DNA of 64,000 bases from Antedon bifida (Eukaryota; Echinodermata; Crinoidea; Comatulida; Antedonidae): contig OY727093.1 in the NCBI GenBank assembly GCA_963402885.1, positions 10,055,501 through 10,119,500 on the forward strand, read 5' to 3'. Shown here one piece after another: positions 1 to 64,000 of this stretch (position 1 is its first letter; every line of letters starts with the position of its first letter). The translations under genes were made by a program, and so were the position numbers. The notes under the pieces are model-generated. The model made no database searches, was not told where the DNA came from, and saw nothing but the letters and a program-made list of their open reading frames with translations.

Positions 1-1323
1 ATGATGAAAAGATTGTAAGAATACACTGAGAAATGTTATATGTATGTGTTTACCGTGCTAATACTCCATAATGTTTAAAACGTTGTATGTCAACGGTGCG
101 TAGTCGTGAGCACCAAAGTGTAATTAATCTAATCTTTACGTATGAGTTTGGTTCGTTACTATATACAATGTTCTATGTAATACGAGAGCATTATTTATGA
201 GAAAGTAGACCTACACAAATATCTATATTTACTTACTAACGTAAGAAAGGATGTTGTTGCATGTTTATATAATATAATCGAAAAGACTTGTAGCCTAATG
301 GTCTTCTCAGCTAGAAATAAGTGTAGGCGAGTCCACAAAAGACGAATTACTTGTGGCGGCTTGTTGACGGATACCATTCATTACTTTATTAAAAATATAT
401 CATTTCATCTGAAAAAAAAATCACAAACAATATACTTTGTATGATAAGTATTTAGTTAGAACAAGTTACTATTTTCATTAGTGCAAGTCGGTATAGGCCT
501 ATGTGAATTTGAATTACGCTAAATACGTGGACCTAATTAGTTAATTACTTACATACACAATTAACCATGTGTGCAGACTATGAATTCTCAAGAGTACTAA
601 CGACTCAAGGTAAATGTTTTTAAAAATGAACGATAATATGATTGTGCATTAATAGATGAGGATAATGATTTAATGATGCGTTTAGTTAAAAGAAAATATT
701 ATAGGTATGATAGGATGTAATTGGAGAGATGCTAAAACTCGTGGTTTGGCAAGCAGTATATGCCTAATCTTGTACTGTAGCCCGAATACGATGTCACATT
801 ATATGACTACAAAATTCACCTTTTTGAAAATCGCTTAATCCAATAGTCACACATGAAAAATCTCTTAAAGACTCTTTTACTATAGAACTAATCAACCAAC
901 ATATTTTAGTTTTGTTGACGCCTCAGATTAAAATTTGCCCAAAGGAATATGCTTTGTATCACCCTTCTACTTCACTGCACGAAGTTTAATGTAAATAAAA
1001 CGACCCGATTTGGATGATTTAGTTGGTTACCAGCAGACATTTTACTTAGAAGCTGAATAGGCCTATTAGTTTGTAGATGGAGCTGCTCGAGAGAACTAAG
1101 GAGTAACTTATACCTACTCAATATAGTTTATGACCCCTTTACTGTTTCTTTATAATACAGGATCTCAAGCTCTCTTTCAATTACCAGTAACATTGCTAAG
1201 CCTTGATGCATTATGACTTCTGCATAATCTTCTGCATTAGTTTCATGAGTTTTGGTTGAAGCAAGTAAACCAAACTGTGTCTATGTATATGGCGACGTGA
1301 TCCTCTGAACAAGAACTAGTGCA
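1..1323. other. upstream intergenic DNA, no gene seen
   Basis: AT-rich sequence without a convincing coding exon on either strand; the open frames are short and lack family features. It presumably holds the promoter and 5' UTR of the sulfotransferase that starts at 1324, but no specific element is recognisable. Confidence 0.5.
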
Positions 1324-2896
1324 ATGGAATGTAGATCACGGAAGTTGCTAGTAATTCCATGTATACTGGTTTTAGGACTCGTGGCTTTGAATGGATCTAG
1401 ATACCCAACATCGTTTTGTAAGTTGCTCTTATTTTTTTCCTTCTAATTATGTGTGTTAAAACAGCTAAACGAAGTTGCTTTATAATTCCTCCGTGGATAT
1501 TTTACTGACGTTGGTTAACATCATCGGAATCATTAGCACTTTTCATTGCATTATTCCAACACTTTATAAGCCTACCGCAATCATTGTATTCATTAACACC
1601 ACCGCAATGCAACAACGCAAATAATACCAAGTATTTCCTCATTATTACATAGATAATACTCCCAGGCCTGATGTAACTATATATAAATAGCACTATTTAC
1701 GGAATTTCTTTTTAGCTAATGAAAGTGGCAAAGTCATATTTGGTAAATATCCTGCACTGAAATCAGTTGGAACAAATACAGAAATGGTTAGTGGAAACAT
1801 ATATTAACCAATACAAACAATAAAATAAACAATAACAAATATAAGAAAACACCGAAAGTTCAATTTATTCAGGTTTGATTTGGAAAAGCGGATGTTAAAC
1901 TCGATTAAAATCTATCTAAATAATTGAATAAAATCATAAGAAAGTACCGATATTGTTTTACGTGTATCTGTATTATAGGAAACAAGTCATCAACATGACT
2001 GGATGAAAGAACAAGAAGACATACAGTACCAAAGAGTAGAATTATTAAAGAAAGGATGCATCTCGAAACAATACGAGAGTCATGAGTTTCTTGGAATACA
2101 TCCACCACCTAGTCTTTTCATTGTTCCTACTCACCGGATGATGTATTGTGCCGTTCCTAAAATTGCATCTTCAAGTTGGAAACATTTGTTTTTGATTGTT
2201 GGAAGATACGTTGGCGTAAATTCAAAACTTAATCAGAACAAACTAAACACATATGCTAGTAAAGTATTACCACGGTTTTCAAATTTAAAAAACAAAACTG
2301 AGAAAGAAGATGTGATCGATTCGTACTTAAAATTTCTATTTGTTCGTCATCCGTTTTCTCGCGTTCTATCTGTTTTTAAAAATAAGCTTGATCCAAATAC
2401 TAAATTCGAACGTGCAAGTCACTGGCAAAGACATCTGGGAATGAGCATTATTAAACGGTATCGTAAACTGGTTGATTATAAGAAAGTTGCTAGAAATTTT
2501 AAGAAAAATTACGATCTAAAATTTGAAGAATTTGTAAAGTTTGTTGGTGATCCCAAATTAAAACCAAGGAATGGGCACTGGAATGAGGTATATGGCACTT
2601 GTCGTCCTTGTGCGGTTTCTTATAATTTTATCGGGAAAATTGAAACAATGACGACTGATGTTGAATACCTTATGAAAAAAACGAAACTAGCTGATGATTA
2701 TAAGTTTCCATCTATGTCATTAAGTAGTCCAACAAATAGTTCGGGGAAGAAAACAATGGAAAGTTACTACAAAGATATACCAGTTCAGGACTTGCAGAAT
2801 CTGTACCGACGGTATACACTAGACTTTAAATTGTTCGGATATCCTAAACCTGATTTTGTGAATGGAAAGATTGTACCTGATTTAATAAATACTTAG
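1324..2896 (+). CDS. carbohydrate sulfotransferase, CHST8-14 / HNK-1ST-like (Sulfotransfer_2 family)
   Basis: Predicted type II Golgi enzyme that moves sulfate from PAPS to a glycan hydroxyl. Exons 1324-1417, 1716-1786 and 1979-2896 join in frame (94, 71 and 918 nt) into 360 residues. The first exon encodes a short basic start (MECRSRK) followed by a hydrophobic anchor of about 18 residues. The 5'-phosphosulfate-binding segment is VPKIASSSWK near residues 114-123, and the 3'-phosphate-binding segment is RHPFSRVLS near residues 178-186; both are family hallmarks. The C-terminal part (NFIGKIETM, near 270-280) also fits the chondroitin/dermatan/HNK-1 sulfotransferase group. Length is normal for the group. 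The acceptor glycan cannot be told from sequence. The large third exon is certain; the two small upstream exons rest on splice consensus and phase. Confidence 0.88.
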
Positions 2897-3188
2897 TAGG
2901 TTACTATTGTAGTAGTCTTTTTTTTTATTATTAAATTTCATTTACATCAGAATCAAAACAACTTAATAACTTTACGACATCGTAAACACTCGTCACAGAA
3001 AAGAGACGGGGAAAATTTTATAAAAAAAAAAACATAGCAATGCAATTAATTTTTGATATAGGCCTATCTTCTCTTGTACATGTTATGCTTTATTTGAATC
3101 GTTGTGCAATTGAAGTTGTGCAAAGATTTATTTGTGCAAAGACTCCTTGGGTTTTAAAATTGCCACTACTCATTTGATATCTTCTATA

Positions 3189-3194
3189 AATAAA
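3189..3194 (+). promoter_or_regulatory. candidate poly(A) signal of the sulfotransferase gene
   Basis: AATAAA about 290 bases after the sulfotransferase stop, just before the end of the convergent CRAL-TRIO gene. It fits a 3' UTR end for the forward gene. Confidence 0.4.
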
Positions 3195-3260
3195 ATTATA
3201 AATTATTTTTTTTCAAATATTTTTCTATTTATCTTATCATATCACAATATTCAGAGCTTG

Positions 3261-6168
3261 CTAAACATAAATAATATTAATGAAATCAAAGAATTCTTTG
3301 GTCCATGATATTTGGTCAAGTTGATTGTTGTCGCCACTGAACTCAAAAGGTATCCATTCTTTTCCAAATTCATCGTAAAACTCTTCCAGGTTATCTCCAT
3401 GTATATGTACCTGTTAACGGAAAAGGTAATAAGTTTAATTTTCCACTTTCAATGTAACCACTTATCAATTGAAGTATGTTTTATTTAAACCTTGTTCTAG
3501 ACGATAGAATGTCACGTAATTTAAATATAACCGGACTGGACGTGAATGGCCAATAATGGTCATAGACTGGACATGCATGGTCAATTGTGATCACGAACTG
3601 GACGTACATAGTCAATGGTTGTCATTGTAGGTCTACATATTGGGTTAGGCCATCACAGTCATCTTTTACGCATGCAATCAAAAATATAATTAAATGCTAA
3701 TCCAGGTTTCCGAGAAATTACAGTATTTGCAACTTACACGCTTGGCTAACTTTTCCTTCAGGAATGGTTTGGTTAAGGCAAATGACCAGGAGAAATACCA
3801 TGGTTGATGAATGAAATGCACTCCTTTTAATCGACAAGGAAACGAACTCTGAAAACAGAATATAATAATAAAAATATCCTGGATTTATATAGCGCCTAAT
3901 GTTGTGAAACCTCTAAGCACTGAACATTAATAATAATACCCCAGTCATTTTTTTTTGATCAATCAAACATACTCCCATAATGCAGCTAGTAGGCCTAATC
4001 AGCGCAAAGTTGTGTTTTGATCTAACCGGCTTCCCATTTATACACCTGGGTGGAGAGAGGCAAATGTAAGTAAAGTATCTTGTCTAAGGATACAAGCAAT
4101 GCGTCGAGAGTTGGGTTCGAACCTCGATCTCACGATCTGTAGTCGAACGTCCAACACACTGCGTCACACGCCCTTATATTGCCCTTACACAATATACTGT
4201 AATACATTTTATTTTCATAAACGTTCATATTTATAAGAAATATTTCATAAACGTTCATATTTATAAGAAATATTTTATAAACGTTCATATTTATAAGAAA
4301 CATTTCATAAACGTTCATAATATCTGGACCACAATCAAACCGTATCCTGGATATAAATATTGCAGCTGTTTAGATATTCTTTTTAAATTTAAAAAATATA
4401 AATTTTAAACTCATCAGCTGTGGTACAAAAGAAATGTCAGGAAATGAATGATGTTATTAGGGACATTATTATTATTATGAACACGTTTTATGCATTCATT
4501 AAAGTTTTTATTTAAGCCTATTGAATATTCAAAAACCTTCCAACAATGGAGAGAAGAGAAAATTAACGTCACTTCATACCTGTAACATTTCAACCATTTT
4601 CTTGAGCTGGTGTGGTTTGATGGATAGGGCCTGAGTAAACGAATAGTTGTAAAAATTCTCAAAAAGCACAAGACCGTTGACTTGAGTCTCTTGACTCTTC
4701 AGTAAATTTTCAAGTATATAAACAAATCCACGAAGAATCTACGATATTGAATTGTTATAATGTTATCAAATTAATAGATTGATTGATTATACAGCAACCC
4801 ATAATTTGTGACACTCCTATCTATATTATTATAACTGTGTGGGACACTTTGCTGGATCTCGAAGATTTCCCCTTAATTTGTTTAAAGGTTTTACAGAAGA
4901 TCTTCCTCATCACCATAATAGCCAGGGTTATTTCATTCCATCGCTCTATTTTTCTAATCTTGATAGACATTCAATATGATGTACTTAAGAATTACATAAC
5001 ATTACATCATTTAAGCTTTGCGTAATTTATTTTCCATTATGATTGATCACGGTTATATACACTTCACGTAGGCCTAGATAAATACTAGTAGTTGTAGGCC
5101 TACTTTACCTCATCAAATGGTGTTAAAACAGGGTCCCAGTGTTCGATTTTAAATGCCAGAACAACCCTACCATAACGATCTCTATGTGGTAACACAGAAG
5201 GGTGCCCTGCTTCTAGAGTTCCCTTAATTGTTTCGTCCGTCAAATCTTCAAAGAGCTCCGGATACTTAAGACGGAAACTTGCATAACCTATATTAATATT
5301 TGATTATTTGAAAAAAAATTATTCAAACCTGCAAAAAAAATCAATCAAAAGCAGTTACTCGATGAGGTCCAATTCAAAGAGTAAGGAGTGACATTTAAAA
5401 GTCCTTGATCAAATGATACAAATTAATAAGAATTCAGTGCTGAGGCGTAATAAACCCTCACTAAAAGCACTGTTCAAGAATCAGATGAGCTGGACCCTGT
5501 CTATATACCAAACGCTCATCAAACCCTCCTTTAAAAACGCCTATCTAATATGGGGCAGAGTTAAGTATAGTGAGTGGTCACATACCTTTCAAGAGTGCGT
5601 ACGCTCTGTCAACGTTCCATTTTCTAGCTCTTAAAAATCGAACCAAGAATGCGTTGTCTTTCTTGCTACATATTTTAAAAACCTCTGCCGCTATATCATC
5701 GTCGTCCATTGAGTCTGAAACATCCAAATAAGACATTTGTTGTTTTTCTCACTTCAAAATACATGTTACATTTTGTATTCAAAAAGGTAGATTTGACGTG
5801 TAGAACAAGAAGTGTCGAATGAGCACCAACTAAATGGTGTTTTATGTTAAAACGATTTGGTAAAAATATGTATTTGTGCGGTGAAAATCTACATGCAAAA
5901 AATGCCTATGCTATGGTTTTACATCTTTATTAAAGTAAAACATAGAAATGTATATATTGTTTGTATTTACTGCTATCGAATCGAAGAACGGTATCTAATT
6001 AGAATCAACTTTAGTTTTCTTACCTTGTATAACACTATTTAGCATTTGAATATGTTCTGTTTGATCGTCTGGTTCAAACAGCTCATTTCTAGCCCGTACA
6101 ATAGCTTCTTCTGACAGCCCCATACAAGTGTCTAAAACAGGAACATCGCATGATTTTTTAAATGGCAT
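3261..6168 (-). CDS. CRAL-TRIO domain protein (alpha-tocopherol transfer protein / clavesin-like)
   Basis: Predicted cytosolic carrier of hydrophobic ligands (retinoid, tocopherol or phosphoinositide type). Six exons on the minus strand, read 6168-6024, 5714-5586, 5287-5109, 4738-4580, 3848-3738 and 3410-3261, sum to 873 nt (290 residues), all with consensus junctions and matching phases. The N-terminal CRAL-TRIO-N helix bundle holds [13 protein letters not shown] and [17 protein letters not shown]. The lipid-binding lobe follows, with [27 protein letters not shown] and KPFLKEKL, then the usual [11 protein letters not shown]. The product ends [13 protein letters not shown]. The start was set at the Met of [10 protein letters not shown]; an in-frame Met further upstream is possible but lacks family similarity. 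The ligand cannot be assigned. The gene is convergent with the sulfotransferase, with 364 bases between the stops. Confidence 0.88.
3866..4175 (-). repeat. tRNA-derived SINE with L2/CR1-type 3' tail
   Basis: Read on the minus strand, the element has a B-box-like GAGGTTCGAACCC near 4110-4122, a segment typical of invertebrate tRNA-SINEs (CCTTAGACAAGATACTT near 4074-4090), and a tail containing GGCGCTATATAAATCCAGGA before a run of TTATTATTA. The tail resembles those that L2/CR1-type LINE machinery recognises. It lies in the intron between CRAL-TRIO exons 4 and 5. The same tail occurs on the plus strand at 9200-9259. Boundaries are approximate. Confidence 0.65.
4213..4318. repeat. 30-bp minisatellite, about 3.5 copies
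   Basis: Nearly identical units of 30 bp (core ATAAACGTTCATATTTATAA) sit in tandem in a CRAL-TRIO intron. The open frame it creates on the minus strand, with a repeated 10-residue peptide, is a by-product and not a gene. Confidence 0.85.
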
Positions 6169-7041
6169 TGTGCACCTGGGTTCTGTGAGGCTTACCGTAC
6201 AATCAATATCTTCGTAATATCTTCGCAAATTGTAATTATGCCATAAACCTGAGAAACATTGACGTACGTGGTCGTTGAAAGGATTTAGAATCAATCAGTT
6301 CTGAGCTGCACACAATTTATGAATTTAAGTCCTAAAATAAGCATAATGTGTTTAGAGTACTAATTACGTACATGGTTTCCATGATAATTATAATGAAGGA
6401 TATTTTTAAACAGACCATTATAACCACAGCATCATACGCTTTATCATTGCTACAATAGTGAAAGAATGAAATTACAAAAACGAAATTGAAGAAAAAAATC
6501 ACACACAAATATAAATTATTGATTCATCTTCATCATCACATTTATCTAATCGAATCATTATCATTTCATCATTCATTAATTTGGTCAAATCAATTTCAAC
6601 AATATGAAAGAATTAAACCGAGTTATATGAATTATCATGAAACATCAAGTCGAAATCAATCAATTCAATGTCCTACAGTAGAGTCCCATTGTTTATTTGG
6701 TCTGTGCTTGCATTGCTAATTACAGTATATTGTTATTTTTCTTAGCTTTCTAACCTAATATCACAGACTTGATGGCATATAATACGATATTTGAAAATGA
6801 AAATCAGCTATGATAACATCGCTGTTACCTTGTTGTCTATAGCTTGTTTTTTATATTTTATTTTATGGGTTTTCCTTAATTTCATAAATTTTAATTAAAG
6901 ATGTATTGTCCCCCAAAAAAATGAAAAATAAAGATTAATAAAATCACACTTTGAATAGATTATTTTTGTAGCTTTAATAAAGTTAATCATTTCTGTAGGA
7001 AAAAAAACTGGGACAAATTTTTCACTTATAAAACTAGAGAG
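6169..7041. other. 5' flank of the CRAL-TRIO gene
   Basis: No coding exon is supported here. The stretch should contain the promoter and leader of the minus-strand CRAL-TRIO gene; no TATA or other motif stands out. It is followed by the first palindromic element. Confidence 0.4.
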
Positions 7042-7784
7042 GGGTCCTACTAAACACAGCCAGATACCACCAGATACCACCAGATACATACAAGAGCATT
7101 TGATAAATATTATAGCAAAATAAATACCAAGACCTACCAAGAACTACCAAGACCTGTCAATTTAAAGTGTTAATTTAACGAAATATGATATATATAGACT
7201 TCTAATAGCATTTCCAACAATAAAACCTCAATTTTAGCGCGATATAGACACCAAAAATGTTAAATAATCGACAAGCTTCGCGTTCGCGAAACGAACTGAG
7301 TTGATGCATACATTGCGTCACAAATGTCCGTATTGCGTCAACTGGTATGGCCTACCAAGAACTACCGAGACCTGTCAATTTTATTTTAACGAAATATAAT
7401 ATATATAGACTTCTAATAGCTTTTCCAACAATAAAACCTCAATTGTAGACACCAAAAATGTTAAATGTAGGCCTACGACCCAGTAGGCCTACGACAGGAG
7501 AACTGCATCGAGTGTCAGTGAGCCATACTAGTTGACGCAATATGGACATTTGTGACGCAATGTATGCATCAATAATTCATTTCGCGAAGCTTGTCGATTA
7601 TTTAACATTTTCGTAACATTTTTGGTGTCTATATCGCGCTGGAATTGAGGTTTAATTGTTGGAAATGCTATTAGAAGTCTATATATATCATATTTCGTTA
7701 AATTAACACTTTAAATTGACAGGTCTTGGTAGGTCTTGGTAGTTCTTGGTAGGTCTTGGTAGGTCTTGGTATTTAGGAGGACCC
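7042..7784. mobile_element. 743-bp foldback element with long inverted arms
   Basis: Ends GGGTCCTACTAAA (7042-7054) and TTTAGGAGGACCC (7772-7784) are near-perfect inverted copies. The arms 7128-7351 and 7526-7770 are inverted repeats sharing short tandem AGGTCTTGGT / ACCAAGACCT units at the outer edge, the text GACTTCTAATAGC, and an inner block TTGACGCAATATGGACATTT (7534-7553). A partial direct copy of the left arm lies at 7352-7460 in the loop. No coding capacity is visible and no clear target-site duplication was found. A non-autonomous foldback transposon is the best reading. Confidence 0.75.
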
Positions 7785-9129
7785 AAACATTCCTAATATA
7801 TAATATGTTTCTTTCTTTTCTACCGTATCCATTGTAACTTAGTTTAACAATATTCATTGCAATTTTAACCAAAAACCATTTAGGCTAGTCAATCTAGCAA
7901 AAAAAACAGCTCAAAGTGAAACAAATTGCAAACAGAGATTTTTTTTTTTTAAATGGTCATATATGATGAGGAGATGAAAATTTGAGCATCACACCTCTGT
8001 CACTCATCCCGAAGGTATGCAAATTAGCTTAAATATGCAAATTAGGGTGAAATTACAGGGTAACCATATCTCAAAAACTACTAGTCCGAGAGAGTTGATT
8101 TTTTCACTGATTTATTCAAAATGTATATATTTATATTTACTCTAATGCAACATTTTACGATAAAATGACCGGAAGTACAACATTTGACCTTCGACCCCAT
8201 TTCTCAATGTTTGCATATACAATGTGACTAAAATGTCTGTAGAGACTTTATTTTGCCCTCAAATGACCCAGACATAGGTTCCTAATAGCCAGCATATGAC
8301 CACTTTGTAATTCCCAAAATCACACCTTCGTCACGCACCTCGAAAGTATGCAAATTAGTAGTACAAGTAATATTAAATATGCAAATTAGGGAGTGAAATT
8401 ACAGCGTTGCCATATCTCGAAAACCGCTAATGCTAGAGAGTTGATTTTTTCACAGCCGTATTCAGAATGTACATATTTCTATTTGCTCCAATGAAACATT
8501 TTACAAAAAATTGACCAGAAGTATGACATTTGACCCTCGACCCCATTTCTCAATATTGCATATATAATGAAACTAAAATGTCTGTAGAGACTTTGTTTTG
8601 CCCTCAAATGACTCAGATACAGGTTTATAATAGCCAACATAGAACTGTTTAGTAAATCTCAAAATCACACCTGTATCACTCACCTCCAAAGTATGCAAAT
8701 TATTAGTACAAGTTACATAAAATATGCAAATTAGGGGGTGAAATTACAGGTTCCTATATATCGAAAACTACTAAGGCTAGAGAGTTGATTTTTTCAATAA
8801 CTTCAAAAATGTTCAAAATGTACATATTTATATTCGCTCTAATAAAACATTTTACGAAAAAATGACCGGAAATACAACAATTGACCCTCGACCCCATTTA
8901 TCAATGTTTGCATACATAATGCGACTAAAATGTCTGTAGAGACTTCGTTTTGGACTCAAATAACTCTGATACATGTTTCCTATAGTCAGCATAGGACCGC
9001 TTTGTAATTCCCAAAATCACGCCTTCGTCATGCACCTCAAAATTATGCTAATTAGTAGTACAAATTACATGAAATATGCAAATAAGGGGGTGAATAAATA
9101 AATAAATAAATTACAGTCTTCCCATATCT

Positions 9130-9750
9130 CAGCGACGAAGGCGTATCTCTATACTTCGGTTTGGGTTTTTTTTGGCATGGTTGGAATTCCCTTTTTTCGT
9201 ATTAGTTTATGTACAGCGCTTAGAGGTTTCACAACATTAGGCGCTATATAAATCCAGGACGTATCCGGATATTCACCCCCTGGACATTTACCCCCCGGAA
9301 AACTACCCCCCGGACAACCACCACCTGGACAACTACCCCCTTAGGACAACTACCCCTTTAGGACAACTACCCCTTTAGGACAACTACCCCCCGGACAAAT
9401 ACCCCCGGACAACTACCCCCTTAGGACAACTACCCCCTGGACAACTACCCCCTTAGGACAACTACCCCCTAGGAACAACCTGACTCTGCAACAGTGTATA
9501 ATAGGTAGTTGACCGGGGGTAGATATCCTAAGGGGGTAGTTGTCCTAAGGGGGTAGTTGTCCTAAGGGGGTAGTTGTCCTAAGGGGGTAGTTGTCCTAAG
9601 GGGGTAGTTGTCCTAAGGGGGTAGTTGTCCTAAGGGGGTAGTTGTCCTAAGGGGGTAGTTGTCCGGGTGGTAAACATCCGGAGGGTAACTGTCTAGGGGG
9701 TAGGTGTCCTAGAACCATCCAGGATATTAATATTATAATTATTATTATTA
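9130..9750 (+). repeat. SINE/L2-type tail interrupted by an insertion
   Basis: The text at 9200-9259 (GCGCTTAGAGGTTTCACAAC and GGCGCTATATAAATCCAGGA) matches the tail of the SINE at 3866-4175. It stops at 9259 and resumes at 9717 with the TATTAATATT and ATTATTATTATT that should follow. Between them lies the element at 9260-9716. The 5' part of the SINE is too degraded to place exactly. Confidence 0.65.
9260..9716. mobile_element. 457-bp foldback element built from 17-bp tandem repeats, 8-bp target duplication
   Basis: The right half (about 9525-9665) is a clean tandem array of the 17-bp unit GGGGGTAGTTGTCCTAA, eight to nine copies. The left half (about 9280-9480) carries the same unit inverted, with variants. 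The whole is flanked by ATCCAGGA at 9252-9259 and 9717-9724. The uninterrupted SINE at 3866-4175 shows the empty site with a single ATCCAGGA, so this is a true target-site duplication. Established knowledge: sea-urchin TU foldback elements combine short tandem repeats in long inverted arms with 8-bp duplications. Membership in that group is inferred. Confidence 0.8.
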
Positions 9751-11468
9751 TTTCTCAATATTTGCATAAAATGCAACTAAAATGTATACAGACTTTGTTT
9801 TGGCCTCAAATGACTCGGATACAGGTTTATATAGCCAGTATAAGTCAAGCACCCCGAAAGTATGCAAATTAGTAGTACAAGCTATATGAAATACGCAAAT
9901 TACAGTGAATTGCCTTATGTATGTCGAAAACGCTAATGACCGATAGAGATATGGCAACTTTCTTGTACTATTAATTTGCATACTTTCAAGCGAAGTAACA
10001 GAGGTGTGATTTTGAGAATTACTAAACAGTTCTATGCTGGCTATAGAAAACCTGTATCTGCGTCATTTGAGGCCAAAACAAAGTCTGTACAGACATTTTA
10101 GTTGCATTATATGAAAATATTGAGAAATAGATTTGAGGGTCAAATGTCATAATTCCGACAATTTTTGCGTAAAATGTTTCATTAGAGCGAATATAAATAT
10201 GTACATTCTGAATCAACTCTAAATTCAAATCAACTCTCTAGCATTAATGGTTTTCGAGATATGGGAAGACTGTAATTTCACCCCTAATTTGCATATTTCA
10301 TGTAACTTGTACTAATAATTTGCATACTTTCAAGGTGTGTGACAAAATTATGATTTTGGGAATTACAAAGCGGTCCTATGCTGACGATAGGAAAACTGTA
10401 TCCGAGTCATTTGAGTCAAAAAAATTATCTACAGACATTTTAGTCGCAATATGTACACAAACATTGATAAATAGGGTCAAGGGTCAATTGTTGTATTTCC
10501 GGTCATTTTTTCGTAAAATGTTTTATTAGAGCAAATATAAATATGTACATTTTGAACAAGTTATTGAAAAAATCAACTCTCTAGCCTTAGTAGTTTTCGA
10601 TATATAGGAACCTGTAATTTCACCCCCTAATTTGCATATTTTATGTAACTTGTACTAATAATTTGCATACTTTGGAGGTGAGTGATACAGGTGTGATTTT
10701 GAGATTTACTAAACAGTTCTATGTTGGCTATTATAAACCTGTATCTGAGTCATTTGAGGGCAAAACAAAGTCTCTACAGACATTTTAGTTTCATTATATA
10801 TGCAATATTGAGAAATGGGGTCGAGGGTCAAATGTCATACTTCCGGTCAATTTTTTGTAAAATGTTTCATTGGAGCAAATATAAATATACATATTTTAAA
10901 TATTTTAGTGAAAAAATCAACACTCTAGCATTAGCGGTTTTCGAGATATGGCAACGCTGTAATTTCACTCCCTAATTTGCATATTTAATATTACTTGTAC
11001 TACTAATTTGCATACTTTCGAGGTGCATGACGAAGGTGTGATTTTGGGAATTATAATACAGTTCTATGGTGGGTATTGAAAAACAATATCCAAGTCATTG
11101 AGTCCAAAAAAAAAGTCTCTACAGACATTTTAATCACATATTTATGTAAATATTGAGAAATGGGGTCAAGGGTCAAAATCTGGTACTTCCGGTCATTTTT
11201 TTGTAAAATGTCTCATTAGAGCAAATATAAATATATATATTCTGAACCAGACTGTGCAAAAACGAACTCTCTAGGATTAGTAGTTTTGAAGATATGGTAA
11301 CCCTGTAATTTCACCCTAATTTGCATATTTAAGCTAATTTGCATACCTTCGGGATGAGTGTCAGAGGTGTGATGCTCAAAAAATAATCACCTTATCATAT
11401 GTAACCATTTAAAAAAAAAAAATCTCTGTTTGCAATTTGTTTCACTCAAAATGCTAGATTGACTAGCC

Positions 11469-11820
11469 TAATTGTCTGAGAGACAATATAAGTATTCTTT
11501 TCAAACAGTGAATAATTATTATGTAACTTTAAAATGGCATATTAAAAAAAAATTGAAAAAAAAATTGCTTAAGGGACAAAACTGTATCTTTAAATGAAGT
11601 TTGTTGTGATGACACGCTTGAGTTGTTACAAAGTGACCTCATCTCATTGACCTTATTCGCACGTTTCATACGAGATAGTAAACACACACAAAACAAGGCC
11701 CGGAAATTCTGTATTGTTTGCTATACGGTATTTTTTTTATTGCATTGTCATTGTGTTTACAGTATTCAAATCTTTCATCATTATATAGCGGACGCCTGCG
11801 ATTAGGTTTAATATTCCTCT
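11469..11820. other. 5' flank of the SV2-like gene
   Basis: A stretch of 352 bases between the giant palindrome and the first coding exon. It probably contains promoter or leader sequence; no specific signal is recognised. The palindrome ends only about 350 bases from this start codon. Confidence 0.35.
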
Positions 11821-14800
11821 ATGCAAACATTAAATAATACCATCGGTAATGACCACAGTGTACTTCGTAGGCCTATGCACCACACTGGTGACCAGCTCGC
11901 TTCGGCTACAGGTATAGCTGCAACAAATCGCTCTCCCGCCCGGAACAATTTGAAGAACGAAAGGACAGAAGCAGTTGAAATGGAAGATGTCAATAGTACA
12001 GTACAATATGGAATTGAAGGAGACTCGATGTTATCAACTGAGGAAGACACTCCGTTGTTAAATGCTGAGGATGAAGATGATGAAAGAGAAGACAAAGGTA
12101 AACACTACTACAGTCGACCTACTGTACTACTAGGCCTAGGCCTACATACAGACTGACCTCAATAAATCAATATTCCTGCTTAGTACTATCTGAACATCAC
12201 ACAAATAAAAAAAGTGCAGCAATTCGATATTCAACCTGCACATCAAAACTCATACAATTTATAAACACTGCTGCGGCTGTATGTGACCATTTTTATATTT
12301 TATTAAATATCATTTAAATTTTAACTACTAAATATTTTTTTAGATGGTTCTGGACTATCTTACGATGAATCAATTGAAATTGTTGGTAGGTTTGTTTCTT
12401 AAATTATCATTTCTTCTAATTATTATTCTTAACCTTTACAATAGATTTAAATAATGAATTGTTATACATTTGAGTAGAGGAATCAACCAAGTCCTAATTA
12501 GTTAAGATTAAAATTCATTCTTATTTATATATACTGTAAATTTTAGGTTTTGGAAAGTTTCATATTCTGCTATTAGCAGTATGTGGTTGGGCAAATGCCA
12601 GCGATGCCGTTGAAACCTTAAGCATATCATTTATCTTACCATCTGCAAAATGTGAGATGGACCTTAGCAGTTTCCAGCTTGGCGTACTCAGTGCAGCTAT
12701 ATTTTTGGGTAATATTTTAATGTTACTACCACCATACATGTCTTGAAGATGAAAATATACTTTGGTATGTTCTTGATAAAGAGACTTGAACTCTGTCTAC
12801 ATTATCATACTTTATTATCCATATATGGGCATTATGATGTCATATATCACTACCATATTTGGGAATATCACTACCATATTTGGAAACATCACACTTTTTT
12901 TTGTCAAAATAGTTTGATAGTGTTGACAGAGCTTTGGATTAATCATTAAAACAAAATCACTTGAATGCATACACAAGTTTAGATACTAGTTCAGTTCTAA
13001 TTTTGAAATTGTATTTTGAATTCTCGTAATTTGTTCTTTCCTCAGGAATGATGGTTGGTGGTTATGTTTGGGGTGCTCTGAGTGACATTCGAGGTCGTCG
13101 TTCGGTTCTGCTATGGTCGTTGTCATGCAATGCCCTCTTTGGTCTGTTGTCGAGTATTGCACAGAGTTACTGGCTTTTTGTTCTTATGCGTTTTTTAAGT
13201 GGCGTTGGGTAAGGTATTTGTTTATTCTTTACAGAAATGTAAATTTTCAAACCCCATATCTTAAAATAAAGTAAGCATGTGTTTTGTAATTCATTGATTT
13301 TCTTTGTATTTTAGTGTTGGTGGAGCCACTCCAGTGATCTTTAGTTATTTTGGTGAATTTCAGCCTAAAAAGTGGCGCGGTGCAATGATAAGTTTACTTT
13401 CTATGTTTTGGATGTGCGGTAACATCATCGCAGCAGGAATCGCTTGGATAATTATTCCAAAAAGTATAAACAACTCAAGTAAAGGTTTTTCCTACACTAG
13501 CTGGCGTGTGTTTATTTCCTGTTGTGTTGTACCTGCTTTTACGTCAGTTTTAACATTCATTTTTATGCCGGAGAGCCCCAAGTTTTTACTTGAGGTAAGT
13601 GTATTTTATAACACTAACTAACACACACTAACTAGATTGCATTGGACGATTGTGGGTCACATTATATGAAATAAATGTGAGCTTACCATATTGTTATGTA
13701 CAATGTATGTTCATTTTTGTTACACAGTGAGTGAGTTGTTAGTGGATAGAAAAGACAATTTTGAGCCCTGTTTTTATTTGGTCTGCAACTAGTCAAAGCG
13801 AATTTTTAAGAAACAAAATTTTATTTTATTATCCATTTACACTGTTTATATGTATACCAATACAGTTGAATGGTTCTGTAATGTATTTTCTACAATAGGG
13901 ATGCCTCATATTTGACTTATATTATCATTGTAAAAAGTAAACCCAAATTCAATATAGTTATAGATATATTGAATTTAGATCTGCACTTTAAAATGTGATA
14001 TGATGACTTGCAATTCTTGTTTTGTTGGTTGAATATACTTTCTTTAGTACTTGGTCCAATGACATTTATTTTTATAGTTTATATAAATATTTAGGTAATA
14101 TAACAAGAAACAATTATGAATATTTCTTGCAGAATGGTCAGGAAGATAAAGCAATAAAAGCATTTAAAACAATGTGGTTACTAAATAAAGGAACAAGAAA
14201 AGGATTTAAGGTTTGTTTAAAGAAATATAGTTTTAGTTTCTATTCTATTCTAGAATTGTAGAAGATGACCTTGCTACATTAAAGTCAAATAATCACAAAG
14301 GTCAATTTTTATGAAAGTCCCGATTCTTCCTATATCTTCCTACTAAAGTCGAATTAGTACCTTTTATTACTACAGTACTATATTGTAATATCATACTTTT
14401 TACTTTTTATTAAGAAGATTAAATTTGTTGATTTTGGTACACAGTTTTATGCAGAACACTTTGTAAAATAAAGTGCCAACCTTTTTATTTAGCTAAAAGT
14501 AGGTTATATTGCCTTAAATTAATTCTAAACTTGTTGTTCTTGTTCAATTTTAATTCCAATACTGTAATGTAATAGATACAGTAAATTATATAAATATGGA
14601 ATAAGGACCTTAAGAAGAGGTCAATTTGCTTTTTGAAAATAACGTTTGGTAGACTACACTTTAACCAATTACCTAACTTAATAATATTTTTAATTTTTGT
14701 TTAGATTTTTTCCTTACGCAGTGTTGCAAGTGAAGATCAAATACAACAGAGAGTCTCACTATCAAGTAATTTAGGATGGATAGCATACTATAAGGACAAT

Positions 14801-17800
14801 TTAATAGGAATGTTAAGGTCTACTGCCGAATTATTTGACAAGAAACTTTGTAAAATCACTATATTACAGCTTATCATTATATCAACTTTATCATTTGGGT
14901 AAGTGGTTCTGTATTTTAAGATAAAGTAAAAGGGGTTATATAATTAAACTAGAGGGTTAACTCCTATGTTATGTATTGAATGTGTCATTGTGAGAATTTG
15001 TTATACAACTCTTGCCATATGTAAAATTGAAGACTTTTACCAAGGAATTATTCATTTTGTTACCATTACCAATAATAATATAATTAATCTATTGTATTCA
15101 TGCTGTTATATATACTGAATAATGATTTTGAACAGATGGCAGCCATTTTAAGCCCTGTCCTGTTTTGTACACTTTGTATCGCCAAGTTGACTATCAAGAA
15201 GTTTGTTATACATTAAAAAAGAATTAATTGAAAATACCACAAATTGTTAAGAAATCCGTAAACTATTATAAAAATAAAACTTTACAAAATTCCTTTATCC
15301 TTTATTCAAAATTATATAATATGCCTTTACAATGAGAACAACATACGGCCATATTTAAATATGCACCTGATCGGTTTTTAAATAATTCAAGCAAAATACC
15401 TTAAATTTACATGACTAAGCATAATTACCTTAAGGCCCTATTTAATAACAGCCTGGTGAACATACTTACATAACTGTATATTAAACATGAAGACAAACAT
15501 GCATTGTCAATAAGAAATATCGCTGAGTATACAAATATATTGGAACAGCAGAGATGTGAATTATTGATATAGTTAGATTATGTGAGACAATGTCTGGCAA
15601 ACTATTCTAGAAAACTGGTTTACCAATTGCAACCAATTAACTCACTGATAATATGCAGAACACCTTTTAAGTTTATGATTTTTCAACATTAATACCTTAA
15701 TTTTTTGTGTATTTTCTGATGATTATTAAATAATTTGTTGAATCTACTGTAAATAAATTAGATTGAAATTTAGTGGATGAAAATATGATTGTGAATTTAA
15801 ATTAATCTCTATGCAACATAAATACTGTATACAAATTTAAAAAGTATTTTTTATTTCCAGGGAAGAGTAATTTCAGTCTTCCCTGATACTTCTGTACTTT
15901 AAATTGTAAAATTGTACAGTATAGTTATAAATTTCACCCCTTGTTTTTACAGTTATTATGGTTTATACATCTGGTTTCCGGTGCTATTCCAACAAGTAGA
16001 AATAACAGGGTCCGCGTGTCGTGTCAGTAATTCTAGCGATACCAACGATACTTGTATCAATGGTGTTGTTGAGTATAACCCACAAGTATATAAAGATTCA
16101 TTCTATACTGCTGCGTCAAATCTACCTGGTAACATAATAGCTACGTGTTTAATTGATGTTGTTGGTAGAAGATCACTCGTTAGTAAGTTTAGTTTTACCT
16201 TTTGTTTTAGAATTTTTTTGGTTAAAGCTGCATTCACACTGATCCTACATTCTGGTCTATTGGCTGGCCCATAAAAATCGTGGAAAATGCTATTATTTTT
16301 TTTTAATAAGACCATTTACACTCATTCTATACAATCGTAACATATCCCCAAACGTCTATTCATAAGGCATCTTTTATAAGTGTTAAAGTATCATAGGGCG
16401 CGTTTAAACAACATGCTATTACACACATATTAAACAAGAAGTGTGTATAACATCGAAGAGATTCAGTGTAATGAGATTTTAATTGCGAAACAGGCTACTT
16501 GGCTGAATCTGAACATTTTGTGGATTCCTGGTTGCTATTGGCGTATGTTTTGACCTCTTGTTAAATAAAAGTATGTGCTGTGAACATTTTGACCAAATCT
16601 TGTATATAACACGGTATTACGATTTAATTTAAAACTGCAAAGGGGGTATGTTGACCTTGGCCCCTACAACACGCTAAAATTAAAGACATGTTCAAATTTT
16701 ATAAACACAGCCTTAGTGTAGATAAACACATTGTTTGTATAAAAGCTATATTATTATGTTTTAGGTAGCAGCCTGATATTGTCAGGTATTTCAGTGTTCT
16801 TTATCTGGTTGGTAAGAAACAGAACACAAGTGCTTATCATGTCGTGTATATTTGGTGGTATTAGTACAATTGCTTGGAATTCATTTAACGTCTTACAAGT
16901 GGAGCTTTATCCCACTCATCTCAGGTAAAAGTTTATTTATTTTTTATATTTGTTTTCTTAAATATAGACCATGTACAGTATACTAATTTTAATTCACTAA
17001 AGGAACAACTTAGTTTAAAATTTGGAAGGTTAAATCATACTGCTTTTGGGGATTTAAGCCCTGGTGCACACTGTAGCTATCGGCTGAACCAACTGGCACG
17101 AATAACATGTGCCGCAAACTGTGATCGAGTTCTATCGGACGCATACTAAATGCGTACGCGAGTTTCTGATTGGATAATTACTTACTACGCTATACGGCGC
17201 GTGCTGATATATTGTAATAAATGCAAAGTGGAATTTTTTTCAGTAAGCTGTTAGCTCATGTTCGGCGCACACTTAAGGAAAATGACACGCGTGACAAAAA
17301 ATATTAAACACAATAGATATTTTCCTCACCGGCACGCGTGGTTGATTCCTCACGATTTGTCTGGCACACACTGTGAGCAAAGTGTTATTCGTGCCAGTTG
17401 GCTCAGTTGCCGGGCTTTAGCGGTAAGATGTGGTTGATATAATCGCCCCATTTGTACTTTATTCCTTGAGAGACAACAAATATCATAAAATGATGAATAC
17501 AGGACATCGCTGCTCTCGGCTACAAAACCTGATCAATCCATCTAGGATACAGGCAAAGTGTATATTTCAACATAATAAATGAAAAAGTATTTGTTTATTC
17601 AATTTTTTTTTTGTATTTTAGATCTACTGCTATCGGTGCGATAGCCTTAGCGAATCGACTCGGTGCAATTTGTAGTACATTGGTTTTTGGTGCACTTATT
17701 AACGTTTACTGTGCAGTGCCTATTTTTATGGTTGCAATTTTAATGGTATTTGGTGGTCTACTTGTTTGGGCATTACCAAATACAACACGCAAATCTTTAG

Positions 17801-17805
17801 AATGA
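11821..17805 (+). CDS. SV2/SVOP-like major facilitator transporter
   Basis: Multi-pass membrane transporter of the SV2/SVOP branch of the sugar-porter-like MFS. Exons 11821-12097, 12344-12385, 12547-12708, 13046-13208, 13315-13594, 14133-14210, 14705-14898, 15953-16182, 16765-16924 and 17622-17805 sum to 1770 nt (589 residues), every junction matching in phase. After an acidic cytosolic N-terminus of about 105 residues comes GFGKFHILLLAVCGWANASD (TM1). The MFS motif A is GALSDIRGRR (near 166-175), then SGVGVGGATPVIFSYFGEF and PESPKFLLENG, which are close to SV2 text. TM7 begins YYGLYIWFP. The luminal loop after it (near 415-450) is short, with N-glycosylation sites, and lacks the long pentapeptide-repeat domain of vertebrate SV2. 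Later segments LPGNIIATCLIDVVGRRS and VELYPTHLRSTAIG complete the fold. The substrate is unknown. Confidence 0.87.
12791..12931. mobile_element. 141-bp MITE, family with a second copy at 63620-63750
   Basis: Ends CTCTGTCTACATTATCATAC (left) and the inverted match GTTTGATAGTGTTGACAGAG (right) enclose short repeats of ATCACTACCATATTTGG. The same internal text and right end recur in the mannosidase intron near 63620-63750, and a similar end lies near 40403. Intronic, in the SV2-like gene. Confidence 0.6.
15858..15885. repeat. short hairpin repeat, copy 1
   Basis: CAGGGAAGAGT followed after a few bases by the inverted GTCTTCCCTG, in an SV2-like intron. Related hairpins lie at 20602-20655 and 24258-24300. 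Confidence 0.5.
17057..17416. mobile_element. 360-bp MITE, PIF/Harbinger-like, TTA duplication
   Basis: Terminal AGCCC and GGGCT are flanked by TTA on both sides (17054-17056, 17417-17419). A perfect 19-bp inverted pair, CCAACTGGCACGAATAACA at 17089-17107 and its complement at 17383-17401, lies inside. No coding capacity. The 3-bp TTA duplication suits the PIF/Harbinger superfamily. It sits in the last intron of the SV2-like gene. Confidence 0.6.
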
Positions 17806-20019
17806 CGACATTTTGATAGCCTTGCCCCAAAGTTTTACGTTTTAGTATTCCTTTACAAGCGCCACTTGTAGGTATTTTGATATTTGTTCATAACTAAAGT
17901 TCAGATAAATTATAGGTATACAGTATATATAGTTTTTTAAATATCTTATTTTATAAAATTTATAGAAGAAATCTCAAAGACGCTGTTAATAATCTACTAC
18001 TGTACAATAAATATGATAAACAATAAATTTGATTTAATATATTTGTTAAAAAAATATAAATATAAAAAAGATAGATTTCATATTTTTTTATACATCCTTT
18101 TTTTTTAGGATTTACCTATTTAATTGCATTTTTAGATATTAATTGTTGATTTAGTGTTTTGAAATGACTACTTTTGGTGTATTGTTTAAATTCACAAGTA
18201 TATCGCCGCCAACGATATTGATATGTCCTTTAAAATCGTCTTTCAAAAAAAGGCTGAAAATTTACCCAACTCATATCTTTGGACAAAGTTAAAAACATTA
18301 CAAAAAATTAAGAATAAAATAATAATATATTAAAAACTTGTAGTTGTAATATGTATGTATATAATATTATAAAGGAGAATTTCCTTTTTTAATTTTGTTA
18401 ACATTTAAAAAAAAATATTATTTTTATACAATTTGTGAATATATTGTGGATTTTAGGACATTATTTAAAAAAATTTAATCTTATTTATTTAAATTACTCT
18501 TAATCAAATACATAATTTCTTCTTCCAGTTTTAATAAAGTTTAGAATTACATTTTTTTGTAAAAATGAGTAACTGTCATTAGTAACTTGTTGTTTTTTAC
18601 GTCACATTTAGGAATCTAATTTGTTTAAATTGATACTGTTAAACTTCAAATAGACTATTTAATGATGAGAAAGATTTACGGGAAGCATCTCAAGGCAAAA
18701 AATAAATTGAGAATGAAATATTATATTTAATGTTGTTAATGTGGGGACGATTCATGTAAGAAAATAATCTAGTTGACGTCATTATTACGTCAGTACCTAC
18801 ATGTAATAATTAATGAAGGTGGTTATGTTTAAAAAAAATCACTTTGTATTCAATGAATAATATAGTGGAAATCAAGATGACGAATTAGACTACGTCCGGA
18901 GAAAACTTCGAGTTACGTTTCGATCACACATGTACATTTTGTACGGAATGCGTTAGTGTGAATGGTTCTATTCTTAAACACTACACCCATTTTCACAATT
19001 TGTTTTACAGGCTTAGTGTGAACGTAGGTTTAATAGAAATTATCCTGTATATTATATTTTCTGTAAATCCAAACCAAAATCGGTATGGAGAAATTACTGT
19101 TTCTTAAAATTGTTATACCAATGCTGAGATTTAAAACGGGACAAGTCTGCTTTGAAAGAGATTGCCGAGAGAGATTTTTTTTAGAAAAGCAAGAGAAACA
19201 ATGTTTTTTTTTTCGGAAAAAAAAATCCTTTTCCTTTTTTTAAAACATCGTTGAAATAAATGTTTGAGAGAATATAAAACTGTTCCTCTACACTATAGTA
19301 TTGTTTTCTTTCTGTATTATTTACTGTTTACACGATAAATTTGATAATTGAACGGGATTCTGCTTAAATCTCAAAACTGCTAATATTGTTTTCTTAAACA
19401 AAACAAAAAACAGTTTTAAAAGTACATTGTCAGTCAGTCTATTAACAATATCGACGGTATTTTGTAATACAATTACTTGGTAATTTGTGCTACATCACCA
19501 GCATTTTAGTAATCTCGCAGTATTGTAAGCCTATATCAAACTTATTTTTGTATTTTACTTTCCTGATCATATCTTTCGGTATGGCAATGATAAGTTGTGG
19601 CTTATTGAACACAGCAAACCTTAAAAAGAAGTTGTATGAGTCATCAGTACACTACTTCTCTCTGTGGATGTCGGGCTATTCTACAAACGGAAGTGACAAT
19701 ATCTGAACTCAGATTGTCATTCTTCACTGGAAATGTTCAGCGATTTTCTACGTGTGTATTCGATCATCCCAAGTCCTTATGTGCTGGGAACGACTCCAGT
19801 GGATGTAATCGGACGTGTTGACGGCACGTCGACGGAAGAACAAATGTAGGCAATCGATATATTTCTAGGCTGCTAATGGAAGGATGTATATGGATGACAT
19901 TACAACTGTAGTACTACTTACCGTCAATTCTTTAATCTTGGGTCACACGCAGTTACCCGCAGATAACGTGATTGTTCATGAACACACGGTTATGCGTAAC
20001 TCTTTTTGAGAATCGTACA
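17806..20019. other. intergenic: SV2-like 3' UTR and receptor 5' flank
   Basis: The first few hundred bases are very AT-rich and contain AATAAA at 18006-18011 and 18022-18027, likely poly(A) signals. The rest shows no convincing exon. Text near 19005-19030 (TTAGTGTGAACGTAGG) looks like a degraded transposon end similar in style to text near 16230. A non-coding leader of the receptor gene may lie near 19970. Confidence 0.45.
18006..18011 (+). promoter_or_regulatory. candidate poly(A) signal of the SV2-like gene
   Basis: AATAAA 201 bases after the stop codon, with a second AATAAA 16 bases further on. Confidence 0.4.
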
Positions 20020-23000
20020 ATGGGTATTCCATCTATATTTATATTCGTATTCCTTGGATTTTATTTAAAGTTTTCAGTGGCCCAAATTCCTGATTCGACA
20101 GGGACGCTACCAAATGCAAGTCCCGATATACGAAATGATTGTCGGTATCCCGTTATAAAACAACCCGTCGTACCTGGGAAACAGTAAGTATTGAAACACT
20201 TTATTTTATTTGATATTTGTTACTATGTATGTAAAGGCAGTAAAAATGACAATATTATTGTGCTTAATTTAGAGAGAAGGTAACGTAATTTGTTGATATT
20301 TTAATGTTTCATTAAAAAAATGTGTATGGTATAAAAACATGACTGTGATTCAATCCCCGGCTAGGCCCCTAAACCAGCTGGTCTTTTCTATTTAAAAAAA
20401 GACCATTGCTCATGCTGGCTTCCAAACGTCGATCGGCTTTACAAGAAATATAATGTTAAAAGCTTGACATTTCTATTTTGTTCGCTCATTTCAGCCGATT
20501 CGACAACCCTCATTCCATGATACACGGACAAAATGTGACATCCGGTCATATATTACAGCATTGTGTTGATGATGGTTTACCTTAATGCATTATAAATATA
20601 GGCCTACCAAGGAAGAGTGAGAGTGAGAGTGTAAGTTCACTCTTCCCTGGGCCTACATAGATCAAACATAAGATTCCGAGTTCGAGTCTTTTGATTTTTT
20701 CTCCACCTTGGCAGGTTATTTCATCGTTTTATATTTGGCGATTTTTCTTGGAAAGGAACCACTTAAGATCAATGGTTGTCATTTGTATTATGTCTAATAA
20801 CTTTGACTTACTGGCTTTCGTTGATGACTAAATGTAAAAAAACATGATATAAAACAGTGGTTTGTGCGGAATCAGTTATTTCCATGGACTTCTTCTGACT
20901 AATATTTGGTGTGCCAATTATCTCATGTCTGTCTTTACTGACAATAATTAATAAAGTTGAGTAGGTTGTGATTTAGCATTGACATTTAGTAGGCCTACAC
21001 TAACATTAAACTTACTGAAAGTGTATAATAACTTTGATAATACAAAGTTAATAATTAAAAGATTAAAATCGTGAGACTCATCAATAGAAACGGTTAATAT
21101 GAAATGATGCATTGTCCGTTTGTTTAATTTAGGAAAAAATGTTCTTAAAAATCTATCGTATTTATATAAATCGTGCTATTTTTGCTCTAATCGTTAGTTA
21201 CGTTGACTATAAACAGCAGTGTATATATACACTAACCATTTACAGTAATAGGTTATATTTTTGTACAATGGTTTTCTTAGGAAATTCTAAATTTGTGAAT
21301 AAAATTTTAGCTTTATGATTTGTTTTAAATTATCACAATTAGATGCACTCTTGACTTATACTGAAATGATACAATTAATTATGAATGTAGCCATAAATGG
21401 GTTAGTAGGCCTAATCCGTTTGTAATATTACTGCTGAAATTAATAACGGTGACCTTTACTTCGAAGTCCTATTTTTTTCACTGCTAACTGGGACTACAGT
21501 TTTGGGCCTACTACTGAAATATGTCGCTTAATGAAAGACCTTCCGTTTAGTCCGAAATGTTAACATGGAGGTAACTTCTTTACACGGTTGGCCTACACGC
21601 ATCATTGTGTAATCGAATGATCTATAAAATGGAAAAAACATCCCCAAAAGTGTTTCATCCATGGAACGACATCATGATAATATGGCAAGCAATTTTTTTA
21701 TAAACAAAAAATGAGTCACTGATAGTTTGCTTTAATTCATCTCATATTTACGAACATTTTCGAATTCAGGTTGTCACTTTCTCTCCAAGGATTGCTCTGT
21801 TCTAAATTAAGTTTGTTGTCTATCAAGTCATTAGCTGATATAGAGTAACTTTCAATTGAAAATTAATAAAAACCGTTCAAATCGAATCAATTGATTAGAA
21901 ATAGCATATCTAACCTATCGTTTCATCTATACTAATTCAATAAATGGGTCGTCATACTTCTCTCGGTCAATAATTGTCTATTATAACCACCCCGGGGTTA
22001 TTACCAGTCTGCTGGGGCCATGGTTCACATTCCTCAAGTAGGTTTGATACAAGACTAGGATTGGTAAATATTAAATTCTTCATTAAATTACAATTAATTA
22101 ATTTACCAACAAGTAATGATTTCCGTCTTAAAAATTTAATGCGCCCTCAGGGACCTGGTGATGTTAATCGATCTTAGACTCTCATCCTGATAAAATTACC
22201 ATAGAATTACCATTTCTATGTATTGATCTCAAAAGAATATTTTATACTAAATACTGTACATAGTCGTCCTATTCTAATTTACGTATAATATCAACTTTCT
22301 TATTTCTCAGTCACTTATTGGTTTGTGTTAGATTACCGTAGATGTGAGTAAGATGGCTCAATAAATACTTCCTGTACTATCCATGCTGAATTTCATTTCA
22401 TTCCTTGTCTTTTCATATTTGTTCATAGCATGGAACAACGAACCATCAAAATAAGACTCTGTAAATGCGTTTATTCATAAGAAACAAAGACTCTCTCATA
22501 ATTGTTAGCTCTTACCTTATTTTGTAACGTATTTGGTTAATTTTAGGATGAAGATAATGATGTTCATAAGTATTCATAACAATAAGATTTTTTAAATATA
22601 CCTTGTTTTTAGGAGAATAGAATACAAGTGTTGTGACGGTTGGGGTAAAACTCAAGGAAGAGATGCCAAATGTGTTCGACGTAAGTAGTCATAGGCCTAA
22701 CAGTATATTAATCGATTGATAGCACATTTATTTCTGATTGAAAATAACATTGTATAATACAAAATGACATTTTATTAGTTTAAAATAATTCATCTATATC
22801 TCTCCATTTATGAACGTAGAAATACACGTTACATTATGAATATTATTATATTATTTCATCAGTTCTTGCAAGAAAATATATTCAATAACTCCAAACTGTT
22901 TTCCCTGTAAAAACCCACCCAACGTTTCCGTCTTATTTTCTTTATAACAAGGAAGTGTATAGAGTTTTATTTAGAAGATTACTCAATAATTAAAAACACA

Positions 23001-26000
23001 CGAAACTGATTGAAAAACAATTTTTTATATAGATAAAAATTAAAAATTGAAATATTACAACAACTGAATGGCTTACGAAAATTGATCTAATTTTAGCCAG
23101 TGATTAAGTGGATAGAGTCAGACAGGTGAAGGAATGGAAAAAGCCTCTGCATTTAGTCATTGCATAACATGACAACTTGTTTGTGTTAGGCTCAATATAT
23201 TTCAAAACGAAGATCAACTTGACAAACTCACTAATAAAGTTAAATAGTTCAGATGATGTAAAAGTGTGTCGTTGTTTTATCAGGTATTGCTAACTTTGTC
23301 AGATCAGTAATCTTTGGTTCAATTCATTTGAAAGCTACAGTTTTTGTTTCAACAAACAAAGTTGAACATTGTTTTTTTTTGTGTTTGAAATGAACGATAC
23401 GCCCTTACTAAGGGGTTTCACTTACAGTTTGATTCATCTTAAATCTGTAAAAGATTTTTTTTAATACAGCCGTTTTTTGTTTTCTTCTTCAGAACACTGC
23501 CCTGTCGATTACAAACGCGGGTACAAAGACGGTTGCTATAAGATAGTGACATCATCAGCCTCTTGGCACGAAGCTAGGAACGCTTGCCAGATGACGTCGC
23601 AACCTTCTATAAAGACTAGGGTATCGTCTGATTTGGTTGTCATTGACAATGAAGAGGAAGAGATGTACGTCAGAAAGGAAATACATGCCACTGCAATGAC
23701 TACAGCATGGATAGGTAATCATAATTAAATCACTATCATCAAGTTGTGAAGTAAAATGGCAGAAGTTCTGTCTAGTGTTTCCATAACAGATGTAGAGGAA
23801 ACTAACCAGGTTAAACTTAATCTAATACGTTCGTTGAAAGAACGTAAGTCACAAAATCATTAAAAACTACCACACTAAGTGGAATGAAATCACAAAATGC
23901 ATTAAATTCCAGGTGGGACTTGAATCTGCCTTCTCCAGTATAAGTACCCTCCTCTTTGTACCTTGTCCCAAAGATCAATCTATAACCGCATGTTGGTTGA
24001 GGTTTCCAAAGTTTGAGCTTGAATCTCACCTGCAACAATCTGTTGGAAGAATTTCATCTGGTTGTAGAATAGGTATTATAGGTTGTAGAAACGTACTGTA
24101 AGTTCGCTTATATTAATTTTTGGTTGTTCAAAAAGAAATTTTATTTAATGCAACAATCTGTATTAGACATATTGAGTCAGCTTTACGTAAGTTAGACAAC
24201 AATTTATAAAAACTACACTATCATTTTCTTAGTTTATAATAATGTATTCATATTTATCAGGGAAGTGTTAAATAAAATAAAGTAATTTAACTCTTCCCTG
24301 ATATTTATGTTGATGATTTAAATGTTTCCGTGTTATTCAAAATGCAATAATTTAATGTAATAATTATTTTAACATCGAAAGCTGGCTTGATACCATATAT
24401 ACAATGTAAATTGATTAAATATGAAATCAACATTTTAAAGTTCATCATCAAACAATCATAATCTTCGTTATTACGTTAACGGAGTTGTTTTTGGTTGATA
24501 TTTGATTTCAATGACGTTATGTAAATGTCATCACATTACAAAGTCATTAGACAATCGTGTGACATCGAATGTGATACTAATAATTATGTGTCCAAGCCTA
24601 ATATTTATCTTTCTTTTTCCAAAAGAAATTAGCGTTCATTCTAACTGTATGATAACCATTTATGCTGTCTTTGATAAAAAAAATTGTTCGTAATCCAATC
24701 AAATGACGTCATGATCGATAAGAACAATTAAATCGTCACGATATTATTGTTCTTATAAATCATGACGTCATTTGATTGGACGTGTGAAAATAATATTTTC
24801 TTCAAAGGCAGAATAGATGATTATAGTTCTAAGATGAAAACCTTTTATATTGCTTTTGTTTATGTAGGAAAACGCATATTTATCTATTTATCGTCGATCG
24901 TTATCGTCATAGTATAAATGAGCCTTTACAGTAGCTTATACATATTATTATACTATCATTATATAAAAAAAGAATATAAATATGTTTTCACATTTTAATA
25001 ATCTGAACAAGACTGCGTATCCGTCCAATTTGTTTAAATTTATTGAAATTAAAAATAAAAACATTTTGACGCGGCGCCTTGTTTAAAAAAAAGTAATATT
25101 CTATAAATTGCATATAACATCATGCATTTGAACTAAATATAGTAACTTTGAACTATATAATTATATATTATTAAAAAAAAAAATAATGTTTTCACATTTT
25201 AGTGTCTAAACAAGACTATATCTCTCCAATTTGTTTTGAAATTAAAAATACAAATATTTTGGCATGGCGCCTTGTTTAGTAAAAAAAAAGTAATATACTG
25301 TCTATAGATTTCAGATAAAATCATACATTCGTTAATCCACGCTTGGTTGTATAGCGATAACCTTATAAGATCGGGGTTATTCGACCTCAATTGGCCCGTA
25401 AGTTTTATCCGAAATCCGGAATAACGACATTAATCCTAAGTGACATTATTCTGTCGTTAAACTTTTTTAAGTTGTCTGAAATAATAATATGAGTTATATT
25501 TTTTAAACCGTTATAGAAAACATTTATTATATATATAAACACATCAGGCACAGAACATGAATTCTAAACCGCCCGGTAATATACTGAAATTTAATTATTG
25601 AATTAATTGTTTTAAACGATAAAGATGAGGAAATCTGTCGCCCTAACCGAGATTCGAACCCGGAACCTTCTGCTTGATATGCAGATGTCCTAACCATTAG
25701 ATCACTGGGTCTTTTCATGGTATTGTTCGAATATATATATATATTAAATTAACATTGTTTTGTTGTTATTTGAACACGATAGGTTTGAGGGAAATTTCAG
25801 TTGACGGCCCGCTAGTATGGGTAAACGGTAGCCCGCTGGAAGCGGTACGACACAACTTTAAATTTGGTGAACCAGACGAGAATAAAGACGGAATGGAAAG
25901 TTGCATCAGTATTGGAAATTCAACACATGGCATGAAAATGATATGGGAAGATAGACGATGTTTTAACCTTAAAGGATATATATGTGAAGTTCGAAGTAAG

Positions 26001-29000
26001 TCAAACTATTATTTCAATATAGTTATTCATTTCATATTTCATTCATTTGGTTAAAAACAATTACAATAACAGTATACAAGAAAAATGTATGAGAACAAAA
26101 TTACAAGCAATACTTAGAAATGGGAGTTAAAGGTTATATAAATCTTCCATTAAAAGCAAAACACATGATAATTAGGATCAACATTCAAATACAAGTTAGA
26201 CAATTATATTAACGTAAAGATTTCGATCAGAATAGCAAAAAAAAAACCACCGCAATTAAACAGGTTTATTTCCGTTGGTGTCCTCATTTAAAAAAACACA
26301 AACTTTTCCATAACATTTCGGTGCTTAACCAACTTCCTAAATAGGCCTACATTATTTTTAATATCACTTGTTATTGGTGTATAGGCCTAACTGAAACTAT
26401 CTTCTCCGTGTCCGCCGTTCGGATAGCGTCCATCATCCTCCCCTGACCATAATATTTACGTTCCTTATTTATTTGTTTCAGGAGCCTGCCCTCCTGGGTA
26501 CTCTCAGAAGTTTGACGGAAATTGCTACAGATTTGTTTTAGATAATCCAAAAGACTGGTATAGCGCCCGCATGGATTGTAAACGGCATAACTTCGGAGAT
26601 CTTCTAATATTTGACCAATCGTTAGAGATACGTTATTACAACGCCGGAGAAACATTAGAATCACCACGCACGTGGCCTAATATATTCATTGGTAAGTTTA
26701 GGTGGTTTGGGTCTCTAAATGATTAGCCTCACTACGTATTCAGGTTTACAATAACTATTTCAACTATATATCAGACCTCGGTTAAAGAAATGAGATGAGT
26801 ATGTGCCATCTGTATAGACCTATGACCTGATTATATCAAGACAATCTAACAACAGGACACTGAGCTCGCATTGCCAGGATAGGAACTTGCAACAGTCCTT
26901 TGATTTTAAGTCTAGGTGCGACAAATACCAACATACTGTACTCTATGTACATTCTCCATGACGCGCGCGGTGTCTGTTAAGTTGTGTGGAACTCGCAGCC
27001 ACAGATAAACCCTTTGATCTCCGGAGCTCAGCATCCTGTTGTTAGATTGCCTTGATTATATAGTGTGTATGTATTATTCCTTCTGGCAGGCTTGTTTCGT
27101 GGAAGTGATGGATGGCGTTGGGGGAATGGTGACTTGTTTAGTGGACATTATGTTTCCAAGCATAGGCTAGCACAAGGCAATAACTTATGTGCAGTAGTTG
27201 ATGCATCTAGAATTATAAGATCTGTCAACTGTACAACTCCAATGCCGTACGCTTGTGAAATTCAGAGAAGTAAATTCAAATTTCTTATATAAAATAAAAG
27301 ATAAGTTAAAATTGTATTTTAAATACAGTTCTCTGGTCACTTGTTAATATCGCTACAAAGTTGAAATTTAAAACTTTCTGATAAAACGTTTAAATTTCTT
27401 GAAGCAAACGTAAGATTATTTAGCATTGTTAGTTTTGCAATTTGCTGTGCTAATTGTCAATCTCTTAGATTCTAGACTAAATATAATTGATAATCACTTT
27501 GATCTCTAAATATAATAGATACTCTCATTCAGTTCCAACAAGAAAGCAAAAGAATTGCTAAAATTACACTGCTGAATCCAAATTAATTACATTTCGTACA
27601 CGCGCGTGTTCAAATACTGATGAAAATGTAGCCTTCGTCAGAGTTGACGCGCGCGTTCAAATGATGACGAAATGTAAGGCTTTTGTACGCATGCGTCAGG
27701 GCTTTATGTATTTATGACGTCACTATATACTTGATTTCATTTTCTTTTTTACCTTTATACTGATAGAAAAGTGCCCATATTCAGTGGATAACTTGGGCCT
27801 AATTTTTAACATTTTCTTTCCTTTTGATGGAGATGTGCATTATTATTTCATTTTTTAATACTTTTAGACACAGAATGTTTTAAAGAAAATGACGCACAAG
27901 ATTACAGTGGTAAATTAACGGTAACTGAGAAAGGTAGAAAATGTAACGCATGGAACGAAACACAGTACTCGCGACGACATAACTACTGCCGGTATACACC
28001 TGGCCGGGATAGACCATGGTGTTTTGTAAATCACGGTTCAGCAACAACGTGGGAATTTTGTTATGTAGGAGAACCACAGAAATACTGCAATAAAGGTAAA
28101 ACACAATTATCATTATTATTATAAAATAAAAAACGCTTGAGTCACCCTTTTGCCGTTTTTCTCTCAGTCTCCATAGTAGACGTATTGTTTTGACGTATGC
28201 ATTTATTAGGAAAGCGCTGACTCTCCAGACATGCCTCTGAACTAGGCCAACGGACTAATAATGTCCACTTAACATTTCTTCTTGTTGAGCACAGCTATTT
28301 ATGGGAATTTCCCGTGTACTAACTACTGTACTGTACGATATATATTATTTCCGTACAACTCTGGCAGCGAATACCATGTGTATGATGTGGTAAAAAAGTA
28401 AAAGTGAACGTAATTTCCCGATAAAAACCGAACTGTGTGAAACTGACATTTCAATTTGTAAGAAAGATTTCCATTGTAATAATTATGTCAACGTCAGCGT
28501 CGACTTGGACGCAACGAACGACGTCACAACAGTTCGGGTGATCCGTCGCGGCGTGATGATAGATACGTCTTTGCGTTGGGAAACAAGCTTTAAAGATTGT
28601 CATTTTTAAATTCTATACAAACATTACATATCTAATTGGCGAATGTTTAGCCTACTGCAAACATACCTATACGACTCACAGTAGATTTAACACCGCTCCT
28701 TATATTCCACCCTTATATTACGAATTATAATATACTTTTTTCTCACTGTTTTGTATTATTATTTAAAATATTTACAATTTCAGGCGGTGCAACTGTAGAG
28801 TCATGTAGAGTTGGACAATGTCCCTCAGGATCAATATGTCACCCTGTATCACACGAGTGCATATGTCCTCATGGCTACGAAGGCCTACACTGCAATCGGC
28901 TGTGCTCCAATAACCGATGGGGTTATAAGTGTTCCCGAATGTGTCCATGTGGGAATGATGGAAATTGCGATCCAGTCACGGGGACTGCGCGTTGTAACGT

Positions 29001-31721
29001 TACGTGTATCGTAGACCAATCAAATACGTGCTCTCAGGCGTGTGGTATGATGTGTTTGGAGTATCTTGGCTGTCAGTGTGATGTTCTTGGAGAATGCATT
29101 TGTCCAGGTAAGCATGTTGGGAGAAGGACAAAATGTTTAGTTAAATGCATGGGAAACATACATACACTTAAACAAAAACAAAATGTATTTACAGAGTGGC
29201 GCATCTTTAATCGACACCAATTTAAATATTCGTTTGCTGGGACATTGGTCTCTACCAAAAAACAATTATAATCAGACATAATCAGAAATCTTTGATTCAT
29301 AAAGTGTGTTTAAAAATTGGGAATCAATGGTCGGTTTAAAATCCAGGTATTTTAATGACTCGGGAATTAATAGAAGTGAAAGGAAAGTTAATTTTGTTTG
29401 ATTACAATGATTTTGCAAAACCATTATGATTCGCAAACAACAACAAATTCGTTCATTCAGGAAATAAAACCGCGCTCAGTGTGGGAGGTAAAATTGGAAA
29501 GTCCTGTTTTTGTCCTAATTGAGTAAAGCCGGCCTATATCAATCTATCATGTTCCTGAACATTATCGGGGAAGTGTTCCATGATTAGGGGTGTCCCGGAG
29601 GAGGCGTTCTATTGTGTTATAAAACTATATTGTCTGAAAATGCATGCTTGTTTCCATCTTGCCCAACATGTATAATCATTTTCCGGAAAAAAGAAAATTA
29701 TCCAATCCTGTTTTACAAACCTATTATTGTCCTGTAGTACATCCAGATCATCCGGTCAATTATCAATTTGATTAGGACCAGGTAATATGTAGATCTAATT
29801 AGACAGATTTCGATTTGTTTCGAAGTCGCCATTAGTGAAAGAGACACGTGCGTAAAATATTAAGTGTACGCAAGCAGCATCTTCCATTACTTTGTTGTCG
29901 TCTAGGTTGATAAACTATGGCTCCCGAATCAAAAGGTAGGTGTAGTTAAAATATCGCAAACTATCGGTATTCTGTTGTTCCAAAAACCGAATCATTACAA
30001 AGTTTGTTTCTATTGTAGCATACGTCATGGGTGTTGGTGCTTTGGTTCTCGTCTTGTTTGCTGCGTTGTTCGTTTGCTTTGTGCTGTGTTGTCTCCGAAA
30101 GAAAATATTAGGAGAATCGAAAAAAACTAACAGTTTTATCAGGTATCTATTTGACGATGCTTGGCTTATAACAACATACTCATTCATGCAGTTTGAATAA
30201 CTTAAGATGAAACAATCTTGAAGACACTCTTCATAGGTTCAATCCAGCACCACCATAATAATAGGCCTACCTCTTTTGATTAAAGTTGTTTATTTATCGT
30301 TATCATTACCTTTTTTTTCAGTTAAAAAAACTGTAGACCTATTGTTTAACAGACTTCATTTAGCCCAGGCTAACAAGCACAATTTCTTTTTCAGACACTT
30401 AAGTTTGAAGAACTATCCGAAAGATGTGGAAAGCATTGACATGTGGATCTTTCCCACACCTTCAGAAGAAGACCCTGGCATAGACAGAGGTAAACTGAAA
30501 AATATGAATAACTAGCGTGATATGTATGCTTATGTAAAGTTCTTCATATAATTTAAACCCTCCCTGTCCCTGTTGATGTTATGGGTTAGTTATGTGTGCC
30601 TGCTAGCTGCAATAGGGATTATCACATCAAGAATATTTCTAAATGATATTATTTGTTCAATTATTTCAGAATCGACCACAAGAGGCAGTAAGGAGTCTGA
30701 AGATTCTGGTGTTGAAACAAAAGATTTCCATGAAACGACAAGCCTGTGTACGCAAAATGTCGAGTCTAATATGACGCCGACAAACAAACCTATCCCAATG
30801 AAACGAAACTCTAATCGTTTGAATAGAATGTTATATGCTGCAAAACGGAATGCGATTTTTAAACAAAAAGATGTCCCGGGTTTTGGTGCTAATTTACAGG
30901 AAAGTGTAGAAATGCGTGGAAAATGTAATGAACCCCCAGGGGCGGAGTATAGCAGTCCGTATGAGCTCAGAAACAAAGAATTGTTACTAGGTGACAGTTC
31001 TGAATATTATGCTTTTGCTGATCCGGAAGTAATTAATAATGACGTAAATGGTTACGTGAATGATTCAGTTACGAAAGTAAGAAGAAAAAAATGTGAAGAT
31101 TACAGATTGGCAGAGGATCTTAGTGCAAATAAAAATATGTTGTTTTTATCAAGCATACCCAAAGAACTTATTTATCCTAATACTAATGAAACGAAGACTC
31201 AGGTTAATCCTCAATATTCCTTACGAGAATGGGTTCAGCAAAAAACGCCATTAAGGTCAAAGGCTAAATGCCAATCAGAACAAAGAGTAGGGCCTGATGT
31301 GAAACCCAAACCTAGGACAAAAAGGATGATAAAGAATTTTTCAAAATCAGACTCCGAACTAAGACGCATGGATAACCATACAGGAGGAGGAAGACAAATT
31401 CGTTTTAACACAACATCAGGTCACGTGATGGAACATTCAGAGGACACGTCTGCTCCATTGTTAAGATCGTCCAGTGATAGCTCACATCGTAAGAATAGCA
31501 AGAATGACGTCAGAGATCCAACCATAACTCGTTCGTCAACTGATGGTGTTGTTCTTGGGAGTAAAACATCAAAACAAATTGTATCGTCTATTGTTGATGG
31601 AAACGCACGTTTTAAAAAACATAAAACTACGGAACCGTCATCGGTATACGTAAACGAACGGATCGGAAGGCATCGACGATTGTCGCAACCAAAACCAATT
31701 GATGTATATGAAATAATTTAA
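20020..31721 (+). CDS. single-pass receptor: EMI-like, two C-type lectin domains, kringle, EGF repeats, long tyrosine-bearing tail
   Basis: Predicted cell-surface receptor. Exons 20020-20183, 22613-22680, 23493-23714, 25783-25995, 26482-26691, 27090-27269, 27868-28095, 28784-29107, 30019-30142, 30395-30489 and 30670-31721 sum to 2880 nt (959 residues) with all phases matching. A signal peptide (residues 1-21) precedes a short EMI-like segment ending IEYKCCDGW. C-type lectin domain 1 (about 79-222) has CPVDYKRGYKDGCYK, WIGL and WEDRRC; domain 2 (about 223-352) has CPPGYSQKFDGNCYRF and YACEIQ. A kringle-like domain (about 353-429) shows RKCNAWNE, NYCRYTPG, RPWCF and WEFC. A cysteine-rich EGF/laminin-EGF-like segment (about 429-536) precedes the membrane helix (about 538-562). 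The tail of nearly 400 residues has no enzyme domain but carries YVND (Y738), YVNE (Y936) and a terminal VYEII (Y956). I recognise no named orthologue. Ligand and signalling are unknown. Confidence 0.82.
20602..20655. repeat. short hairpin repeat, copy 2
   Basis: AAGGAAGAGTG and the inverted CACTCTTCCCTGG, with AGGCCTAC and GGCCTACAT extending the symmetry outward. It lies in the first intron of the receptor gene. Confidence 0.5.
24258..24300. repeat. short hairpin repeat, copy 3
   Basis: CAGGGAAGTGTTAAAT and the inverted ATTTAACTCTTCCCTG, in the receptor intron that splits the first lectin domain. Confidence 0.5.
24694..24920. mobile_element. small inverted-repeat element and dispersed repeat
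   Basis: TCCAATCAAATGACGTCATG (24694-24713) is inverted as CATGACGTCATTTGATTGGA (24761-24780). The text from about 24738 to 24920 recurs at about 46396-46580 in the acyl-CoA dehydrogenase pseudogene, with the shared landmarks TTTGATTGGACGT, TTCTTCAAAGGCA and CGATCGTTATCGTC. A non-autonomous dispersed element is likely. Confidence 0.55.
24984..25330. repeat. two-copy tandem repeat, offset about 204 bp
   Basis: Text beginning GTTTTCACATTTTA at 24984 recurs at 25188. Both copies contain CCAATTTGTTT, GGCGCCTTGTTTA and AAAAGTAATAT. The copies are diverged by several substitutions and small indels. Intronic in the receptor gene. Confidence 0.65.
25640..25711 (-). pseudogene. tRNA-like sequence (tRNA pseudogene or SINE head)
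   Basis: On the minus strand a 72-nt cloverleaf can be drawn: D-arm region ATCTAATGGTTAGGAC, anticodon stem TCTGC/GCAGA around loop ATATCAA (anticodon ATC by position), and T-arm CCGGG/CTCGG with TTCGAAT. The acceptor stem pairs poorly, with two mismatches in seven. That and the odd anticodon argue against a working tRNA. A tRNA-derived repeat is the likely source. Confidence 0.5.
26836..27055. mobile_element. 220-bp MITE with TTATA target duplication
   Basis: TCAAGACAATCTAACAACAG (from 26836) and its inverted match CTGTTGTTAGATTGCCTTGA (to 27055) bound the element. TTATA flanks it at 26831-26835 and 27056-27060. The inverted ends run about 35 bp to GAGCTC. It lies in the intron that splits the second lectin domain, ending only 34 bases before the next exon, so it must contain or abut the branch-point region. 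Confidence 0.75.
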
Positions 31722-34700
31722 GACAGGCAAATGAAAAAGTTTTTGAACGGTTTTCAACGTAAACGAACGTAAGACTTGCCCCGTCGGCTGGTCAGTCCCG
31801 GGTCGGCCGGTTTGCATTAAAACTATTTAAACGTGTAAAATGTATAAAATGTATCTTGACTATAAATAAAATAAATTATTAATATTCAGAAATGTTGATC
31901 ATTACTGACTTTGTATAGGCTTACTGCATTTAACTGTTAAGGATATTGAATATCCGATAGTAAATTAAGTAAAATTAGAAGTGGTATTTTGCCAATATGT
32001 TTATAGTGTGTGCTTAAAAGGAGACCTTTTATTTTCACGACGCAAACACATGCAGCTGTCGAGTCAAAATGTCATTCTGATCAACCTCAATACGTAGTCG
32101 CGTTGCGTAAATTTTAAATGGATTATATGCATACATTATTATTATGTACATTATATAACTGTATTCACATTTATTTTGAAGCAGTCCAAAATTACAAAGA
32201 ATTACGCGATGTTGTATTACGATAAATAAGTGTTATATACACGTTGCCATTGAAATTTTAATGCTAGAGTATTTTATTTTCAGTTAATATGACATTCAAT
32301 AATTCATTTTTACCTACCTCTAATGATTTGAGAAATAAACAAAAAACTAATTAAAATTAAACTATTAAATTGTTTCAGCCTCGTAATTTGTATATTTTGG
32401 GGGTTTTTTTGTTCATTAATTAAAAAAGATCATATCATAATAATATAAATAAGGTTTATAAGCTTACTGTACAACTGTGACCTATGACCCATGAAAGTGT
32501 CAATAAAAAGGACGTTACTTTCTATTGACTATGTTTAAACAGTTCGTATGAAAGCCTTTAGTGTAATAACGTTTAACGACTATACCACTCCAATTTGCGA
32601 ATACATAAACAAGAAACGGAAATATTAAAGTTACCACAATAGTTCCTGATATTTATCATAGCCTATCAATATTATTGTCCTAAAGGCTATTATTTTCCTT
32701 ATACATCTGTGTTTTTTAACAGCAATACATGACCCCAAAGAAAGCTCATTTTGAGTGTAGAATGTTATGTGGTCCTTAGATTGGCAGGAGTATTGGTATT
32801 AATTGTGATTAATATAACTAAAAGTTTCGCATATATCAGTTTAAACCAAGGTAGAGATTGAATTAGACAATATATCGTATAATGCCATACAATTGGCCAC
32901 GTTTGTATTTCGGTCCATATTTCTTACTGTCGTCTGTATAGGCTGGCCTAATACAAGTTTTTTTTTAATCTTCTCGAGCATCTACTTCCTTTAATTCTAT
33001 TCTACTTTTAGTCATATTAATTATTCTTTTACGGTGTTTAAAATGTTTTACACTTTATTTGTTAGCATGATATACAATTTAATTTTATTATGTTTCCTTT
33101 GTAATGTCTTGTATGATGAAATAAAAAAAATGTTATACAATTGAAGGAAGAAAATATATGTTCTGTTGACATTTCTGTTGAAATTATATGGTCTGGCTGT
33201 TAGTCCTACGAGACAGGGGAATACCAGCATTTAAAATTAGCGTTTGGTTAAGAGAATGAGAAAATTGCTGACAATTTTTAATGACTTGCAGAGAGTTCGT
33301 TTCGGTTGTATTGTATCAATTGTGTACAATCGAAAAGGTATTGTATTGGTAACTATGTGGGCAAACAACAGCAATATTTTCATGAAATCGTGCCAGCACT
33401 AAGGTATACTACGTCACTAAAACCAAAGTAAATCCCGGTACAAAAAAGGAGATTTGAAATATATCATATAATATATCTATGGATAACTGCAATATTGATT
33501 GTTGAGTCTGGTATATGGGTGATGCTATATGCAAATGTATGTACTGTACTTGTTGAAAATAGATATGTATTTGATGTGATCTGTAGCTATAGCTACTGTA
33601 TGATTATCATGCAATTCTGACATTAGCACAGCCCTTTGATATATAACTTAAATAAATTTAACCTATTGAAAGGTGTGTGAAGCTTTTAAATTGTATCTAT
33701 CTGTGATAGTTGCCTCATGTTTGTGTTTTAATGAATCTATGTAAACATACATATTTATAATGTTATGATGATAAATTAAACCATTGAGACTAAACTAGTG
33801 TTTGAACACTCCACACGTTGAAATGTTTGCAGAAAATCATGCTAAGTGTATTATATTTCGTACTGTAAAATACTATCTATATCTTATGAACATCATGTTA
33901 TATTTGTATCTAAAAGTGTCGATAAACAATACAGCTATTTGTATTCATTTCAGTAGGCATAAATACAGCAGATAATTGTTTTCAATACTTTTATTGCGCC
34001 ATCAACGTACAAATTTTCTTATATAAACGTTGAGTACAACGTAACATCCGAGGCAGACGACACAGGAATGTGATTGTTGGTGTATCTAATGGTATTCCAG
34101 AACGTATGGTGTATCAGGCATATTAACTACCAGGATTTGTTTACTGTAAGTACAACATGAATGTTATCTAATCAACTAACCTACAAACTGCATAACATGA
34201 ATTAATAGCTTTTAAATCTTCCTAAGTTTAGTTCGATAATTTTTAAGATATGGTTCAGTAGACAACTTAAGTTGTTGTATAGGGATATGTTTCCGTCAGA
34301 CATTTTCAATTTTCAAAAGCTTTTATTGGGTAGCTGGTTTTTACGCTCTAAACGTACATTTATGACACAGCAATTGCTTTTAGTGTGGCATAATAGTGTA
34401 TATGGTTTGTAGTTTTTCTTTGTGAACAATAACAGTTTAACGTCAGTATGTAGGCTATACTTTAAAAATCCTTTAGTTTCGATTGATGACGTAGATCGAA
34501 GTTTAATTCTTTTCATTAGGAATCAAGATGTAAAGTATACTTTCAGAATGTCTCAACGGACAATATCTTGACATTATTTTTATATTTAATGACTGTAAAA
34601 TGCTATTATACTTACTTGATACTTTATTGATAATGTTGGTAGTTAAGCAATTTCCAATAATGGACAAATAAACTTAATTGAATTTAAAGATGACTACTTG

Positions 34701-35123
34701 GGTACTTCAGATTTAAGACAGATACTTTGATCTTTATATTCCGTAGGAAATCACGTCGAATAAAACAGGGCTCATATCACGCTAAACAAACCTTTTTGAA
34801 CATAATTATTCTAAAGATAGTTTTTTATTATGACGTTCCATTACTTAATTAAAGCATGGTCTATGCCTACACTGGCATTTTTGTTGTTGCAAACTTGAAC
34901 ATACTCCGAGTTTGTTGAGACAATTTTTAACAACAAAGTTTACAAGTGTAGAGAACTTCGGAAAACTGCAGAAAACAAGTTTGCAGAAGTCTACACTGGC
35001 AAAACTCTTTGGCAAACGAGCAAACTCTGAGTTTACAAACAAAACAATTAAAAGCAAGTTTACTAGTATGAGACCAGGCCTGGTAGCTTTAAACTCACTA
35101 ACCCAATTTCGGTTTCTTTGCAG
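31722..35123. other. intergenic: receptor 3' UTR and MYD88 5' flank
   Basis: AT-rich sequence without a supported exon. The receptor poly(A) signal is probably at 31865. Near 34860-35070 several copies of TACACTGGCA- and AAACTTGCA-like text alternate in both orientations, suggesting a degraded small transposon related to text at 45590-46010. TTCTTTGCAG at 35114-35123 is a good acceptor just upstream of the MYD88 start, so a non-coding first exon probably lies further upstream here. Confidence 0.45.
31865..31870 (+). promoter_or_regulatory. candidate poly(A) signal of the lectin/kringle receptor
   Basis: AATAAA 144 bases downstream of the receptor stop codon, with a second near-match a few bases later. 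Confidence 0.4.
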
Positions 35124-35136
35124 ATAACAACTTCAA

Positions 35137-38100
35137 ATGAAGTTGTTAAAAACCTTTAAACAGATATTGCATAGACGTCCACACAGAAGTTACTCAGAAA
35201 CATTAGTACCTTCTGATACTTCTGATACTTCTGTAGTACCTCAAGATCATACCATGATCACGTCTTGTTCTTGTCCGCATCTATCAATAAAAGCACACGC
35301 AGAGGCGAACACATCAAGAAGTTATGAATGCAGTGATGATTCATGCAGTAATTCACTTAACAAGAACATAAATGATAACATAGAAGAGCTTGAAAAGGAT
35401 TATGTATTTTTGAATAAACCAAAGGACGATCCAAAGGACGATATATCCATGAAATTACCAGCTGCCACTGAGGCATGTTCTATTGATAGTAGTATCAAGT
35501 CGTTCGATAGTTTATTATCATCGCCGTCTTCGTTTGATTCTAGTGACAATAAGGCATCATACTCTTCAGAATGTCAATCGGATAATATCAATCAATTAGT
35601 ATGTGTGAAACCGTCATCTTTAATATGTGGATCTAACTGCACTGATGGAGAGTCCGTATATCTTTCATGCGTTGATTGTGAAGAGAACATCCAAAGACCA
35701 ACCTACCAGAGGCAGACATCAAGTGCGTCTTCAAACTGTGACGTCATTGAAGTGGATTATGAACCACCTGCACCCATTCCATTTTCTGAAATACCTGCAA
35801 TGGCACTTAGTATAAAAACAAGGACTCAAATGTCACTTCATTTAAATCCTCCTTTACCATTGGGCAACGATTGGAAAATGCTTGCTGGTGAACTGGGATT
35901 TGAATATTTAGAAACGGAAAACTTTAATAGAAAAGATGATCCTACAGGATCAGTGATAAACCAATGGTCAACAACAGGAGATAGTACGTTTAAAAAATTA
36001 CTCGATGCATTGAAATTTATCGAACGATTGGATGTTATCAACAGTGTTACAAAGTATATGGGTAAGTAAATGACGTCATTTATTTGTCTCCTAGATAAAT
36101 GCTCTCATAAAATTCAAACTATCAGTAATATTGCCACGTGCGTTCAATTTATGATGGAAACGGTGCCATGTTGTGTACGCGCGCGTCAACTATACAGTAC
36201 CGTATAGCTTCCACAAGCGTTCAAAATATGGTACGCACGGTTTGTGTACACAGGCTTTAACTTGATAGCTTCTACTTGTTTACGATTTTACTGAGTATTT
36301 ATTTTGAAATTCTTAACAGTATGGTAAAGATCTATTTACCTTTTTCGGTAGAGTCTTTGCTTCAGTAAATGTGTTTGTATGTTAATAATATTTTAATATG
36401 TTCAATAGAGAGAGATGCAGACGCTTGGAGGAAAAAAATGGAACGAGAGGCAAACCCTTTTCAACAGACTCCGGTTTCACAATGTACGTTGATCATAATC
36501 TAATAGTTAAATAAATCAGCTGCTATAAATGATTGTTTAATTGATGATTTAAAAATTAAAACATTTTGTTTTCAAAACAACATTACCGTATTTTATTGGA
36601 AATATGTATAACAATAATTAATTATAAAAATTTTTTTAATTATTAATTCACACGTTATACTCAAATATTCTTCAATCATTACTGAAGTAAATAATAAAAT
36701 CAATATGCACTATTTCTTGACATGATAAACTGATTTATAATTTTTAGTTGCTGCAATAAATTATCCAAATTTACCAGTGACACCTGAGAATCGAGGTATT
36801 ACTCTCCATGACCATCCGAGTGGTATGTATCATGTGATCACTATCATAAAAATAAACATAGCAATCTGAACAATATTTGCATTATTAAAACATTATTCTA
36901 ATTTTAGATTGATTATTAAATTTAGTGTGAACACATGATATTGTTTTAGTCTTGTGTCAATAGCACATTATTGACATTGGTAGTATTACAAATAATATAA
37001 AGTAACAAAAATAGATATGTTTTTCTTGTTACAACGGTAATAAATATTGATGATATTGATGCAAATGTAAATTTTAAAAGGAAGAAAAAAACAGTAGCTT
37101 TTAAACTTTTCGATTTCGTTACTACTTCCAAATATGGAAAATATTTTGATATATTCATATAAAAAAACAAAACAATTTTTCTAGGACCCATCGAAACTTT
37201 TGATGCATTTGTTTGCTTTACAATTGATGATCGTGAGTTTGTGAAAGAGATGATGAAACATTTGGAAAGTCATCCGTTTAACATGAAGCTATGTGTCGCA
37301 TTTAGAGATCTGGTTCCAGGGGCGGCATGGATGACAACATCGGCGGAACTCATTGGGAAAAGGTACTGAAAGTGACATTACTTTTATTTGGAAATTCTTA
37401 GCAAGTAATTCTAATTCTTAGACTGAGTAATTGATTGATTGATCACTTTATTTCAGGATAAAAATTCCACAAAAATACTTCAAAGAACTAAAATGAGTAT
37501 TCTCCCATTTAGTGAAGATATTTGAAGATCGTATGAGATAGTTCTTAGTGCACCTAACAAGATCATTCACTATTCAAAACTCTTATTCTAAAACCATAGA
37601 CGCACTTGCTCGTAAAATGAGGGTATTCTTCTCCTTGTAGTTCCAAGGGAACGAAATTCTGTTGATTGTTGTCAAGGATGTTATAGACAACTCTTTATTA
37701 TAATTATTATAATTCGTTAGTTCATAATTTGTTGACATCAAATAATATTTAATGTTTGGACACAATTTTATTAAATTTTTTTAATGATTATTTGATTTAC
37801 AGATGTAAGAGAATGATAGTAGTTTTATCACCACGATTCACCGAAAGTCCGGAATGTGACTTCCAGGCCAAGTTTGCACTGAGCCTTACACCAGGTAATT
37901 ATGCCTTATTTTTTATAGTTAAAAATTGCAGTTAAGTTATATTTATCAACTGTTGCTCCTGTTGCATGATAGATCGCATTATATTTATAGATCTTATGTT
38001 GCAAAGATTAGATTGATCGCATTATAATTATAATCTTAAGTTATTGATTAACTTTCACTCAAATATTGACAAAGCCTAGATTTATATTAGGAAATGTGAA

Positions 38101-39273
38101 GTGAAAGACTAAAATAGATCATATCATCAATACATCGTGGTTTAAAGTACGTGGCACACATTTGTGTGATTTGAAAAACTACAGTGAAATGAACTTTAAA
38201 TAATCATGTTTTTGCTATCCAAGACGTGTATCGTTTGCTACTGTTATAAAGGTCTAATCAAATTTCTTTGAAATTCTATTGAATTGCCAATGAAAACAAA
38301 TATAGAAACTGAGAATTATTATTGTTTCTCAACTAAAACTGAAAATAACAACCATTAATGTAATTATTATGCATGTTTTTTTAATAAGTAAACATATTTA
38401 AATAATACTTGTATCTTTAATATTCATGTCTTTTTTCTGTAAGTGTGCATGATAACATATTGAGGGTGAAAATAGTCACTTATTGCATGCATTTGAAAGC
38501 CTAGTATAGTTTAAAGATGCCGATATGCATATCAAGCAATAGTAACCTGATGTGCCCATTTTCTTATTATTACAGTTTACCCACACTTATCATTGCTGAT
38601 ATTGTTTTTGTTGTTATATAGTATTTTATATTTTTTTAAAGATTTCTTTAAAGACGTCATTTAGCCTATTCAGTTTAGTTTCTATTTCGGCGTTTTATTT
38701 ATCTAACCATATCTAATAAGTAAACATATTTAAATAATACTTGTATCTTTAATATTCATGTCTTTTTTCTGTAAGTGTGCATGATAACATATTGAGGGTG
38801 AGAATAGTCACTTATTGCATGCATTTGAAAGCCTAGTATAGTTTAAAGATGCCGATATGCATATCAAGCAATAGTAACCTGATGTGCCCATTTTCTTATT
38901 ATTACAGTTTACCCACACTTATCATTGCTGATATTGTTTTTGTTGTTATATAGTATTTTATATTTTTTTAAAGATTTCTTTAAAGACGTCATTTAGCCTA
39001 TTCAGTTTAGTTTCTATTTCGGCGTTTTATTTATCTAACCATATAAAGTATTGTCTGTACAAAGCATTCTATAGCGTGTATTACCAGTAAACTTACACCA
39101 GTTTTTTTTTATTTTTCTCTGTAGGAAATAGATGTAAAAGAATTGTTCCAATCATGTATGAGTCGTGTAGCATTCCAGAAATATTGCGGTTTATTAGTGT
39201 ATGTGATTATACAAAAACAGACCTTCGACCTTTCTTTTGGGAACGTCTAGCTGTAGCACTTGGTTTAAACTAA
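35137..39273 (+). CDS. MYD88: MyD88, Toll/IL-1 receptor adaptor, with long N-terminal extension
   Basis: Cytosolic adaptor that links TIR-domain receptors to IRAK kinases through death-domain assembly. Exons 35137-36061, 36409-36483, 36748-36822, 37185-37362, 37803-37894 and 39125-39273 sum to 1494 nt (497 residues), all in phase. The death domain (about 222-308) contains [28 protein letters not shown] and [15 protein letters not shown], matching MyD88 at nearly every landmark. The intermediate segment includes GITLHDHP. The TIR domain (about 360-497) has box 1 FDAFVCF, BB loop [18 protein letters not shown] and box 3 FWERLAVAL. Vertebrate MyD88 is about 296 residues; the difference is an N-terminal serine-rich, acidic region of about 220 residues without a recognised domain. 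An acceptor at 35123 suggests a non-coding upstream exon. Identity is very secure; the N-terminal start is less so. Confidence 0.93.
38382..39044. repeat. 332-bp tandem duplication in the last MYD88 intron
   Basis: Units 38382-38712 and 38714-39044 are nearly identical; I see one difference (GGGTGAAAATAG versus GGGTGAGAATAG). The unit has no coding content. The near-identity implies a very recent duplication or two haplotypes joined during assembly. Confidence 0.9.
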
Positions 39274-42200
39274 AATTAGAATTGTTCGTACCTACAGTTT
39301 GTCTGAAACCGGGTAAAAGATTATGTTCAATAAAGAGATTGTGATTACAGTAATAATATAGGCCGTGTAATAATACTATCACGACTGTTGGTTGCAGCGC
39401 GACTGACTATTGTTTAATTCTGGAGTGTTGATTACTTCACATTACTAGAAATATATGATGATTTCGAACCAAAAAAGGTACAAGTTATGTTCAAACGCAC
39501 AGGAGATAAGCGTTAAACGAATTTAAGCTGATCAGAAACATTACTCCACCTCTATTGTATACAATAAGCAGACAATATGTTCTTCCGTTGGCTAGTTTAT
39601 CGATTGTAGATAAATATGTCAGTGCATCTAAATTTAAAATAAAATTTGATAGGATCGGAATTAATTATAATTATATTTCCTTTTGAAAGCAGCAAATAAC
39701 AAACAAACATGATTTTTCATTTTAGGTTTCTTTAGCACAATTTAACTAATGGCATGTTTCATCTTAGAATTATAGAATTAAGTTTGACCATGTATATCAT
39801 GGTACATGGTATGGAACAAATACTAAAACTAATCCTATACTATCAGGATAAATACAGTATAATGTTATACCATATTGATTATAACTGCTACTAAAGCTTC
39901 AAAGTAACCCTGTGTCACTATTCCTTGCTTGCGTTTTTAGGGTTGGTTTATTATAAGAGAGTTGCTTGTTGTAGCACTTAAAATTACTGATACAGTTACT
40001 ATAGAATACTTTACAGTATGTCTGTAGTGTTTCGTATGGCTGCAGTCGCTGCACCAACGAGGAAATACAATGGATTATACTAAAGATATGAGTGTGTTAG
40101 GCAAAACAATTCTTCAGAATGGGTTTATATTTGTTTGACAAAGATTGTTTTTATGTATTATGTTTTTGTAACTGATGTTAACCATAATAAAAGCGGGAGT
40201 GGAATAAACTGAATTGTAGTTAAAGAATGGAATAACAACGCTGTTGGATCAGTGCTAAATAAGGGCATTTTCTTTATGGTTGGGTTCACATGAACTTTTG
40301 ATGTATCCATTATTACCAAAGTGGCGGGCCACAAGGTATGATTTAAAATAAATTTAAAATCTTTAAAATACATATTGAAATTGTATTGATTTATTTCTTA
40401 AACTGTGTCTACACTATCAAACTAGTTGGAAATTTCTTAGCTTGGAGTAGGTTTTTTCCCCGTTATAAAACATAATCGCAGATGTATTCCTGATTTCACT
40501 AAAATCGATACACCATCAGGTCTGACGCCCACGAAACTCCATGAATGATGGGCGGAAATTGTGACGTCAAACTCTAACGATTTATTTATATACAGTTGCA
40601 TTGAACATTGTATATAAAATTAAAATGTATAAACTTTCCGACATTAAGCGATTTGAAAGAATGTCGGACACAAAGTGCATATTGTATGATTGTAAAACAT
40701 TACCCCCGATTAACACTGAAAGATTCCCGCTATGTCGCGTTTTGCTGTTTGCTGTGTTCATGTCACAGTGGTTAGATTATTACTGTTTTCTTAGGTCCTA
40801 TAAAGGGGATTTCCCTCAACTTGACAGGTAGGCCTACAGCCAAGAAAATTGCAAATGTATTACCAACCAACCATGAGGAATGTTCACACATGAAAAGAAA
40901 AACTACCGTATATTTATCAAGGCCTGGAAAATATTAATTCTTCTATGACCCAATACATACTTTTATGTCTAAAAATGGGAGAATTAAATCATTCTTCCAT
41001 GGTCTAAAGGTATATTAATTACCGTGTACTAAGACCTAGCTTAGTTGTATTAATCACAATATTTATTTAATTCATGCATATATTCATCACACTCTTGATG
41101 ATTATAGATAATAATAACTTACTAACGTATTGATAAGAGTTTACTGATGAAGTATCTTTATTGGTTTGAAGAATAATTTTAGCAATCAAACTGATTATAT
41201 TTCACTTTCGTTCCTGTGTCTTCTATAAATGAGTGGACATTTTGTCAAAAAGGAAGCCTAGACGATTTATTATTGTCTGCGTACACATTTTATAATGTTT
41301 TATTTATTACTTCCTTGTTAGCATACATGTATAATAAGGCGACAGGCCTATAATACAAAGTTATTGTACTACCGTATACAATAAAATCGGGTTAAACAAT
41401 CTTTTACAAATGGTAGGTAAAGGATACGCCGAGGTATGACCTATCCCCTACCCCACCCCACCCCTCCCCTCCCAAGGGAGGAAGGGTGGTAGAGTGTGAC
41501 CTACCCCTACCTTGTAAGGATTGATATTAAATAATATTTCCATTACGTTTATTTACAATTTCATTTGGTTTATACAATACACTTGACATTGAGTTCACAG
41601 TTGAAATACCCATTTTAGGTAACTATTATTCGTTTTACCACATATGAATAAAGTATCATTGTAATCCGTGCATACGTAGGCCTACGTCATTCAATATGTG
41701 AAGACATCCGTTGAAAGCAGTTTATGGTCCTAAAAAGGGAATTTCCCTCAGTAATAAACAGGTACAGTTTATACAGTTTATCATTCTTCCTTATAATCTA
41801 GACCTTGGCATCCAGTCCCGTCGTTTTAAGTTTCAAACGGGAAAGTGGGGGTGTTAAATTGTAATCTGACTACAGTACAAGATATTTGAATAAAAACCAC
41901 AATTACACAGAACATTTCGTAGAAAATGGTAGGAAAAAAGATTATTTTTTTTAATTGAAGGTCATGACCATAACAGCAAAACCATAGCTATTATATATAT
42001 ATATTTATATTATTTATTGTTAACTGTTTTTGATGTTGTATTGTTTTATGTTTCAAACCTGTTAGTGGCGGTAATTGTCGCTGTGGTTTTGATTGAATAA
42101 AATAAAATAAAATTACTAAGCACAAAAAAGCTTCATTAGGCCTATTAAATTGTTGATAAAAGGGATTTTTGTCGGCAAAAAGGAAAATGTCCTAATTATT

Positions 42201-43001
42201 TTAAGTTAAAAAGTATTATACATAGGCCTACATAAATGAACAATTTAAATTAGGATTAGTTTAATTATTATAAGAAGATATTAAACGAAGCAGGAACCTC
42301 AATTATTTTGTTAATGACTTACTGGAATTAAGTTTATATACAGCAAAAGATAGAACTCTTTTAAATTAGTGGAGACTAATTTTGATTCATAGAAGTTATT
42401 TTTGTGTTGTTCTGAAGAAGATCTTTAATGTATTGTTGAGTCCAAAAGCAGTAGGCCTATAACAAATAAAAAACAAATTAATTAAATTTAGTAGGGCCTA
42501 TACATTCATTTAAGACACACACGGCCAACGACAGGAACGAACTTGGCACGAAATAGTAAATCAAAATTAATTTAACTATTTACAACTTTTAACTATTTAC
42601 ATGAATTTAATTAAATTATTATTTCACATAGGCCTCCATTATCTTAGATTCAATTAAAAATAGACTTTATTTTAATATAAGCGTGTAAAATTATTGAGAT
42701 TAAGAACTTTATAATTACAATTTAAATGTTCAGAGTAAAGCATTGTCTCTACATTAGCAGATTTAAACGAATTACAAATATATTTACTGTAATCGCTGAT
42801 GTAATTGTAAATGTTTACATTATGGGCGGCGTAGAAATCATGAATGTGTGTGTTTACGCAATGCACATCTCTACCACATCTATCATCAAGAGACACATTA
42901 AAGTAAGGTCAAAGTCAATGTCTGGGCTTAGATCTACAATAGATTAGGCCTATAACATTATCCCGCTATGGTATGTTCAAATAGCACCGACTTTTTCTAG
43001 A
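39274..43001. other. intergenic between MYD88 and the acyl-CoA dehydrogenase cluster
   Basis: No supported exon. Visible landmarks: a MITE-like end near 40403 (CTGTGTCTACACTATCAAAC), two copies of a short repeat around GGGATTTCCCTCA / GGGAATTTCCCTCA (near 40806 and 41738), a C-rich tract at 41447-41475, and a LINE-type tail ending in repeated AATAAAATAAAATA near 42095-42115. From about 42865 the text matches the upstream regions of the other dehydrogenase copies, so the duplicated unit begins here. Confidence 0.45.
39329..39334 (+). promoter_or_regulatory. candidate poly(A) signal of MYD88
   Basis: AATAAA 56 bases after the stop codon, the first such signal downstream. Confidence 0.5.
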
Positions 43002-43153
43002 ATGGCGGCTCACTTTAGACATATAAGTTTTTCGACTCAAAATATCAATTCGAAATGTTGGAATGCCAAAAAGTTCAGAAGTTTCAAAAGGTCCAATAAA
43101 ATAATTATTCATCAACCAAATAGTTGAAACAGTCCCTGGGCAATTTCAACGTC

Positions 43154-43279
43154 GGGAAAATTCCGGACGTCTCCGAAAAAATAAATAAAATTATGACGTT
43201 CAAAGTTACCAGAATCCGGAAAATTCCGGACGTCTCCGAAAAAATAAATAAAATGATGACGTTCAAAGTTACCAGAATA
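43154..43279. repeat. 63-bp tandem duplication
   Basis: Two adjacent units, each with GGAAAATTCCGGACGTCTCC and TGACGTTCAAAGTTACCAGA, lie in the first intron of the pseudogene. The intact copies have a single unit. Confidence 0.85.
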
Positions 43280-44020
43280 ACATGAATTAATATGGCTATG
43301 ACGTAATAAAACAATCGATAAACCGCAATATCAAGGTCAATTCCAAATGTGGAGAAGAATAACGCCATGAACTTGAAGCTGTACAATGACAAAAATGTAA
43401 GTTATTATTATTATTAATCATTACTAATATGTATTATATAATGGAATTATATTTTATTGTAGAAACTACACCAGCTACAGACCAGTCACTTCGTGTACTC
43501 CTCGTCTCACAGACTTCAATACTCGAGCGATTTTTAACGAAGACTTCCGTAAAAAAGCTCGGCAGTTTTTTAATAGTCTTGTTGCTAACCAAAGAAGGTA
43601 AGAAATAACGAAAAAAGGGATTGAATCGCCACCCCTAGTGTATTATTGTTATTTTTTTTATTATTATTTCATCATATAATACATTACAAAGGAAAAACAA
43701 AATCAAATAAAAAATTAAAATTAAAAGCAAACAAAAACAATAAAAATATCCATCTAATAAATTAAATAACGGTTCACAAAAATTATAAAGTGTATTATAC
43801 TATATAAAGACCAGAGTATAATAATAATAATTCATTGTTATTTATGAAAGATTTGAAATATGATTATTAAAATTTTCCACAAAAGAAAAAGAAAAAAAGG
43901 TACGGTAAATTTAATGAATGAAAGACTTGAGTATAGACAATGATCAAAGAAGATTTTATTTTTTCTCTCACCGTTTTAATAACCTTTTTAGTCGCGTGGA
44001 CGCGACTCTATAGTTCACTA

Positions 44021-44073
44021 TGTCGGTCGGTCGGTCTGTCGGTATGTCGGTCTGTCGGTCTGTCTGTCGGTCC
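44021..44073. repeat. GTCG/GTCT tetranucleotide microsatellite
   Basis: Irregular repeats of GTCG and GTCT, preceded by GCGTGGACGCGACTCTATAG, a sequence arrangement often seen at degraded DNA-transposon ends in marine invertebrates. Absent from the matching introns of the other copies. Confidence 0.7.
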
Positions 44074-46395
44074 GGTATCATTATGCGTTTTAGCACGCTA
44101 CTTATGGCTGTTGGCCTTGTTCCTTTTGGTTTGTTCTATTTGAGTAAAACCCTCACTAATGTAACATTAGATAAGCTAACATTATGGTAATTAGGAAAGT
44201 TATCTAGTGTAGGTAATGTTGGCCCAGACTTTGAAAGATGTGTCCTTGATAAATGAAAGTATTTTGAACTATGGTTATAGGCCTGGGCGTTTACAACGAG
44301 ATAATTTGTTTACTTCAGCAATTAATTCATCGTTATTTTCAGTAAATTGAGCTTCTTAAAGTTTATGTTAAAAACATCAAATCTAACAAGCTAATTATTG
44401 ATATAATGTTTCTTGTAGATGGGAACTACAAGGGAAAATTGAAACCGATGTTTGGTTTTGATTTGTTTTGGTAATGCAGGTCTTCTGTGTGTCACTATTC
44501 CAAAGGAATATGGTGGTGTCGGTGCTGATTTCAAGACTTCGGTTATTGTCTGGGAAGAACAGTAAAGTTTTCACACACAAATGATTAAAACTATCGAATG
44601 ACCATACCGCTTAAATTGTATATCCCGGGATGCATGCGCCCGGTAAGCCTTTACCCGTTAGTGACGTGATCTACAAAACGTATGAATGATCATGGGGAAA
44701 CTTCATATTCTTCTTCATTTTCTTATTAAACGAATAAGGAAAAATAACTCGTGACCACCAAGCTCTATTCGGGGGACACTCATTAAAAACACTTTGTTGG
44801 GTCTCGAAGGTGTCGCATTAATAGGATTGTACTATAGCCTAATTTTTTTGGGGTTAGGGTATCTCGAAACCACCAAACTCTGTCTATTTATAGAACAAGA
44901 ACAACATAATTCTTCACCGTCTTTGAGTCTTATTTAATTTGTGACGTCATTGTCGTCATCATAACAATACCATGACCATTATTATAGTCTATATTGAAAA
45001 GAGTGAGATACTTGTTTTGTGTAAACATACGTTATAACAATATTCTAATACTACAACGCTTCTTTTTCCATTAGAATGTATAGCAATGGTGTGGTACATC
45101 ATTTTTTAAAGAGACAATTTGAAGACCCAACAAGTTTCTTCTTAAGTTGCAGTTTGTACATGTTCTTTAACACGGAATATTGTTTCCGTTGTTTTGGTTC
45201 ATATGTTCTTATAATTATTGTATAGTAGAGTATAGAGTGGTATATGAAGACATTTTTTTTATCTGTATATAAAGGTATAATGTTTGTTAGAAATACATAT
45301 ACAAAAAAATGTATTCTTATTTTGAAAGGACACTTGCGAATTATTTTTTGATGATGTTCGGTTGCCTCCAAGCGCTCTTCTTGGAAAGGAGCATAAAGGT
45401 TTTTATCACCTAATGCAATAGTTACCAAGAGAGAGAATGCTAGTCGGATGTCTTGCTTTGGCACATAGCGAATACATATTTGAACAAACTAGACACTTTC
45501 TCAAACTTAACGGTAGTTTGTTTGAATCACAGGTTAGTTCAGTGTCGTACCATTTTCATTTTAAGGAAATACGTATGTGTCTACCCTTAGTCAGGCCTTA
45601 GTTTACCAATACGAGCAAGCTTATTGCAAACAATACAAGTTTCCTAAGCAAACTTTACCAAACCTGTGTTTGCGAACTGTTTGGAGAAGGGACAGTAGGG
45701 TCATTTTGTCTATCTGGAGGATTAAATATGTGAAAAGCACATATTTTCCCAACCCTCAGCAAACCAGTTTATGAAGAAGGTGCACGGCCTAAAGCCTAAT
45801 CCCAAACTTAACCAATGTTTTGTTTGAACTCGGTGCAAAGGTTTTCTATAGAGTAGACTTCTGTAAAATTGTTTTCTGTAGTTTGCCCAATTTTGTCAAC
45901 TGGTACACAAACTTTAGAAAAAAAATCGTTATGTAGACTTATCTTAATACATTTCATGCCAAACTCACAGTTTTCTCAATTTTGCAAACTAATGTTTGCT
46001 AGCCTAGACTTTAATGTCTATTTCAGGAAAAAAACACAAACTTGCTGAATTTAAAACAGACATTTTGGTTGGACGAAGTTTTGCTGATCAATGTATTCAG
46101 TTGTTTGAGGAAGGCAGACTTTGTTCTTCTAGCGCTTCGATGCTTAAGTATTGGTAAGTATAAATGCAAAGTGTATTAATCTGTCACAATTTATCTTTCC
46201 TTCGTACATTACACCATCAAAGCCGTCTGCTTTTCTAAACATATGAGTCTTCAGAAAAGAATATCGGCCTACGGCTGCTACACAGGACGATTAATGATCG
46301 AGGATAAATACATAAAACAAAAGAAATTAGACAGGTTTTCATTCTAGAACTTAACCAGTTATGTTGTCTTTGACAACAGTAAAACAATAAAATAT

Positions 46396-46580
46396 CCTCA
46401 CGATATTATTTCTCTTGCTATCATGACGCCATTTGATTGGACGTTTAAAAATATTTTTTTCTTCAAAGGCATAGCATAAGTGGTTATGCTATAGTTCTAA
46501 ATTGAAAACTTTTTAAATTTCTTTTAAAAATGCATATTTGTCTATTTATATCCTCGATCGTTATCGTCCTAGTGTAAATT
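46396..46580 (+). repeat. second copy of the dispersed repeat found at 24738-24920
   Basis: Shares CACGATATTATT, ATTTGATTGGACGT, TTCTTCAAAGGCA and CGATCGTTATCGTC with the receptor-intron copy, in the same order and orientation. Located before the last exon of the pseudogene; not seen in copies 2 and 3. Confidence 0.6.
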
Positions 46581-46887
46581 GAATTGTATTATGACTACAG
46601 TGTGTTAACCATAGAGATATATAATCATTATCTCTCTGCTATATGGCATAATACAAGATCGTTTTGTATATTTAACTATTACTTTAACCTTCCGTATTTT
46701 TATTAGGTGTACGGATCCAACTAACAAAATTGTGAATGAGTGTGTACAACAACACGGTCAAAGTGGTTGCATGGCAGATAACAATGTAGCCCGTGCGTTT
46801 GTGGATTCTCGTATTCAATCAATTTATGGAGGAAGCAACGAAATCATGAAAGAACTGATTGCGAGAGATATTGTATCAAAAAAATAA

Positions 46888-47859
46888 ATAAAAACAACCC
46901 ATAGAAGCAGTTTACAAATAAATCTATACTACATGGGGTATTAACTTTCAATAGTAGACCTATTGTATTTACATTTACGTTTCATCATTCACCTCATGTC
47001 ATTATTTGTACCATTACACTCATAAACATTCATTATTTGTATAATAGTAGACCTATTGTATATGTATACCTATGCATGAAGCTATTCTATGATTTTGGTT
47101 CTCTGATCAATTGATCCTTAAATAAAGACATTGTAGTTGTAAGTAATTCAGATTATATTGTATTATTCTGAGGTGTTAGATGCAACTGGTCATTAGCGTT
47201 ACACTGGTATTCTTAGGAAATAAAAATGAATGCTTATCAAGTATTGATGAAATATTTCAAAAATCTATGTTTGCTAACTTAATCCAACAAATATGATATG
47301 ATCCAACACATGACAGATTAATTTGCATATTCCAGATTCCAAAAAAGTTTGTTTACGCTACGTAACATGAAATAATTTAGACTCTTTTTGTGAATGTTTT
47401 GTTCGCGACGACGACGACGTGGATGGAATTGAAATATCTATGTGTGTGTGTGGCGTTAGTTAGGGTAGGCCTAGCATCTAGATATTTATCAAAATGTGCA
47501 TCCAAATATCAATGGAGAGTCTAAGGCAATATAAGAATTAAATAATCTACAAAAAATCCATTTTAAAAACATCGAGTCTAGAAAAAGGAATGTAACAACG
47601 ATAAGAAGATGCTTGACGACTTCTCTTAAATTCTTATTTACTGTAAACGCCGCTGTGATTGTTTTAAATGCTATTATGAGCGGGTTATCAAAATCATTAT
47701 CTGTGATTGTGCAATGTATCACATCTAACATCAAGAGACACATTAAATTAAGGTCAAAGTCAATGTCTGGGCTTAGATCTACAATAGATTAGGCCTAAAA
47801 CATTATCTCGCCAAAGCACCGACTATTGTATACTCATCTGCCGACAGCAAACTTCTAGA
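46888..47859. other. intergenic between copies 1 and 2
   Basis: No exon supported. It holds the 3' flank of copy 1, with AATAAA at 47121-47126, and the duplicated 5' flank of copy 2. The text at 47745-47790 (GTCAATGTCTGGGCTTAGAT) is shared with 42910 and 53410, marking the amplified unit. Confidence 0.5.
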
Positions 47860-50800
47860 ATGGCGGCTCTCTTTAGACATATAAGTTTTTCGACTAAAAA
47901 CGTCAATTTAAAATGTTGGAATGTCCAAAAGTTCAGCAGTTTCAAAAGGTAAGCCCAATATTATTCATCAACCAAATATTTGAAACAGACTTAGGCATTT
48001 TCAACGTCGGAAAATTCCGGACGTCTCCGAAACAAAAATGATGACGTTCAAAGTTACTAGAATAAGTTGGATGACATGGATGGACACGTAATAAAACAAT
48101 CGATAAACCGCAATATCAAGGTCAATTCCAAATAAGGAGAAGAATAACGCCATGAACTTGAAGCTGTACAATGAAAAAAATGTAAGTTATGATTATTAAT
48201 CATTGTTAATATTGTATTTTATTGTAGAAACTACACCAGCTACAGACCAGTCACTTCGTGTACTCCTCGTCTCACAGACTTCAATACTCGAGCGATTTTT
48301 AACGAAGAACATGACAACTTCCGCAAAAAAGCTCGAGAGTTTTATAATAGTCTTGTTGCTAACCAAAGAAGGTAAGAAAATAACGAAAAGGGTAGAAAAT
48401 GGTGTTGAACCTCCACTCCTAGTATTTTATATATATAAAGGCCAAAGTATAATAATGATTCATTGTTATTAAAAGATTTTAAATATGAATGATTATTAAA
48501 ATTGTGGTTTACCAAAAAAGAAGAAAAAAGTACGGTAAAAGAAGAGGAACTGAGTCTTTAAACAGTGTGATGAAGGAAGATTTGATTTTGTTTCCTCACC
48601 GTTTCAATAACCTTTCTTTAAATATGAATGATTATTAAAATTGTGGTTTACCACAAAAGAAGAAAAAAGTACGGTAAAAGAAGAAGAACTGAGTCTTTAA
48701 ACAGTGTGATGAAGGAAGATTTGATTTTGTTTCCTCACCGTTTCAATAACCTTTCCCCTTTTTAGTTTAGTCCTTCAAATTTTAGTAAAACCCTCACTCA
48801 TGTAATATTAGATAAGCTTAACATTAGGATAATTAGACAGTTATCTAGTATAGATAATGTAGACCCAGACTTTGTACGATGTGTCCTGTTAAATGAAAGT
48901 ATTTTGCTAGCTATTGTTGTAGGCCTGGGCGTTCACAATGAAATAATTTGTAATAAAATTAATGTACTTCAGCAATTAATAAAAACAACTGTCTTTCATA
49001 ATTTGCAGTAAATTGAGCTTCTAAACGTAATTGTGGGTTACCGTATATTTGGCCTAATTATTCATGAATCTTATAGATGGGAATCACAAGGAATAATTGA
49101 CACCGAAGTTTGGCGACAAGTTGGTGACGCTGGTCTGCTATGTGTGACTGCTCCAAAGCAATACGGTGGCATTGGTGCTGATTACAAGTCTTCCGTTATT
49201 CTATGGGAAGAACAGTAATGTTAATTTCTTTCCTTTTTTGTGCACACATTTGCTCACCAAATTTATTAAAACTACGAAATAACCACTCATATTCTACCGC
49301 TTCAGCATTTGGTCGGATACATGCAAGGTTGTCGCTTGACGAATAACGTGTTCAGAATTAATTACACTACTATATTTTTATAAGAGAACATATGAAAAAC
49401 GAATGAGGGGCATCATTTGGTTCACGGTCAACCCCTATCAGGCGAATAGGGGTATTATTAGGGAAACACTTTATTGGGCCCCGAATGTGTCTAATTAATG
49501 GGGTTTATTATTATTAATTAACATTCATTATTTGTATACTAAACTTTTGTTTAGTTGGTCATCTAATATCTCGATTACCAACAAACGATAAACATGGATT
49601 TTGTCTAATAATAGAGCTAATTCACCTTCTTTAAATCGTAATTTCCGTGACGTCATCATCATCATTATCATCACCATAATAGTCTATACTGAAAAGTGTG
49701 AGATACAATCTAGTACATGTTTTTTTGAACACAAACAACGTTTTTTTATTATTAGAATGTACAAAAATGGCGTGGGTTCATTTTTCCCCTTACATAGTGA
49801 TATTGTAGGAACGTATATCTCAGATTTAGGAACCAAAGAACAAAAGGAAAGAATTCTGCCAAAAATGGTATCGGGTGAAATGATAGGGTGCATAGCAATG
49901 ACCGAACCTCAAGCTGGCAGGCAAGTCTTTATTATACTTTATAAAGTTCTGTATTCCAATATTTAGCACTTAAATAACTCATTCAGCTTACTTTCACTGA
50001 ATTTACCGGCATTAATCATGGCAGTAATAATTAATCATAAAGTGAATAGCAGTGCAGTATAATTATTAGTATGGTTGTTGATATGATGATGACGATGATC
50101 TTTATTTTAATTCCACAGCGATATACAAGGGATTAGAACGAGTGCTGTTAAAGATGGAAATGACTGGATTTTGAATGGTAGTAAGGTAAAATAAGCCCTG
50201 TCTATATCGTTGTACTCCTATGCATAATTGTATTATTGACAACCTTTATTGAAATCACAAGATCTATGGCAACCTGCACCCGAGGTTTAAACATGGAAGA
50301 TTTGTATCCGAAATGAAATAAAAGATTGAATTGAATTGTTACAATTTGTATGATATTCGCATCAACTCTTAGTAAAGTCAGTATTAACGTTATTGAAATC
50401 AATTGCTAAGGTTTTCATCTCGAATGGATATCTAGCGGACCTGTGCATCGCAGTTGCCATAACGGATCCAAAGGCAAAGAGTTTGGCACATGGAATTAGT
50501 CTATTCTTGGTTGAAAGAGGAATGGAAGGATACACTAGGGGGCAGCCTTTACAGAAAATTGGACAAAAAGCTGTAGTAAGTCTGCTTTTATTTGCAGGGA
50601 CTGGTTATAATTATAGGCCTACCTTCGAGAATAGAGTTTCTATTGTAGTTCTGTTGTCATGGTCCTATATACTTATTAGAGTATAGAGACTGGTATATAA
50701 AGACAACAATCACACTGTTTACTACAATTATTATTAGCAGTGTTTGTTAATTTTTTTCTTTTAAAGGACACATGCGAATTATTTTTTGACGATGTTCGAC

Positions 50801-51724
50801 TGCCTCCAAGTGCTCTTCTTGGACAAGAGAATAAAGGTTTTTATCACCTAATGCAACAATTGCCAAGAGAGAGGATGCTAGTCGGATGTCTTGCTTTGGC
50901 ACATAGCGAATACATATTTGAACAAACTAGAGACTTTCTCAATAGTAATGGTAGTTTGTCTGAATCACAGGTAAGTAGGTGACACCTACAGTGACATCAC
51001 ATACGCGCTCATATGTCTCCACGTACCTTTTTCATGAAAGATTTTGAACGCTTTTGTCTGTTTAATTAACATTATTTTATTTGATTAATTTAGTGATATG
51101 TCAATAAAAAATATGCACACGATGGGAACATAATCCTCACTTCAATTTTTTAGGAAATACAGCACAAACTTGCAGAATTTAAAACAGACATTTGCGTTGG
51201 CCGAAGTTTTGCTGATCAATGTATTCAGTTGTTTCAAGAAGGTAGACTTAGTTCTTCTAGCGCCTCGATGCTCAAATATTGGTAAGAATAAACACAGTAA
51301 ATGTAGGCCTATATTTATAATGTGCAATATTACAACCAAAACGAGTGACAAACGCTGATCTTGTCTCAATTCATCATAGGGTACCGTACATTGTACATTT
51401 TTATTAAGGGTTATGAATGTAACACTGTATGAAGCATACTCGATCGTATGATCATATTCGTACATATTTCGGCTATATAAAGCTTATTATTGTTTTTTAT
51501 TTTGATGATAAGAACTAACCTTCCTAATTTATATTTACCGTAGGGCTACAGATCTTACTAACAGAATTGCGAGTGAGTGTTTGCAACTATACGGTGAAAG
51601 TGGTTGCATGGAAGAGAACAACGTAGGTCGTGCGTTTGTTTTTTCACGTGTTCAATCAATTTATGGAGGAAGCAACGAAATCATGAAAGAACTTATTGCG
51701 AGAGATATTGTATCGAATAAATAA
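47860..51724 (+). CDS. ACADL: long-chain acyl-CoA dehydrogenase, intact copy 2
   Basis: Predicted mitochondrial flavoenzyme of fatty-acid beta-oxidation. Exons 47860-47948, 48228-48371, 49077-49214, 49756-49920, 50119-50185, 50411-50575, 50767-50970, 51154-51281 and 51544-51724 sum to 1281 nt (426 residues; human ACADL is 430). The N-terminus MAALFRHISFSTKN is a plausible mitochondrial presequence. Family text includes QYGGIGADYKSSVILWEEQ, IAMTEPQAGSDIQG, DWILNGSKVFISNG, PPSALLGQENKGFY and YGGSNEIMKELIARDIV. The expected catalytic glutamate is E291 in LPRERM. Two FAD-contact motifs are altered: the usual RKAFGK stretch after the FEQTRDF helix is missing, and the GGWGYM motif reads GESGCM. Intron 4 uses a GC donor at 49921. 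Activity is therefore uncertain despite the intact frame. Confidence 0.9.
48481..48758. repeat. 139-bp tandem duplication in copy 2, intron 2
   Basis: Text starting AAATATGAATGATTATTAAA at 48481 recurs at 48620, both copies running to CCTCACCGTTTCAATAACCT. Copy 3 has one unit at the matching place (about 54410-54545). Confidence 0.85.
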
Positions 51725-53538
51725 ATAAAAACAACCAATAGAAGCAGTTTACAAATAAATCTATACTACACGGGGTATTAACTTTCATTATATAACACCT
51801 AAATAAATTCCTGTCATTTGATTGGATGATTGTGGGTCACATGGCGTGCAATAGTACGCACTATTAAACGATCGTTTAATAGTACTTTTTAAACATTTTT
51901 GTGTACGAAAAAAAAACGTTTCGCGGATGGAAAAAAAATCTGGTGTTCAAATTACTGTGAAATACAACAGCGCCACCTGTTGTCCTGCCTCTGTTTGTAA
52001 ACACCACCGCGAGATATGCAACAGCAGCAGATTTTTCTGTAGGATTTGGAGATATATATGTACTAATTTAATTTAACAAGGCATATAAATTAGCTTTAGA
52101 TCGTTTTTAGGATTTTAATTAATTAATTGGGACATCCCTACAAGACGTGGAATCATTGGAAAAACCATAATTAGCCTAGATAAATTCCAAATGTCTCTCG
52201 AAGTTTTGCGTTTCACCCAAGCTAGTATTAGGACTAGGTCTACACTAGGCGTTTTAGACTTGATAGGCCTAGGATTGATTGTTTGGTAGTTTGTTGACAT
52301 AATTAACACTAAAGTAGTTGTGTTTATAAAATCCATACTAAATATAACATTTAATATAATATTAAAAACCAAATTTTACTGTTTTAATAATGATGAATGA
52401 ATTAGGCCTCTTGGCTAGGGCTACCTTTTATTTAATTCAAATGACAGGAATCTATTTAGATGTTATATAAAACAAATAATGAATGTTTTATATTCGTGTA
52501 ATGGTACAAATAATGGCATTTGGTGAATGATGAAAGGTTAAATATCAACTCGGCGTTGCCTCGTTGATATATAACCTAATACTAATATATTTGCTATGAA
52601 ATTGGAAGAACATTATAAATATTAAATTCCTTGGGTACTGAAATTTTACTAAATTAAAAATAATTTGATACGTTGTCACTTCATTAGAATTTAATTATAT
52701 TTGGATCGTTAATGTGTATTTTATTTATCTTTATGTACTGGATATCTAAGGATGGATAAGCAAGCCTGTGAGCTACAGCGATTTTAATTGCTTTTGCTTA
52801 TCCTTGCCTTGCCTTAGATTTCCACCTGCCTTGTTTTTGTTACCTATGTTTTAAATGTATTTCGATTTTAAAGGCTAAATAAAGAATGAATGAACCTTTC
52901 ATCATTCACCTCATGCCATTATTTGTACCATTACACTCATAAACATTCATTATTTGTATAATAGTAGACCTATTGTATATGTATACCTATGTATGAAGCT
53001 ATTCTATGATATTGGTTCTCTGATCAATTGATCCTTAAATAAAGACATTGTAGATGTAAGTAATTTAGATTAGATTTTAATATTCTGAGGTGTTAGATGC
53101 AACTGGTCATTAGCGTTACACTGGTGTTCTTAGGAAATAAAAATGAATGCATCAAGTATTGATGAAATATTTCAAAAATCTATGTTTGCTAACTTAATCC
53201 AACAAATATGATATGATCCAAACAGATTAATTTGCATATTTCAGATGATCATTATTCGTAAAGTTTGTTTAAAAAAGAGTTTAATGGCTACGACTCTTTT
53301 TGTGATTTTTTAGTTCGCGACGACGACGACGTGGATGGAATTGAAATATCTATGTGTGTGTGGCGTTGAGGGTAGGCCTAGCATCTAGATAGTTATCAAA
53401 ATGTGCATCCAAGGTCAAAGTCAATGTCTGGGCTTAGATCTACAATAGATTATGTCTATAACATTATCCCGCTCGGGTATGTTCAAATAGTGAAGCACCG
53501 ACTATTTTATACTCATCTTCCGACAGCAAACTTCTAGA
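51725..53538. other. intergenic between copies 2 and 3
   Basis: Contains the inverted-repeat element at 51788-52470, an inverted duplication of flank text (52471-52536 against 52892-52960), a retroelement-like tail near 52740-52893 ending AATAAAGAATGAATGAA, the shared 3' flank with AATAAA at 53038-53043, and the shared 5' flank of copy 3. No exon supported. Confidence 0.5.
51788..52470. mobile_element. 683-bp element with about 35-bp terminal inverted repeats
   Basis: TTATATAACACCTAAATAAA at the left and the inverted match TCTATTTAGATGTTATATAA at the right bound the element; the symmetry extends inward through TTCCTGTCATTTGA. Copy 1 has no element at the matching place (46937). No coding capacity; no clear target duplication. 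Confidence 0.65.
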
Positions 53539-56500
53539 ATGGCGGCTCTCTTTAGAAATATAAGTTTTTCGATTAAAAACGACAATTCGAAATGTTGGAA
53601 TGCCCAAAAGTTCAGCAGTTTCAAAAGGTAGGTCCAATACATTATTGTATATTTGAATGTTTATTCACAATTACAATACAATTTCAATTATTACAATTTT
53701 ACAACAACAACACTCAACAGTACACCAAAAAAAAGCAAGTGCTTGTCAGTTTGGTAACTATTATTTAAATGCATCTACATGTACATACATACAACATACA
53801 ACAACAATTATGTACAAAAAAAAGTAAAAACATTGGTCGCTCCCTTGTGGTTCAACAAATAGTTGAAACAGACCTAGGCAATTTCAACGTCGGAAAATTC
53901 CGGACGTCTCCGACAAAAAAAATAAAATTATTTATTTCATTCATTTCGTCTTTTAAATAAAAATTACAAGGTAGCCTACACAATCATTTGGATGACATGG
54001 ATGGACACGTAATAAAACAATCGATAAACCGCAATATTAATTCCAAATGAGGAGAAGAATAACGCCATGAACTTGAAGCTGTACAATGACAAAAATGTAA
54101 GTTATGCTTATTAATCATTATTAATATGTATTATATCATGGCATTAACATTATATTTTATTGTAGAAACTACACCAGCTACAGACCAGTCACTTCGTGTA
54201 CTCCTCGTCTCACAGACTTCAATACTCGAGCGATTTTTAACGAAGAACATGACAACTTCCGCAAAAAAGCTCGGGAGTTTTTTAATAGTCTTGTTGCTAA
54301 TCAAAGAAGGTAATAAAATAACGAAATGGGGCTGAACGCTCAACCCCTAGTATTTTATATATATAAAGGCCAAAGTATAATAATGATTCATTGTTATTAA
54401 AAGATTTTAAATATGAATGATTATTAAAATAGTGGTTTACCACAAAATAAGAAAAAAAGTACGGTTAAAAAGAAGAACTGAGTCTATAAAAAGCGTGATA
54501 AAGAAGATTTGATTTTGTTTCCTCACCGTTTCAATAACCTTTCCCCTTTTTAGTTTAGTCTTTCAAATTTGAGTAAAACCCTCACTAATGTAACATTAGA
54601 TAAGCTTAACGTTAGGATAATTAGACAGTTATCTAGTTTAGATAATGAAGGCCCAGACTTTGTACGATGTGTCTTTGATAAATGAAAGTGTTTTGACCTA
54701 TGGTTGTAGCCCTGGGCTTCACAATGAAATAATTTGTAATAAAATGAATTTACTTCAGCAATTAATTGTTGAACTGTATTTCATAATTTGCAGTAAATTG
54801 AGCTTCTAAACGTAATTGTGGGTTACCGTATATTTGATGTATAGATTAACAATTTGTTCGTATTTTCTTTTCTTCTGCAATTTCACCTTTCCTCCTTAAT
54901 ACTATATTACTTACTTTTCGTCTTTAGTTATACAGTACACAGTATGTTTTGTCTAGTTCCATTGTGGCATTATTGTCTAGCCTGAACAAATCTAACTAAC
55001 CCTCACAATGGCCTAATGCGAACTTGTAATTATTCATGAATCTTTTAGATGGGAATTACAAGGAATGACTGACACCGATGTTTGGCGACAAGTTGGTGAC
55101 GCTGGTCTGCTATGTGTGACTGCTCCAAAGCAATACGGTGGCATTGGTGCTGATTACAAGTCTTCCGTTATTCTATGGGAAGAACAGTAATGTTAATTTC
55201 TTTCCTTTTTTGTGCACAAATTTGCTCACCAAATTTATTAAAACTAAAATAACCACTTATATTCTACCGCTTCAGCATTTGGTCGGACACATGCAAGGTT
55301 GTCGCTTGACGAATAACGTGTTCAGAATTAATCACACTCCTATATCATAAGAGAACATATGAAAAAACGAATGAGGGACATCTTTTGACTCACGGTCAAC
55401 CCATATTCAGCCGAATTATTAAAGAAACACTTTATTGGGCCCCGAATGTGTCTAATTAATGGGGTTTATTACTCACTATACTTTTGTTCAGTTGGTCATC
55501 TAATATCTTGATTAACACCAAACGATAAACATGGATTTTGTCTAATAATAGGGCTAATTCACCTTCTTTAAATCGTAATTTCCGTGACGTCATCATCATC
55601 ATCATCATCATTATCATCACCATAATAGTCTAGTCTACTGAAAAGAGTGGGATAGAATATAGTACCGTACCTGTTTTTGTGAACACATACAACGTTTTTT
55701 TTTATTAGAATCTACAAAAATGGCGTGGGTTCATGTTTCCCCTTACATAGTGATATTGTAGGAACGTATATCTCAGATTTAGGAACCAAAGAACAAAAGG
55801 AAAGAATCCTGCCAAAAATGGTATCGGGTGAAATGATAGGGTGCATAGCAATGACCGAACCTCAAGCTGGCAGGCAAGTCTTTATTATACTTTATAAAGT
55901 TCTATATTCCAATATTTAACACTTAAATAACTCATTCAGCTTACTTTCACTGAATTTACCGGCATTAATCATGGCAGTAATAATAAATCATAAAGTGAAT
56001 AGCTGAATAGCAATGCAGTATAATTATTAGTATTGTTGTTGATAATGATGATGACGATGATCTTTATTTTAATTGCACAGCGATATACAAGGGATTAGAA
56101 CGAGTGCTGTTAAAGATGGAAATGACTGGATTTTGAATGGTAGTAAGGTAAAATAAGCCCTGTCTATGTCGTTGTACTCCTATGCATAATTTTATTATTG
56201 ACAACCTCTATTGAAATTACAAGATCTATGGTAACCTGCACCCGAGGTTTAAACATGGAAGATTTGTATCCGAAATGAAATAAAAGATTGAATTGAATTG
56301 TTACAATTTCGCTTATGTGTGATATTCGCATCAACTCTTAATAAAGTCAGTATTAACGTTTACTGAAATCAATTTGTTAAGGTTTTCATCACGAATGGAT
56401 ATCTAGCGGACCTGTGCATCGCAGTTGCCATAACGGATCCAAAGGCAAAGAGTTTGGCGCAGGGGATTAGTCTATTCTTGGTTGAAAGAGGAATGGAAGG

Positions 56501-59092
56501 CTACACACAAGGGCAGCCTTTACAGAAAATTGGACAAAAAGCTATAGTAAGTAACACTGCTTTTGCATGAGCTGGTTATTATAACATCAGAATTATTTAG
56601 GGGAGTTTTCCCTTAAAGTTGTCTATCCCCTACTTACAGGCCGTATGTGCATTCGTTTCGAGAATAGAGTATCTATTGTAGTTCTGTTGTCATGGTCCTA
56701 TATAATTATTAGAGTATAGAGACTGGTATATAAAGAAAACAATCACACTGTTTACTACAATTATTAATAGCAGTGTTTGTTAATTTTTTTCTTTTAAAGG
56801 ACACATGCGAATTATTTTTTGACGATGTTCGACTGCCCCCCAGTGCTCTTCTTGGACAAGAGAATAAAGGGTTTTATCACCTAATGCAACAGTTGCCAAG
56901 AGAGAGGATTCTAGTTGGATGTCTTGCTTTGGCACATAGCGAATACATATTTGAACAAACTAGAGACTTTCTCAATAGTAATGGTAGTTTGTCTGAATCA
57001 CAGGTAAGTGGGTGACACCTTCAATGACATCATTTATCAAACAAATTTATTTTTAATGATTGCTTGCACTTATATCGTACACGTAGTCAGAGAATACACT
57101 GATTGAACCATCATGGACAAATACACAAGGTAAATGAACTTTTGTATATCGATCAACCAAATTATGGAACAAACTTTCAATTGAAACAAAAACAAACTGT
57201 AAATCTGTGACACTTTCAACTTTAAAAAAAAAATCCAAAATATTACTGATGAAGTATCCTTTACCTTGAATTATTTCCATTAAAAAAAGTATATACTGTA
57301 TGTTTTGTAGATAGTTACCTTTTTGTAAATGTATGTGTAATAATGTAAATTACTTTGTTAGTTGTCTTTGAGTTATTGTTATTATATTGTTAATGTTTCT
57401 CTACTGAACCACTTTGGAAATCAATGCTTTAGCACTGTAAGTGTCATTCAGTATAAAGACAGAATAAATAAATAAATGAATCACATACGCGCTCACCTAT
57501 CTCCATGTACCTTCCCTGGAACGGTTTTGAACGCTTGTGTCTCTCATTTTATTCAGTTGACAACCAACAGCGATGAAACCGCCACTAACAGGTTGAATCT
57601 AAACATAATAAACTATAAAAATACATTCAAATAAGCAACAATAACATAAACAAAGATCGCAACATTTTACCCTTAAATACATTTAAACTATCATAAAATA
57701 AATCAATATCCAAACAAGTAACAAGTAACCTATTAAATGTGTTAGGTACCGCTGAAAATACCTCGCTTTGTGCATTCAACACGACCACATGGAACGTGAA
57801 GCAAACACTTGCTGCGAGTACGAGTTGGTATATTCAACTTAAACAAAGCAACAAGAGGACAATCATAAACAGAATTGAATGATTATAAAAAAACCACATC
57901 AAAAACAATTCTACGATTTTCAAGAGAAATAAGAGAAGCATAATAATTAGGACAAGTGCGAGTAAGGAATCTAATAAATTTGTTCTGAACATTAGAAATA
58001 CGCTGAGATTGTGTAGATTAAGATGATTTTATTTTATTAAATTAGTGATATGTCAATAAACAAAATATTCACACGATGGGAACATAATCCTCACTTCAAT
58101 TTTTTAGGAGCTACAGCACAAACTTGCAGAAATAAAAACAAACATTTGCGTTGGCCGAAGTTTTGCTGATCAATGTATTCAGTTGTTTCAAGAAGGAATT
58201 ATAGTTGCCTTGACTAGATCATGATTGATTGATGGATTAATAGAAATGTAAAATCAATTTTTCTCTTTAATGTCTATTTTAGGAAATACAGCACAAACTT
58301 GCTGAATTTAAAACAGACATTTGCGTTGGACGAAGTTTTGCTGATCAATGTATTCAGTTGTTTCAAGAAGGCAGACTTGGTTCTTCTAGCGCTTCGATGC
58401 TCAAGTATTGGTAAGAATAAACACAGTAAATGTAGGCCTATATTTATAATGTGCAATATTACAACCAAAACGAGTGACAAACGCTGATCTTGTCTCAATT
58501 CATCATATATTGCAACAACATAGCCGTCTGCTTTTCATACAAACGGCAATACAATTTTTATTTATATAATGGGAGGCTTATACACAGTAAAATTTATATT
58601 GCGTTAAACAATATCATACAAAATGATGTAAATATAAAAAGCTATCCGATGTAAATAATACAGATGGGAGATAAAGATTACTGTATGTGGCCAAAGATGG
58701 TGACGATTCATACGACCTTTGATGGTCACATCGCGCTATCGTTGGTCACCAAAAAGTTAAAATCCATTTCTTTTTATTAAGGGTTATGAATGTAACACTG
58801 TATGAAGCATACTCGATCGTATGATCATATTCATATTTCGGCTATATAAAGCTTATTATTGTTTTTTTATTTTGATGATAATTAGAACTTCCTAATTTAT
58901 ATTTACCGTAGGGCTACAGATCTTACTAACAGAATTGCGAGTGAGTGTTTGCAACTATACGGTGAAAGTGGTTGCATGGAAGAGAACGACGTAGGACGTG
59001 CGTTTGTTTTTTCACGTGTTCAATCAATTTATGGAGGAAGCAACGAAATCATGAAAGAACTTATTGCGAGAGATATTGTATCGAAAAAATGA
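53539..59092 (+). CDS. ACADL: long-chain acyl-CoA dehydrogenase, intact copy 3
   Basis: Same nine-exon structure and 426 codons as copy 2: 53539-53627, 54166-54309, 55049-55186, 55709-55873, 56081-56147, 56382-56546, 56800-57003, 58283-58410 and 58912-59092. The protein differs from copy 2 at only scattered sites (for example VFITNG for VFISNG, GSCFPL for GSFFPL, and a final SKK for SNK). It keeps the catalytic-position glutamate in LPRERI and shares the missing RKAFG stretch and the GESGCM motif. Intron 4 again uses a GC donor (55874). The gene is longer because intron 7 took up two retroelement segments and a duplicated, truncated exon 8. Introns as well as exons match copy 2 closely, so the duplication is recent or conversion has occurred. 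Confidence 0.9.
53645..53860. mobile_element. insertion of about 200 bp in copy 3, intron 1
   Basis: Copy 2 reads straight through this point, while copy 3 carries extra AT-rich text with AACAACAACAC and GGTCGCTCCCTTGTGGTT. Probably a retroelement 3' fragment in minus orientation. Ends are approximate. Confidence 0.45.
57035..57485 (+). mobile_element. retroelement 3' fragment with AATAAATAAATAAATGAA tail, copy 3 intron 7
   Basis: Absent from copy 2, where GACATCACATACGCG is continuous. In copy 3 this text is split, and the insert ends in a short A-rich tandem tail next to ATCACATACG; ATCA appears on both sides as a possible target duplication. Family not determined. Confidence 0.6.
57551..58030 (-). 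mobile_element. LINE reverse-transcriptase 3' fragment (CR1/jockey-like)
   Basis: The minus strand reads, with stops and shifts, NKFIRFLTRTCPNYY, then FDVVFL, CPLVALFKLNIPTRTRSK and LLHVPCGRVECTKRGIFSG. This resembles the C-terminal tail found after the reverse transcriptase of CR1/jockey-type LINEs. Absent from copy 2. Dead fragment. Confidence 0.6.
58108..58197 (+). pseudogene. duplicated, truncated exon 8 of copy 3
   Basis: An acceptor (TTTTTTAG) is followed by QHKLAEIKTNICVGRSFADQ-type coding text that matches true exon 8 (58283-58410) for about 85 bases, then breaks off after CAAGAAGG and runs to a stop with no donor. Its upstream flank matches the flank of copy 2 exon 8, whereas the true exon 8 here has a copy 1-like flank (TTTAATGTCTATTT). 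Confidence 0.8.
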
Positions 59093-59505
59093 ATAAGAAT
59101 TGATATAATGATAACCCGTAGCAGGTAAATTATGAATAGGCCTACACACATATTCTGATGGTGCTAGCTGAAACCCGTCATTAACATTACATTACACTAC
59201 TGTATGGAAATGAATGCTTATCAAGTATTGATGAAATATTAGGTCTAAAATTAACCAAACAAATATGAGCCCACAGGTGATATAGATTAATTTGCATAAT
59301 GGATTGTGATTCGTAGTTGTTTAATAAAAAATCAAAACGCCCGCTGGTGGCGCTACGTAAAATATTTTTTGTTGTGAGTTTTTTGTTTGCGAGTGCGATC
59401 GACGTGTAAAGGGTAGGCCTCCTCTAGGCTAGCATAATAGTATTTACCAAATTTGTGCCTCACTAACCTGTAGCGTTGACTAAAAATGAGTTTTTGAATT
59501 TTTAA
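59093..59505. other. intergenic between copy 3 and mannosidase II
   Basis: A gap of 413 bases. No exon is seen. It must contain the 3' end of copy 3 and the promoter and leader of the mannosidase gene. Confidence 0.4.
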
Positions 59506-62500
59506 ATGAACTTTTATAAACGAAATATGAAGAAGTACTATGCTGTGTTCGGTTCTCTCATATTTTGTGTTGGATTTCTTTCCATTTACATGATGCTAGA
59601 CCAGACCTCGCTAGACACATTTGGCGGTGGAGCCATGTCTCAGGTAGGACGTACTTATAGGCCTAGCCCTAGAACACATTTTGTTTGCTAGTACTAGGGC
59701 CTATGCCTAGTAGTAGGCTAGTACTACTAGCCGGATGATCCCTACTAGCCTACTTACTAAGTAGGCCTAGCCTATGAAATCATATATTTATTATTACTGT
59801 GTGCTAAATAAACCATCCATCATAGGCCTAGGCTAGCTAGGCCTAGGATAGGCTTCATTAATTTAAAGTAATGTCAAAAGAGTGTGTGGGCCCATGATGG
59901 CCCTTTGCTGGACTATTATTTATGGTATATATAGCCTAGGCTACACCTAGTTTGGAAAAATGTTTTTGTAATTGTTAACAAATTAATAACAAAAAAGACC
60001 TTTTCTTTCAGAGAGAAATAAATGAGATTGGTGCTAAAATTAGTGATTTAGAATTCAGTTTGTCACGTCACAAAGATAGCATAAAAAATCTACGAGATGC
60101 ATTGCGTGCCCTTGCGAAGGGTGACGATACATTCCAGGTGGATACTTTAGACCTAGGTGGCATTGACAATGTTCCAGTTAAGTTTACCAATCAGGCAGTG
60201 AAAGTCGATACTTACAGAAAAACAGAGAGAAAGCAGATAGACGTGAAGAAGCCAATTGATATTGATTATGGTGTAATGGATAAAGGTGATACGATCTATG
60301 CTCAAGTTGATAAAAATGAATGCACCTTTGCCAAAACGCCAAGTGGTAATACTGCAAACATCCAGGTAAAATAGAGTTAATCAGCATTATTAGACAGCTT
60401 TTGATTCGTGCCAACCTACTGTACGACCTATGCATATTGAGTCATTGGTTGGAAATTAAAAAAAAAATTCAACTGTGTTGAGCAATCAAGTGAGAACGCA
60501 AGTCCCAATGTCTCTACAATAAATTGACATGCTGTAAATAGGTCATAAGGTCATTGAAAATCAAAAGCTCTCTTATCATATGGGTTTGCAAAAAAAACCA
60601 AAAATTGTAATACAGTAATGCACTTGTCAATTGTATGACCCACTATACGACCCCCGGGAGAGGTGCGTCATTTGTCCGATGTGTGTCATACCTTTGAATA
60701 CCATGACACACCCGTGCGTCAAAAATGTGACTTACCTTTAGGTGACCATGACGCACCCATTTTGACGCACTGTGACCATGTTGTTTATGATATGGTGGGT
60801 GGTAAAGTGACGGACATTGACACACCTTGTTCATTGATGTGACGTACCTTCTAGGTTTTTTGACGCACCCTTGCGTCAGTAATTATATGTAAATGACGCA
60901 CCCATGACGCACCTCTCCCGGGGGTCGTATAGTGGGTCATACAATTGATAAGTGCATAATTGATTATCTATGGGTGTTAATTTCCAATATAATCTATAGT
61001 TTGAATTAAAATTGAATTGAATCCTAATTTTGTTATTTACACTTTAATTTACCTCAGATGCTGTCAATGCAGATCAATTAGCTGTAGTACCTTTTTACCT
61101 AATTGAATTACATTTTTTATTCTGATTTTGTTTTAGATGTTGGATGTGTTTGATAAAATTTCTTTTGACAACCCAAATGGAGGTGTTTGGAAGCAAGGCT
61201 TTGACATCAAGTATGATGAAAAGCATTGGAATGATGAACCGTTGAAAGTTTTTATTGTTCCACATTCTCACAATGATCCGGGTGAGTAAAGTGAGTGAGT
61301 GGCCGAGTGGTTAAGACAGTGGGACCGTAATTACGTAGCCATAACATCGGCAAGGGTTTGAGGCTCACTTGCTCCATGGTTCTGGTGGTAGAGTCTTCTC
61401 GGATTAAGACTATAAACTGTAGGTCCAGTGTTCACATCTAGCTCATGTGCACTTTAAAGAACCAAGTACATCTTTTGAGGCGAGTAGGGGGTTACCCCGC
61501 TGTACTAGTACATCACAGCCACTGATCATAACTGGCCCTCTGGGAGACCAGTCTTTGACTGAAGAGGTCGCCCAGTATAAATAAAATATTTCAATCAAAT
61601 ATTTCAAAGATATACCAACAATTATCCCCTATGAAAGCTATTGTAGGGAATATTTCACAATACAAACATCTGTTTTGATAACCATACTGTACATGATGAA
61701 AGAGTGTGCTAGTGAAGGGACTTTTTATTCTTGGAATTGCATATGGTTATAATGGCAATTTCATTTAACAAAAATTGTTAGATTATACATAAAAGGAATT
61801 ATTAAAACAATATAAGTACTATAATATAAAAAAAATGGAAATTCAAATGCTTGTAAAAAATACCCCATTACTGTACATATAATGAATCGCAAAGTTGATT
61901 CAACATTAATTAAATTTAAAATATTGTATGTGAATTGTTTAAAAAGGATAAATCTAATTAAAATTATATTATTGCATCATATTTATATATATTTTTCATT
62001 GATTAGGTTGGATTAAAACACTGGATAAATATTTTCAAGACCAGACAGTGCATATACTTGATAACATGGTTGTAAAGTTACAGGAAAACCCTAAAATGAC
62101 GTTTATGTGGTCAGAGATCTCATACCTATCTATGTGGTGGAAGAGAATTGATGAACAAAAGAAAGATATTACACGACGGTAAACATGTTTTACAGATATG
62201 CGTTCCTCCATATGTTTGATTAAGCATTCTGTATAGTATAACCTGCAACTTGATTTAAAGCCTGTTTTGCATTAGGCAAATTTATTCGCGCAAAGCACTG
62301 ACTAGTATTAATATTTTATCTACTTTTTACGTTATGTGAACAATAGTTCAACCCATTGAATGTTTAAATGGCACGAATATATTTGCTAGTGGAAACCAGG
62401 CTTTAAGTTATAACCACTGAAAATATTTAATACATAATGCGACATATATTTTTCATGATGATCAGACCGCTGTGGACACCTTTTCAACAACAGTCTTTTC

Positions 62501-64000
62501 CCCTAAGGGTCACGTTGTGTCACCGGCAGCCAACTACGGCACCATTACGCCTGTCCACGACAGTGGCTTGTTAGTACACCTGGTAACCCCCTAAATCTAA
62601 GCTTTTTTACACAACAAACTAAGAAATGTAATGTTTTGTTGCAGCCTTATAAAAGAAGGTCGTCTTGAGATAACAACTGGAGGCTGGGTGATGAATGATG
62701 AGGCTAATACTCATTATTATGCTATGATAGATCAATTAATAGAAGGACACGAATGGTTAAATGATCATATTGGTAAGATAATTACATATTTACATTTGGC
62801 ATCATCATCGTCACTTTCATATCCATTGTTGTTCTCACTTTTCAAATTCAAATTTAATTTTTCAAATTCACCTCCCTATAATAATTGCCTTATTACAATT
62901 ATAATCATTAGTGTCTGCACATTCATAATATTTTTTTTTGATTTTCGCGTTGCTGTTCTATTGTTAGTCAACTGAAGCTATTGTTAATTGAAAGGCTTGT
63001 TACATAACCATTACACCAAACTCGCATACACATGCTTGTAGTGAAATTAGCCTAAATCACAAACAGCATTAAGACACACACAAATATATATATTTATTTT
63101 TTCCCGGAGAAATCTTATGTAGGAGAATTTTACAGTAGGCGGAGGTATGCACTCTCGGAGTGGCTTTCTAGTTTATAATTATAATAATCATATCTTTTTT
63201 CATTACTGTTGTCACCATTAATGTCAATACTGAACATTTACCCATATTGCTATATGAAATTATCTTCATTGTCAAATCATCATCTCAAAAGTTTAAAGCT
63301 GTGTTGTTATTTGTTACCAGGTGTAAAACCTAAGAATGGCTGGGCGATAGATCCATTTGGACTATCACCAACCATGGCTTACATTCTTCAGCGTATGGGC
63401 CTAGAAAATATGGTTATTCAGCGTGCCCATTACACTATAAAGAAGTACCTAGCAGCATCACAAAATTTGGAATTTATGTGGAGGCAAAACTGGGGTAAGT
63501 TTTAAATGAAGTTTTGAAGTGATTTCATTGAAATGCTTGTTTATATAAGTCTTTTTAGTCTTTTTTGTTTTGTTTAATCTTAAGCTCTTTCTACAAATAT
63601 TATGTAACCAAATAATGTGATGTGCCCCCATATGGATGTGATGATGTCATATCACTACCATATTTAAGCATATCACTACCACCATATTTGGACACATCAC
63701 ACTTTTTTTTTGTCAAACTAGTTATATATATAGTGTATACAGAGCTTTATACAAAATGAAGACATAACGTGATCGAAATATAAGATGCTTATTTAATGTT
63801 CAATCCTGAATGCCTCTAGCAGTGCGTTAGCTGTTCAACATTATAAAAACTCTTCAATTTCATATTAAAACAATTCTTATTTTTCTATAGACCATGGTTC
63901 CAGCACTGATATGTTTACCCACTTGATGCCCTTCTACAGCTATGATGTTCCGCATACATGTGGACCAGACCCTAAGGTTTGCTGTCAATTTGACTTTAAG
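59506..64000 (+). CDS. MAN2A1: Golgi alpha-mannosidase II, 5' part (runs off window)
   Basis: Type II Golgi glycoside hydrolase (GH38) that trims two mannoses from the hybrid N-glycan after GlcNAc transfer. Exons 59506-59643, 60012-60365, 61137-61281, 62007-62178, 62645-62772, 63321-63494 and 63891-64000 (continuing) are all in phase and give the first 408 residues. Residues 1-7 are basic, followed by the signal anchor [20 protein letters not shown]; a stem with coiled-coil character follows. The catalytic domain starts at [29 protein letters not shown] supplies two zinc ligands (H209, D211), and WAIDPFG supplies the predicted nucleophile D323. [14 protein letters not shown] near the end is diagnostic. 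One oddity: the conserved DPFGHS reads DPFGLS. MAN2A1 versus MAN2A2 cannot be separated for an invertebrate gene. Confidence 0.93.
60619..60956. mobile_element. 338-bp MITE, PIF/Harbinger-like, TAA duplication
   Basis: Inverted ends of about 53 bp (TGCACTTGTCAATTGTATGA at the left, its complement with one change at the right) run through CGACCCCCGGGAGAGGTGCG. TAA flanks both sides (60616-60618, 60957-60959). The interior repeats GACGCACC in both orientations. Nearly identical arms imply a young insertion. It lies in intron 2 of mannosidase II. Confidence 0.85.
61290..61595 (+). repeat. tRNA-Ser/Leu-derived SINE
   Basis: The A box is in GTGGCCGAGTGGTTAAGAC near 61299-61317 and a B-box-like GGTTTGAGGCTC follows near 61355, then a tRNA-unrelated body (CCTCTGGGAGACCAGTC) and an A-rich end with AATAAAATATTTCAATCAAA. 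It starts within about 10 bases of the exon 3 donor of mannosidase II. Confidence 0.7.
63620..63750. repeat. second copy of the MITE family at 12791-12931
   Basis: Shares TGATGTCATAT, ATCACTACCATATTT, ACATCACACTTTTTTTTTG and a terminal ACAGAGCTTT with the SV2-like intron copy. Intronic in mannosidase II. Confidence 0.55.

Follow-up and report, generated by a model that had tools for sequence, protein, structure and literature searches.

The locus raised the question of whether eleven exons on the forward strand of a 64,000-nucleotide stretch of Antedon bifida DNA (the window) encode one membrane receptor in which two lectin domains, a kringle and an EGF-type stalk precede a long tail, and whether such a receptor would be of an undescribed kind and signal through that tail. 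The window belonged to contig C1; the genome measured 315.6 Mb in 27 contigs. The receptor gene was modelled from sequence only (Table 1), and at this level the eleven exons of the original prediction (20020-31721) held: all splice junctions were GT-AG, the joined frame encoded 959 amino acids with zero internal stops, and rebuilding the gene reproduced both the exon coordinates and the tyrosine numbering (Y738 and Y936). Given how often stops occur in the receptor introns (0.072 per triplet), the log10 probability of 959 consecutive codons without a stop was about -31; this estimate is naive, as the splice sites were picked to preserve the frame. None of the 5,798 intron windows of the same length as the stalk exon, and none of the 2,397 of the same length as the last exon, were stop-free. 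From the intron stop density and these windows, an open frame of this length is therefore not expected by chance. The G+C content was 41% in exons vs. 32% in introns.

Only two stretches of the joined protein exceeded the hydropathy threshold (residues 1-24 and 529-568); on hydropathy only, a signal peptide was predicted at about residues 1-21 and a membrane span at about residues 537-561. The junctions between the start of exon 3 and that of exon 9, both included, were all in phase 1, and introns split both lectin domains at the same place, within the W/F-I-G-L motif. This shared intron position, together with the uniform phase-1 junctions, suggests that the lectin domains arose by duplication of a two-exon unit. 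In lancelets, shuffled domains spread preferentially as the phase-1 class, according to one study (PMC4284660). An in-frame ATG was present at window position 19978 (forward strand), 42 bases upstream of the start codon at 20020, and its use would put 14 residues before the signal peptide. Intron 3 harboured a tRNA-Asp-like gene with anticodon ATC (window 25639-25711, reverse strand; ARAGORN and Rfam). As this anticodon is unusual for a eukaryotic tRNA-Asp, the gene may be a tRNA-derived repeat.

Table 1. Exons of the putative receptor gene and downstream polyadenylation signal candidates (positions in the window)
Feature	Position	Strand	Content
Exon 1	20020..20183	+	Start codon, predicted signal peptide (about aa 1-21; hydropathy), start of Cys-containing N-terminal segment; donor gtaagt
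Exon 2	22613..22680	+	Short CCxGW segment; EMI-like call unsupported
Exon 3	23493..23714	+	Lectin domain 1, first half; phase 1-1; Pfam PF00059
Exon 4	25783..25995	+	Lectin domain 1, second half; EPD...WED motif
Exon 5	26482..26691	+	Lectin domain 2, first half; Pfam PF00059
Exon 6	27090..27269	+	Lectin domain 2, second half; without EPN/WND motif
Exon 7	27868..28095	+	Kringle; six Cys; Cys2-Cys3 loop shortened
Exon 8	28784..29107	+	20-Cys stalk: MEGF/Tie/SREC-type EGF, then divergent Cys-rich part
Exon 9	30019..30142	+	Membrane span (about aa 537-561; hydropathy) and start of tail
Exon 10	30395..30489	+	Tail
Exon 11	30670..31721	+	Bulk of tail: Y738, Y936 (YVN), NPQY 789-792, C-terminal DVYEII, stop codon
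Possible polyadenylation signals	31865..31875	+	A[AT]TAAA matches, about 145 bases past stop
Further A[AT]TAAA match	31816	+	About 95 bases past stop

Both C-type lectin domains claimed for the extracellular part scored above the Pfam cut-off for PF00059 (22.6 bits), with 55.9 bits for domain 1 over exons 3 and 4 and 27.9 bits for domain 2 over exons 5 and 6, and both matched the profile of the CTLD superfamily. Among the best 60 of 93 matches in a sequence search of the PDB, DC-SIGNR and DC-SIGN, both calcium-dependent lectins, aligned with the whole of domain 1 (best E 1.6e-12). The best solved match of domain 2, again among the best 60 of 93, was an NKG2D chain (8tm0; E 6.6e-11, in two stretches), the other NKG2D chains reaching E values of only about 1e-5; NKG2D is a protein-binding lectin-like receptor. 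The usual calcium/sugar motif is EPN or QPD with WND, though not every member of the CTLD superfamily needs to have it. Domain 1 departed from the canonical form, with EPDEN at 181 and WED at 206, and neither motif was found in domain 2. The acidic EPD and WED substitutes of domain 1 might still bind calcium. Glycan recognition, which had been proposed for the lectin domains in general, is thus plausible for domain 1, the only one to keep a modified motif, but not for the NKG2D-like domain 2.

The kringle claim was confirmed by Pfam for exon 7 in isolation (41.0 bits; cut-off 34.3) and by the presence of all six cysteines; the same profile gave 29.6 bits within the whole protein, below the cut-off, and 34.2 to 40.7 bits in the genome scan. 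Identity to 18 other aligned kringles of the source genome was 29-44%. The AlphaFold model of this exon (mean pLDDT 84.5) had 110 PDB matches in Foldseek, of which 3 had E values no higher than 0.001; t-PA kringle 2 was the top match, the ROR1 kringle was among the fold matches, and the best 50 of the 110 were kringle proteins, identified in part by title. The predicted model supports a kringle fold for exon 7, a support dependent on the sequence call because the AlphaFold input alignment was itself made of kringles. In lysine-binding kringles, the acidic residues of the lysine site lie in the NPDxD region. In the alignment of genome kringles, the receptor had YTPGRD in place of the consensus NPDG, and the acidic residues of the lysine site were missing; with this substitution and the shortened Cys2-Cys3 loop, classical lysine binding is unlikely. 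The closest kringle that also had a short loop was at 30.82 Mb of contig C7 (44% identity), among exons which read by eye as LDL-A-like and SRCR-like.

The stalk, 108 residues with 20 cysteines, had been described as EGF/laminin-EGF repeats. Pfam did not bear out the laminin-EGF part (14.9 bits, below the cut-off of 21), but phmmer against the PDB matched Tie2 (E 4.8e-7) and SREC-1 (E 2.1e-6). Approximately the first 72 residues were 36-42% identical to seven aligned MEGF-type repeats of the same genome (7 of the 9 non-self loci; two with in-frame stops were excluded), and the stalk was classified from its sequence as an MEGF/Tie/SREC-type EGF. Its last third was divergent and Cys-rich, with no assigned relative. 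Forty-three of the 44 MEGF-type stalk matches (self included) were on the receptor's own chromosome, C1, and some shared a single open frame (1622 codons in one case, 1069 in another); this concentration could reflect clustering of ancient origin or a restriction imposed by the first look of the search.

The N-terminal segment, with four cysteines and a CCDGW motif, had been called EMI-like. This designation found no support: the mature segment matched 0 Pfam families at E up to 10, and introns 1 and 2 contained no missing in-frame exon under strict settings. A looser scan gave four candidates in intron 1, none of them EMI-looking, and none in intron 2. A recognisable EMI domain was rejected on these grounds.

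The tail began at residue 562 and comprised 398 residues with 12 tyrosines, in agreement with the claims of about 400 kinase-free residues and at least nine tyrosines. No domain exceeded its Pfam cut-off (the single match, 15.8 bits vs. a cut-off of 27, was taken as noise), and the only match in a sequence search of the PDB (E 0.56) was also regarded as noise. The two YVN motifs were at the predicted positions, and one NPQY (residues 789-792) was present which the original prediction had not mentioned. Eight motifs were counted and scored against 20,000 shuffles of the tail. Before correction for eight motifs, four were unremarkable: Yxx[ILV] (1 occurrence, P 0.89), [DE]xYxx[ILV] (1, P 0.23), RxxSxP (1, P 0.28) and PxxP (0, P 1). 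Three had uncorrected P values of 0.04-0.051: YxN (3, P 0.045), NPxY (1, P 0.051) and YExI (1, at the C terminus, P 0.042), the last of these chosen after the sequence had been seen. Only YVN would survive correction (2 vs. a shuffle mean of 0.048, P 0.0006), a motif likewise chosen from the seen sequence, in this case by the original prediction. No ITAM pair was found in the tail, which had one Yxx[ILV] only. YVN stood out clearly from the shuffles, but NPQY and the C-terminal YExI were borderline; SH2 docking by the tail motifs is for this reason put forward as a hypothesis.

A search of the genome with the whole protein gave at least 38 matches: the 11 exons of the gene itself and 27 elsewhere. 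With 48 of 185 candidates scored, these 27 were confined to the lectin domains, the kringle or the stalk, with no match to the tail among them. No paralogue with the same domain order was seen in this exon-by-exon search of the source genome, which, with 48 of 185 candidates scored, a diverged copy could escape. The tail alone had three matches at E up to 1 (both of its 2 candidates scored), all of them the receptor gene itself; the tail is therefore an orphan within the source genome. Lectin and kringle building blocks are plentiful there, since at least 158 lectin matches (150 of 558 candidates scored) and 64 kringle matches (profile scan, the receptor's own included) were found. At 14.41-14.44 Mb of contig C13, one strand had EGF and kringle exons together with lectin-type, FN3-like and discoidin-like ones, in an order unlike that of the receptor, the FN3 and discoidin identities being readings by eye and not profile matches. 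Exons of these kinds formed a cluster at C13:14350001-14360000 and 14395001-14445000, in which a near-duplicate EGF-kringle unit was present, its copies about 42 kb apart.

The EMI segment apart, the predicted order of two lectin domains, kringle, EGF-type stalk, membrane span and kinase-free tail holds, and no description of it was found in the open-licence literature (title and opening of the abstract, among the matches listed). In NCBIfam, residues 1-609 matched a lectin-containing polycystin model through lectin domain 1 (E 2.2e-10, but 37.6 bits vs. a cut-off of 1861.4); a second match was insignificant. Among the closest parallels were CED-1, Draper and MEGF10, which the receptor resembles in being single-pass, in having an MEGF-type EGF beside the membrane, and in its kinase-free tail with an NPxY and further tyrosines. 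It differs from them in having no EMI domain (Pfam), one short MEGF-type stretch and not many such repeats, no ITAM pair, and lectin and kringle domains instead. An ITAM consists of two spaced YxxL/I and is absent as such in CED-1. By its domain and motif content, the receptor is not a member of this family, because the EMI domain, the repeated EGFs and the ITAM are all missing; its likeness to CED-1/Draper is one of analogy only, there being neither an ITAM pair nor an EMI domain.

Among the other close parallels, the Tie receptors gave the best solved match of the stalk, but the Ig, FN3 and tyrosine kinase domains were not found in the receptor (Pfam, E up to 1); SREC/SCARF1 also matched the stalk, but the receptor has no long EGF array and does have lectin domains and a kringle. 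Mannose-receptor-type proteins and CTLD group 14 (CD93, thrombomodulin) are similar in their type I orientation with the lectin domain(s) outside, and group 14 has its EGF nearer the membrane; the receptor differs from both in its kringle, and its tail is much longer than theirs. ROR, Kremen and PIK3IP1 are membrane kringle proteins which, like the receptor, have one kringle outside and one membrane span, but no Frizzled, WSC, CUB or kinase domain was found in the receptor (Pfam, E up to 1). Novel domain combinations were described for cnidarian scavenger and lectin receptors in one paper (PMC5119243), and diverse domain mixes, with the kringle among the partners, for SRCR proteins of 29 animals including sea urchin in another (PMC10855680). 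Module mixing is common in marine invertebrates; an unfamiliar order is thus to be expected and is not surprising by itself. The architecture of the receptor is well formed, of a known general kind, and probably undescribed.

Our preferred reading, to which we assign somewhat less than an even chance, is that of a domain-shuffled, single-pass type I lectin receptor which would signal or internalise via its tyrosine motifs and work in a manner similar to CED-1/Draper/MEGF10. The receptor would have been assembled through exon shuffling; lectin domain 1 would bind glycan on microbes or altered self, and lectin domain 2 and the kringle would contact proteins and not sugars or free lysine. A multivalent ligand could cluster the receptor, leading a Src-type kinase to phosphorylate the tail; NPQY might then recruit an adaptor of the PTB kind, and the two YVN motifs an SH2 adaptor of the Grb2 type, resulting in endocytosis or phagocytosis and in Ras/MAPK signalling. 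PTB and SH2 readers dock onto NPxY and further tyrosines of MEGF10, Draper and CED-1, according to one source (PMC8092387). The stronger proposal of a receptor class undescribed so far and specific to this animal's lineage, combining a lectin-kringle head with an orphan PTB/Grb2-docking tail, phagocytic or immune-signalling and of an origin separate from the ITAM-type lectin receptors, is rather doubtful.

A developmental adhesion or matrix receptor is a competing explanation that we consider unlikely but worth serious attention. Here the lectin domains and the kringle would bind matrix glycoproteins, the tail would anchor the cytoskeleton or be regulated through serine phosphorylation, and the tyrosine motifs would be incidental. 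The missing calcium/sugar motifs of lectin domain 2 and its NKG2D match (best 60 of 93) fit such a role, as does the adhesion-like mix of lectin-type, FN3-like and kringle exons at the C13 locus. The tail also contains RRLSQP, a basophilic-kinase-type site, but the RxxSxP pattern did not stand out from the shuffles. A predicted membrane-bound kringle protein is required for adhesion in a flatworm, according to one report (PMC9229212), in line with the adhesion role. The excess of YVN over the shuffles argues against incidental tyrosine motifs.

An endocytic scavenger receptor without any signalling role, in which NPQY would drive clathrin-type uptake, would account for the single NPxY and for the SREC-type stalk, but uptake alone does not call for a tail as long as this one (398 residues, 12 tyrosines), and we regard this explanation as improbable. 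The fusion in the model of two adjacent genes, for example one encoding a secreted protein with the lectin domains and the kringle and another encoding a membrane protein, is very improbable: symmetric phase-1 exons can join many partners in frame, so that the frame alone is no proof of linkage, but the modelled exons contained no second signal peptide, the hydropathy threshold being exceeded only at the two stretches given above.

Should the tail signal, as in the preferred reading, the gene would represent a lectin receptor tied to uptake and Ras-type signalling via a non-ITAM route, and a clean case of phase-1 exon shuffling making a new recognition head. Well-studied vertebrate lectin receptors use ITAM-type motifs. 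Should it not signal, the receptor would be one more mosaic of a kind abundant in marine invertebrates. The orphan tail is the most interesting part.

The receptor gene was followed after 3.4 kb by a death-domain exon on the same strand (window 35128-36066, forward strand; Pfam 42.5 bits, cut-off 22.6), with a long Ser-rich region before the death domain; a further exon seems to lie near 36408 (by eye). The death-domain exon was considered as an alternative receptor tail but probably belongs to a separate downstream gene. Other coding exons of the window, all on the forward strand and read by eye, were similar to a carbohydrate sulfotransferase (1979-2893), an SLC22-type transporter (11812-17805), an acyl-CoA dehydrogenase (49592-50683) and an alpha-mannosidase (62601-62972).
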